From Buxus sempervirens (taxonomy: Eukaryota; Streptophyta; Magnoliopsida; Buxales; Buxaceae): a stretch of 64,000 nt of DNA. Shown piece by piece: positions 1 through 64,000 of this stretch (position 1 is its first letter; every line of letters begins with the position of its first letter). The notes beneath the pieces are model-generated. The model did no database searches. It saw only the letters and a list, made by a program, of their open reading frames with translations, and was not told the DNA's origin. The translations under genes and the position numbers were made by a program. The stretch is taken from NCBI GenBank assembly GCA_947561395.2, contig OX387194.1, positions 12,820,048 to 12,884,047 on the forward strand. The letters run 5' to 3'.

Positions 1-244
1 CCGGGGATTACCAGATTCGGTACGAACTATATTGCATTGGATAGTATTCTGAGCCACAAGTAGGGATTGAGATCTCTATTTACCAGTGAAGATTGGACGA
101 GTTGTGCTTAGAGTCGCAAAGAGACCGGGAGTAGAGTAGAGGACATTGTTTTGTCCAGTACTTTTTGGGAGCATGTGTGAGAGTTGATTGCTATACTGCA
201 CCCTATATACCGTATACTGCGGCTACTTGACACAGATTCCTATC
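1..244 (+). pseudogene. hAT transposase gene, 5' fragment (runs off the window)
   Basis: Reading frame 1 gives a typical plant hAT transposase stretch (PGITRFGTNYIALDSIL, later FTSEDW and HPIYRILRLLDTD) that lies N-terminal to the dimerisation region. It continues at 2701 after a solo LTR; when the CTATC target duplication is counted once the frame is kept (DTDSY, then PTVGSIYKCM). Three in-frame stops occur at 61-63 (TAG), 109-111 (TAG) and 178-180 (TGA), each explained by one C-to-T change. The BED finger and catalytic N-terminal half lie outside the window. In an active copy the product would cut and paste hAT DNA in the nucleus; this copy cannot be translated through. Family assignment comes from recognised sequence pattern. 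Confidence 0.85.
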
Positions 245-827
245 TGTTAGCACCTGATTTTTGCACCCCAAAAAATGAAGAAAATGAAAATTTCAATTAA
301 AAAGTCAAACCCTGAGAGGGCCAAAAAATTGACTTTTTGATTCAAGTGAATTTGACCATCAAACTTCATCTCATTAAAAAGAGCATTTCAACACGGTTCC
401 AACGCAACTAAGTTTGCTGGAATCGGAGTCCGGATGAGAAAGTTATGAGCTAGTCAAACTTTTGGGGAGCGAAAAGTTGACTTTTTGCTCGACCCCGATT
501 CAGCTACCCGAATTAATCCCAGTGGATAGGTGATTCCAAGCCGGTTCCAACGACACTAAGTTTGCTGAAATTGGACACCGAACGAAGAAATTATGGGCAG
601 TTGAAGTTTCAAGAAAACTGCCCATGTGGCAAAACAGCAGCTAAAAGCAGAATAAATGAATTAAATAAATTAAATAATCATTTAATAGAAATATCTTTAT
701 TTTTTAATAATATTTTAATAAAAGAATCTCGTTTTTTATAATAAAATAATAAAAAAATCGGATAAAAATCTTTAAATAAATCAGATTTAATAAAGCATTT
801 GAAATCCGGCATTTTAAAAACGTGCGC

Positions 828-1041
828 ACCTGTATTTGAAGTACGGGCGAGGCATGCCCGTATTTCAAATACGGGCGAGCTTCTAGAAGGGACGCGTGTC
901 GTTGTACGGTGGGACACGCGTCCCGTACGGCCGATTTTGCGAGATTTGAAAATGTGCGTTTTTTGCCCGTATTTGAATTACGGGCAAGGCATGCCCGCAT
1001 TTGAAGTACGGGCAAGGCATGCCCGTAGTTCAAGTACGGGC
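828..1041 (+). repeat. Palindrome array upstream of the LTR TATA box, 28-bp period
   Basis: Units of the form GCCCGTATTT...TACGGGC start at 828, 856, 965, 993 and 1021, so neighbouring units are exactly 28 bp apart. The 109-bp gap in the middle carries a different perfect inverted repeat (GGGACGCGTGTC and its mirror, about 890-925). The linker AAGGCAT extends the symmetry between units. It lies just upstream of the TATA box at 1056. Confidence 0.9.
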
Positions 1042-1055
1042 ACGAAAATTTTGCC

Positions 1056-1063
1056 TATAAATA
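1056..1063 (+). promoter_or_regulatory. TATA box of solo LTR 245-2695
   Basis: TATAAATA in the context GCCTATAAATAGAGAGG, 15 bp after the last palindrome. The same GCCTATAAATAG context recurs in most other LTRs of the window, which supports it as the U3/R promoter. Confidence 0.8.
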
Positions 1064-1860
1064 GAGAGGCCACCCCGCTCATTTGAACAAGCCATCACCA
1101 TAGGCCTCCACCCTCTTTTCCTTGTTGATTACCACGGCCAAACTCTGCCCAATTGCCACCACCCCAATACCTACACCCATTTAATGCCCAAAATACCCTT
1201 GTCATCCTAAAACCATGCCTAAACCTCAAAATACCTCCTTTTAAACCCAACCTCCTACCAAACCTCTTTCAAAATCAACCTAGAAAATCCCGGAGGACGC
1301 GGAAGCGCTGCCGGAATCCTCGGAGAATCAACATACTAAAGAAAAGGTAATAGCAAGGAGGCTTGTTTGGTAACATGACAATTCATATACATTAAATTTG
1401 ATCTTTTCTTATAAACTTTGTTTATTATCTATTCTTCCATCTATTTCTCATCACATTTGATCTGTTTTGCATGGCTTTGGTCTCCTCATGGTGAGAGGGA
1501 GACCTTACATGAAAGAAGGAAGTTAGCTTTACAAAAGCCTAAAAGGTTACTTGGATTAACATGATCTTCAAGGCAATGTAATCATTAAACAAATCTGTTG
1601 TATCCCAAATTCTGACCCCCCCTTTTCCTATTCTCATTGGATATGATCATGCATGAAGAAGAAGGATCCCAAAAAATGGCAAAAAGAAGAAAACTATTCC
1701 TTTCGATGAACGCCAAAGAAAGAAGCAACACAAGGTTGAAAACAAGACATGATTGTCACTGTAAATGAGTTGGAAATCTCTGCAGAAGTTGTTGGAGACC
1801 CCAAGAAGATAGCCGGACCGATCCCAAGCAAAATTGGCACAAAAAATGCAAACTAGGCGT

Positions 1861-1964
1861 GCCCGTAAATGCAGTGCAGGCTGGGTGTGCCCGTGTTTTC
1901 TGTACGGGAAGGTTGACCCGTATTGCATTTACGGGTAAAGCCAGCCCGTATGGCAAATACGGGC
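1861..1964 (+). repeat. Second palindrome array, downstream of the TATA box
   Basis: Units beginning GCCCGT or ACCCGT start at 1861, 1889, 1916 and 1944 (spacing 28, 27, 28) and use the same word as the upstream array at 828-1041, including GCCCGTAAAT and ATACGGGC. Confidence 0.82.
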
Positions 1965-2700
1965 AATTACAAAAATAACTTAAAAAATACAATTTTTGGC
2001 CTGGTTGGATTTGGTCCGACCCGAAAACTTAAAACCCGACCCAATGAGTAACTTGGACTTTTTTAAGTCCATTTTTGGACAGTGGGCCTAGATGGGCTCA
2101 CCAAGACCCCCCTTTGGCCCACATGAGTGGCCCACATTTTGACTGGCCTATACCAGGCCTGTTTTCAATAAGCAGGCCCAGGCCACTTGACCCCCGGCTC
2201 ATGGGCCAAATCAAAGCCCATTAAGCCCAAGTGTAAATAATTTAGTTAAATAAATAAACCATAAGGGTTACCCAATAACCCTGCTGAGCTCAAGCCTAAC
2301 CTTGGCAACCCACGGGTCTTCCAACAGGACCCGAATCCGACTCATCTCACATAAATAAAAAAGATAAAAATGAAATAAAAAGGGGCCCACACCTCCAAAG
2401 GACCTCGCCAGACCAAAAAGATACATGCTGGCCTAGGAAGGGTAAAACTGACTCAAAAACCAGGGAGACCCGAGGGACCCGTCAAACCGACGGGGCGGGC
2501 TGGGGTGTCTTAGGGCTTCCTCGGACGTAACCGAGGACTTAGCTATAACTCTGAAAAGCCGCAGACCAGACTTAGACCCGGATAGGGCAATCATCGTGTC
2601 TGCCTGCACCCCTCAAGCAGTGGCGACTCCGAATGTCCCGAGGTACGCACGAACCCACGTGCGCCCCGTGTGCGATCTAGATTTAGGTGCGCACACTATC

Positions 2701-4681
2701 CTACGGTAGGATCCATTTATAAGTGTATGGCGGTGATGAAAGCTCAGATTAAGGCCGGATCACCCAAATCACATCAGTGGGTACTGAAAATTGTTAACGA
2801 CAGATGGTACAAGTCGCTAGGTCATCCTTTGCATGCAGCAGGTATAATTACAATTTTATTTGAATCATTTTATGTTGAATCATGTTTATAATTATATTTT
2901 AATTATTTTACTAATGTTTTTTCTTGTAATCGTCTATGTAGCGTATTATTTGAATCCCAAATATCATTATAAGGATAATCTTGGTGCACACTACGACCTC
3001 TGCGCTCGTGTCCATGAGGTTTTCATGAAGTTGGACCCCCATTCACAATCAGTTGGGGATTTTGGAAACGAGGTAGGAGCCGTAACATTTAACTTCACTT
3101 ATGTTATGGATATCACTTCTTCTTAATAGTTATATTAATTATTAAGTATTGACCCTTTCAAATTATTCCACTACCAGTTGATACAATTTAGAGATGCGAT
3201 GAGCTCATTCGGATTGACTACGGCAATTGTATCGTGGAACAAGATGATGCCGTGTAAGTGACAACTGACAAGGGATTATGAATATTAATATTTTAAATTT
3301 CTAATTTCTAAATAATTTTTAATATTTTCTATTTATAAATCTAGGTGAATGGTGGGTGATGCATAGCACAAGTGCCCGTACACTGCGGAAGTTAGCGTGT
3401 CGAATATTGGCTCAGACAGCATCTTCTTCTGCTTGTGAGCGCAATTGGAGTACGTTCGCATTCATACACACGAAGCAGAGGAATCGGCTAGCTTATCAGA
3501 GGTTACAGAAGTTGGTCTTCTGCCATTATAACATGAGGCTGAGGATGAAGCAGTTAGAGATAGAGCACGGCACCGCCGCCACGACTGTGAAGGATCCTTT
3601 GGATGTGTTATTCAGTAATGAAGTCAATGACGAGGATCCATTTGCAGAGTGGGTTAGATGTGTTGAGATGGATCAGCCTGATCGTAGTCCTATCCCAGTC
3701 ATATCACAGGCTGTAGCAGAGTTGGGCATCGATGTAGACACAACTACGGAGGAGGAGAGGGGGCAGGTTCGCGGAGACTAATTGGATAACCTCATCAGAG
3801 TTGTTCCTTCCTCCGCTACTGCGACGACACCAGCCCCAGTCCCAGCCCGTAGGCATGTTTCATTGTCAGAGGAGGAGGAGACATATGACGAGGAGACAGA
3901 TGATGAGGATGAGTCTGGATCTTCAGATGATGATGATGGAGATGGTGGTGCTAGTGGTGGTTATGGTGGTGTTGGCACCAGTGGCCCGGGGTTGAGCACA
4001 TTTACTGGAGAGGCGGCTTTCCATCATACTACACAGGATACTGATCACGGAGATAGAGATCGTGATGAGAGTGAGGGATATTCCTTTCAGAGGAGGAAAG
4101 GCAAGGAGAGATAGCATACAGGGATGCACGATGACTCGTCCTCCATGGCACAAAGTTTCGGATCTTTAGAAGTTGGAGGATCATCGAGTTCTTATGGAGA
4201 GCAGTATCCTCACTATCCACCACAGCTGACCCAGGGATACTCTCCAGCCTACTATCCTCAGCAGCTTGGGCCAGTAGATTTATCAGATAGTAGTAGTTAC
4301 AGTACATCATACGAATATCCTGGAGCACACATGTAGACATCTGATCCATTTGGGATCTTTCCAGTGAATCCATATCCGTACGGCTATTATCCTATGCATG
4401 TTGTACCTATTGGTATTAGAGCTGCAGCAGTAGCCCCTCCATACGAGCATCCCGGTTATCCTGCGCCGTCTCCTCCGTCACCACCAAAGCAAAAGACGTG
4501 CTACTATTATGATGATTTCCCTCCAGTTGGTATCATGGCTCACATGACACAGGAGGAGTATGAGCAACATGTCCATGAATATAAGAGAGAATACAGATTT
4601 CGGATGGGATGGAAGCACTACTGTCATTTTATTGGCGAGAGATCAGGATTTGAGCCACCACGTCATTCATTTCATGTCTGA
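2701..4681 (+). pseudogene. hAT transposase gene, 3' part with dimerisation domain and disordered tail
   Basis: Four exons join with GT-AG introns: 2701-2841, 2942-3072, 3178-3253 and 3345-4681. The junctions restore hAT signatures: HPLHAAAYYLNP across intron 1, then WWVMHSTSARTLRKLACRIL and SSSACERNWSTFAFIHTKQR, the C-terminal dimerisation region. Past that the frame continues as an acidic, Ser/Gly-rich and then Tyr/Pro-rich tail ending in RHSFHV. It is interrupted at 3779-3781 (TAA), 4112-4114 (TAG) and 4334-4336 (TAG), all explained by C-to-T change of glutamine codons. No terminal inverted repeats were recognised, so this may be either an autonomous element copy or a domesticated-type hAT gene. 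It is non-functional as read. Confidence 0.85.
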
Positions 4682-5333
4682 TTTGACAGTATGATTATAT
4701 GTTTTTTACTTTATATATTGTTGTTTTAGTTTAATTTAAAATTTGGATCCTCTTTGTTATTTTTTATTTAAAGTTTAAGCACAGCGCACACAGCATCACC
4801 CCGATAGGCCCGATCATTACATTTACATGCCACATTGTATTTTCATTATTTTTGAGATATATTATTGATGCTTGTGGTAATTTAAGTGCAATTTTGAAGT
4901 ATATAACTTATGCTTGTTGAGTTGTTGTAAATTTAGCTTTTTTTTTGAAAAAAAAGCACACAGAAATGTTTCTGTTGAAATTTCAGCCGACAAAATTTCG
5001 TTCGATTCACCGGAAACCACAGGAAAATCGGTTTTCCGGCGAATCGAAATTCAAAACCTTGGTTTACATTCGATGGCTGGAGCCATGCAAGCATCAGGAC
5101 CCCAAAAACTTCATTTTTTACTTGGTTCAAATATCTAACTTCGTTACAAATTCCTCATGGCGATGTTGATTTTGATAGATTTTTTTTTATCTCAGGTGCC
5201 AAATTTTGGCTGGACCATATGGAAACACAGACATCGTTCATTATTTCGAGAATGGATCCCATCCATTCTGGAAATAATTTATGGCTCTAGTTATATTTGT
5301 CAAAAATTCAAAAGTGGTGATATCAGTGATGCA
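4682..5333. other. 3' flank of the hAT gene, no gene seen
   Basis: AT-rich sequence with no supported coding frame. A hairpin-forming inverted repeat lies at about 4993-5052 (AATTTCGTTCGATTC...ACCGGAAACC against its near mirror), around a short ACAGGAAAATC loop. Confidence 0.5.
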
Positions 5334-5374
5334 TCATCTCTTATTACTTATCACTAATTAGTAATAAGAGATGA
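5334..5374. repeat. 15-bp perfect inverted repeat at the copia truncation point
   Basis: Arms TCATCTCTTATTACT (5334-5348) and AGTAATAAGAGATGA (5360-5374) flank an 11-base loop. The right arm belongs to the truncated copia gag, the left arm to the flank. Confidence 0.8.
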
Positions 5375-6361
5375 AGAAACAGGGGCTTGATAAGCCTGGT
5401 TAAAACGATGATAGCAGGCAATGGCAGTGTGACCAGGCTTGTTGCAGACTTGACAAATAGTTCGTGTGTCAGTACAACCAGTGAAGTAAGTAGATGAAGA
5501 GCTACCATGGGAGCCACCACGAGAATAGCCACGACCACGCTGTCCACCACGGAAAGAGCGATTTCGTCCACGATTAGACGACCCGGAGCAAATCGTGTGA
5601 CGGTTGCATTAGCTGCAGTGGTAGAGCCAAAAAATAGAACTTGAGTTTGATGAGCAAACCTTGATTCATGATTAAGAAGGTGGCTATAAATCTGCTGAGG
5701 AGTTAGCTTATCTGCCCGAGTAGTAAGAGATGTAACCAAGGACTCATAATCCGAGCCAAGACCAGCAAGTAAATAGACGGTGAACTCAGAAGGAGTCAGG
5801 GGTTGGCCGGCAGCACTTAAAAAAGCAGAGAGGGATTTGGCTCTGTGATAGTAATCTGCAATAGATTCAGAGCCCTTTTTGAGAGTGGCAAGTTGGAACA
5901 GTGTTTGAATCACATGGGCAGAGAACTGGGCTGCAAAAAGCTCTTGTAGAGTGGTCTAGATCTCTTGTGATGTAGTACAGTCAAGGACCTGAGCCAACAA
6001 TTGATCTAAGAGAAGAGGTGTTTAGAGCTGAAATAATAAGTTGATCTTGAAGAATCCATCGAGTATAATGAGGATCGGGCTGGCCATCAAGAGTAGCAGT
6101 GGGAAGTGGAATAGTGCCGTCAACATAGCCAAAAAGACCATGGCCTCGTAAAAATGGGACGATCTGAGCTCTCCAAAGTAAGTAATTATCAATTGTGAGT
6201 TTGATAGTGAGAAAGTGAGAAGCAGAGTTAACAATAGGAGTAATGGGTGGTGGGGGTGGTTGATTGGATAGCTGAAAACCAGGAGGTGTGGTTCTGGGTG
6301 TTTGTTTCGATGTAATGGGTGGTGGGGGTGGTTGAGAAGCAGAAGACGTGGGTCTTTTAGG
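5360..6361 (-). pseudogene. Truncated copia gag (minus strand)
   Basis: Read on the minus strand from about 6361 down, this is a Ty1/copia Gag (UBN2/retrotran_gag class). It has a proline-rich N-terminus, LTIDNYLLWRAQIVPFLRGH, then FQLATLKKGSESIADYYHRA and YLLAGLGSDYESLVTSLTTR. A glycine/arginine-rich stretch and a CCHC zinc knuckle (CQVCNKPGHTAIAC, about 5415-5460) close it. At least two frame breaks separate the parts (near 5980-6010 and near 5600-5650). It stops right after the zinc knuckle; protease, integrase and RT are absent. Gag packages element RNA in cytoplasmic particles. The start codon is uncertain. Confidence 0.85.
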
Positions 6362-6373
6362 GCTCCGACACCA

Positions 6374-6656
6374 TATTGAGAAAAGGAAGAAGGAAACAAC
6401 AAACAAATAAGTGAAAATGAATTCTCTCTGATTCTTCTCACTCTTCATTAGTATAAACTTTACATCATTTATAGACATAATGTTCATAACAGAATTTGAT
6501 CTGAGAGTATGACACTTGTCTATATTCAGTTACAAGGAATATTTCTGTAATCTTCTAGAATTGATGACTCATTTGTTTCTGGAATCTTCATGTGAAGTGC
6601 TCTGTTGTGATGTAGAGGATATTGCCTTAATAATATTGAAGGCATGGCTCCTAACA
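6374..6656 (-). mobile_element. 5' LTR of the truncated minus-strand copia
   Basis: On the minus strand it starts TGTTAGGAGCC at 6656 and ends ...CTCAATA at 6374. It is followed by a methionine-tRNA-like primer site TGGTGTCGGAGCC (6373-6361). A TATA-like CTATAAATG occurs near 6463-6470. The terminal CA has become TA. A 16-bp sequence, GATGTAGAGGATATTG, occurs both inside (about 6609) and just outside (about 6668). Confidence 0.7.
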
Positions 6657-7115
6657 AGTTCCATATTGATGTAGAGGATATTGTAAAATAGTTTTTATCA
6701 TCTAAATTATAAGCCTGCTAGGAATCTGGCCGGTTGAAGCTCCAAGGCTGAGAGAAGATAACAACTATTTTAAAGCCTTTTTGAACTTTTCATGTTCTAT
6801 GTACCTTACCTAAAACTAACCACCAAGAAGAAAGGTCACGTTGCCTTGCTCATTCTGGTCTAATAGTAATGCGCATCAATTGAGACATGATCGAATGGTT
6901 AGGAAGGTTGATAGTTAATAAAGTGATGATTACGAGATTTTGTGTGGAAAGAACCTCCTATATACAAGATTTCAGGGTACAAAACCATGCTTTTTGTACA
7001 AATTATTAGGAAAAGCAGCAAACTCTTGTGACCTTTACCAGACCCACCGCCTAGGTTCACCCTCCTCTAGGGACGTAAATCGTGCCAAACCCTAGCCCTA
7101 CACGACCATGACCCA
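6657..7115. other. Unassigned intergenic sequence
   Basis: No supported ORF, RNA gene or clear repeat. It borders the Mutator-type MITE. Confidence 0.4.
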
Positions 7116-7124
7116 TCAAATATG

Positions 7125-7484
7125 GGGAAAATTATGGAAACAGATCACTTTTCGTCCATATTTATAAAAGCATGCCACTAAGATCCCAAATTACAGAAAA
7201 GTACCACTTTTTGTCGATATTTATAAAAATATCCGTTGAAATTAAATTATAGGATCGCTTTTAAAAAATAATTAAATTTGAGGATCATTTTCTTGAGACA
7301 CAAGCTCATTATGCATATGACTCAAGTTTATTACATGGGACACGAAGATACTATTTTTTAATTAGTTATGCGAAGTGATCCTTTAAGTCAATTATCGACA
7401 AAAAGATCTTTTTATGCAATTCGACATCTTAGTGGAATGTTTTTATAAATATCGTCCAAAAATGGCCCTTTTCCATAATTTCCC
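7125..7484. mobile_element. Mutator-type MITE with long inverted repeats
   Basis: Ends GGGAAAATTATGG and CCATAATTTCCC are the tips of imperfect inverted repeats of more than 100 bp: 'GTCCATATTTATAAAA' and 'CCACTAAGAT' on the left recur inverted on the right. It is flanked by a 9-bp target duplication TCAAATAT(G/T) (7116-7124 and 7485-7493) with one mismatch. Nine-bp duplications with long TIRs are typical of Mutator-like elements. No coding capacity. Confidence 0.82.
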
Positions 7485-7493
7485 TCAAATATT

Positions 7494-7960
7494 CGTGCCA
7501 TATGCAGTGTGGTATATGCTTCGAGTCGTGCCATGCTTTGGCTTGAGTCATGCCATGCCTACACATTTGGCATGACCCATTGCTATGAATTATACTCAAG
7601 TCATGCTTTCAATATTTTTAAGTTAATCATTTACACAAAGTAAGATTATAACAACTTACTAACTCAAATAAATGTAATCATCGATTATACTATATATAAT
7701 AAACTTATATATACAGTGTTATAAACCTTTACCAAAACGTCAGCGCAAGTGATCAGTGGTTAGCTCCATAGCTGCAAGGTATAAAATTTCTGAATCGACC
7801 CAGACCCAAACCGATTAAACTGGTTTGAGTGGACCCGTTTATTAAATGGGTTGGGTTTGAGTTTAGGTTTTCTCAACCCGTCAAAAAATGGTCAACCTGA
7901 ACCCTACCCGCCAATCCTTTGATTACCCTTTTAAATGTGAAGTTTACTTTTATTTAGATC
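7494..7960. other. Unassigned sequence, low-complexity GTGCC-rich and ACCCG-rich blocks
   Basis: 7500-7590 repeats CGTGCCAT-like words. 7785-7918 is rich in ACCCG and GGGTTGGGT. A similar ACCCG-rich block at 13590-13700 lies beyond two solo LTRs, so the two may be halves of one older element. No gene seen. Confidence 0.4.
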
Positions 7961-8525
7961 CTATTTGTGCGCACGTCGTGATGAATGCGCGACGCGAGGT
8001 GGGATGGCGCACGCGATGAAAGGGTGCGAGGGAACGGGGGTATAAGGAGTCGCCACTGCCTGATGAGGTGCAGGCAGACACCTGGGTGCTCTAAGGATAT
8101 ATGCTCTGGTCTGCGGCTTGAGATTCCGGCTAAGGTTTCGATTACAGTCCGGGGAAGTCCGTAGACACCCTGGTCTGCCCCGTCGGTTGACGGGTCCCAG
8201 GTGCTTTTCTGGTTCGAGTACACTTTGGTTCAACTCACCCTTATGTCCTACACCAGCATGCTCACTTTATTAAGTCTGAATGGGACCTTCGGAGGTGTGG
8301 GTCCCTTTTATTTTAATTGATTTTTATATTTTTATCCAAATGATGTGGGTCTGATGTGGGCCCTGTTGGAAGGCCCATTGGATACCAAAGAGGGCTTAGG
8401 TCAAGCCCAATTCTCGTTCAGGGTTATGTCGGATAACTCAGCTTATTGGATTTGGTTGTTTGGTTTAAGGGTTGCTCAATTATTCACAGATTTGGGGGGG
8501 TTCACTGGGCTTAACCGCTGAACAT

Positions 8526-8618
8526 GTGCGATTTGGCTCGAACCATTCTCTATATGCGGTTCAGGGACGAACCGCTCTGTGTATGCGGTTCAGGGGTGAA
8601 CCGTTCTGGGTATGCGGT
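8526..8618 (-). repeat. Palindrome array downstream of the TATA box, 29-bp period
   Basis: Words ATGCGGTT start at 8554, 8583 and 8612 (spacing 29, 29), with GAACCG complements between them and a degenerate unit before 8554. Confidence 0.75.
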
Positions 8619-9447
8619 TTTGGCATTGAAAGCCCAAACAGGAATTCTTCATGGGGGCTTTGGGTTCTTGTGTCTCTTGTGATGTCCCAGCGGTTGTATG
8701 GGCCCCTGCGTGGGCCCACAGTGGTTCAGTGGAAGGCTTTCTTTTTGGGTTTCTACGACAAGGGAAGGGGAGGGGAAGCTTGCTGGAGACAGCAGCTACC
8801 AACATCAGTGAAGACCATCTCAATGACTTACAAACAACAACATTTATCAGGCATAATTATCAACTAAGCAAAGATAGGAACATTACAAAAAATGCAAAAT
8901 AGCAAGCACAAGGGGAGTTGCTGTCGTCACCAACAACAGCCTTTACATGCCATAATAGGGGGTGTGATAACTACACTCATCCTCCCTTGGGACTATGCAA
9001 GCACCATCCCATACTTTGAAGATTTTCGTATGGCATGAGTGAAGAAGAAAGGTAGCAAAAAATGCATACTAGAGGATATGTTACAGCAAAGAGAAACCAA
9101 TCCCTTGTATTATCTTAAAACTCACTCATCTTTATATATGTAAAGTAAAAAACAGTAAGAGACAATACCTTGGGGTTTTACAACCCTTTGGAGGAGTGTG
9201 TGACCTACTGGAGATTGGAACAGCAGCTGGCTCCTTCTTCAGCTTCCTAGAAAGGAAAACCCAGCTTCCTTCAAGCTTGGTGGGGGTGGAGAAGGGAGGT
9301 GGAAGGCTGGAGAGGCTTTGGGAGTGGTTTTGGGAGGTGTTGGAGCAAAGAGGGGTGAGAAAGAGGGGGTTCGGAGGTTCAGGGAGCAAGGGAGAAGGAA
9401 GAGAAGCAGAAAAAGGCTAACCCCTTGTCCCACTGTCCGAACTTGCA

Positions 9448-9454
9448 TTTTATA
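9448..9454 (-). promoter_or_regulatory. TATA box of solo LTR 7966-10066
   Basis: Minus-strand TATAAAA in the context TTTGCTATAAAATGC, between the two palindrome arrays of this LTR. Confidence 0.65.
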
Positions 9455-9468
9455 GCAAACAGGGACAA

Positions 9469-9722
9469 AACCGTATACTCAGAGCGGTTTTGCCTAAAAT
9501 GAACAGTAACCGCACATACTGTGCGGTTTTAGTGAAAACCGTAGGTTATGTACGGTTTTGTCCTTGTCTTTTCAGTAATGATGGGGGGACAAATTGGTTA
9601 GACGCAGTCTGACGCGCCACGCAACCGTACTGTATGTGCGGTTGAATTTTCGGCGCCGCTTGCTCTGATTGGCTCGTGCGGGCGGTGGCAGAAAAAGTCA
9701 ACCGCACAGCATATGCGGTTGC
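9469..9722 (-). repeat. Palindrome array upstream of the TATA box
   Basis: AACCGYA...TGCGGTT palindromes start at 9469, 9508 and 9537 (spacing 39 then 29), with two more at 9623 and 9700. Examples are AACCGCACATACTGTGCGGT and AACCGCACAGCATATGCGGT. Confidence 0.78.
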
Positions 9723-10071
9723 GAATTTCTCTCCTTTTTTGGTTGATGTGAAGGCTGAGTCGACTCAACCGCCCACTCGGACAGATTAGGCTTCCCCAAT
9801 TTTTATTATCTCTCATTTATCTTAATTATTTTAATTAAGATATTTTAAATTTGACTGTTTTGCTCATATCTTCTCCGTCCGGGCTCAGATTCCTGCAAAC
9901 TTAATTGCGTTGGAACCGTATCAGGATGCTCTACCCATTGGGATAGGGTATAGCAATCAATTTAGATTCAGGCAGAAGGTTATCTTTTGCTCTTAAGGGT
10001 TTGTATCTTTCTTTTAAGGTTTTGCTTTCAGGCTTTTTAGAGGGGTGCAAAAATGAGGTGCTTACACTATT

Positions 10072-10553
10072 TATAGTAGTCTATATTATTATAATATCAA
10101 GTATTCCTAACAAATTAAGTACTTTAGTTTATATTTAGGGACTTTAATCACTAAATTATTTTTACGACTAATACAATTTTAATAATTATGAGGATTAATT
10201 ACATTTCCATATCAACACAAGTTTTATTTTAAAATTATGCAATATATAAGTAATATATATGATTATATATCTATATTATATATAAATTACAATTTATATT
10301 TTTAATACAATGTAGTTAATACTAACTATATATTATAATTTTATTTTGATCTTTTTAATTGCTTTTATATAATTCTAAACTTCTTCGCAAGTAAAATTTA
10401 CTTATTTCTTGCTTTTTGAAAAGAAATCATGTTTATTAGATATTTAATTCATAGTATTTATTAAACTTTAAATAGGTCAAATAGACTTCTATGTAACTAT
10501 ATTTGAAATTAGAAACAAAATATATAAAAGAAAATAATTTTAAAATAAAAGGG
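10072..10553. other. AT-rich unassigned sequence
   Basis: Very AT-rich; no supported ORF, repeat or RNA gene. Confidence 0.4.
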
Positions 10554-10558
10554 TTGGC

Positions 10559-13500
10559 TGTAAAACCCTGGATTTTCCTAAAAATAAAATAAATAAGAAA
10601 GAATAAAATAGGAATTTAAAGGCGAAGGGTAATTTGGTCATTTCAATTTGTTAAATTCATGAAAGGAAATAAGATAATTAGTTATTAAGTTAACAAATTC
10701 AACTAGACAAAATCTTAGCTTAGTTGGATGTAAAATAATGAAATTAAGGCCTAAAGGGTAGAAAAAGGGACTAATGGTAATTATGTTGATTAGGATCCAA
10801 TGTAAAGGGTGGAAAAAGGGCCTAATGGTAATTATGTTGATTAAGGTCCAATGTTTTAGTATTATGAGTGGATAATAAAAGTCTAATTACAATTTAAAAT
10901 TAGGAAAATGATTAAGCACGAAAATTAATTAGGAGATCCCTTAAAATAGAGTTAAAGGAGTTAAATTAAGGAGTAGGGTAGAAGAGGGAATACACTTAGT
11001 ATATTAGAGTAAGCTAAACCTAATTAGAATTGATCTATTTGAGAGGTTATAAAAGAAAGGTTTAAAGAGTGTTTTAGGTTTTGAAAATAAGTTAGAAGGA
11101 CAAGGAAATTCGTGCATAAGTGATAGGAGCCAAAATAGAAGGAGAGAAGAGAAAAAAGAAAGGAGGAAATAAGAAAGAAGAAGGGTTGTAGAGATGGCCA
11201 ATCAGCCAACTTCGAACGGCAAGTTAGAAATATCTAACCGTTGGAATGGGCTGAAATTTTAGGGTTTTGTTCTACTCATGGAAGACTTTAAACTGAACGG
11301 TGGAGATCTAAATTAGAGAAGTCTAAAAGGGGTGCAGTAGAGCTCCAAAAACAGGCACAGGCGAAGTTTCTAAAAAATCTGGGTTCATCAAAAGGCAAGT
11401 AGCAAACCCTTGAGACTGGAGAAATTGCATGTTTTCTTGTGATTTTGATGTTTGATCGTATTGTTTTTGAAGTTGGATTTCATGGGAAAAGCTTATTTGT
11501 TTATAAAGAATTGTTTTGGTGTTTTAACTTTCTTTTAAAAATCAAGAAAAAGGTTGATCGTGGTGATTTTAAACTTGGAAGGAAACCAAAGATATGTAAA
11601 AAGATGATGGGCTTAGTTTAGGATTCTCAGAACTAGTTTAGGATGGAAATCAAATGTTTAGAATCAAATCAAATTAATATTATGTAAAGAAAGTTTGAAA
11701 ATTCCGCAAAGAGAAGGAAAAACAATGTTATAGTCGGAGCGCTCAAGACACCGCTCGAGCGTTACCTCAGACAATAGGCCATTGATAAATAACAGAACCT
11801 GAAACTTAACCGCTAGAGCAGTCGCCTGAACAACCCTTCGAGCAACAAATTATCATAAATTTTAAAACTTGGGATTTGCACCCAGATTCAATTTCTAATG
11901 TTTTTTCTTGAAATTTTAATGTTGTAACACCTGTAAATAGGGTAATTTGATATGTAGGAAGTAACAGAATTAAATTCGGATAAAAAGGTAATTATTTAGG
12001 ACAATGAATGTATTAAGAATCAAAGTAGACTAGTTAAGGTAAACCTATGCACTCAAACCATTTTCATTAGGATTCTAGGTATGAAACCTAATCTAAAAAG
12101 TCATAATGGACTTAAATTAACTTCTGGAAAAAATCAATAGCCTAACCCAAAGGTCTTTAGAGATTTAGGGTATTAGTTGGTAAATAAGGATTTAAAAATA
12201 AGGATTTTAGGATGAACCAAAGTGTAGGATTGAAGTAAAAGTTGTAGGAAATAAAGAATAACCTAAATACTGAATTATAAAGATAAACTAAATATGTCCA
12301 CACTAACACAACTCAAATCTGAACCTTTTATTTAGAATTTGTGAATACTCACGTACTTTTCTTATTAAATGATCTGGAACTCTGTTTAAGAACTGTTTAA
12401 TGGTTATTTTGAACATCTTTTGGTTGGACACCGTGGTTTTAGAAATTATTGTTGGACACAGCACTTGGGACATGTTTATGATTATTGGTACGAGGTTTAT
12501 CACTGAATATTGTATCTTTGAGTTATTCAAGGGTTGATTGTGAGTTGTGTTTAGTGGGTAATGCTTAGTATGGATCCATAGCTTAGCTAGGAAGTGAAAG
12601 GGAATTGGCTGGTAAGTTATTCTTGTTTGAAACTCCCCAGTATGCGGTCCGTCGTACTTGTAGGTGCGGGTGACGTAGGTAGCAATCCTCGACCGCTGTA
12701 GGTGTGGCCTGGTCTTAGCCGAGGTTGTTTTCGGTAAACGGTTTTTATTTTGTTTTTTAGGTTATCATCCATATGCTTCAATGAAACATTGACTTTCACA
12801 AGCTTTATATTGGTCATGTTGGTAGGTTACTTGTGACTCGTACGTTGGATCTATGATTTGGCCGTGCTTGAGGATCACTCATGACTTGCACATGCACTGG
12901 TATTAGATGTGTTTGTCGTGGGTCTATTAATCTTTGATCGGATTGGTATGGTTTCTGCGGAAGCGGTACCATTGATGGGCTTTTATTTTGGACTGAGGAT
13001 TGTACTCGCCAACCCATTTGTGGGTGGTCCGCATTGATGATTGACGGAGGAGATGGCAATGACTGCAGGTGCGGGCTCCATCTATCATGTAAGTCGTGAT
13101 GTGACGAACTATGGGGGCAGGAATATCTTACTAAGTGGTTCCAGTTCACGAGTCCTATTATGTCACATGTGTTTATTTTGGATTGGTAATTGTTATTGAT
13201 ATATTATCGTGGTTTTGGTTTTATTGTTCACCTCATGACTATCTTTGCAAACCATTATGGACTGTTTTTACTTCATGCATCTACTACTTGTTGAGATTTA
13301 TTTTCACTCCGGTTTCTCCCCATTTTGCAGGTACTCTTGGCGAGGATGCCAAATTTTTGGCTAATTGTAGATGGGTAGTCTGTATAACTGTAGGTTGTTC
13401 ATAGAAGTTGAAATCCTTGTATATCATAATTGTTGATTAATAAAGACAATTTGAATTCAAGTTTTCGCATTTACTCTGATTATAAAGTTAGAAAAAGTTT

Positions 13501-13583
13501 TAAATTATCCAGTTTCTTTAGTAGCTTTGTTTATTTACCATAGCACCTCGGGTTTGGGAATGGACCCGGAACCGGGCATTACA
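10559..13583 (+). mobile_element. Solo LTR, chromovirus (Tekay/Del)-like
   Basis: Ends TGTAAAACCCTGG and GGGCATTACA with a perfect duplication TTGGC (10554-10558 and 13584-13588). A TATA box (GGTTATAAAAGAAAGG, near 11048) sets the orientation. The ends match, inverted, those of the solo LTRs at 35277 and 38009. The TGTAAAACCC start followed by AT-rich DNA is the pattern I associate with Tekay-type gypsy LTRs; that family name is an inference. A GC-rich block with CGCTCGAGCG words is at about 11740-11850. Confidence 0.85.
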
Positions 13584-13588
13584 TTGGC

Positions 13589-15713
13589 GGCTTCAACCCA
13601 ACCCGTTTGTGTTCGGATCGGTAATTTCTCAACTAGTCAGTAAACAAATTGAACCTAATCCAAACCGTTTACCCATCAACCTATTTACAACCCGACCCAT
13701 TGCCGCCTCCATATTGAAAACGTTGCTTGTTAGATAAATTTTGAACATGTTCATTGGTGCTATATTTGTCATGTATGTCTCTAAATATATTATATATTAT
13801 CTACTTCCCAAGGATAGCCATTTCTAATGCATACCTTAATTAAGACTATGCTCCCTTCTTTGCCTATATAAGTTGAGATTAAGGGAGATGGAGCTCTGAA
13901 TCCCAAAAAAACTGAATATATATACCTGAAAAAGGTCTTCTAGTATCAAGCTCCTTTCTAATCTTTTGGCATATCCCTATTGAAGGTATATATGACTCTT
14001 AACAAATTCTTTATTAGTGTTGTGGTGATTATTGGGATGTTCATTGCAATAGAAAGCACCCTTATCGCAATTGCAAGTTCTCTACTTGTATGGATCGAGT
14101 GAACCAAGCTATACGACAAATGCAACTGCACCGGTATAGAGGAGCATGGTGACTGGGAATTCCAATACGGTGCACACAATGCATTTCTGTTCAACGTCAA
14201 AGGTTGTCGAGATTACTCCGCTCACCACTTTGGTAAGGGGTGGTAAGAATTGTAGTCCATTTGGGTGGAAAATTATCTTCATCCATTGCCCGCATCAGTG
14301 GTAAAGGAGTGATATGATGTTCAGACAAGTAGAAAAGTTTCTTCATAAAATTAAGAGTCCATATGTCCAATAAAATTATCTTCAACCCATCTACTTATAT
14401 ATTCATCGTCTTGATTTCTTCTTCTTTTTTTTTTTTGAAATTCATTAGTAACATGTCCTAAATTTCACTTTTATTTTATTTTATTTTATAAATTCCTTTT
14501 AAAAAAAAAACATGCATCTAGTAGTTGGCCAACAAAGAGAACTAAAGAAGTTAATTGGAATGATCTTTTCAAAGTAAGAGTTGGGTTCATAGAGCTAAGA
14601 TTAATGAAGGAAAATAGGTGCACCAGGAAGATTCTTAATTACTTGTTTGAATATTCCACGCTGAGTATGATGGAGAAAAAGAGGCAATAAAAGACTTGTG
14701 CAAAAGAATGACACCCACAATATGTGTACTTTAGGATACCAAGTTGGAGAGGGTATCTCATATATTAGTCAGATATATTTGTGGTAAGAGGAATTGTTAG
14801 ATGGAATTTCAAAATTTTGTAGGCGTCTTCATTAAAATTAAAGAAACATTAAAATACAGATTATCCAAAGTCACATAATCTGGAAGTTAGGCTAAATCAC
14901 ACACCCATTCTTCTTTCAATAGTCATAAAGGTTTATTCCCATTGTGTTCTATTCCGCTTTAAAAATATGTGTGATTTGTATAATATGAATAGTAATAGTT
15001 ACATCGAGAAGAAGAAGAAAACACAGAAAATTTTAGTGGTTCGCAAATGTGTCTACATCCATTGCATGTGTATGGAGAAAAATACTACTATTTTCAATTA
15101 TGGCCCTCAAGGCCCTTCGACCCTGAATATAATCCACCGTTTCAGAGTATGTGGCTAGTTGGCAACTCTTTCATGAAACTCGAAAATGTACCTACATCTA
15201 CTGTGTATGGAGAAACTTGGTATCCTAATGGTGGGAGGATATTAAAGGATCTAGATCAGGGTAGTCTAGGGTTTTGATTTTTGTTAGGTTCAGTAAAGCT
15301 GAAAAGGCCAAATGGGTGAGGCCATGAGGTTTTAGGGTTTGGCTGAGACCAAAATCAGTTATCTTATGGAGGCAATCGCACATTTAGACAAGTTAGATGA
15401 CATATATCTCAATCAAGCAAAAGCAGGCACTGCGAGACAGGCAAAGATGGATACTTATCAAAATGATCCAATTTGATCTATCATCCACAAGTAGCTCCAA
15501 CCTAGCTAATATTCAATTATTTATATGCATGGGTTTGCCATGTCCTAAAATCTTACATTCTCTCATATAACTGCTTGATCTGATTCCAGTATGAATGAAA
15601 ATGAAAGTAGCTTTGTGGATCAGACCGCAACTTATGAATATAATTCTGTCAAAACGTTATACTTCTGCTTAATCTTATTTGAATGAAAGTGATCGAGCAG
15701 TAGCCACATCACG
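13589..15713. other. Mostly unassigned region before Copia-1
   Basis: 13590-13700 is an ACCCG-rich block. 13860-14250 holds a possible small gene, annotated separately. 15047-15277 is open for 76 codons (FQLWPSRPFDPEYNPPF) but matches no family I recognise. The rest shows nothing supportable. Confidence 0.4.
13992..14246 (+). pseudogene. Possible small secreted-protein remnant (no family recognised)
   Basis: A CTATATAAG TATA-like box at about 13864 is followed by ATG at 13992. The frame encodes a strongly hydrophobic N-terminus (FFISVVVIIGMFIAIES), compatible with a signal peptide or anchor. A TGA stop at 14100-14102 interrupts it, explicable as CGA to TGA. The frame then runs on to TAA at 14244 with a Cys- and Trp-containing stretch (KCNCTGIEEHGDWEFQYG). 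The layout resembles plant small secreted proteins such as the S1 family, but the match is not good enough to name. It could equally be chance. Confidence 0.25.
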
Positions 15714-15914
15714 TGTTACACCTATAGATGACAGTAATGCCAGCTCAACATAACACTTTGTTCTGCTCATCTTCTAGAATAGTCTGAGTTAGTTACAACA
15801 GAAGTTACTGTAACTGAAATATTCTTTTGTAAGAGTCTATAAGAAGAGTCTGTTAGCACTATAACAATAATCAAGAAAAGCAATGTAAAAGGATCTCTTT
15901 ACACTTTTCTAACA
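15714..15914 (+). mobile_element. Copia-1 5' LTR
   Basis: 201 bp with mirror ends TGTTA...TAACA, followed at once by an initiator-tRNA-Met type primer site (TGGTATCGAAGC, 15915-15926) and a gag frame. The matching 3' LTR was not found in the window. Confidence 0.8.
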
Positions 15915-15940
15915 TGGTATCGAAGCAGCTCAAGGACTAA

Positions 15941-16421
15941 ATGTCCTCCATGACTGACTCTTAGTCCACCACTTCTTCATCTCTTTCATTTTCTTTACCC
16001 AATTTTTCACATATCATCTCTTTTAAGCTTACACCAGAGAACTATTTGTTATGGAAAGCACAACTTGTTCCATATCTGAAAGGACAGAGGCTTTTTCAAT
16101 ACGTTGATGGATCTTGTCTTCCTCCTTCAACACATCTTCAAGATTCTTCCATTAATCCTGAATATGAGGTTTGGAATCAGCAAGATCAATTGGTAATGTC
16201 TGCACTTATTTCATCTTTGTCTGAATCAATCATTGCTCAAGTAGTAGGGTGTAAAAACTGCTCGAGAAGTCTGGATTTCATTAGAACAAACTTATGCTTC
16301 AGCATCTCAAGCCAAATTAGTTCAGACACAGTTACAGTTAGCTTCTCTTCAAAAAGGCGCCGACTCAATCTCTGAGTATTTCCATCGTGCTAAGACCCTT
16401 GCAGATACTATGGCAACCACT
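15941..16421 (+). pseudogene. Copia-1 gag, first piece
   Basis: ATG at 15941 lies 14 bp after the primer site. The frame has a TAG at 15962-15964, then LTPENYLLWKAQLVPYLKGQ and WNQQDQLVMSALISS, typical copia Gag (UBN2 class). Near 16260-16290 the coding shifts frame and continues as LVQTQLQLASLQKG and EYFHRAKTLADTM up to the solo LTR at 16422. With the CCACT target duplication counted once it resumes at 18226. Gag would coat element RNA; this copy is dead. Confidence 0.85.
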
Positions 16422-16524
16422 TGTAGACACCCCAAATTGCACTACAGAATGAGAGAGTAATAAAAACATGTAATTAGAGCTTAAAACAGGTCAAAAATGC
16501 ATAAAAATTGACAAAGCAGGCTTT

Positions 16525-16602
16525 GCCCGTATTTCATTCACGGGCCGGTCGCGCCCGAAATCGCTTTACGGACAGGCGCGCTCGTATTGGAAATACGGGC
16601 AC
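16525..16602 (+). repeat. Palindrome array, 27-28-bp period
   Basis: GCCCGTATTTC at 16525, GCCCGAAAT at 16553 and GCTCGTATTGG at 16580, with ACGGGC mirrors; about 230 bp before the TATA box at 16830. Confidence 0.75.
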
Positions 16603-16984
16603 CATTGGACCGTAAATGATTTATGGTCACTCAAGACTCGTGCGAGTTTTATTTTTCTCTCGATTTCCGAGCTTTATCTTTAGTCCAATATATCTTTAAA
16701 TGAGCGAATTACGTCTTTTATTCGCTGAAGCCACCTTGGTTGGCTATGGATGGGCATTATCTCTGTCTTTCACTCTATCTTAAGGATCATGATATATCCT
16801 TCTGGACCAGCCTTGCCCCTGTGCTTGCCTATAAATAGAGGAGAGATTCTCAAGCTAAGGGCCATGAAAATTTGAAGTCTAAAAAGCTCCAAGAGAAGAA
16901 AGGAATCCCTGCTGCTCTGCTTGCTCAATCCAGGTAAGTCCCTTTTCCCTTTTATTTTCTGTCTTCAATTCTAGAAGTAATAGG

Positions 16985-17290
16985 ATCATCTCTATTGCTG
17001 TAGAATAAGGCCATCTTTTGTACTAGTATTCCTAAACTTGTCTCTAAGTACCTCAAGAGTCTCTCTAGCCGTAAAACGTGAAGAGAGAGCTAGAGGAAAA
17101 GAGAACAGGTGGATCCCTAGAATAGGACCCCATATCTGTTTTTCTCCTTTTTTCTAGAATAAAGCCTTTGATTGTGTTTGTATAACCAAACCTATCTCTA
17201 AGTACCTCAAGAATCCTCTCTAGCCGTAAAACGTGAAGAGAGAGCTAGGGGAAAAGAGAACAGGTGGATCCGTAGGGTAGACCCCCATGT
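16985..17290 (+). repeat. Tandem duplication of the R/U5 'CCGTAAAACG' block
   Basis: TCTCTAAGTACCTCAAGA followed by TCTCTAGCCGTAAAACGTGA and GAACAGGTGGATCC occurs twice, 154 bp apart (17041 and 17195). Single or paired versions occur in every LTR of this family here. Confidence 0.75.
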
Positions 17291-18225
17291 GCTCTAATCT
17301 GTGAGATGTGGCTGCTTTGAATATCCTGATCATGTTTTAATTGTTTTTATGATATATCTGAATGAATACATGAATCCATGATGTTTATAGCATGAGATCC
17401 CCACTATTTTCCAAAATTTGGATTTTCACCACTTTTGCACCTACAGCACTGTTTTCGTGATTTTTGTGATTTTAGGCTAAGATCTTGGATTTATCATGAT
17501 CAATATGGTAGATCTGGATCCAGAAGCCTGAAAGTAAACTCTAGGGTTTCATGATGTGGTTTTTGAGTCCTTGAGAGAAGACCCTACGGTCTAAATTCTC
17601 ACCTTTTGGTGTTCTTCATCAACGTGGGTATTTTTGGTTTTGATTTTTTGATTTAATGTGAAATTTGGGCTTTACCTATGTCCTGGACTATTCAAGTTCA
17701 ATTCTGCAATATTTTATAAAAATCATATTTTTCTAGATTTCTAGAATTTAGCTTGAAGCCAGATTTTTGGATTTTTCACTTTAAATTGATTTCATTGGAT
17801 TTTATCTCAATTTTATTTTGATCATGAAACCCTAGGAATGGTATGATCATATTTGGAAGTTCTGGATCAATCAGACTATTCATATGAAGAAACCATATAT
17901 TTTTGTTTTTTGTGATTTTTCGTGAATTTTATAGCAAGTTTTTTTTCCTTTATTTTAACATGAACAATACCTAGCAACCACCTTGTGTGGATGAATAGGG
18001 GTGCCTAACACCTTCCCCTGTTCATAACCTAATCCCCTTACCCATCTCTGGTTGTTTTTTTTAGGAGGGTTATTTTTACCCTAAATTTGCCTTTTGTTCT
18101 TATTTAATATTTTGGTGTCCATTCACACCTAAATTGAATGGTGGCGACTCTTTGTTTTATTTTAATCCCGTGTGATGATTGAGAAAGTCATTGGATGATG
18201 ATTTTTTCCCATGTCTCACACCACT

Positions 18226-18554
18226 GGACGCTTTCTTTATTCGATAGAGTTCATTCCCTATCTTCTTGCTGGATTAGGTCCTGATTATGATGCACTAGTC
18301 TCTTCAGTAACAACACGGCTTGATCCTATTTCATAAGAAGAACTTCTTGGACATCTTCTTGCTCATGAGGCTAGGTTATAGCGTCATTCTTCAACAAATT
18401 CTTTGAATTCTTCAAGTGAAATTTCAGCAAACTTTTCTGCTAGATTCTCTTCATCAAGTGGTGGTAGGAATTTTCATGGTCGATCCTCTTTTGGTAGATC
18501 TCGTGGAGGCCAGTTATTTAACAATCGAGGTCGAGGATCATATTGATCTACAGG
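18226..18554 (+). pseudogene. Copia-1 gag, second piece
   Basis: Continues the copia Gag: EFIPYLLAGLGPDYDALVSS, then LDPIS, a TAA stop at 18334-18336 (CAA to TAA), EELLGHLLAHEA, and a Gly/Arg/Ser-rich stretch ending in NRGRGSY. It is cut at 18554 by an inverted Tat LTR. The zinc knuckle and protease that should follow are missing from the window. Confidence 0.82.
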
Positions 18555-18666
18555 TGTGAGACATGGAAAAAATCACCGGGATGATTTCCCCTCCGTCAAC
18601 ACACGGGCTCTACATAAAACGTGGGAGTCGCCACCATTCAGAGTTTAGGGTGTGAATGGACACCAT
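18555..18666 (-). mobile_element. Inverted Tat LTR ('LTR-B'), first piece
   Basis: TGTGAGACATGG... is the reverse complement of the 3' end of the TGTAGACACCCC LTR family. It is interrupted at 18666 by the large Tat element and resumes at 45650. Confidence 0.88.
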
Positions 18667-18768
18667 TGTAGACACCCCAAATTGTACTGTCAAAATGATC
18701 AATAATGATAAAAAATCATTATCTCCTTGAAAGCCAGCACAAAAATTGAAGAAAATAAGTTTTTACCT

Positions 18769-18910
18769 GTATCCGGTAACTCAGGTCGGATACAAGTATT
18801 ACTCTTTGTATCCGGTGGAACATACCGGATACAAAAGAGCTTTAGTGTATCCGGTATATAATACCGGATAGCTTAAGGCCCTTGTGTATCCGGCCTGATA
18901 TACCGGATAC
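18769..18910 (+). repeat. 39-bp-phased palindrome array, 5' LTR
   Basis: GTATCCGG begins at 18769, 18808, 18847 and 18886: three intervals of exactly 39 bp. Each unit is an 8-bp arm, about 9 bp of varying core, and the mirrored arm CCGGATAC. The array lies 157 bp before the TATA box. Confidence 0.95.
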
Positions 18911-19066
18911 ATAAGTTTTGCTCAAAAATTAGGGTTTTCCGAGAAAAATCACTTTTTACCATCATATCCCTCATTAAATGAGGGGAAATCTCGGAAACAG
19001 CTTTAGGGTTAAGGTTGGTGGGTTCTAGACATTAAGTTGTGTCTACCAACAACCCTAACCTTTGCC

Positions 19067-19074
19067 TATAAATA
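19067..19074 (+). promoter_or_regulatory. TATA box, 5' LTR
   Basis: TATAAATA in the context TTTGCCTATAAATAGGAGG; identical in the 3' LTR at 43713-43720. Confidence 0.8.
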
Positions 19075-20998
19075 GGAGGCTCCTCCTTAAGCAAATGACC
19101 ATTAACTCTTGCCTTGAATTCTCGCCAAGGAGAGCTCCAAGAGAAGAGGGAAACCGCTGCGGAGGTGCTTCCAGAACCCAGGTAAGCCTCAAACCTCTTT
19201 TTAATTTTTGTCTTTATATTTCTAGATCTAGATCTCTTCTTCTACCTTTCTGTAGAATAAGGCCTTCTATGTGTGTGGAAATCCTTCCCCGGCTCAAAGT
19301 ATCTCGAGACTCCCCCTAGCCGTAAAACGTGAAGGCGGGATCTAGGAGAAACGAGACTGGGGATTGACCCTAGTACTAGAACCCTATTTGCATAAGCCTT
19401 TTGATTGATTGTAAACCGTTTCATATTTAAAGTACCCTTGATTATCTTGAAGAACCGTGTTTAACGGGGAGAGAGAACAAAGGGAAACGATAATGGAACG
19501 GAACCCTAGGCTGTTTTAGAACCTTATTTTGAGGAATATGTATGCATGCTATGTTGTTGTATTAATCTTGTATGGTTTTTTACACTTACACATACATTGC
19601 ACCCGTTTTGGCGGGATAGGCTCATATTTTGGGTTTATTACATTTATTGTGATAAATCTAAAATAAATGGCCTCAATCAATTCTGGAATGTTTTTAAAAG
19701 GTTTTTTTTAAGGATTTGTATTCATTTTGCACGAATCACACACACTTTATCACAGTTTTGAGTTGGTTTTGTTCAAAAAGGGCTTTACTTGACAGCAACT
19801 GTACCCCAACTTCGGACACTCATAACTTCATCGTCCGGATGAATTTTGGAGTGATTCTAGAACCATGGGAAAGGTGAGGCTGTCTAGTTTATGTCCACCA
19901 AAGTTTATTAATTTCTATCAAGCGGATTTGTGACACCTCTCTGTCGAAGTTGATTGGACAGTTCAGGTTCAAATACAGAACTTGTCACTTCGACGGAGCG
20001 CCATGTGTTCGTTTTAAATCCGATTCGAGTGATTTTTGTTTCTGGGCACTCCTTTATGAGTCTATTTTTAAATCCAATTGATTTCATAATTTTTTGATTT
20101 AAATTGTGTCGTGGAGAGCAGATTTATTCAGAACTGCTCAACAGCACTTTTCTGGGTCAATCTGTGATCCTCGGGGCCTGTTCAGGAAGTCACCCAAGGC
20201 ACATCCGAATGAGTTTTTGTATGAGACTAGTTTTTTTTATAATATGGCTATACAAACTTCATTGACACCCAATTTGACGGATTTCTGTGCAGTAGATTTT
20301 TCTAGGTGATTTTCCAAAGTTGCCTACTTGCCACTTTTGATTTTCTCCGGCAGCAACTTTAAAAGAGCCATAACTCTTAGGATTTCAACCAGAATTAATT
20401 GAAATTTTGCATGAGACTATTGTTTACCCTAATCTTTCAAATGAATTTGGTTTGATTTAATTTAAAATTGGATTTGATTAATTTCAAGAGAAATGGCCTT
20501 ACTTTTTACCAAATCTCCCGGATTTGCCTCAACTTGGTTTTGTGCAACTTTTGCTGTGATTTCCATCTTTTTGTAATATTCCAGAAGTGATATTAACATA
20601 AAAGAAGATCTGGAATTCATTTGGATCTTCATGTGAAGATATCATATATTTGTCCTTTTTCAAGGTTTTCATGATTTTTTAGCAAGGTTTCTATTTTCTT
20701 CTAGCATGAATAACACTTGGCAACCACCTTGTGTGGGTGAATGGGGGTGCCTAACACCTTCCCCCGTTCATAATCTAATCCCCTTACCCATCTCTGGATT
20801 TGATTTTCAAGTAGGGTTATTTTTACTCTAGAATTTGCCTTTTAGCACTTTTTATCTCTTTTTGCTTATCTTTAATCTTTTGGTGTCCATTCTCACCCCA
20901 AAATTCTAAATGGTGGCGACTCTCCCAATTTTGCGTTGAGCCCGTGTGCTGACGGAGGGGAGATCATCTTCGGGTGATTTTTTCCCATGTCTCACAAC

Positions 20999-21016
20999 TG
21001 GCGACTCTACTGGGGA
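20999..21016 (+). promoter_or_regulatory. Primer-binding site (tRNA-Arg type)
   Basis: TGGCGACTCTACTGGGGA starts two bases after the LTR end. It matches the tRNA-Arg-type primer site known for the Tat/Ogre lineage. Confidence 0.85.
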
Positions 21017-22936
21017 CTTGTAGATTTAAGCCATTTTGTGTATATTCATGCTTTTTCTTTACTTTTGAATGCTTGCTATTTTGTTTATTTTGCTTGTGTA
21101 TGTTGAATCTCAAATCTAATTTGTATGATTAGAAAATTCACATGGATAAAGGCATGTGCATGTTGCTTGATTTTTGTTTAAAGGAAAAACCCATATTGTT
21201 ATATGACTTTGCTATATTATGTGATTAGCATATGTTATTTTGGGTTTCAATGCCATGAGCTAAAAAAAAAAATACAATATTTGAAATCTGGAAATTTTGT
21301 GTTTATCTTGGGTATTCAAGCATGTTTTCCATGAATAAAGTTTTTTGGTGCTTAATGTTGTTTTATGCCATGCTTTGGATTTTGGGGGTATAGGATGACA
21401 TGATTTGAGCATGAAAACCAAGAGCATGAAATCTGAAATTCAGTAGCCATTATATGGGTTTTCAAGCATGTTTTTACCATCAAAGCTCCCAATATACCAT
21501 GTCAAGTAGTTGCTAAATTTTTAGGCATTAATTTGGGGTATGAGTGATGCACTTTTGAGCATGAAAAATCTGGAAATTTTAATGTATTTTGGGGAGATCT
21601 TAAGCATGTTTTACCTCATTGAAACACTTTTGAACTATGTCAAGTAAGTGCTAAATTTTTAGGCTTCAATTTGGGTAGAAATGGTACACTTTGAGCATGA
21701 AAAAGAGCATGAAAATCTGGAATTTTAGGGAATGCTTTTGGGTTTCAAGCATGCTTCTATGGTTTAATTGTTGTTTGCACAAATAACATGTTTGTATACC
21801 ACTTTTTGGGCATGTAATATTTTTGTGCATATCTAGTCGCTTTGGTTCTCTTGCTTGCTTGTATTTAGCTTCATTATTTTGTCATATGTACCTTGGCTTG
21901 AAATTGAATGCATGGCTACGAAAAAGAGTGGCAAGGGGCTGGGACGTTGTAAATGTTACCTCAATTTCAAATGCACTTGAGCACTTTAAACTATTTGCAC
22001 AGCCTACCCATTACCTATAGGAAGTTTAACCATGAATGTGTATAGCTTGGCGCACCGAAGTCGTGACTTCGGAAAGCGAAAGTGAAAACATTTACCTTAG
22101 ATTTTGAGTCAATGATGTGATGACAATGGGATCTGTGATTCGATTCCGGGCATCACTAGACTTGAGTTCTAAGTTGCCAATTAAGCCAAAACCCAAAAAC
22201 CATACGCTTGAAGGTGGAGAAACACGTTTTCAGCTAAAAGCACACAATTGCGTTTGGGGAATTGGGTGTAAATGTGGGAAGGCCGTTTGCATGTTTTACA
22301 GGCCAAGGTATAATGTGAATACTATATTGAATGAAGGTAATACAAGGTGGCAAGGTAAAGCCATGTTCTTTTCATGAATTTGGGGAATTTTGGAAGTATG
22401 ATGTCCAAGCCCAATTTGGGGCAAGTTTTGAAGGTAAAGTTAAGGTGAACATCAAGTGGGAATGAAAAAAAACCTAATCTAGTGAAAAAATGAGTCAAAA
22501 ATGGCCATTTCGGCAATAAGCGGCAACTCAGGCCGGTTAAGAAGAACTTTATTCATATCCGGCATATATTGCCGGTTACAAAGGCTTATGCGTGTATCCG
22601 GTCATTGTGGCCGGATACATTAAGACATATCCTTATCCGGCACTTAATGCCGGATACATGCAGAAAATGAATAAATTGGCTTTTTCAGCCCGAATTTTCA
22701 GAATAAAATGCCTAAACACTGTGGATAATCCTTAGGCACCCCAAAGAAAATATAAAAATGTCTAAAACACAATAAAAAATAAAAAAAAATGTATATTCCT
22801 TTAAGATTAAACATAATGTGGAAGCTCAAAGAACAAGCTAAGGTGTCATATTTTTTGATATCAATTCAATTCAAACATGTGTCAATCAAGCTTTAGAACT
22901 TGAAAATTGAGAAAATTCAGCAAATTTCAAAAATGA
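21017..22936 (+). other. Untranslated leader of the large Tat element
   Basis: No long frame. 21280-21780 holds four diverged repeats (CATGAAAATCTGGAAATTTT... then TTCAAGCATGTTTT) spaced about 130-155 bp. A palindrome array lies at 22516-22657. Tat elements of some groups carry an extra ORF here; none is visible. Confidence 0.7.
22516..22657 (+). repeat. 39-bp-phased palindrome array in the internal leader
   Basis: Units aligned to GTATCCGG begin at 22516, 22555, 22594 and 22633, again exactly 39 bp apart, using the LTR word with substitutions (GGCGGCAACTCAGGCCGG, TATCCGGCATATATTGCCGG). No clear TATA box follows on either strand. Confidence 0.9.
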
Positions 22937-23466
22937 AACCCTTGGTTGGTCTTCTTTTTACCAATCAAATCAAAAAATTGTGGGACCTCTGGAAGCCCTA
23001 AAATATTCCATGAACCCTTGGTTGGTCTTCTTTTTACCAATCAAATCAAAAAAATTGTGGGACCTTTGGAAGCCCTAAAATATTCCGTAAAAAACCCTTG
23101 GTTGGTCTTCTTTTTACCAATCAAGTAAAAAAAAAGTGGGACCTCTGGAAGCCCTAAAATATTCCATGAACCCTTGGTTGGTCTTCTTTTTACCAATCAA
23201 GTCAAAAAAAAAGTGGGACCTCTGGAAGCCCTAAAATATTCCATGAACCCTTGGTTGGTCTTCTTTTTACCAATCAAGTCAAAAAAAAAAGTGGGACCTC
23301 TGGAAGCCCTAAAATATTCCATGAACCCTTGGTTGGTCTTCTTTTTACCAATCAAATCAAAAAATTGTGGGACCTCTGGAAGCCCTAAAATATTCCATGA
23401 ACCATTGGTTGGTCTTCTTTTTACCAATCAAATCAAAAAATTGTGGGACCTCTGGAAGCCCTACAT
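22937..23466 (+). repeat. Seven tandem copies of a 76-80-bp unit before gag
   Basis: AACCCTTGGTTGGTC begins at 22937, 23013, 23093, 23169, 23246, 23324 and 23400 (the last reads AACCATTGG). Units differ mainly in the length of an internal A-run (6 to 10) and in CAAATC/CAAGTC. The array is accidentally open in several frames. Confidence 0.93.
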
Positions 23467-25328
23467 TCCGCCTCCGGCTCAACCCATGCCTGAGCCCATT
23501 TCTGAACCAGTCCCTGAACCCATTCTGATCAGGGAAAATACAGCAGAATCAGAGAAAGAGCTGGAGAAAGAAAAGGCCAGAGAAGAGATGGAAAAGAAAA
23601 TGCTGCTCAGAATAGAAAGGATCCAGGAAGAGCTGAAGGAAGTGAAGGGAGGAAACAGCCATGGAGGCACCACCTCGAGGATCTGTGCATGTATCCTGAC
23701 GTATGTCTACCGGCCAAGTTCAAGTGCCCGGACTTCAACAAGTTCGACGGCACAGGCTGCCCCATGAGCCACTTAAAATTATACTGCAGGGCCCTATGCC
23801 AATTTGGCCGGAATGACGGCATATTAATCCAACTCTTCCAGAGGAGTTTGACCGGGTCAGCTCTTAGGTGGTTCGCTACAGTGGACCATGGAAGGATCAG
23901 GAGGTGGAAGGACTTGGCTGACGCGTTCCTGGATCAATACAAGTTTAACTCTGAGATCGTGCCGGACCGGTACGACATGATGAGGATGAGCAAGGGGAAA
24001 GATGAGCCGGTACGGTAGTACGCCAAGAGGTGGAGAGAGGCCGCCTCCCAGGTCAGGCCACCTATGCAAGAACCGGAGATGATCTCCACGTTCATGGGCA
24101 CACTGGGGCAGCCTTTCTACAACCATTTGGTGGGTCAGATCACCACCAACTTTGCAGCCCTAGTGCAAGTGGCGGACCGGATCGAGGAAGGGGTCAGGTC
24201 AGGAAGGCTGATAGACTACTCTACTCTGACTGGGCAGTCTGATTCCTCTGCATCCATGGCCCAGAAGAAGGGGGCTGGATTTAAAAAGACAGGAGCCCGA
24301 AAGGAAGGGGAAGTGAATCTGGTCCAGGCTCCTCCAGCTAAGAAACCACTCCACGTCAACATCTCTGCACCCCAACAGGCCCAGCAGGCCCAGCAGTCTT
24401 ACCAAACCCCGCACAATGTCAATTTCACCCCCTTCGTACCAGCAAACCCAAGGAGGGCTTTTACCAGGGAGGAAAGGGAGGCCTGATTAGCAACAAGAAA
24501 GAACCGGGTTTTCACTCCTCTCTCAATATCTCTTTCCCAACTGCTGCCAACCCTGGTGAAGGGTGAATATTTGACTCTGAAAGAGCCCAACCCGAATGCC
24601 ACCAGGGGGAGGAATTTTGACACAGCGGTCACCTGTGACTTCCACATGGGTGCACCGGGGCATTCTACAGATGCCTGCTGGTGTTCGCGGTCCAGGACTT
24701 GTTGGACCAGAAGGCCTTGGTGTTTAACACTGCTGCACCGGCCCCGTCCGGGAATGATATTGGGCAGAACCCTCTGCTTTACCACAATGGGGCAGGCCCA
24801 TCCAACTCCATCACTGCCATATCCACCACGAGAAAGGCCTTTGACCCATCTCAGCTCATAGCTCCGATAGGGACCACTGTCCAGGTCCGATTTCTCCCAG
24901 AGGAGGAGATCAACATGGTCTCCCAGAAAAATAATCCTGTCGCTGAGGACATAAGCTCCTCTTTAAATCGGGTCTCTTCTCTTATGGCCCAGATGAATAC
25001 TGCAAGGCCCCCATTGGTCGTCAATTGCAGTCCACCCATCTATTCATCATCCAAGCCGTCCAAGGCTCCACTGGTCATCAACCTTGACCCCACCACTGCT
25101 TCCATCACCTCTTCTGTCCCCACAAAATCCAAACTTCAACCCTTGGTTGTAAATGTTTAGTCAGCCCAGACTATCCCTAAATCGGCCCATACATCCCTGT
25201 CCAAACTCCAGCCACTAGTAGTTAACATCCCTAAATTAGCCTACTCTGAGGCCACTGTACCATGGAATTACAGCGAGGGAATCACGGCTACGGTTCCAAA
25301 GGTTAGGAACCAGAACCAGGAGGAGGTG
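23467..25328 (+). pseudogene. gag: gag of the large Tat element
   Basis: After a Pro/Glu-rich start and a Lys/Glu coiled-coil-like stretch (about 23480-23650), the Tat Gag core reads LCMYPDVCLPAKFKCPDFNK, FDGTG, RSLTGSALRWFATVDHG and WREAASQVRPPMQEPEM (about 23680-24130). It is followed by an ADRIEEGVRSGR region and a zinc-knuckle-like CDFHMGAPGHSTDAC (about 24633-24680). Defects: frameshift near 23660-23690, TAG at 24016-24018, frameshifts near 24485 and 24680, stop near 25158. The exact start is unclear because the tandem array runs in open. Gag forms the particle around element RNA. Confidence 0.85.
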
Positions 25329-26440
25329 AACGTCATGACGAGGTCGGGGAAATGTGCAGGGGGTGAAAAGAAGGAGAAGGAGATAGAAGCAGAAAAAAAA
25401 AGAAAATGAAGAAAAAAGAAAACAAAAAGGAAAAAACAAAGTGGGAGAAGACACCCCCCAGGGTGCAGAAAATGAGGCAGCCGACCTCATAAAAATCATA
25501 AAAAAAGTGAATTTAACCTTGTGGATCAGCTAAACAAGGTCCCGGCCCGAATCTCAATACTGTACCTTTTGCTGAATTCGGAAAAGCACAGGGATGCATT
25601 GCTAAGGGTGCTACAGAGTGCACATGTATCCCATACCATTGATCCAGACCAACTAGGCAAAATGGTTGGTCAAATCTTGTCACATAATGTGATAAGTTTC
25701 TCTGAGGATGAGATCAGCCCAGGTTGGTGTTATCATGTTGACCCTTTGCACATCACAGTGCTTTGTAAGGGCTGCATGATTGCACGGGTACTAATTGACA
25801 ACGGGTCGGCGTTAAACGTTTGCCCGTTAATCACTTTTACCAAGCTTGGTCTGAACCAGTCAAAGATCAAGTAAAATGGGAGGATAGTGAGGGCTTTTGA
25901 TAGCTCCAAGACCCATTCCCTAGGGGAGATTGAACTGCTGGTCACAATTGGGCCGAATATCTTTAACATCACATTTGAGGTGATGGATATACCCGCACAG
26001 CCTTCAATCTGCTCCTAGGAAGGCCGTGGATACATTCGGCTAGGGCAATACCATCCACGCTCCACCAAAGGGTGAAATATGTAAGAGGGCAAAGGGTGAT
26101 AACAGTCCTAGCTGAAAACTTGGTGCCGCCCATCGTGTCACCTGATGTACCCTTAATCAATGTAGACTTTAACTGTTGACAAGATTGCATTTCACTCATT
26201 TCAATTTGAGACAGTAAATTTCATACCTGGGGGGTGTGAGAAAAAGAAGGAAAAGGGGACCACTGCAGAAAAGATGGTGAAGAAAGTGATGGAAAAATAC
26301 CACTTTCATCCAGGAAAAGGCCTGGGAATAAATTTACAAGGAAGGGTGGAGCCAGTCAAGGCAAACAAGCTGGTTCCTAAAGCAGAGTTGGGCTTCAAGC
26401 CTAGAGGTTGGAGAAGGATGAAGCATGAAGAATGAGAGAA
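25329..26440 (+). pseudogene. Aspartic protease and G-patch-like linker of Tat pol
   Basis: Starts at the conserved VNVMTRSGK. The protease active-site motif reads ARVLIDNGSALNVCP (about 25780-25825). The family usually has D[ST]G; Tat elements commonly show DNGSALN as here. A TAA at 25872-25874 (CAA to TAA) and a frame break near 26010-26020 disrupt it. Around 26300-26400 a glycine-rich HFHPGKGLGINLQGRVEPV resembles the G-patch-like motif found between PR and RT in this lineage. The protease would cleave the Gag-Pol polyprotein. Confidence 0.82.
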
Positions 26441-27360
26441 AAGAAGTTAAGGAAAACTCCCTCATTTAAGGGAAAGTTTCCCTAAACCCTCATATACAAT
26501 CCAAATATCCCCTCCTATGGACCAGTCCAAGCCTCCCTACTACAACATCAACCCATTCCGAAAGCCTTTTGTTTCGGCCTTGCAACCCTATAACCCATCT
26601 CCTACAGTTGAAATGGTGGGCGGGCCTGGGCCACAACTAGAGCAGTGGACAGACTTCTTTGAGGATGTTGGGGCTTTCTTCGCCATGATTGAAGGCGAAA
26701 AAGCTGGTAGTGACAACGAGCTACCATTCATTGACTGGGCCGCAGTGAAGATTCCGAAGGAGGTCATTTATGGACTGGGCCCCGTAGCAGAAAAGGGCAG
26801 TACCCACCCAGTGATGATGGCATCGGATGCTGGGCTTGAGGAGCAGGCTTTCCCTATTTCCCCTGCTCCCCAAAATTTTATGTTAAACAATTGGGAGGAA
26901 ACTCCCCTTACCTTTGAAGCAGCGTTAGTTTGGCAAACTGACGCGGCTTCCAAAAAAAAACTCCAATAGTGGAATGCCATTTCCCTGAAGGTTTTAATGG
27001 GCCTTCGTCTTCAGGGGGATTATGTTTAGAAGGCCCACAAAAAACCCAAAAAGATTTTTCTATTTTTTCTAGGAAATTTAATTTTTTCAAAAAGGTCCAA
27101 ACCGCTTATGAACCCTATAATCAAACTGAATTGGACCAGGATGAATATGACTTCGACCTTGAGCTCGACTTTGATCTCATGGGGGTCGAAGAAGAAACCG
27201 AAGTCGAAGAAGAAGACCTTCCAAAAGAAATTGAATACCAATTGGAACGTCATGAAAAGGGGGTCCAACCTAATATTGAGGAGACCATATCCATAAATCT
27301 TGGGACCGAAGAGGACCCAAAAATAGTGAAAATCGGGTCATGCTTGTCTGATGTGCAGAA
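26441..27360 (+). pseudogene. Acidic spacer between protease and RT
   Basis: 26517-26966 is open for 150 codons (MDQSKPPYYNINPFRKPFVS). After a stop at 26967 the frame 26969-27550 is very acidic (EEETEVEEEDLPKEIEYQ) and leads into RT. It is the usual variable linker of Tat pol; no enzymatic domain is recognised. A K-run (AAAAAAAAA at about 26951) may be the site of a frameshift. Confidence 0.7.
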
Positions 27361-30300
27361 AAATGAAATGTCACGGTTCTTAGCAGATTACAAGGATGTG
27401 TTTGCTTGGTCGTATCGTGACATGCCAGGATTGGACACGGACATGGTGGTGCATAAGTTGCCAATTTTGCCAGGGGTTAAGCCAATTAAGCAGAAGCTGA
27501 GACGATTAAAGCCGGAATGGACCTTAAAGGTCAAGGACGAAGTGGTCAAATAATTTCAAGCCGGATTTTTGGCAGTCTCAACATACCCAGAGTGGCTCGC
27601 GAACATAGTGCCGGTACCCAAGAAGGACGGAAAAGTCAGAATGTGCGTGGACTATAGAGACTTGAACAAGGCAAGCCCAAAGGATGATTTTCCGCTTCCA
27701 CACATCGACATTCTGGTCGATAATACTGCGGTACATAGCCTATTCTCGTTCATGGATGGGTTCTCTAGATATAATCAGATCAAGATGGCTAAGGAAGACT
27801 AGGAGAAAACAGCATTTATCACACCTTGGGGCACATTCCACTACACGGTCATGCCGTTCGGACTCAAGAATGCCAGGGCAACATATCAGCGGGCCATGAC
27901 AGCACTATTCCATGACATGATCCACAAGGAGATGGAGGTCTATGTGGACGATATGATTGCCAAATCATGCAAGGAGGAAGACCACTTGATCAATCTGAAG
28001 AAAGTGTTTGATCGGCTCAGGAAGTACAGTCTACGGCTTAACCCGGCTAAGTGCGTCTTTGGGGCTACATCAGGGAAGTTACTGGGGTTTATAGTGAGCC
28101 GAAGAGGAATTGAAATTGACCCGGCTAAAGCCAAGGCCATAATTGAAATGCCAGCACCCAGAACCGAGAAGGAGGTTCGTGGTTTTCTCGGAAGGATTCA
28201 GTACATAAGCCGGTTCATAGCGCAGCTCACGGCTATCTGTGAACCAATTTTCAAGCTTCTGAGGAAGGATAACCCAACGGTCTGGAATGAGGATTGCCAG
28301 CAGGCCTTCGATACGATCAAGGAATATTTACTGAACCCGCCTGTGCTAGTGCCACCAACTCCAGGAAGACCACTGATCCTGTACTTGTCAGTGTTGGAAA
28401 CGTCGATGGGATGTGTCTTGGGGCAGCATGATGAGACTGGAAGAAAAGAAAGTGCCATTTACTATCTGAGTAAAAAATTCACGGAATATGAAGCCAAATA
28501 CTCACCATTGGAAAAGACTTGCTGTGCTCTAGTGTGGGCAACTCAAAGGCTAAGGCATTACTTCCTTAGTCACTCCACACTATTGATATCTCGGATGGAC
28601 CCGCTGAAGTATTTATTTGAGAAGCCTGCATTGACTGGCAGGACGGCAAAATGGCAACTGTTACTGTCCGAGTTTGACCTCACGTACATCACTCAGAAGG
28701 CGATCAAGGGTCAAGCCATAGCTGATCACCTGGCTGCACATCCTCTGCTAGAATATCAACCCTTGAAGACCAACTTTTCAGATGAGGCAATTCTGTACAC
28801 CGAAGAGGAGGAAAGTGAGAGTTCTTGGCAGATGTTCTTTGATGGGGCTGCCAACATGAATGGGAACGGAATAGGGGCAGTCTTGGTTAAACCAGATGGT
28901 TCACACATCCCGATTGCAGTAAAGCTGAGATTCCAGTGCACCAATAACATAGCAAAATATGAAGCATGCATAATATGGTTGCAAGCCGCCATGGATCATG
29001 AAGTAGAGGAACTTGACGTATACGGGGATTCGAGTCTTATCATCTTCCAAACAACTGGTGAATGGAAAACCAAGGATCACAAATTGATCCCCTATCACCA
29101 GTATTTGGAAGAAATAAGCACAACTTTCACTCGAATTTCCTTCAACTATATGCCAAGGGCCAAGAATCAGTTTGCGGATGCTCTAGCAACATTGGCTTCA
29201 ATGGTCAGCATACCAGAAGGAGTAGACATCAGACCGCTGGAAATTGAGGTTAGAGATGAACCGGCTTACTGTCTCGTTCTAGAGGGAGCACCAGAAGAAG
29301 CACCGTGGTTTCAAGATATCAAAAATTTCTTGAACAATCGGAGTCTACCAGAAAATGCCACTGCTACTGAGAAGAGGACCATACAGAGATTGGCTGGTCA
29401 ATTTCTGCTAAGTGGTGGACATGTGTACAAGAGGTCACATAACGACATTCTGCTCAGATGTGTTGCCAAGGCTGAATCAGAAAGGCTGATTGAGACCGTA
29501 CATGGAGGAGTTTGTGGGCCCCATATAAGTGGGCACATGTTGGCAAAGAAGATCTTGAGGTTGGGCTACTACTGGACGACCATGGAGCATGATTGCTGTA
29601 TACATGTCAGGAGATGCCATCAATGTCAGATATATGCAGATAACAAGCATGCACCCCCAAGTGAGTTGCACAACATGACATCACCGTGGCCCTTCTCTAT
29701 GTGGGGCATAGATGTTATTGGCATGATTTCACCTAAGGCATCGAACGGACACAGATTCATCCTGGTGGCGATTGACTACTTCACTAAATGGTTAGAGGCA
29801 GCCTCATATGCGAATATCACAAGCAACCATGTTATTAAGTTTTTGAAGCACAATATCATTTGTCGCTATGGACTGCCAAGTGCTATAGTATCAGACAATG
29901 CTTCAAATATTAAGAACAAGGACATGAAGAAGATGTGTGAGCAGTTTCAGATCACCCACCACAAGTCAGCTCCGTACAGGCCAAAGATGAATGGGGCAGT
30001 GGAAGCAGCAAATAAAAATATAAAGAAAATCATTCAGAAGATGGTAGTGAGTTACAAGGATTGGCATGAAATGCTACCACTTGCCCTACATGCCTACAGA
30101 ACCTCGATCCGGACTTCAACTGGGGCAACCCCGTACTCCCTAGTCTATGGGATGGAAGCAGTCTTGCCCGTGGAAGTAGAGATCCCATCACTCCGAGTGC
30201 TCATGGAAGCAGAACTAGAAGAAGCCGAATGGGTACAGTCAAGACATGATCAACTTAACCTGATAGAAGAAAAGCGGCTGAAAGTGCTTTGCCATGGACA

Positions 30301-30553
30301 GTTGTACCAGAAGAGAATGGCCCGGGCCTATAATAAGAAAGTGAGGCCCAGAACTTTCCAAGAAGGAAACTTGGTGCAAAAGAAAATTCTACCATTTTTG
30401 GAAGATCCTCGTGGTAAGTTCAAGCCCAATTGGGAAGGGCCATATGTCGTCAAGAAAGTCCTATCAGGGGGTGCACTCATTTTAGCAGAAATGGATGGGT
30501 CAGATTTTCCTGAGCCAATTAACTCTGATGCAGTAAAAATGTATTTTCCTTGA
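27361..30553 (+). pseudogene. pol: Tat pol: reverse transcriptase, two RNase H domains, integrase
   Basis: RT begins near 27370 (DVFAWSYRDMPGLD) and includes VRMCVDYRDLNKASPKDDFP, FSFMDGFSRYNQIKM and the catalytic YVDD at 27941-27952. Stops at 27551-27553 (TAA) and 27800-27802 (TAG) replace glutamine codons; from 27851 a 900-codon frame is open to the end. An RT-linked RNase H follows, then the archaeal-type RNase H typical of Tat (MFFDGAANMNGNGIGAVLV, about 28830-29200). Integrase has the HHCC finger (from about 29491: HGGVCGPH...CHQC) and D-60-D-35-E at residues 621, 682 and 718 of the 900-codon frame. Only the two stops and upstream frameshifts break the polyprotein. Confidence 0.93.
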
Positions 30554-31486
30554 GTGAATATTTCTAGGAAATGATCCGAGGCCATTTTTCTTTATCTCCT
30601 TCAAAAATTTTAATCCCTAGTCTAGCCAAGTTGAGCCGGTTCGTTTCTTTGAAAAACCCAAACCGGATTTACAGTCAAATTGGGGCAAAATCAATCGGGG
30701 CAAAAATAAGAAAAAAAAGAAAAAGAGAGAAAAGCAATGAAAATGGCAAATGAAAGCCAAGTGTGAAAAGAGATGCAAAAAATGCAATTTGGGGAAAAAT
30801 GGGTAAATTCATCATGACTGTGAGTCCAGATGACCTATTTCCACACTTGAAAATTTTTGGGCCTTTAATACCCTTTCTCTCATAAACTGAGCCTAGCCTT
30901 TATTTTGTCCCGTTTTTAAGCCCTCGGTGATCTTAGTTTGTTCATTCAAATGTCAAAGTAAGATGGGTGATGACAGAATGCAGGAGCCGGCCCTAGTGAA
31001 AACCGTAACTAGCACTAGGGGCAATATTGGCAAAATGAAAAAGAATAAAAAAAAATCAGAGGTTGAGTTGATCATGGAGATCTGAGCCTGAAGTAAAGTT
31101 GGCATGAGCAGAATGGGGCAGTTTTGGAAGAAAAGGCATTTGGGGATGACTCTAAAGGTCCTAAGATGGACGGTTCTGATCCCTCATCATTTTTTGGACT
31201 ACCCTTTTCATTATTTAACCTGGTTTTTAATTCCTTTAATTATAGGTGATTAAGTGCATGGACCAAATTTCAAAAAATAAAAAAAAATATAAAAAGGCAA
31301 AAACTATACTTTGGCCAATGATGATAAATCAAATACTTTTCATAAAACCTTTGTTTTTACAAGCATATGAGCATTCTGAGGCCAATAATATAAAAATTTT
31401 ATTTTGAATTAAATACTTTGTCTTTCCACTATTGGAGTTTGCTTTTGTACAAAGGTAGGAAAAAAAAATGTGTGCAGGAAATAAGG
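30554..31486. other. Spacer between pol and the antisense genes
   Basis: AT-rich, A-tract-rich; no supported coding frame on either strand. It would hold the 3' ends of the converging sense pol and antisense gene transcripts. Confidence 0.5.
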
Positions 31487-33227
31487 CTAATCTCTGTCTC
31501 CTAGCCGCTTCTCAAGCTCCCGAATCCAAGCTGCCTGAGCTGCAATAACTCCTGAAGCCCCCTCTGCAGCGGGATCACTCAGGAAGGAAATGACCTCATC
31601 TGAAAGGGCCTGTCTGATCCGCATACTCCTAAGGCTGGCCAAAGTATCCTGGTACTTCTGCCGTATCATACGGACCTCAAAGCGACAGGCCTGCCTCTGC
31701 TCCTCCAGCTTCTCCTCCATGGCAGTACGGCGGGATATCTGCTACTCAAGCTGCCTCTCCAGATAAAGGCCATGTATCCTGAGCTCCTGGGCCTCCCGTA
31801 CCCATATCTGCTGAAGCCGCCTATGAGAAGCTCTCTCAGACTCTAAAATATCCTCATAAGTAGGAGCTAAGACTGCAGGAGGATCTTCGGGTACTGGGGC
31901 CTGACTCTGTATCTGCTCCTTGATCCAGAAGAGATAATCCTTCACATGGGCTTCTGAGAAGACGGGGCCACGCATGAAGCGAACATAGGACCACTCCCTC
32001 ATCAACCAAGCATTCAGCTTCATGGTATCTGGAGAAAGGGGCCCAAGATGATCCTCATACCCACTTGGGATGATAATCCCTTGGGTCGCTCGGAACTGAC
32101 GAAGGACCCGCAGAGGAAGATACAGCACTGCGTGTCTCAGGCCAGCTAGGATCAAAAAATTGCGGTCACGAAAGCTAATCACTGTCTCTGCATTGGGCTG
32201 ATAAGTACCAGGCCATCTCACCTGGTCATCCTGAAGTGAGCCCAAGAAAGTGAACCAACCTTGTTTGCCCCCTGAAATATCAGGACACCCCCGGTTGCTC
32301 ATCAAGATGGGGACTTTCAGGCTCGGGAAGAAGTGTCGATTGATTTCTTCGATCTGACTCAGATGATCAAGTAGCCAAAGCTGCAAAGAAAGAGAGATAT
32401 ATCAGCACATTGTAAAAGAAAAAAAGCAAAAAATCAAGAAAAAAGCCAAAAAAAAAAAAGCAAAAAGAAAGCAAAAAAGCAAAAAAGAAAGCAAAAAGGA
32501 AAAAATAAAAAAAAAATATATTTTTACCTGCAGGATCTGGGCACATGCTAGGAAGCGTTTCGACTTCCTATTGTAGCAATCAGTCAAGGCCTGATACATC
32601 CCAGCCAAAATCATAGGGGCCAACCTCTCCCTCTCCCTAACCTGGCATATCACTGAAATCAAGGCCAAGTCCACCTCATCATCATCTCGTGGGAAAAGCA
32701 GCTGGTTGACCACTATCAAGGTCAAGGCATTGAACCGGGCTTCCTTGTTCTCCCCCCTCAAAAGCTTCTCAGTCAAAAAAGCCTTAGGCAAAGTCAGAAG
32801 GGTGTCAGAATCCCCTAAATCCTTCTTCCCTATGCCTAGGAAAGTAGAAGCCTCTTTCTTGTAGGAGGGGCGGGTTCACTACCTTCTCTGCAAACCTCAA
32901 GCCCAGGATGGTTTCCACCTCCTCAATGGTTGGGATCATCTCATGGGTCCCAAAACGGAAAAGGTTGAGGTCGGGTACCGAATGACCAATCATGGCCTCT
33001 ATAATCTCCCACTTGAAGGGAACCTTTGGAATGAGCAGGGTGTGGCCTAGATTGGTGGAATCCCATTTCCTCTCCTCATCAAGAGTCATAGAGTTAACCC
33101 ATCTTGTGTAAAAAGAGTCCATAGGGTTGTACCTAGTAAGATTAGGTGGTTTTGATCTAAAGGGCTGTTTTGCAGGGGAGGCAGTGTGGACAGACAATAA
33201 CGGGGCAGAAGATGATCCGGATTCCAT
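31487..33227 (-). pseudogene. Antisense gene 1 of the Tat element: DUF7745-like protein
   Basis: Read on the minus strand with exon 1 33227-32528, a GT-AG intron 32527-32381 and exon 2 32380-31487. Conserved features of the plant DUF7745/plant-mobile-domain group appear in order: DSFYTRWVNSMTLDEERKW, LGHTLLIPKVPFKWEIIEAM, FRFGTHEMIPTIEEVETILG, LILFP-like NQLLFPRDDD, RFLACAQILQ spliced to LWLLDHL, then YLPLRVLRQFRATQG, ending in a coiled coil (EEKLEEQRQACRFEVRMIRQ). ATG 33227 is chosen because the TATA box at 33329 would start RNA near 33300. Defects: a 1-base frameshift near 32870 and a TAG at 31744-31742 (CAG to TAG). Function is unknown; PMD-type proteins are nuclear and linked to TE silencing factors. 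Confidence 0.8.
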
Positions 33228-33328
33228 TGGAGTTGATGGAAGCAAGCTAGAACTCAAGGGGAGGAAAAAAAAGGGGGTTTCTAAACTCAAAAACTCGTAA
33301 AAAATACGCAAATCCCAAGGCTGGTTGC

Positions 33329-33489
33329 ATTTATAGCATCTTTTAATGTATCCGGTAACTCAGATCAGATAAAAAAGGTTTTATTCATATCCGGTTAAGT
33401 ATACTGGATACAAAGGGGACCATGTGTATCCGGTATATTATACCGGATACAAAGAACAATCAATGTATCCGGTCTGATATACCGGATAC
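33329..33489 (-). promoter_or_regulatory. Antisense promoter module 1: 39-bp palindrome array plus TATA box
   Basis: GTATCCGG (or ATATCCGG) begins at 33348, 33387, 33426 and 33465, exactly 39 bp apart. On the minus strand the array is followed by TATAAAT (33335-33329), then about 100 bp on by the ATG of antisense gene 1 at 33227. Same word and period as the LTR array. Confidence 0.85.
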
Positions 33490-33684
33490 AAAGAAAAAAT
33501 GCAAAAAAAAGAGTAAAGGGAGGAAAATCCGAATTTTTTACCTGTTTTACCTGTGTACAAGTCATAATTGCATGAAATGGAAAAGAAAAGAAGTACAAGA
33601 CAAGAGAATGAAAAAAATTTTTATATATATAAGTCTCGTTTATACAAGTGATAATGCAAAAAAAAAAACAGGAATCCTAATATA

Positions 33685-36600
33685 CTACTCCTGTGCAGGA
33701 TCTCCTCGGCGTCCTCGGCCACGTCCTCCTCTACGGCCTCTCCCCCGAGATGGTCGGCGCCTATAATAGGCCAAAAGTCGCTTCGCCATGTAGCGCGGTC
33801 TCCGACCCACAAAGGACTGAAGCTGGTACTCAATACAGTAATCCGATGTGTCGGGGGAAGGATCAGGAACAGCATCAGAAGAGGCCTCTGGCTCAGCAGC
33901 AACCGGCTCAACTGGGCCCTCAGCCACAGCAGCCTCTGCTCCCACAGATCCAGAAGGCCTAGTAGCAGCAGAAAAGGGTCCAGGAACAGAAATATTTGTG
34001 TCAATGGAATAAAGTCAGAAATAGAAGCATCAAAATAAACCAAGGAGGGAAAATTAAAACTTACCAGGAATATCTACAGCAGAAACTGGGGGATCCGGCT
34101 CAACTGGGTCAGCAGCAGGGATGTCCTCCGGCTCAGGAACCATCACTAGAGATGAAGGAGCAGCCGGGGCATCCGCAGTAGCAGTTGGGACATCCACAGG
34201 ATCAACAACCCGAGCTGGAGATGGACCAAATACAGGGAAGTCAGGCTCGTAGGCAGCATCATCCGGGACCGGGCCCTGCACAAGTCAAAACAGGCATATC
34301 AGAATAGCAGAAACATAGAAATAAAGGAGATGAAAATTACAAAGTACCTGTCTAGCCTGGAGCTCAGCAACTAGGGCCTCCAGCTCCCTGATCCTAGCAT
34401 CCCTCTGGGCCATGACCGTATCATGCTCAGCAATCATATCATCGATCGCGGCCCGCTGGCTCTCGAACCGGTCCCGGATAGTATTCAACTCGTGTACCTG
34501 CCAACAAGAACAGAATTGGGGTCAGAAATACAGAAGGTAAGAAAAGTGGATGAAAATATGAAGATTACGAGACTCACCGTGTCCTCATGGATCCGGATAC
34601 AAATCCCGCCAATCTCGATCACCCCCGCACGAGTGGGTCGATCCATCAAGCACCCAATGGATACACTCTGGATCCACTCGTCGTAATCCCCCGCTACTGT
34701 GAGCCCCTCCGCATCTAGGAAATGATCGAACTGATCCACATCAAAGCCCGGTAGGAGTGTGTCGGGACCCACAGGAGGAGGGGGAACGGGGATACGAGGT
34801 GCGCCGGTGTGCTGGTAGTACAGGCGCTCTCCCAAGTACATCACCCTACCAAGCCTCCCAAGGAAGCACTGGTAGGGCTGATGTCGCTGGTCTCTATCAA
34901 AGGCGTCCTGTACAGCCATCTCACGGGCCACTCCGACATCCACGTCATCAAAGCATGCCAGAAGGAGCTGCAAGGAAGAAAAATAGTCAGATACAATCAA
35001 GGTGCAGGAAAAGAAACAAAAGGGAAAAGGCAAAGAATTTACATCGGATCGTCGGGCGCGGTCCAAGTGCACCCGAGCAGTACGAGGCTGACTCCTATCA
35101 GCATCTCGGACCTGGGCCAACCACTGCAAAGCCACAGGGAAATCCGCGACCTCAGGTACCGGGGATGGGCGGAAGAAAGTCATATAGGTGTACATGAACA
35201 CCTAGCAAAAGAAAAATCAGTCAGAGATAAAGAAAATAAAGCATAAGGGATTAAACCAGACAGATGAATTCAATACTGTAACGCCCCGGATCCGTGTTGT
35301 TCATTAAAGATATAACACGTCTCACGGAGGTTAGGCAAGGATCGTTAATCAATTTATGATCGCTGGATAATCATACATCTATAACCTAACAGAGTGCACA
35401 TTTCCATTTATGCAAAATTGTAACATTTAAACTGAACTGAAATCATATGGTTCATCCCCAATTACTTTAATACATCTCAATTAATTCAAGTTCTCAAATT
35501 CAGAACAGATAACCTACAAGTCTAAGGAAGGTAATAGTAGTCTTCCTCCCTATATGCCTCAGCAGGATCTACCCCAGTAATCGCCTCACCACGAGTATCT
35601 GAAAAAATAGAACAACAACAGAGTGAGATACGAATATCTCAGCGAGTAGCACATGCATGCAGAAATAGTTGAATCATCTTTTAAAACTATGCATCGACAA
35701 CACTACAATATGTTTAAACAACCAACATCAATTTCCCAAGTTCAAATCAAACAAATCACATTTCAGTTAAATACAATAACACATCGATTGGTCAATGTCA
35801 TGACTATCGTTTGGTTGATAAATTAAACATGCCAAGTAGACACTCCACACCTCCATGTACACAGTTCCGGCCTACTCAGGGTTTCGGATACTCTGAAATG
35901 ACGGCCTACTTAGGGTTTCGTCATCCAATGCAGGCCTACTCCCCGGGTTTCTGCATTGACAACCAGGCCTACTCAGGGTTTCTAGCTGCTCTACACCGGT
36001 CGTGGCAATACACAAGGCCATGCAATTCCAACAACCAACAATAACATCACATTACTAAGCTTAAACATCTGGATCCAGGACAAGCTAGACCAAAACAGTA
36101 AACATCGTATAATCTCGATTTCAATATCAAAACAAAACCATTCATTCCACATCATGTAATTTCCTCATCACAATTCATCACCTGTCCCTCTGGACCAAGC
36201 AGTACCTCAAGTACATTCAGTATTTTCTCATTTCCATAACACAAGTCATATGAAAGTAAAACTCAATCCATTCATACCAAAGAAAACCTTTCAATACGTA
36301 TAAAGTTTCCAACAAGTGAAACCAGAAATACAAGAACTTCTCAATCAAAACAGTGTATAGAACAAGGAAAAGTAACTGGTAACTCTTACTAGTTTGGTGT
36401 CCGGCACAATACTCATAAGCAACCTAAACTCAACTTAAAACTCATAAGATGTTCACAAATTTTCCTCTATTAATTTCATAGGCAAAATGGTTTCCCAGGT
36501 TCCCAACCAAGTGAATAGTGAAGTGGTTTAACCCCTAAGAAATGCAAATACTCTTGGTCAAATCAGAAATTCCATTTCGGTAAGCAAAATAGGTCTGCCG

Positions 36601-39600
36601 CTCACCTATTGAGGTGGGCGCGAGGTGAGCGCCGGTCGGCGGTGAAGAAAAAGGGCAAAATCGACCTGCCGCTCACCCGACGCTAGGTGAGCGCGAGATG
36701 GGCGTGAGGTGGGCGCGAGATTCGCGCGAGATGGGCGCCTCGTTTTCTACCTCGCGCGAGATGGGCGCGGGATCGGCGGTAGGTCATTATTAACGGGGCG
36801 CTTACCTCCGAGGTGAACGCCGGTGAGCGCGAGGTGAGCGGATACCCCCTGTGGTTTTCATTTCTCTGTTATTTTGAGATCTACATGACTGGCCGGTTTG
36901 TGAAGGTCTGTAACTACTCCAGTACACTCCTAATACTCCCAGAAGACTTCCCAACCATATTTGAAATTAATCTAAACACTTTCATTTTCAATTATAATTT
37001 CAATCCGGAGACTCTGTTCATGCAACTTTCCGAAAACCAGAAAAACCCAGAAAACTCACACAATCACTTTATATATACTCATGCATCAGAATAATCTCGA
37101 GAGAAACAGAAAAACACAATCCCAGTTGTAAAACAGTGCTACTCACCTGAGTGTGCTTATTCTCGAATGGTAAAACCTCGGCCGATCACTTCTCCGGCCA
37201 CGCACGCGAATGAAAAGTCTACCGAAACTAATCTTCTCGAGCAGAGAGAATAACCCAATGAATTTCAGCTCCGAACTCCTTCTTCCAGCACTTGCGATTT
37301 ATGGTTCTTCACGAACAGAAGCCCTAGTCGCCACTCCAGCCGAAATCGCGAGTTCGCCTGATCTCCAGACTTAACGAAAATATTTCCGTAAGTATACGCG
37401 TATTTCGTTTAAAACTAAAAACCCTACTTTCCCTTATTTGCTCATTAACACTTACCTTGCGAGATGTATACGCCGGTGGATCAACCCTTTTAACCCCTTG
37501 ATCCTATGCATGCTCGCCCACCGAAGATACTACATGTTCAGCATCTATTCGCGTTAATAATCACATAACTACACCATTATAATACCAATGATAATACTAC
37601 GATTTTTCGGAAAAATGGCTATATATCGCCTGTACATATGAGTATGGGCTAAGCCCTCAAACCACAAAATAACCTGATAAACACAGTTTATACATCAGAA
37701 TAAATAACTAAATAAATAAATAAATACTCACAAAATTCAGGGTCTTACAAATACCTGCAGAATCTGCCAGAAGAACCGGCTGCTGACTCCATCACCTCTC
37801 GGGGATGCTAGGCCTCGAACCGCTCGGCACAACCCGGCTAGGATGGTCCCATAGATGAGCCGACCCCATGCTAGCTGGCGGGTCTGATGAAAATCTCGCA
37901 AGGCGTCCAAGAAGAGCGGGCTGACACTGGTCGTATCCTTCGGGAAGAAGCAACTCCCGAGCATCAGCAAAAATACATGTCGAAAGATGGGAACAAAAGC
38001 TGCATCCTTGTAACGCCCCGAACCCGGGTTAGTGCAAACCGGCACCCGACCCGAACCCGGTTCGCTACTGTAACAACCCGAATTTAGTTCAACAACCAAA
38101 TCCGAGGTGTTACTGGCCCATATCAATTACAACATCAATAACATACCAAACCAAAGAAAGTAAATCCAATCCATATATTAAACTATCAGAGTGCGGAAAC
38201 AAGTATGTGCGGAAGTGTAGATCAAAATCCTCAAACAAGCATAAAGCTTGACCATCAGTCAATAGTATCAAAGTCTGGTAGAATGAACTGGTTACTAACT
38301 CTCTTTTGTCTCTCTCATACATCAAATCCAATAAATGATAATAACCAATTAAAAATGCTAAGTCTATAACATCAATCCACCTCAGACAAAGTCTGGATAA
38401 TAATAATCCTCCGGCGAATACTCGGCTATCTCTCCCTGGAAGTCTAAGAGATCCCCCTCTCGCGTATCAGCTGAAAAAAAATGGAATAGAAGTAGGGTGA
38501 GATACTTATATCTCAGTAGGTAACACATGCATGACTAAACAGTTATTATAAGCAAAGTAACATTTCATGCACGATTAAGCAACATCGATAAATCAGGCTC
38601 GCATAATCATTTATACCATTCATGAACACAAAACAGTTTGATAAACAGTTCTAGAAATGATTTTCAGCAAGTTTTAATATAAGAACTCAATAGCCAAATC
38701 AATAGCATAATCCAAGCATTGCCAGGATGTACTAAGCAGTCACATCCAACCAATATCCCAATCACATGCATCCCGCACGTGCACAATAGTAATCATATCA
38801 AGTGTTATGTTTTCAGTGTCATTGTAGGACTCACAAAGTAAGATAAACCTTTTGAGATGATTCTCAACCAATTTGCTATACCACCGTGCGACTTAGGAGC
38901 GATGCTACTAATGATACTCAAGCCCCATGCAGCGCAGCTTAGACAAGAGCCGTAGTCACTGACTTATTGCACACGTACCCATCAAAGTTGGCATGTACCA
39001 CCAGCATGCAGCACCAGAATCAATACATGGAGGTGGTTGCTTATCCACATGTACAGGGAATCACCAGCGGCTCACCGGGGTGTCCCTCCAGACATAGGAC
39101 CTTCCCAGACAAACTAACTTGCAAAGGAAGCGCGTCGCATATAGGAGTAACTCAACCCAAATGACATATCCCTCAGCTATCTAGCTACGACTATGGATCC
39201 ATAACCAGCTATGCCCACTAGACTCCAAAATTCCCTAAAGTATCATATTTCTATAAGGGTTGGTGCCTAGCGGCATATAATGGTTATATCTGTACATTCA
39301 CTTCATTATTCCGTCATTCGGATTCTGAATTCTCTTTATAATGTCTTATGATTTATAATGTCATTTAGAAGTGTTTAGATAATCAAAGGGTAGTTAGGCT
39401 TTTCCAAAATCACATTTCTCATATACCTTCAAAACTTGGCAACTAATGTCCTAAATATCTCCCTAATTTGTTTTTCTGTAAAACAGGGATTTAGGTAGTT
39501 TATTTTGGTCTTAAAGTACCTTAATTAATCATTAAAATTGTCTAAAAATGGTTTAGAATTGATTTAGGTTCGAAATTATGAAAAATTGGAAATTCTGCTG

Positions 39601-41272
39601 AGAGTGCCTGGGATTGCTCAGGATCGCTCCGGGCGGTCATCAGTCGGCGGTAGTGCAATTTCGAGCGCCCACGGTTCGTCGTCCCGCGGTCCACGGCGTC
39701 CTCAAAACTTTAACCAGCGCCTAAGATCGCCGATGAGCGCCTCGCACAGTCGAGGTCGGCGGTCTCACCAAATCGAGCAGAAACAGTTCTAAATCACGAT
39801 TTTTCTCGTCTAAACTCATTCTAATGTATTTATAACATGCTTAGCTAACTAAATACAACTTTACATATCATAGAAACATGCGTTTGCGATTAAACAGAGA
39901 TAAATCCGAATTTAAAACCAAAACGTTGTCACCTACCTCTTGAACGAAGGTTCCTCTTCCTCTCTTCTCTCAACCACGCTTCTCTATCACCCAGCAACAC
40001 TCTGGAAGATGAAGAACTCCAAAAACCCAAGCTTTTCTTCTTCCCCTTCTTCTTCTTCTCCTTCGGTCGCTTGTCGCTTGCGGCTGATCTATACGAGCGA
40101 GAATACACGCGTATAAATTTAGGTTATTAAACTAATACTTATACTCACTTATCCCATGTGTCTCACCTATACCAAATTCCATACACACGCCCAATCAGAA
40201 TACATACCTTGATATCTCATGATCGGACGGTCAGATCTGCGTCTAATTCTGGATCTCCGCTAAGTTGATCACCCCCTACAATATTAAAATGTTTCTATCA
40301 ATCATAACTCTGGGTAATATTATTTACTAATTTAATTTATTATTTAAGGGAAATTCGGGGTTTTACAATCCTCCACAGCGAAGGTCGCATGTCTCCCCTC
40401 AAAATGTCGAGCCAGGCTCTCCCGCAGCCAACTAATAGAGAGACGACCACTCCGCCCATCCCAAGCAGCAGGAGGCAGGGCCTGATATCCCAAGAGAAGG
40501 CCGATGTCCTCCGTGGAAGGCCGATCCAGAACGATAGTCCGCCCCGTCAGAGGAATACCAGTAATCATCACGAAGTAGGAGGGGCGGATCCCTAGCTCCA
40601 CGTCCAGTAGATGGAAGGACTGCGTCTCCGGGAAATATCTCTCCATCATAGCAAAAATGAGTGGACAGTCGGCTCTGAACAATGGGATGCTAAGAAAATG
40701 ATCCAAATGGCACCTCCCAAACTCGCGTCTGAGTGCCGGAGAAAGAGACTGTGCCAACTCTCTGAATCTCCCCCAACTGCCTTGCAAATGGGAGGAGTGA
40801 TACGGAAGAGGCACATCTGCCCTGATGCACATGGAGGGGTGGCTATCCAAGCCACTGAGGAACTCTGTATCATGAACAGATACTCTCAGCTCCTCAGAAA
40901 CCCCTGACAAGGCTACGGCAACACCATCCTGAGCCGCATCTCTGGCTCTGCCTCGGCCTCTGCCACGGCCTTTCTCGCCCTCAAGGGCATGATCCTGAAC
41001 TCTACCTCGGCCTCTGCCCCGACCTCGAGCCAGTGCAACCACGGGCTAAATTTCAAGAGAAAGGTGTGAAGATTGGTGTAGGAAGAGAATAGAAGGAAGA
41101 AAAGCAGAATTGGGAAGCCTACCTCAGCAGAGCCCTCAGCGGAACTCTCTCTGAAATCATCTAGTGGATCTGACAGGGTGGTGCTAGAACTCGCCTCTGC
41201 CCAAGCTCGCGAAGTGGAGGGCTGATCAGCAGGGTCAGCCTCCTCTCTAACTCGGGAACGGCTCCTAGCCAT
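33685..41272 (-). CDS. Antisense gene 2 of the Tat element: plant mobile domain (PMD) protein, seven exons
   Basis: Minus-strand exons with GT-AG borders: 41272-41123, 41045-40373 joined to 38003-37755, 35201-35043, 34967-34578, 34497-34348, 34275-34065 and 33958-33685. Exon 2 carries the PMD core: LRREFGRCHLDHFLSIPLFR, MMERYFPETQSFHLLDVELG, then HVFLLMLGSCFFP and TRQLAWGRLIYGTILAGLCR. Exon 5 is a coiled coil, exon 6 Pro/Ala/Asp-rich, exon 7 ends with an RGRGRRGG tail. Two solo LTRs interrupt it: one in exon 2 (38009-40367; frame restored if the duplication is counted once) and one five bases into intron 2 (35277-37749). Introns 1 to 5 keep phase 0; exon 6 to 7 is off by one base, so a small indel or other splice site is likely. 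The promoter is at 42637-42714. Function is inferred only from the PMD family (nuclear, silencing-related). Confidence 0.78.
35277..37749 (-). mobile_element. Solo LTR (Tekay-like) in intron 2 of the antisense PMD gene
   Basis: TGTAACGCCCCGG...GGTCTTACA, 2473 bp, with perfect duplication AATAC (35272-35276 and 37750-37754). Minus orientation is inferred from a TATATATAAAG on that strand near 37068 and from similarity of the ends to 10559-13583. A GC-rich block of GAGGTGAGCGC-like words spans about 36595-36840. Confidence 0.9.
38009..40367 (-). mobile_element. Solo LTR (Tekay-like) in exon 2 of the antisense PMD gene
   Basis: TGTAACGCCCCGAACCC...GGGTTTTACA, 2359 bp, perfect duplication ATCCT (38004-38008 and 40368-40372). 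It splits the PMD codons for VED and AAFVPIF. Related by its ends to 35277-37749. GC-rich block at about 39590-39780. Confidence 0.92.
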
Positions 41273-42636
41273 CTACACAGGGAAGTGTTTTATGAATTTC
41301 AGTTTAAACTTATGAGATTTTGCTTTACTTTCGGTTTAGGTTGATGTTCACATTCAGTCTTACATGATTTTTTTTCCAAATTATCGTGAATTGTGCCTCG
41401 AGGGTATTTTATCTGTTCCAGTGCAAAGTTTTCTAAAATAATGAGTATTTCCATTTGGTGAAATCCTAATGCTAAAGCTTTTTAAGGATATCTGCAAGGA
41501 TTAATATTTGCTAAATTGTTTCAGGATTGCCACATGCAAAAGGTCTTAATTGATCAAAGACTAAGGCTGTAGAACCCAAAGGTCAATCCAGGAAAAGCCC
41601 TAGCAGTCAAAGCGCCTCCTTGGTCAAGAGCATGCTAAAATCCGATCAGAAAAGAACGAGATCATAGCATGGCATGTGAAAAATGCTAAGTTCTCAGACA
41701 CTGTCAAAGATATCATGTTCTAAAAATTGCAGCTCGATAACAGCATGCAATCAACTCCAAAACCACGAGTGGAGAACTTGCTTTGAAGATATCAAAGGGA
41801 TAACGTCAAATGTGGTCAAGAACAAGTCATGGGAAAATCATGTCAGGGGGAGCATTACTTTAAGTTAGGAATCAAAGCATGGTTGAAAACAAATCATATC
41901 ATTTAGAACATGTTGAAATGAGATAAGCAATTCAGTCCATCACTGGCAGGCAATTCCAAGGTCTAAGGCAACAAACCATGGTCATCAGGAATCATAAAGC
42001 AAATGGCAGAGAAAATGTGTCATGGCATCAAGTCTGAAATTTCCAGCATCAACAATATAAAGAGTTTATGAGCAAATTCGTCCAAATACAGTCATTATGC
42101 AGGGATTCAATAGCAAATACAAAATCTGATCCTATGCACTTGTGAAGAACAATGGAGAAATGGACAATTCACCACAATTAAGAGAAACCATAGCATGGCA
42201 AAATTGCTTGGATGTGGCAGTGAAGCACATTGCAAGGAAAAATAGCACCTGGCATTAAATTCGTCCAATTGAGCATGAATTGGTCGCCAAGAAAAATTTA
42301 AATCTCACTAACCTGGACGAGCAGTGGAGAAATCAAGTGCCTGGTTGCAAGTGGGAATCAAGGGACAAGTAGCCAGAGCAGAACCTCCAATGCCAAGCTG
42401 AGAAATCGCAGGAAAATAGGAAAAATCGAGCTAGGGCTCGACCACGGCTGAGAAGGGGCAATCACTGATGTCGCCGAAGTTATAGGCTATCGCCGGCAGC
42501 AATAGAGGGCACCGGAGCTCAAGGAATCGCCGGGAGTGATCGGAGAGGAAGGAACAATCGGGGACGAAGGGTCTGTAGCCGGTCTGAGTAAACGGAGAAG
42601 GAGAAAAGAAGAGGAAAAGTCGCGGCCGCGCGCGAC
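41273..42636 (-). other. 5' leader of antisense gene 2, no coding seen
   Basis: Between the minus-strand TATA box at 42637 and the ATG at 41272. No supported frame; a long 5' UTR or an unseen first intron is likely. Confidence 0.45.
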
Positions 42637-42714
42637 TTTTATAAGCAAGTGTATCCGGTGAATCAGGCCGGATACACACAAGGCCATTCGTATCCGGTAT
42701 GTTATACCGGATAC
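42637..42714 (-). promoter_or_regulatory. Antisense promoter module 2: palindrome array plus TATA box
   Basis: Two GTATCCGG...CCGGATAC palindromes start at 42651 and 42690 (39 bp apart). On the minus strand they are followed at once by CTTATAAAAGTC (TATAAAA 42643-42637). The array looks cut short by a purine tract beginning at 42715. Confidence 0.78.
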
Positions 42715-42912
42715 AAGAGAAAAAAAAGAAAAAAAAAAAGAAAGAAAGGAAAAAAAGAGAAAAAGAAATGGAAAAAGGAAAAAAGGAAAAAAAAAGGAAA
42801 AAAGAAAAAGAAATGAAAAAAGGAAAAAAGAAAAGGAAAAAAGAAAAAAAAGGAAAAAGAAAAAAAAAAGAAGAAAAAGGAAAAAAAAGAAAAAAAGAGC
42901 AAAAAAAAAAAT
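42715..42912 (+). repeat. About 200-bp purine-only tract (GAAAA-rich)
   Basis: Almost entirely A and G on the + strand, AAAAAGAAAAAGG-like. Open frames here (poly-Lys/Glu on +, poly-Phe on -) are by-products of composition. Confidence 0.9.
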
Positions 42913-42938
42913 GCGCTGCAAAGTTCACTATTTTCTCA

Positions 42939-43138
42939 CAAAATCCTATTTTTGCCTTAAAATCCACCTCACAGCCACGAGAGCTCAGTGGAATTTAGGA
43001 CAACTTTGGGAAATGTGCTGGTCAAAAGGATGATATCCACTCAATTTTTAACTTGGTTTGATAAAAAATCAGTTTTCAAAAATCCTATTTTTGGGCTTAA
43101 AATCCTCTTCACAGCCACAAGAGCTCAGTGGAATTTAA
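42939..43138 (+). repeat. Two diverged direct repeats near the 3' LTR
   Basis: AAAATCCTATTTTTG...ACAGCCACRAGAGCTCAGTGG occurs at about 42939-42998 and again at about 43077-43138, 138 bp apart. Confidence 0.8.
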
Positions 43139-43299
43139 GAACTCTTGGAAAGATGCCCCCCTTAAAGTTAGGGCTTTTTGGCAAATCTTCACCCAAAAAT
43201 TGTTTTTTACAAAATTGAATTGAATCAAGCAAATCATGCTCAAGGGAGTGCAATTTGGGCTTGTCTAATCTTTGCAGCTCACTGCTTCGCAACTCCCGC

Positions 43300-43312
43300 A
43301 AAGAGGGGCAGT
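43300..43312 (+). promoter_or_regulatory. Polypurine tract of the large Tat element
   Basis: AAAGAGGGGCAGT directly precedes the 3' LTR start TGTAGACACC at 43313; it would prime plus-strand DNA synthesis. Confidence 0.8.
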
Positions 43313-45644
43313 TGTAGACACCCCAAATTGCACTGTCAAAATGATCAATAATGATAAAAAATCATTATCTCCTTGAAAGCCAGCACAAAAATTGAAGAAA
43401 ATAAGTTTTTACCTGTATCCGGTAACTCAGGCCGGATACAAGTACTCCTCTTTGTATCCGGTGGAACATACCGGATACAAAAGAGCTTTAGTGTATCCGG
43501 TATATAATACCGGATAGCTTAAGGCCCTTGTGTATCCGGCCTGATATACCGGATACCTAAGTTTTGCTCAAAAATTAGGGTTTTCCGAGAGAAATCACTT
43601 TTTACCATCATATCCCTCATTAAATGAGGGGAAATCTCGGAAACAGCCTTAGGGTTAAGGTTGGTGGGTTCTAGACATTAAGTTGTGTCTACCAACAACC
43701 CTAACCTTTGCCTATAAATAGGAGGCTCCTCCTTAAGCAAATGGCCATTAACTCTTGCCTTGAATTCTCGCCAAGGAGAGCTCCAAGAGAAGAGGGAAAC
43801 CGCTGCGGAGGTGCTTCCAGAACCCAGGTAAGCCTCAAACCTCTTTTTAATTTTTGTCTTTATATTTCTAGATCTAGATCTCTTCTTCTACCTTTCTGTA
43901 GAATAAGGCCTTCTATGTGTGTGGAAATCCTTCCCCGGCTCAAAGTATCTCGAGACTCCCCCTAGTCGTAAAACGTGAAGGCGGGATCTAGGAGAAACGA
44001 GACTGGGGATTGACCCTAGTACTAGAACCCTATTTGCATAAGCCTTTTGATTGATTGTAAACCGTTTCATATTTAAAGTACCCTTGATTATCTTGAAGAA
44101 CCGTGTTTAACGGGGAGAGAGAACAAAGGGAAACGATAATGGAACGGAACCCTAGGCTGTTTTAGAACCTTATTTTGAGGAATATGTATGCATGCTATGT
44201 TGTTGTATTAATCTTGTATGGTTTTTTACACTTACACATACATTGCACCCGTTTTGGCGGGATAGGCTCATATTTTGGGTTTATTACATTTATTGTGATA
44301 AATCTAAAATAAATGGCCTCAATCAATTCTGGAATGTTTTTAAAAGGTTTTTTTTAAGGATTTGTATTCATTTTGCACGAATCACACACACTTTATCACA
44401 GTTTTGAGTTGGTTTTGTTCAAAAAGGGCTTTACTTGACAGCAACTGTACCCCAACTTCGGACACTCATAACTTCATCGTCCGGATGAATTTTGGAGTGA
44501 TTCTAGAACCATGGGAAAGGTAAGGCTGTCTAGTTTATGTCCACCAAAGTTTATTAATTTCTATCAAGCGGATTTGTGACACCTCTCTGTCGAAGTTGAT
44601 TGGACAGTTCAGGTTCAAATACAGAACTTGTCACTTCGACGGAGCGCCATGTGTTCGTTTTAAATCCGATTCGAGTGATTTTTGTTTTTGGGCACTCCTT
44701 TATGAGTCTATTTTTAAATCCAATTGATTTCATAATTTTTTGATTTAAATTGTGTCGTGGAGAGCAGATTTATTCAGAACTGCTCAACAGCACTTTTCTG
44801 GGTCAATCTGTGATCCTCGGGGCCTGTTCAGGAAGTCACCCAAGGCACATCCGAATGAGTTTTTGTATGAGACTAGTTTCTTTTATAATATGGCTATACA
44901 AACTTCATTGACACCCAATTTGACGGATTTCTGTGCAGTAGATTTTTCTAGGTGATTTTCCAAAGTTGCCTACTTGCCACTTTTGATTTTCTCCGGCAGC
45001 AACTTTAAAAGAGCCATAACTCTTAGGATTTCAACCGGAATTAATAGAAATTTTGCATGAGACTATTGTTTACCCTAATCTTTCAAATGGATTTGGTTTG
45101 ATTTAATTTAAAATTGGATTTGATTAATTTCAAGAGAAATGGCCTTACTTTTTACCAAATCTCCCGGATTTGCCTCAACTTGGTTTTGTGCAACTTTTGC
45201 TGTGATTTCCATCTTTTTGTAATATTCCAGAAGTGATATTAACATAAAAGAAGATCTGGAATTCATTTAGATCTTCATGTGAAGATATCATATATTTGTC
45301 CTTTTTCAAGGTTTTCATGATTTTTTAGCAAGCTTTCTATTTTCTTTTAGCATGAATAACACTTGGCAACCACCTTGTATGGGTGAATGGGGGTGCCTAA
45401 CACCTTCTCCCGTTCATAATCTAATCCCCTTACCCATCTCTGGATTTGATTTTCAAGTAGGGTTATTTTTACTCTAGAATTTGCCTTTTAGCACTTTTTA
45501 TTTCTTTTTGCTTATCTTTAATCTTTTGGTGTCCATTCTCACCCCAAAATTCTGAATGGTGGCGACTCTCCCAATTTTGTGTTGAGCCCGTGTGTTGACG
45601 GAGGGGAGATCAACTTCGGGTGATTTTTTTTCCCATGTCTCACA
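43313..45644 (+). mobile_element. 3' LTR of the large Tat element
   Basis: 2332 bp, nearly identical to the 5' LTR. Palindromes at 43415, 43454, 43493 and 43532 (exact 39-bp steps), TATA box 43713-43720, primer-site-like TGGCGACTCT at 45560. Followed by the ACCAT duplication. Confidence 0.95.
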
Positions 45645-45649
45645 ACCAT

Positions 45650-47698
45650 AAGATTAAAAATAAGCAAGAGACGAATCTAGAGTAAAAATAACCCTACTTG
45701 AAAATAAAATCCAGAGATGGGTAAGGGGATTAGATTATGAACGGGGGAAGGTATTAGGCACCCCCATTCACCCACACAAGGTGGTTGCCAAGTGTTGCTC
45801 ATGCTAAAGAAATAAGAAAGCTTGCTAAAAATCATTAAAAACCTTGAAAAAAGACAAATGTATGATATCTTCACATGAAAATCCAAATGAATTCCAGATC
45901 CTCTTTTATGTCAATATCATTTCTGGAATATCACCAAAAGATGGAAATCAAAGCAAAAGTTACACAAAACCAAGTTGAGCCAAATCCGGAAAATTCGGTA
46001 AAAGCAAGAACCATTTGTCTTGAAATCTTTCAAATCTAATTTAAATCAAACCAAATTCATTTGAAAGATTATGATAGATAGAAGACTCATGCAAATTTTC
46101 AATCCATTCCGATTAAAGTCCTAGGAGTTATGCCTCTTTTAAAGTTGCTGCTGGAGATAATCAAAAGTGACAAGTAGGCACGTTTGGAAAATCATCTAGA
46201 AAAATCGGCTTCATATAAATCCATGACATTTGGTGTGAATGAAGTATGTGTGGCCATATTTCAAAGGAAACTAGCCTCATACAAAATTCATTCGGATGTG
46301 CCTTGGGTGACTCCCCGAACAGGCCCCGAGGATCACAGATTAACCCAGAAAAGTGCTGTTGAGCAGTTCTGAGTAAATCTGCTACCCACGACACAAATTA
46401 AATCAAAAAATAATGAAATCAACTGGATTAAAAAAAAGACTCATAAAGGAGTTCCTAGAAACAAAAATCACTCGAATCGGATTTAAAACAAGCAGATGGC
46501 GCCCATTCAAAAATGATAGGTTCAACAGTTTGACCTGAATGACCTGTCAACTTCGGCAGAATGGTGTTAAAAATCTGCTCCATAAAAATTGATTAAATTT
46601 GGTAGGCATAAACTAGACAGCCTCACCTTTCCCATGGTTCTGGAATCACTCCAAAATTCATCCGGATGATGAAGTTATGAGTGTCCGAAGTTGGGGTACA
46701 ATTGCTGTCAAGTTAAGCCTTTCTTGAGTAAAACCAACCAAAACAGTGCTAAAGTGTGTGAAATTCGTGCAAGATGAATTAAAATCCTTTAAAAACCATT
46801 TAAAAACATTCCAGAATTGCTTGAGGCCATTTATTTCAGATTTATTACAACGAATGCAATAAATCCTAAATATGAGCCTATCCCGCCAAAATCACGTGCT
46901 ATGTATGTGTAAGTGTAAAAATTCATTCAAGAACAATATAACAACATATAGCATGCATTCATATCAATCAAAGGGGTTTTAGAACAACCTATGGTTCCGT
47001 TCCATTATCGTTTCCCTTAGTTCTCTCTTCCCGTTAAACACGGTTCTTCAAGATAATCTTAGGGTACTTTGAATATGGAACGGTTTTCATAGATTCAAAA
47101 GGCTTATTCAAATCAAGGTTCTAGCACTAGGATCAATCCCGAGTCTCGTTTCTCCTAGATCCCGCCTTCACGTTTTATGGCTAGGGGGAGTCTTGAGATA
47201 CTTTGAGTAGGGGAAGGGTTTTCACACACACATCATAGGCCATATCCTACAGAAAGGTAGAAGAAGAGATCTAGATCTAGAATGTACAAACAGAAATTTA
47301 AAGAGAGGTTTGAGGCTTACCTGGGTTCTGGAAGCAGTCCGGCAGCGTTCCCTTCTTCACTCGAAGCTCTTGAATCTCCAACTTATGGCCATTTGCTTAA
47401 GGAGGAGCCTCCTATTTATAGGCAAAGGTTAGGGTTAGGGTTTGCATGATGGTAGACACAAAATAATGTCTAGAGCCCACTAACCTTAACCCTAAGGCTG
47501 TTTCCGATATTTCCACTCCTTTAATGAAGGATATGATGGTAAAAAGTGAAATCTCTCGGAAAACCCTAATTTTGAGCAAAACTCATGTATCCGACATATC
47601 AGGTCGGATACACGAGTGCCTTAATGTATCCGGCATATGATGTTGGATACACTAAAGCCTACTTGTATCCGGCATATTCCATCGGATATGAAGAAAGA
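45650..47698 (-). mobile_element. Inverted Tat LTR ('LTR-B'), second piece, truncated
   Basis: Reverse complement of the TGTAGACACCCC LTR body, continuing 18555-18666. Minus-strand TATA box 47420-47413; 39-bp array with starts at 47587, 47626 and 47665. The expected first ~120 bp of the LTR are missing at the right end (about 47698), where it abuts a + strand LTR fragment. Confidence 0.88.
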
Positions 47699-48772
47699 CC
47701 TGCTTGTGTTTGTAGCCCCAAACCCATCTCTAAGTACCTTAAGCACCCTTTCTAGCCATGAAACGTGAAGAGAGAGCTAGGGGAAACGAGAACAAGAAAT
47801 GGATCCCTAGGTTAGAACCCCATTTTGTGATGATCTTTTATATGTCTTTTGATATTTTGTATGTGGTTGTATTGTTATAATTTTAATTCGAATCCGGAGG
47901 AATCACATGGATCTATGCTGTTCATAGCATTAGATCCTCTTTTTCCTCCAAAAATTCTGATTTCTCATACAACATCACCCACTTCACTAGTTTCTTTATT
48001 TTGTTTGATATAGGCTAGATTTTTAGATTTATTATGATCAATATGGTAGATCTGAAATCAAAAGCCTTAAAATAATCTCTAAGGTTTCATGAAATGGTTT
48101 CAATCTTTGAGAGAGGATTGCATGGTCTAAACTCTCCCGTTTTGATGTTATTTTCATCAACATGGGTGGATTTGGCTTCTTTCTCCCAATTAATGAGAGA
48201 TCTAGGCCAGATCTGTACCCTAAATGGTTTCAAGTTTATTCTTCAATGTATTTTTGAGTGGTTTCAACTTGTATCATGTTAAGTTTACAAGGCTTCAATG
48301 ATTAAACCTAAGGTTGATTTTCTAAGTTTAGCTTTAGGTTTACTTTCTTTAAGTTTATTCTAATTTCTTATTTAATCATGAAATCCTAGAAATGGTGTAT
48401 TCATATTGAGGGTCTAGAATTAATTGGGTCATTCATATGGAAGAACCATACACCCTTTTTGTTCCTTTTTATACTTTTGATTGAGTTTCACTTGCAAGGA
48501 TTTTTTAAGCATGAACAGCACTTGGCAACCACCTTGTGTGGATGAATAGGAGTGCCTAACACCTTCCTCTATTCATAACCTAATCTCCTTACCCATCTCT
48601 GGATTTAACCTTGAAGTAGAGTTACTTTTGACTTACTTTTGATTCTATTTTTTTTCTTTTATGATCATTTTGGTGTCCATTCACACCTAAAAAGGAATGG
48701 TGGTGACTCCTTCATTTTATTAATCCCGTGTGATGATTTGGAAGTCTTCTAACAGATTTTCCATGTCTCAGA
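47699..48772 (+). mobile_element. Tat LTR fragment ('LTR-C'), 3' part only
   Basis: Begins in the middle of R/U5 (ATCTCTAAGTACC, TCTAGCCATGAAACGTG) and runs to CCATGTCTCAGA, the family end with C changed to G. U3 and the promoter are gone. Contains the conserved TTGGCAACCACCTTGTGTGG block (about 48521) and a primer-site-like TGGTGACTCC (48701). Confidence 0.82.
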
Positions 48773-49221
48773 CCTGCCTTGGTCATCCATTTCTTCGGGT
48801 AGTGCATCAAGTGCTCCACCAACATGGTCTACTGCATGATTGACGGTCCATCCTCCCCTTTTGCAATGCCTGTGCTCAATCAAAACACCATCGTACACTA
48901 GCTCTTCCCAGAATTACAAAGTCTATAGCACCCTTTGAACTTGTCTTTAGTGATCTTTGGGGTCCTTCCCCACATGTTTCTGTTAATGGTTTTCACTATT
49001 ACATATCCTTTGTAGACGATTACAACAGACACACATGGCTTTTTTCCTGTTAAGAATAAATCTGATGCATTGTCTACATTTGTTCATTTTAAAGCCTTTG
49101 TTGAACTTCAGTTTCAAACTAAAATCAAACAATTATAGACTAATTAGGGTGGTGAGTTTCGCTCTTTTCATGAGTTGCTTTCAACTTCTGGTATTATCCA
49201 TCGTATAACCTATCCCCATGC
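48773..49221 (+). pseudogene. Copia-1 GAG-pre-integrase and integrase fragment
   Basis: Reads LGHPFLRVVHQVLHQHG, the zinc-finger CNAC, then the integrase core FELVFSDLWGPSPHVSVNGF and ISFVDDYNRHTW, where the two Ds belong to the catalytic triad region. Frameshifts occur near 49045, with GGEFRSFHELLSTSG on the far side. Cut at 49221 by a Tat LTR; the catalytic E and the rest of integrase are missing. The copia protease that should precede this was lost between 18554 and 48773. Confidence 0.83.
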
Positions 49222-49680
49222 TGTAGACACCCCAAAATTGCATGATTTTTGATAAATCTTGAAGGAGAGAAATATTTTATTGGAATTTTCAATTCTTAGC
49301 GTTGGGTTTGAGATCCTCAACCCATTTGAATCCAAAACCATAAAAGAAAAGGCCCGAATTCAATCCTTTGTGCAAAGTCAAACTTTTTCCGATTGAATTT
49401 TGTTTACTTTTGACCCCAAAAAATGAAATATTTTTTAAAGCAAGATGTCAAGATAATTTTTCCCGGTAATCAGGTTTTTAGCAATGTTATTGCATAAATG
49501 ATTTTTTTTTTGAGATTTTAAATCTTGACGAATACCTTGGTATTAACATATTGAACCTTTTTACTAGACCTGAAAAACCGGAATTTTGCCTTGAACTGAA
49601 AAGTTGACTTTTTATTCACTTGGAATTTGGGTCTGGAACTATTTTTAATGGATTCAAATTGGGGGGGGGGGGGGTGTTTG

Positions 49681-49762
49681 CTTATTTACATGTAATATCT
49701 TAAGTAAATGGAGATTAAAAAATACGAGGACAGTTACTTAAACGATATTACATGTAAATAAG
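49681..49762. repeat. Large U3 hairpin
   Basis: CTTATTTACATGTAATATC and its mirror GATATTACATGTAAATAAG, extended by AAGTAAA/TTTACTT, around a central AT-rich loop. Repeated in the LTR at 54725 (55183-55264). Confidence 0.85.
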
Positions 49763-49828
49763 TACTCCCTGTGCAGGCAAGGGTTAGTGCCATGCAGAAA
49801 CTATGCAGAGAAGCTTTTTTTTTTTTTT

Positions 49829-49970
49829 GTATCCGAAATTATATGTCGGATACAAGCCTTTTTCTTTATATCTGACATTATATGTCGGATACAAGCCTTT
49901 TGCTTTGTATCCGATATTTTATGTCGGATACAAAGATTTTTGTTTGTATCCGACCTGAGTTGTCGGATAT
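49829..49970 (+). repeat. 39-bp-phased palindrome array in LTR-D
   Basis: Unit starts 49829, 49868, 49907 and 49946, exact 39-bp steps, word GTATCCGA...TCGGATAC. One base differs from the GTATCCGG word of the large element, and the change is made on both arms. Confidence 0.92.
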
Positions 49971-50990
49971 AAGGATTTTGCTCAAAAGTGAGGAATTCTG
50001 AAAGTTTTCACTTTTTACTGTCTTATCCCTGTTCTAAAAGTGGAAATCTCGAAAATAGCCTTAGGGTTAAGTGGGAGAATGCTAGACACTTCCTTGTGTC
50101 TACCATTAGGGTTTGCCCTAGCCCTAGTCTTTGCCTATAAATAGGAAGCCTCTCCTCAAGCAAATGACCATAAGTTGGAGATTGAAGAGCTCCGAGTGAA
50201 GAAGGGAACCGCTGCCGCACTGCTCCCAGTAAGCCTGGAACTTCTTTATTTTTCTGTTTTTACATTCTAGGGTTAGATCTCTCTTCTACCTTTCTGTAGA
50301 ATAATGGCATACTCTTTATGTATGCAATCTCTTTCCCTACTCAAAGTACCTCGAGACTCCCTCTAGCCGTAAAACGTGAAGGGGGATCTAGGGGAAATGA
50401 GATTGGGAATTGATCCTTAGACATAGAACCCTCTTGAATGGCCTATTGTTCTGTGAAAACCCTTTCTATACTCAAAGTACCCCAAGACTATCTCGAAACC
50501 GTAAAACGGGGAGAGAAAACTAAGGGAAACGAGAATGGAACGGAACCCTAGGTTTTTTAGAACCCCCCTTTGATTAATGTACTTTGAATGCTATATGTTG
50601 TTATGTATGTGTTTAGAGAGATGATTTTTACACATGCACACATAGCACCCGTTTTGTCGAAATTGGCTTGTATTTTGGATCTATCGTATTCATTATGATA
50701 AATCTGAAATAAATGGCCCCAAGCATTTCTGAGATATTGCTTAGTGATTTTCAAAAGGATACAAACAATTTTATCTTGAGTATGGAAGATCTCATGGTCT
50801 AACCTCTTGGTTTTGGGCATTTTTGTCCCATTTTAGGGTTTTTGGTATATTCTCTCCAATCGAATGGTGGGTTGAAATCCTAACTCTAGGGTTTTTCTGC
50901 TTCTGTTCTGATTCATTTCTGTCTGATCTGGCCGGCTTTCATCTGTACAAAGGCCAACTAAGACTAAAAATGCTTCCAGTGGACTAAATG

Positions 50991-51902
50991 GGTCAAAGCC
51001 CACGGCTCACGGGACTCAGATGCATGGACTTGGGGTCATGCCCCTGATCAAAGTTGGGTTGGCTCCGTAAATTAGGGCTAAGGCAGCCCCTGGACTAGGT
51101 CTCACTCAATTTAACGCAAACAAAGGCAGGGGTTAATGCCCCTAATGGACTCTTGGGTTTTACCCATATTTGCTCATTCGCATTCACATTCACAGCATCA
51201 GGGTTTATCAGAAGTAATAGGTGGGGAAGGATACCCAACCCGAGGCATCTGCCTACAAGGGTCTGAGCCAAGTACTAGATCCTTCGCGTACCACGGCAGG
51301 AAACCAGTGGCGCTTAAGGAATCTAGAAACCTGGGGAGATGGGTTTACCCTGCTTTCCCCGGCAAGCCACGGGAGCATAGGGCTAATACCATCCCAAAAG
51401 TAAGTTTCTCGTTTGAAGAAGGGTGGCTGTTAGAGAGATCTAGGTTTTGGTTAAGAGAAGCATTCACGGTTTATGCTGAGGCAGTCAATTCGGATCATCC
51501 ACGCAGACTCTCTCGTGCATGTCACCCCACGCAGTTAAAAGTTTATTCACAGTGTAGTGATGTGCTTGTATGTGCAGTGGGGTCAAGTGCGGTGTCTGTT
51601 CGGGTGATTCTCGGATAACGAGCTGATTAAGGGTTCCTTAATGTCACTTTTATAGTGAGAGTACAGAACAATATGCAATACAATGTCTGGGTGGATCCCC
51701 AGGTAAGTGGAGGGTCACAGGGAATCGCTTAAATTCCACTTTCCTTGGGCAATTATCTCATCCTTTTGACAGGATCCCCCAATATTATGTAATTGCATAA
51801 GTTCCATAAGCCACTAAGGTTGGACAAGAAGTACTTCCTCAATCTGCTTATATCCACCTAGGTTGACTCATTTGATAACCAGGGTCCGACTGGGTTGAGG
51901 GG
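50991..51902 (-). mobile_element. Leader of a minus-strand Tat element, truncated
   Basis: Lies internal to the primer site at 51903-51920. GC-richer than the LTRs, open on the + strand for 160 codons (51136-51618), but with no recognised protein. The rest of this element (gag, pol) is absent, cut at about 50990. Confidence 0.6.
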
Positions 51903-51920
51903 TCCCTAGCGGAGTCGCCA
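51903..51920 (-). promoter_or_regulatory. Primer-binding site of the minus-strand Tat element
   Basis: Minus-strand TGGCGACTCCGCTAGGGA, four bases past the LTR end GCGCACA. Same tRNA-Arg type as the large element. Confidence 0.82.
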
Positions 51921-51923
51921 AGC

Positions 51924-54508
51924 TGTGCGCACCTAAATTTTGACTAGATCGCACACGAGGCGCACGTGGATTCGTGCGTGCCTCGGGACTTTCAGAGTCG
52001 CCACTGCCTGAGAGGTGCAGGCAGACACGGGTGACCTAACCGGTCTAATCTTGCTTAGTCTGCGGCTTTTTAGAAACTCTGGTTAAGTTCTCGGTTACGT
52101 CCGGGGAAGTCCGAAGACACCCCGGCCATCTCCGTCAATCTGACGGGTCCCTCAGGTCTCCCTGGTTTTGAGTCAATTTTCACCCTTTCCTAGACCAGCA
52201 TGCTTCCTATTGGGTCTGGTGGGGTCCTTTGAAGGTGTGGGCCCCTTTTTATTTCATTTTTTATCTTTTATTTTAAGTGAGGTGGGTCGGGTATAGGCCC
52301 TGTTGGAAGGCCTGTGGGTTGCCAGGTTTGCGCTTTGGCCCAGTGGGGTTATTGGGTAACCCTTTTTGGGTTTTATTTTGGTTTATCAAAGTTAGAAGGC
52401 TCAATGGGCTTGGTCTGGGCCCATGAAATATTATACAAGTGGCCTTGGGCCCGTTCGTGGGAAACGGACTTGGTTTTGGGCCGGTCAAAGGTGGGCCCCA
52501 TAAGTGGGCCCAAGGGATCTTGGTGGGCCCATCTAGGCCCATGGTTTATCAATGGGCTAAAAATAGCCCAAACAGCTTTATTGCGTTTGGTCTTGATGGT
52601 TTGGGTCGGATCAAGCCCAACCAGGTCGAAAAATTACATTTTTAAGTTATTTTTAAAGCCACCGGTATTTACTATACGGGTTGGCATTGCCCGTAAATGC
52701 AACACGGGTCAGGCTTGCCCGTATAGTAAATACGGGCACGCCCAAACTGCACTGCCAATACGGGCACGCCTGATTTTACAGTTTTGTGCCAATTTTGCTT
52801 TGGATCAAATTGGTTGGCTTCTTGGGGTGTTCCGCAGCTTTTGTTGAAGTTTCCAATACTTCTGTTATAGTGCAAATGTCCTCATATGCCTTCAAGCTCT
52901 CCTTCTTTCTATCTTTTGAAGTTTTATAATGAGATGAAATCTCACTCTTTCTTCACTTGGTTGAGTCATTTGCAGGATGTGAAAGCAAGAAGAAATGGGT
53001 TGGGGTTACACCAGATAATCCAAAGAGGATAGACCCCTCTTGCATTTGCAAATAAAATCATTCAAATTAAAATATGTTAGTTTCCATATTTTCTTTCTTT
53101 GGATCTACTCTTTACCCTCTCCGCGAAGAAACACTCATTTATATGGGAGGATCCCCGGCACAAGTGAACAAAAAGATTAGTAAAAATATAAGAGAATAAG
53201 AAGAATTCAAGCTTGCGCAAATAAGGAAACTCACATATGTATATAAAAAAAGATTAGAAGTGTTACCACACTATTAATTCTTTGATCTGGTGATGTCGAG
53301 ATTCTCTGAGAATTTTGACAGCGCTACCGCACTCCAGTGAATTTCCAAGAATGGAATGAAAAGGGATTCCTCACTCTTGGGTTGTAAGGGATGAAATGTG
53401 CAAGGGGATGGTGCAATCCAAGGGTACTTTTGGGTTTTGGTTTTGAGTGGAACAGAGTTTGGGCAGGGGTTTGGACATGAAAAGGACAAAGAAGAAGAGG
53501 GAGAAGGCTATAGGGGACCAGCTTCTCTTGAGGGAAATCAAGGATGAAGAGAGAAGGGAGAGGGTGAGTGAAGTGGGAGACAGCAAAAGGGGAAGAAGAG
53601 GGGTTCGTTGCTTGTCTTTGGAATGTGGTGGGGGGGGGGGGGGGGGGGGTGGCCCCCCTTTTATAGTTGAAAAATGCACTAAAAATGAATTTTAATCACC
53701 TTTTTCAACTGAATTTTAATTTTATATTTAACATAACTAAAACTTAAATATGTTTTATTCTTATCTTTCCAACTCGAATGTGGTTGATTTTTTTGTTTAT
53801 TTTTCATTTATCTTAATTTTTAGATTCTTTAAGATTTATTATTATTTTATTCTTAAGATTTTTTTTTGTCAAAAACGCATGTGCATTTTCTATTTTCCAT
53901 TTTACTTTTGATTTAATTTAATTGTTAGATATTTATAAAATATTATTATTTTATTCTTAGATTTTTATTTGTTGTCCTTTCTTCAATCTTGCCACATGTG
54001 CAGATTTTCTGAGATTTTTGACTGCTCATAACTTTCTCATTTGATATCCGATTTCAACAAACTTAATGGCGTTAGAATCAGATTGAAATCTTCTATCTAT
54101 TGAGCTAGAGTTTGGTAGCAAATTCGGGCTTTTTAGCAGAAGTGCAAAGTCGCGCCCCGGAGCCAATTTTGCTCATATCTCCTTATCCGGGACTCTGATT
54201 CCAGCAAACTCAGTTGCGTTGGAGTTGTGTCAATGCGCTCTTTCTGCTGATGTCCAATTGAGCAGCTAATTTGGAGTTTTGCAGAAAGCCGATTTCTGTT
54301 ATTTCCAGATTTGACCAGCCCATAACTTCTTTATCCGAACTTCGATTTGAGAAAACTCAGTGGCGTTAGAACCGTATCAGAATCCTCTTTCCAATGGTAT
54401 GAAGTTTGGTGGTCAATTATCCTTAGATGAAAAAGTCAACTTTTGACCCCCTTAGGGTTTGACTTTTTATTTTCTTCATTTTAGGGGTGCAAAAATCAGG
54501 TGTCTGTA
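51924..54508 (-). mobile_element. 5' LTR of the minus-strand Tat element ('GCGCACA' family)
   Basis: Plus-strand ends TGTGCGCACC and GGTGTCTGTA; the latter's terminal CA seems mutated to TA. It shares conserved blocks with 7966-10066 and 58253-61342. GCCCGTA-type palindromes at 52661, 52689 and 52717 (28-bp steps). A minus-strand CTATAAAAGGGG lies near 53655-53665. A G-run of about 21 is at 53630-53650. It abuts the Copia-1 RT at 54509. Confidence 0.88.
52661..52737 (-). repeat. 28-bp-phased palindrome array
   Basis: ACCGGTATTT, GCCCGTAAAT and GCCCGTATAG start at 52661, 52689 and 52717, with ACGGGT/ACGGGC mirrors; a further ATACGGGC lies at 52757. Confidence 0.8.
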
Positions 54509-54724
54509 GCCATGTCTAAAGAATTTCATGCCTTAATGCTCAATGAAACTTGGAGTTTAGTTCCTCCTTCTGAAGCAACAAATGTTGTCTCTTGCAAATG
54601 GGTGTATCGTACGAAGTATCTTGCCAATGGAATGATTGATCGAAGGAAAGCAAGATTGGTTTCAAAGGGTTATTCCCAACAGTATGGCATAGATTATGAA
54701 GAAACCTTTAGTCCTGTTGTTAAG
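54509..54724 (+). pseudogene. Copia-1 reverse transcriptase, first piece
   Basis: [55 protein letters not shown] and FSPVVK are the N-terminal RT of Ty1/copia. Cut after the lysine by the solo LTR at 54725; continues at 57284 in frame (KATTIKLVLALAV) if TTAAG is counted once. Confidence 0.9.
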
Positions 54725-55320
54725 TTTAGACACCCCAAAATTGCACGATTTTTGATAAATCTTGAAGGAGAGAAAGATTTTATTGGAATTTTCAATTCTT
54801 AGCATTGGGTTTGAGATCCTTAACCCATTTGAATCCAAAACCACAAAGGAAAAGGCCCGAATTCAATCTTTTGTGCAAAGTCAAACTTTTTCCGATTGAA
54901 TTTTGTTGACTTTTGACCCCAGAAAATGAAATATTTTTTAAAGCAAGATTTCAAGATAATTTTTCCCGGTAATCAGGTTTTTAGCAATGTTATTGCATAA
55001 ATGAATTTTTTGAGATTTTAAATCTTGACGAATACCTTGGTATTAACATGTTGAATTTTTTTACCAGACCTGAAAAACCGGAATTTAGCCTTGAACTGGA
55101 AAGTTGACTTTTTATTTACTTAGAATTTGGGTCTGGAACTATTTTTAATGGATTCAAATGAAGGGGGGGGGGGGAGTGTTTACTTGTTTACATGTAATAT
55201 CTTAAGTAAATGGAGATTAAAAAATACGAGGACATTTACTTAAATGATATTACATGTAAATAAGTATTGCCTGTGCAAGTAAGGGTAAAAAAAAGGTGAA
55301 AAATTGCAAACCTGTTCTGT

Positions 55321-55425
55321 TCGCATTTGGTATGCGGACAAGCCTTGACCGCATTTGACTTGCGGACAAGGCATGTCCGCAATCCAAATGCGGACAAGGC
55401 ATGTCCGCAAATCAAATGCGGACAC
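55321..55425 (+). repeat. 28-bp-phased palindrome array in LTR-E
   Basis: Unit starts 55321, 55349, 55377 and 55405. Linkers AAGGCATGT repeat the linker logic of the array at 828-1041 although the arm word differs (CCGCA/TGCGG against CCCGT/ACGGG). Confidence 0.9.
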
Positions 55426-55870
55426 ATGTGTTTTGGGCATTTTCGTAAAATCTTGATTTTTGAGCCTTGTTACTATTTTGTTCCTCTTTCTAGGGTTTCG
55501 TTCGGCCGTTTTTACTCCAACTCTTGTTTCTAAAAATGAATTGAAACATTCTAGAACCTCTGAGGACCACCCTTGCCCCTGTTCTTGCTTATAAATAGGA
55601 GGCCTCTCCTCAAGCAAAAAGCGTGTCTGCAATCCAAATGCGGACAAGGCATGTCCGCAAATCAAATGCGGACACACGTGTTTTGGACATTTTCGTAAAA
55701 TCTTGATTTTTGAGCCTTGTTACTATTTTGTTCCTCTCTCTAGGGTTTCGTTCGGCCGTTTTTACTCCAACTCTTGTTTCTAAAAATGAATTGAAACATT
55801 CTAGAACCTCTGAGGACCACCCTTGCCCTTGCTCTTGCTTATAAATAGGAGGCCTCTCCTCAAGCAAATG
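55371..55870 (+). repeat. 250-bp tandem duplication of palindromes plus TATA box
   Basis: 55371-55620 and 55621-55870 align at an offset of exactly 250 bp (AATCCAAATG at 55381 and 55631; CAAGCAAA at 55611 and 55861) with few mismatches. Each copy holds two palindrome units and one TATAAATA. Confidence 0.95.
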
Positions 55871-57283
55871 GCTGGAAAAAGTAAGGCTGAAAGTTAGAGC
55901 TAAGAATTGAAGGCTGGAAATTGTGTCTAAGAGTTGTGCCAGAAGCTCCAAGTGAAGAAGCGAACCTCTGCCTCTCTGATTTTCTGCAATTCAGGTAGGC
56001 TTCTTTTATTTTTCTATTTTTAATTTCTAGGATTATTCTGTCTCCTACCCTTTCTGTAGAATAAGGCCTGTATGTGATTGTAACCCCAAACCTTAATCCA
56101 AGTACCTCAAGTATCTGCTCTAGCCGTAAAACGTGAAGAGAGTTCTAGGGGAAAGGAGGACAGGAATGGACCTGTAGGATAGGCCTTATGTGTTATAATC
56201 TTTGATTTTTGTATTTTTAATACTAAATTTAGGCTATGTGATTGCTTATTGTTGAAATATGGAGGAATACCATGGATCTATGCTATTCATAGCATTAGAT
56301 TTTATTTTCCTCCTAAAGTGTTGTTTTTACATTATTTTCTCCTTTTTGATGTCTTTTGGTTATTAGGCTAGGATTTTGGGTCTATCATGGTCAATATGAT
56401 AAATCAAAAGCCTTAAAGCAACCTCTCGGGTTTCATGAGGTGATTTTTTGAATTATTTTAATTTTTGAGAGAAGATCCTATGGTCTAAACTCTCCCTTTT
56501 GATGTTTTATGGGTGTATTTGGCTTAAATCTCTCAATCAATGGGAAATCTGGATTAGATCTGTACCCCAGATGGTTCAGATTTGTTTTCAATATCATGAG
56601 ATGTTTTTTGTTACTTTAAACTTTGAGAGAGGATACTATGGTCTAAATTCTCCCTTTTTGTGGATTTTCATCCACATGGGTGTATCTAGTTTATATCTCT
56701 CAATTAATGAGAGGTTTGAACTAGATTTGTACCCTAGAATTGTTCAGATTAATTTTCCAACATCATAAAGCAGTTTTAAAAGGATTCTAATCTTTCTAAG
56801 AAGATCCTACGGTCTAAACTCCTTCTTATTGATGTTTTTCTTTTTAGTTTGTTTTCTTTTCCTTGATTTTTATTCAATCATGAAGCCCAAAAATGGTATA
56901 TTCATAAGAAGGATCCAGAATTAATTGGATCGTTCATATGGAAAAAGCCATACATTTTTTATGTTTTTCTTTTACTTTTAATTTGATTATTAGCAAGCCT
57001 TTTTAAAAAAACATGAACAATACTTGGCAACCACTTCGTGTGGATGAATGGGGGTGCCTAATACCTTCCCCTGTTCATAAGTTAATCTCCTTACCTATCT
57101 CTGGTTTATTTTTTTATTAGAGTTATTTTTTACTCTAATTATGCTTTTTTATTATTCACTTTATTTGATTATTTCGGTATCCATTCACACCTAAAAGGAA
57201 TGGTGGCGACTCCATGATTTTTATTGAGCCCGTGTGATGATCAGGAAGTCATTGAATTGATTTTTCTTATGTCTCACATTAAG

Positions 57284-57847
57284 GCAACAACAATCAAACT
57301 TGTTCTAGCGCTTGCTGTCTCAAACAACTGGCCAATTCAACAGTTTGATGAGCAAAATGCGTTTCTGCATGGCCCTCTTACTGAGACTGTTTACATGGTA
57401 CAACCGCTCGGCTTCATCAATCCTCAGTATCCCACTCATGTATGTAAGCTTCGCAAAGCCCTCTATGGACTTAAATAGTCCCAAGGGCTTGGTATTTTCA
57501 TCTGAGCCAAAAATTACTTGATCTGGGATTCCATATTTCATCAGCAGACACATCTCTTTTTGTTCGTATAACTGGTCAAGAGGTTCTCCATGTCTTAGTC
57601 TACGTTGAGGATCTTTTAGTTACCGACACTTCTATGCATCTCATTTCCAGTCTGATCTCCTCTTTAAGGACTGAATTTCCTATTACAAGTTTGGGGAAAT
57701 TACATTTCTTTCTGGGAGTTGAAGCACAGTTCACATCTAATGGCTTGTTATTAACTCAAAGGAAATATATCCAAGATTTGCTTCACCGTGCTAATATGCC
57801 TAATGTCGAATCAGTCAAAACGCCTATGGCAACTTCAGAATAGCTAA
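57284..57847 (+). pseudogene. Copia-1 reverse transcriptase, second piece
   Basis: KATTIKLVLALAVSNNWPIQ, QQFDEQNAFLHGPLTETVYM, VCKLRKALYGLK, then a TAG at 57476-57478 where QAP/QSPRAW is expected (CAG to TAG). Frameshift near 57480-57500. The normally YVDDLL catalytic site reads LVYVEDLLV near 57597 (D to E). Then LGKLHFFLGVEAQFTSNGLL and LLHRANMPNVESVKTPMATS, ending at a TAG 57841-57843. Frame resumes past the CACTA-like insertion at 61761. Confidence 0.88.
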
Positions 57848-59234
57848 CACTAAAAGAAATTTAACATTTAGTGTTACTTTTATAAATATCACTAATGCCC
57901 TAAAAAATGTCACTAAAACTTTACTGACGTTTTCTATAAATTTCCATGATAAGGGCGTCACTAATTGTTTTAGTGACATTTTCGTAAAACGTCATTAAAT
58001 TTTTTAGTTATAGTGACACTTTTTTTTATATTTAGTAATGTTTATATGTATCAAAAATCCATTTAATTCATTATAAAAAATAATAATGAATAATATATTT
58101 ATATATTTATTAATGACATTCACAAAATAGGCTCAATGACATTTATTTGAACATTTAATGACATTTCTATACGCCTTTTATTCCATCCTATATGTTTCCT
58201 CCGTGACTTGAACCTAAGACATGGTGCCTAATCTAATAGTGTCTATTACATGTGTGCGCACCCGATTTCGGTCGCACGACGAGGCGCACGCAAAACGATG
58301 CGTGCCTCGGGATTTGTTTGGAGTCGCCACTGCCTGATGGGGTGCAGGCAGACACCTGGGTGCCTAAGTTCTTCTACTAAGGCTTTTGTTCTGCGGCTTT
58401 TGAGATTCTAAGTAGGGGCTCGGTTGCGGTCTGGGGAAGTCCGTAGACACCCTAGTCCACCCCGTCAAGTGACGGGTCCCATAGGTTTCCCTGGTTTGAG
58501 TCAACTCAGTTGGTCTCTCACTCACCCGATTCCTGTTCCAGCATGTAATTTGATTAAGTCTGGCGGGACCGCCAAAGTGGTGTGGGTCCCTTTACTTGAT
58601 TTTATCTTTTTAATTAAAGTGATGTGGGTCTGATTGGGCGGGCCCCGTTGGAAGGCCCGCGGTATCCCTTGGTGGGCCAGATGTGGCCCTTTGGACTTTG
58701 GTTCAATTTGAATTGATTTTATTTTGGAGTTCAAGTTGGATTAGTTAAGTGGATTTCATGCCAAAAGTGGGCCGGGGTTGCTTTGTGGGCCCTTGAGTGG
58801 GCCCCACAGTTGTTTGCCAAGTGATTTTGGTTATCTTGATTAATTATACCAAAATGGGCCAGGTATTGGGCTTGGGGCCCTTTAACTAGGCTTGGGCTTG
58901 AAAGCCCAAGGCTTCTTGAGTTAGGGTTTTGAAACCCTAACCTTGGTTGGTTAATGGGCTTGGTGGGCCCGATAGGCCCTGCCCTTTGCCTCGGCCAAAC
59001 CATAACTTAACTACGCATGCATGCCCCAAATTGGGCTTTGGTGGGCCTCAAAGGGTCTGGCCCACTCAACTCTTTTAATTGTCTTATTTAAGCACAAATA
59101 GGTTGGTCGGGCTTGGTGGGCCCCGTTGGAAGGCCCACCGGAAATCAATTTGGACCTGGTTCGCCCGGAGTTGATCAAACAAACCAAAAAATCACACAAG
59201 ATCAGCAAAATGGCAAAAAATGAATTCTGGCAGT

Positions 59235-59338
59235 GCAGCCGGCCTGAGATGCCGGCTACATACAGGTCTCTGTGTATCCGGCATCTTTTGCCGGCTACAC
59301 AGAGGCTTCTGTTGATCCGGCCTGAGTTGCCGGATCAA
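59235..59338 (-). repeat. 39-bp-phased palindrome array
   Basis: GCAGCCGG, GTATCCGG and TTGATCCGG-type units start at 59235, 59274 and 59313, exactly 39 bp apart, with mirrored arms CCGGCTAC or CCGGATCAA. Confidence 0.88.
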
Positions 59339-60649
59339 CACACATAAGCCTTTTTTTTGGATTTTTGGGCAGTGGGGTTGGGTTTTTGGATCTTCTAGGG
59401 ATGTTCTGGCACTGTGACAGGGACCCAAGTGTCCCTGTCTTGGTTCCTCGTGCTCCACATGTCAATGATCACGCGAGGACAACACAAATACATCAACACA
59501 AGCCTAGCATGCATGCTCTTTAACCATGGGAAATACATACATTTTTACAGATTTTCTTTATGCATGGAACAAAAGTGTTTGTGCAAGTGAGCATGCTTCA
59601 CGTGTGAACATATGTTATGAAGGAGAGCATGCATACTTCTCACAAGTAGCAAAAAGGGCTTATCATGAAGGCACTTAAGGAGCACCCAACCACAATACAT
59701 ACTCCTATGATCTAACAGAAGCCAACCTACCCTATCACCATTTACATGCTCAAAACCAAAAGCACAATCATCCAAGCAAGATCATTAGAAGAAGGGAAAG
59801 AGGGGGTAGTTAATATGGGGTACAATAGATGATCATGCTAAGGGGAACAAGCTCCCCCACAAATAATTAAAACCAAACTCAAAATAGCAACTTCATGGGG
59901 GCTAAACATGAGATGGACTCTCTCTTATCCTTATAGACCTTCACATTACCAAAAAAAGAGAAGAAAAGGCATTCAAATAGACATCCATACCAAACTTATG
60001 CTAGGGAAAAGACAACATTAGAAAACTTTTCAGAAAAATCTCATTATAATATATATGCAACACAACATGATGGGGAGCCTCACCTTGAGGTTGGAATCCT
60101 CTTTGAGGATGTGCTTGAGGTACCTTGTGGCACCACCGTCCTTGGGCAGCACCTCGTCCTCTCCAAATGATCTCAAAGACCTCCTTCTTCTCACTTGAAT
60201 GTGGTGGAGAATGGCGGTCGAAAATGGTGGTGGAAAATGGTGGTGGGGGGTTTAGGGAACCATGAAGAGAACTTGGGAGAGATGGGAGAGAAGGAGCATG
60301 GAGAAGAAGATGGGAGAAAAAGTGTGCTCAAAATGAGAGAGAGGACCCATACGTATGGGGCTTGGGGGGTTTTATTCATGTGGCACAAAGGATGGGCATG
60401 CATGCATAGGGGGCATAATCATGGGTGAGAGAGAGAGAGAGAGTTGCATGAGGGGTGGCATGCATGGATGATGCCCATGCATGCCCATCCACCATGAGAG
60501 AGAGGGGGATGCATGTATGAGGCATGCATGGTTGGTCATGGGGGGAGAGAGAGTGAGAGAGAGATGCATGAGGGGTGGCATGCATGGATGATGCCCATGC
60601 ATGCCCATAGGGGACATCAATCATGAGCAAATCTTGGTATTTGTGGATT

Positions 60650-60850
60650 GGTCCCTGGAACTTTGGATTTTTACAGATTTAGTTCCTGATACTTTTGGAT
60701 ATTTACAGATTTAGTCCTTGATACTTTTCATATTTACAGATTTAGTCCCTGATACTTTTGGATATTTACAGATTGGTCCCTGGGATATTTTCTCAAGTTT
60801 TGATGCTTATGGATCTAGTCCCTGATACCCTTGGATATCTGCAACTTTAC
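60650..60850 (+). repeat. 32-bp tandem repeats
   Basis: ACAGATTTAGTCCCTGATAC with TTTTGGATATTT between; ACAGATT occurs at 60673, 60705, 60736 and 60768 (steps 32, 31, 32), with degenerate copies to either side. Confidence 0.82.
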
Positions 60851-61760
60851 CATTGAGATATTTTTCACTGATTTGGGTAATTACAAATTTAATCCCTGAG
60901 ACCTTTTTGCTCTGCTGCTTGCCACGTGTGCAGACTTTTGCCACGTGTGCAGTTTTCCAGCACGCTGCCCTAGAACTTCAACTGCTTACATCTTCTTCAT
61001 CCGGACTCCGATTTGGGCAAACTCAATTGCGTTAGAACCGTGTCGGAGTCCTCTATCCATTGGGATAGGGTTAAGCAGTTGATTCGGGGTTTAGCAGAAA
61101 GTCAACTTTCAGCTCCCCTCAAGTTTGACCGGCTCACAGATCCTTCATCCGGACTCCGATTCTAGCAAACTCAGTTGCGTTGGAACCGTGTCGGGATTCT
61201 CTATCCACTGAGATAAATCAAGGTGGTCAATTTTCTCTTGATCAAAAAGTCAATTTTTGATCCCTCAGGGTTTGACTTTTCTGCTGTCTTTTAGCACATT
61301 TTTTCTCTTTTATTTGGTTTGATCAAAATTTGGGTGCTTACAACATGTCTAACCGTTGTTCCAGAAGTCCTATCACTTGTAAAAATTTCTTTGTTTAAGT
61401 ACTAAACATCTATTAATTTTTTGGAAATGTCATCATAATACAGTGACGTTTTTTTTTAATAAATGTAACTATAAAGGATTTACTTAAACTTTTTTTGATA
61501 AAATATTAACATTTACTAAACATTTCTACATGCCTTAATTATGATGTTTATTAAAAAATTCATTTTAATTTAGTAGTACATGACATTTTTTGATAAACGG
61601 CACTATATAAAATCTATAGTGACGTTTCTTATGTAAATATCACTAAAATTTTAAATTAGTGACTTCTATTGTAAATGCTACCAAAATATAACTTTTGTGA
61701 CATTTTCTTCTAAATTTCATTAATTAAATGTCACTAAGATCAAAATTTTTTGTAGTGTAA

Positions 61761-61870
61761 GTCTTCATACCGGTAACCTCTTTGAAGATCCTTCTTTATA
61801 CCGAAGCATTGTTGGGTCTTTACAGTATTTATCCTTTACAAGGCCTGACCTAGCTTACTCTGTTAGTAAG
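61761..61870 (+). pseudogene. Copia-1 RT/RNase H connection fragment
   Basis: In the frame left at 57840 (duplication counted once): [38 protein letters not shown], the conserved copia segment between RT and RNase H. It is cut after the lysine at 61870 by the LTR of Copia-2; the downstream RNase H and 3' LTR are outside the window. Confidence 0.88.
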
Positions 61871-61939
61871 TGTTAGGTTCAATATTTTATATTGGCTTAA
61901 TTCCGTGCAAAAAAGTAAGTTTTCAATATGTTAAAAGTA

Positions 61940-62415
61940 AGGGTGCAACTCGGTCCGATTAAAATCGAACCCGAACTGACTTCGGTTCGGTTTGGTTCAG
62001 TTTTATAGTGGTTCAGTTCGGTTTCGGTCCAAAAATCCTTAAATCGATCTAGGTCGGTTCGGTTTTGGGTTTCATGTTCGGTTGAACCGAACTGAACCAA
62101 ATTCATGTATTTCCTTAAACCGAACCGAACCGAACCGAACTGAATTCATATATATATATAATATGTTAAACTTTAAGGATATTACAAAAAAAACCTTTGT
62201 TTGAGATAAGAATATATTGGTCTAACCCGAACTGAACCAAACTAAATAGTTTTCATGTAGTTCGGTTCGGTTCGGTTTGGGTTTCGGTTTTTTTATATAT
62301 TTTCGGTTCAGTTTAGTTGGTTCGGTTTTCAATTCGGTTCGGTTTAACTATATATATTTTCGGTTTGGTCTTGGGTTGAAATCAACTCGGACCAAACCGA
62401 ACCGAGGTGCACCCT
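61940..62415. mobile_element. Fold-back MITE rich in CGGTTCGG
   Basis: Ends AGGGTGCAACTCGGTCCG and CGGACC-like CCGAACCGAGGTGCACCCT mirror each other, with TA on both sides (61938-61939 and 62416-62417). The whole interior is alternating GGTTCGGTT and AACCGAAC blocks, so the unit can fold into one long hairpin. A TA duplication would suit Tc1/mariner; superfamily uncertain. Confidence 0.7.
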
Positions 62416-62512
62416 TAGTTCAAAGTGTTTGGGATAGGTAGTAGGAGTCTTGGTTCAAACGGCGTCTAAGTCAGACTCAAATTGAGGAAGTTATAGTGAT
62501 CATTAGATAGTC

Positions 62513-62826
62513 GTTTGATGTGTCGTTCGAACACTCAGTGCAAAGTTCAAATACAGAGAAACCCGAGAGTTGCGTTCAAGAAGACAGGACTCGCCGTTCG
62601 ACCGTTTAGTGCATACAATAAAACCCGAGAGTTGTGTTCGAGAAGACAGGACCTGCCGTTCGACCGTTCAATGCATACAATCAAACCCGAGAGTTGCGTT
62701 CAAGAAGGCAAGGCTTATCGTTCGAACGTTCAAGGTCTATAGAAAAACCCGAGAGTTGCATTCAAGAAGGCAAGGCTTATCGTTCGAACGTTCAAGGTCT
62801 GTAGAAAAACCCGAGAGTTGCATTTG
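62513..62826 (+). repeat. 62-bp tandem repeats in the Copia-2 LTR
   Basis: ACCCGAGAGTTG begins at 62561, 62623, 62685, 62747 and 62809: four steps of exactly 62 bp. Each unit also carries CGTTCGA(A/C)CGTT, a short palindrome. Open frames through it are a result of periodicity (62 is not a multiple of 3). Confidence 0.93.
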
Positions 62827-63638
62827 CCAACGTTAGTCTCAACGTTTGACTGTTTGTGTTATTTAAACTCAATGTGAGACTTTCGTTAGAATGAGAAGAA
62901 GTGAAGTAGGTCTTCGTATTGAATGTTAGAGCTGCGTTCGATGAACGTTTGAACATTCAATATGGAAAATCTGTTATGAAATTCCGATCTATTCTAATTT
63001 GTTTTCTATTCTTTCTCCACTTCTTTCTAACCTATACGAGGATTGTCTAGACATGCTTAAGGTTACCCAAGACGTTTTTAGAACCCTAAAATCGTGTGTG
63101 TGAGGAACAGAACTTCTTCTCCTTCTCTTACCTTGGAGTTCCTGGTTGGAGAGCTTGCTCATAGGAGTTCCTACGATTGCTGAGTGAGTTCATTTGGCGC
63201 TTCACTAAGAAGATATTCAGAGTTCTGGATTGTTGCAAGGTTGCAAATCTGAAGAGTTCTTCAGATACTTACACTGTGAGTCAGAGTCTGTATTGGGTTG
63301 TCTAAACCACTTTCTGTAAGTCTTCTTCTTATAGTGAATTTTCTGATGTGGTACCTAATCGCCCAGAGGGTTTTTCTCTTTGAGAGTTCTCTTAGAGTTT
63401 TCCCTTCGTCACCAAAATTGCATGTGTTGTTTCATTACTTTATTTGCAATTTTGTGTGATTGGTTGCTATTTGTTCAAGACTTGTGCATGTCTATTAATT
63501 AAGGACTTGTCTTTAATTAGTAGAATTTTATTCCGCAAACATTTACACCTACTCACCCCCTCTAGGTGTTGTTAGAGTCTAAACTGTGTTTTTCAATTGG
63601 TATCAAAGCGGTTAACCAGATCCTTGACTCTGCTAGTC

Positions 63639-64000
63639 ATGGACAAGTCTTCCACTACCCCACCATTCTTTGATGGCAGTAATTATGCCTATTGGAAAGT
63701 CCGTATGAGAGCCAATCTGAAGGCTATTGATGAAAAGAGTTGGGGAAGTGTTGAGAGAGGATGGACTTCTTCCACTATTATTATAGATGGTGCGGAAAAA
63801 CCCAAAAACCCAGACCATTATACCAGAGAATAGTTAGTTGAAGTGAACTACAACTCTAAGGGTGTCAATGCACTTTTTATTGCAATATCTGCTAATGAAT
63901 TCAAACGAGTTTCCACCTGTCAAACCAGTAAGGAAATTTGGGATATTTTAGAAACCACTCATGAGGGAACTGTCCTTGTGAAGAAATCCAAATTGCAGAT
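63639..64000 (+). pseudogene. Copia-2 gag, N-terminal part (runs off the window)
   Basis: ATG 63639, 30 bp after the primer site. PPFFDGSNYAYWKVRMRANL and KAIDEKSWGSVERGW are a Tork/TAR-type copia Gag start; the frame continues after a TAG at 63831-63833 (CAG to TAG) with LVEVNYNSKGVNALFIAISA and TSKEIWDILETTHEG. Only about 120 codons are visible. Confidence 0.87.

Follow-up and report, generated by a model that had tools for sequence, protein, structure and literature searches.

Element-specific palindromes are known from Sireviruses, whose repeated-motif (RM) boxes, with a CGG-CCG core, occur many times ahead of the LTR TATA box, with further copies ahead of the ENV gene (Bousios et al., 2010; PMC2829016). 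In VANDAL transposons, tandem family-specific noncoding motifs diverge together, and the element-coded protein VANC acts on its own family only (PMC5735166, PMC10398659). As for antisense genes of plant retrotransposons, a PMD domain has been reported in the extra ORF of 57% of Ogre elements (Neumann et al., 2019; PMC6317226), while antisense genes of Retand elements code for TRP28 proteins, for which a regulatory role has been proposed (Vicient, 2025; PMC11963269). The host PMD proteins MAIN and MAIL1 are needed both for TE silencing and for the expression of genes sharing the “DOWN” promoter motif (PMC7156037). Antisense PMD-type genes are thus known from large plant retrotransposons, with no established function in the literature covered.

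Structure and Classification of E1

The window (the whole 64-kb stretch of DNA that was analyzed) contains a 27-kb LTR retrotransposon of the Ty3/gypsy type with Ogre-like features, E1 (18667–45644, plus strand). Its LTRs (18667–20996 and 43313–45644) are 98.8% identical to each other, and the element is flanked by the 5-bp target duplication ACCAT (18662–18666 and 45645–45649); E1 is a young insertion. The primer-binding site (PBS) is located at 20999–21016. In pol (27803–30553), the domain scan identifies RVT_1, RT_RNaseH, RVT_3, and rve, in this order, that is, the gypsy order of RT, RNase H, and integrase together with a second RNase H-like domain, as in Ogre/Tat elements; the RVT_3 match presumably represents the archaeal-type domain of Tat. 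The other Ogre/Tat feature present in E1 is PMD in an extra antisense ORF. Domain order and the antisense PMD, rather than a tree, suggest the assignment of E1 to Ogre/Tat. Two other identities were considered and rejected: Sirevirus (Ty1/copia), ruled out by the gypsy domain order, and Retand, as no match to TRP28 (PF04195) was found in 13 antisense pieces and ORFs, a subset of the antisense frames.

Antisense Genes

Two minus-strand genes are located head to tail downstream of pol. Gene 1 (31742–33227, minus strand, ATG at 33227) has a predicted intron (32527–32381) and matches both DUF7745 (PF24924, E = 2e-17) and PMD (PF10536, E = 7e-10, above the cut-off), the matching piece lying past the frame change that the E1 copy carries near codon 122 and being spliced across the predicted intron. 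Of the 150 copies listed from other parts of the genome, many have a longer open frame at gene 1.

Gene 2, on the same strand, would span the region from 42.6 to 33.7 kb. Its coding extent, as suggested by reading frames, is 33685–41272, with a putative exon chain including two PMD exons (near 41045–40344 and 38126–37737) and an RG-rich end (34014–33685); the PMD matches of the two exons are weak, with E-values of 1e-4 and 4e-3 that do not reach the curated cut-off. The PMD frame has its first ATG at 41272, 1.3 kb away from the array aP2 described below, and this ATG and the array may be joined through a predicted noncoding exon 1 without ATG (42312–42612, minus strand) and a 5′UTR intron, read by eye, with the donor at about 42312 and the acceptor just before 41272. 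Neither of the two predicted leaders contains an ATG. Among 5000 shuffles of the 301-nt leader exon of gene 2, 303 are likewise ATG-free, as are 3.4% of the minus-strand windows of the region, while the short leader of gene 1 is ATG-free in 2410 of 5000 shuffles and hence uninformative.

Protein homologues were found neither for the spliced piece of gene 1 nor for the gene 2 PMD exon, in a database perhaps poor in plant proteins; the search of solved structures yielded no relative, and no DNA-binding domain was found besides the PMD and DUF7745 matches.

Palindrome Arrays and TATA Boxes in E1

The U3 region of the 5′ LTR carries an array of four 39-bp palindrome units (18768–18911) with the TATA box TATAAATA at 19067, and the same four-unit array is present in the 3′ LTR (43414–43557, TATAAATA at 43713). 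The first-pass annotation of this DNA had placed the same 39-bp unit in front of both antisense genes, each time followed by a TATA box on the minus strand, and this is indeed what we observe. The array aP1 (33347–33490) has four 39-bp units, the two nearest to the TATA box being decayed in E1, and is followed after 11 bp by TATAAAT (33329–33335, minus strand) and then by the ATG of gene 1. The array aP2 (42650–42715), consisting of two 39-bp units, is followed after 6 bp by TATAAAA of gene 2 (42637–42643, minus strand). If all 18 dyad letters of TGTATCCGG-N9-CCGGATACA are scored and up to three mismatches are allowed, the whole window, including arrays of other elements, contains 25 sites, whereas 100 dinucleotide shuffles yield none on average. 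The LTR and aP1 arrays are alike across all four units (E = 3e-19). As TATAWAW words occur 66 times on the plus and 68 times on the minus strand of the window, approximately one per kb per strand, two boxes at most 11 bp away from the arrays, on the correct side and the correct strand, are unlikely to occur by chance.

The same annotation had described the antisense promoters as re-using the palindrome–TATA module of the LTR in reverse; a reversed copy of a fixed unit is not supported by the data. In the LTR, 155 bp separate the array from the TATA box, compared to 6–11 bp at the antisense promoters. As for the orientation, the antisense and LTR arrays agree at 42 of 84 variable positions in the plus and at 44 of 84 in the minus direction, with none of 10,000 shuffles reaching either value, and, as the array of four units looks similar when read on the opposite strand, the direction is undecidable.

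One more array, in a fourth location absent from the first-pass annotation, is found in the leader between the PBS and gag (22515–22658), its unit 1 being decayed.

Conservation of the Arrays in E1-Type Elements

Exact matches to TGTATCCGG-N7-TACCGGATACA are numerous in the 676.5-Mb assembly (2053 + 2085), and the reversed control has none. When the genome was searched with exon 1 of gene 1, 4887 candidates were obtained, of which 150 gave scored matches; the 30 best-scoring ones, E1 included, were cut out as loci. In 29 of these 30 loci, the 160 bp before the TATA box that precedes the ATG contain at least two dyads, the exception being a locus (L037) that has lost the TATA box through a deletion. 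The density of dyads in the 30 loci is 3.3 per 351-bp promoter, falling to zero both in the gene body and farther upstream.

Nine further elements were chosen from these loci for their varied promoters, and 8–15 kb upstream was retrieved for each. The LTR array, the two-unit aP2, and aP1 are all present in all ten chosen E1-type elements, E1 included. The gap between aP1 and the TATA box is 11 bp in nine of ten elements (27 bp in L049), and that between the LTR array and its TATA box is 154–166 bp, again in nine of ten (not found in L047). The box at aP2 is variable in the nine relatives, with TTTATAAG in five of them, other TATA-like words in three, and TTTACTTAAG in one. Hence, the proposal that one cis module precedes both antisense promoters as well as the promoter of the sense RNA extends beyond E1. 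Relatives lacking arrays in front of their antisense genes would have spoken against it, and this is not what the gene 1 clade shows.

Co-variation of Array Letters Within Elements

Four half-site flank positions were compared among the LTR, aP2, and aP1 arrays of the ten E1-type elements, with the comparison limited to units that retain 11 or 12 of the 12 core letters. The agreement of flanks within elements exceeds that under permutation of labels (z = 5.76, p = 5e-5, 20,000 permutations). The signal is seen at three positions and missing at one (p = 0.008, 0.80, 0.008, and 0.0002, respectively), and it is retained if X1 (p = 0.0005), L044 (p = 0.0002), or both (p = 0.016) are left out. In the controls, co-variation is weak for the 12-bp spacers (z = 2.15, p = 0.017), and for the central 7 nt we obtain z = 1.58, p = 0.064. 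As the elements are related, the co-variation amounts to some three events, of which two are partial. X1 has CCGA in all three arrays; CCGGC is present in all three arrays of L043 and, in L042, in the LTR and aP1, but not in aP2; and L044 has outer GG and inner ATCCGG, fully in aP2 and partly in the LTR and aP1.

These data bear on the possibility that no trans factor is involved, and the arrays match due to copying or conversion between the LTR and the internal promoters within an element. The above likeness of the LTR and aP1 arrays over four units, their match in register, not reached in 10,000 shuffles, and the weak co-variation of spacers are what copying would produce. However, dyad flanks co-vary more strongly than spacers and centers (z of 5.8 vs. 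2.2 and 1.6), and the arrays are located at the promoter, not beside it, so that we regard copying by itself as very unlikely.

A Common Frame Under Different Palindromes

Including E1, nine elements with palindrome arrays (E1–E9) were delimited in the window. The LTR palindromes of the other eight have various letters: GCCCGTA..TACGGGC in E5, E6, and E8, TGTCCGCA..TGCGGACA in E4, AACCG..CGGTT in E7, TATCCGAC in E2 and E3, and GCCGGC in E9. Despite these differences, the arrays of all nine elements share the frame CCG-N11-CGG, observed 47 times in the window compared to 2.6 ± 1.5 in 100 shuffles, while the gaps N10 and N12 are observed only 4 and 6 times, respectively. All 47 sites fall inside E1–E9 in our delimitation, two of them (42579 and 52451) off clear array units; as both LTRs of E1 and the duplicated promoter of E4 are counted, these are not 47 independent events. 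The periods of array units are 39 or about 28 bp, the difference between them being approximately one helical turn. The LTRs of E6 (about 247–2692, target duplication CTATC) and E7 (about 7966–10068, minus strand, target duplication CTATT) each contain two separate arrays of their own palindrome. We also considered an array swap between the LTRs of E3 and E4, whose first 563 bp are 94% identical, with the similarity dropping at the array edge; this pattern reads as LTR recombination and therefore provides no separate evidence.

Palindromes may also be read as hairpins of RNA or single-stranded DNA, serving as sources of small RNAs or as silencing targets rather than as protein sites. Most arrays would be contained in the full-length sense RNA, and LTR palindromes of Sireviruses have been linked to siRNAs. 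Still, hairpins require neither the exact gap of 11, nor the placement just upstream of a TATA box, nor the periods of 39 and about 28 bp, one turn apart, and hence seem a highly improbable explanation.

Other Families With Antisense DUF7745 Genes

The search of the genome with PF24924 yielded 118 scored matches among 5751 candidates, and 1.2 kb, mostly upstream, was retrieved at 12 chosen places. Seven of them have the gene 1-type start PPNxTRY. Among these seven, three or four intact dyads are found in five (four near-alike copies of the CCCGTA type and one AACCG), and the arrays of the remaining two, of the AACCGC and TCCGCA types, are decayed. The other five places (three with the start IEKCA and two unclassed) have no array: four of them contain no dyads, and the fifth, a single weak one. 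Across all 12 regions, 17 relaxed dyads are observed at N11, compared to 0–5 at every other gap from 5 to 17.

The LTR side was retrieved for three gene 1-type elements, one per family (B, C, and D). Arrays of the CCCGTA type in family B, whose LTR is 89% identical to that of E5, and of the AACCG type in family C are found at all three locations: the LTR, an aP2-like place in its vicinity, and aP1. Family D, with an E4-like LTR, has ACCGCA/TCCGCA at the LTR, the aP2-like place, and aP1, its arrays being decayed and aP2 represented by a single imperfect dyad. The canonical TATA word follows aP1 in E1-type elements and in family B, but not in families C and D. When arrays are assigned to elements of the four families (E1, B, C, and D), the true assignment scores best out of 576, given array regions delimited by hand, one mismatch allowed in the CCG/CGG letters, and dyads failing the symmetry filter omitted (e.g., two of four in the LTR of B). 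The array letters thus differ between families yet match within an element; in the VANC system, too, the motifs differ between families and are alike within a family.

This distribution also bears on the nature of the binding factor, for which the first-pass annotation had offered either the PMD-type proteins of the element or one host factor. A host factor with a single specificity does not fit, because there are four different flank types, while an element-coded factor would fit. More elaborate is the explanation that the arrays are bound by transcription factors of the host that have a CCG-type core (e.g., AP2/ERF-like factors), that the families have adapted to different host paralogues, and that the host co-regulates the LTR and the antisense promoters. 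It is favored by the presence of the CCG core in all flank types and by the mainly stress-related factor sites reported among the Sirevirus boxes (PMC2829016). Nevertheless, a dyad that stays fixed while its flanks are of at least four types, each kept alike at three promoters of an element, would need one host factor per family, and we consider host regulation possible but rather unlikely.

Proposed Mechanism

The sequences show arrays with a constant frame, conserved in front of both antisense genes in E1-type elements, and flanks that match within elements of several families. The constant frame, the flanks changing in step at three promoters, and the period steps of about one turn fit a dimeric family-specific DNA-binding protein. 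Protein binding, the dimeric state, the sign of the effect, and the identity of the protein are what we infer. On balance, we favor the reading that the arrays are targets of an element-specific dimeric DNA-binding regulator, most likely element-coded, forming a private feed-forward circuit. The regulator is probably one of the antisense proteins, the candidates being the products of gene 1 (DUF7745/PMD) and gene 2 (PMD).

The arrays would act as multi-site operators or enhancers, with each half-site consisting of CCG flanked on either side by about three specific letters and a distance of 11 bp between the halves. With copies of the array preceding both the LTR promoter, which would produce the sense RNA, and the two antisense genes behind pol, the expressed protein could activate its own gene, the neighboring gene, and the sense RNA of the family to which it belongs, or else protect them from silencing. 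Such a private feed-forward circuit would work like VANC in VANDAL transposons, and a VANC-like mechanism is suggested for E1-type arrays by this analogy. The sign of the effect on the promoters may be activation, repression, or protection from methylation; as the dyads hold CG and CHG sites, binding could depend on methylation.

A broader generalization is that Ogre-type elements each code for a private dimeric DUF7745/PMD transcription factor or anti-silencer, evolving fast and always using CCG-N11-CGG with changing flanks, so that a single plant genome would contain several circuits insulated from each other; we would give it even chances.

The matching sites provide a testable reading of the antisense genes as a part of an element-specific cis–trans system that would also control the LTR. 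If so, VANC-type regulators that are private and self-insulating have arisen in LTR retrotransposons, and PMD proteins of the host, such as MAIN and MAIL1, may be tamed relatives of such regulators. Moreover, flanks exchanged around the fixed CCG-N11-CGG frame would amount to a natural collection of DNA-binding specificities.

Comparison With Known Systems

In the literature searched, we have found no report of a tie between LTR and antisense promoters, of the constant frame, of the co-variation, or of arrays before the antisense genes. MAIN and MAIL1 are host proteins acting with PP7L, while the PMD genes of E1 are element-coded; direct binding of the “DOWN” motif is not found in the accessible text on MAIN and MAIL1 (PMC7156037). 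Ogre and Retand elements have antisense genes behind pol, as does E1, but, unlike E1, promoter arrays or a link to the LTR are not reported in the accessible parts of their accounts (PMC6317226, PMC11963269), and Retand carries TRP28, whereas the scanned antisense pieces of E1 have no Pfam match to it.

VANDALs are DNA transposons for which VANC binding and demethylation have been demonstrated, while for the arrays described here protein binding is proposed from their sequences; the VANDAL motifs are not named as palindromes in the accessible accounts, whereas ours are palindromic dyads.

The closest match in organization is provided by the RM boxes of Sireviruses, as E1 also has palindromes before the LTR TATA box and before an extra gene. 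Sireviruses, however, are Ty1/copia elements with a sense ENV gene, whereas the elements studied here are Ty3/gypsy with antisense DUF7745/PMD genes. The co-variation test was made here, and none is found in the accessible text of the Sirevirus account (PMC2829016). The Sirevirus boxes printed there have no common gap, while the arrays described here share the single frame CCG-N11-CGG.

Arrangement of Dyad Sites

The core CTGA is frequent in the TATA-nearest unit of the arrays of E1-type retrotransposons, as in the four-unit array of the E1 5' LTR (18768–18911), in the array preceding antisense gene 1 (33347–33490), and at 49828–49971. Examples of such units are CCTGAtata, CTGAGTTA and similar variants, and the same core is found in most of the compared relatives.

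Immediately 3' of the TATA box of antisense gene 2 (TATAAAA, 42637–42643, minus strand) we observe a GC-rich inverted repeat, AAGTCGCG..CGCGACTT, at 42615–42640, which is present with minor variation in all nine aligned relatives. The gene 2 leader holds a weaker CCG-N11-CGG dyad at 42574–42600, and comparable weak units are seen at the matching position in several relatives.

Arrays are also located well apart from the TATA region: the LTRs of E6, E7, E8, and E9 each carry one such array on the 3'-end side (1891–1962, 8572–8617, 52691–52735, and 59239–59333, respectively). Elsewhere in the genome, no dyad array is present within the stretches fetched for three DUF7745 genes with the IEKCA start (L050, L052, and L061); this gene type may come from a different element lineage.

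Structure of LTRs and Internal Repeats

Four solo LTRs were identified by eye together with their 5-bp duplications, at 247–2692 (CTATC), 7966–10068 (CTATT), 16422–18220 (CCACT), and 58255–61341 (ACATG). Within E1, a tandem repeat with a 76-bp unit in approximately 6.8 copies lies on the upstream side of gag (22936–23463), and is in part readable as a repeated peptide.

The E3 and E4 LTRs share 94% identity across 563 bp (49222–49784 in E3, 54725–55286 in E4); the similarity ends at the edge of the arrays, and the arrays themselves differ. This pattern of a shared 563-bp segment followed by divergence at the array edge looks like LTR recombination. At 55368–55867 the E4 LTR contains a tandem duplication of 250 bp that takes in dyads and the TATA box, with 97% identity between the copies.
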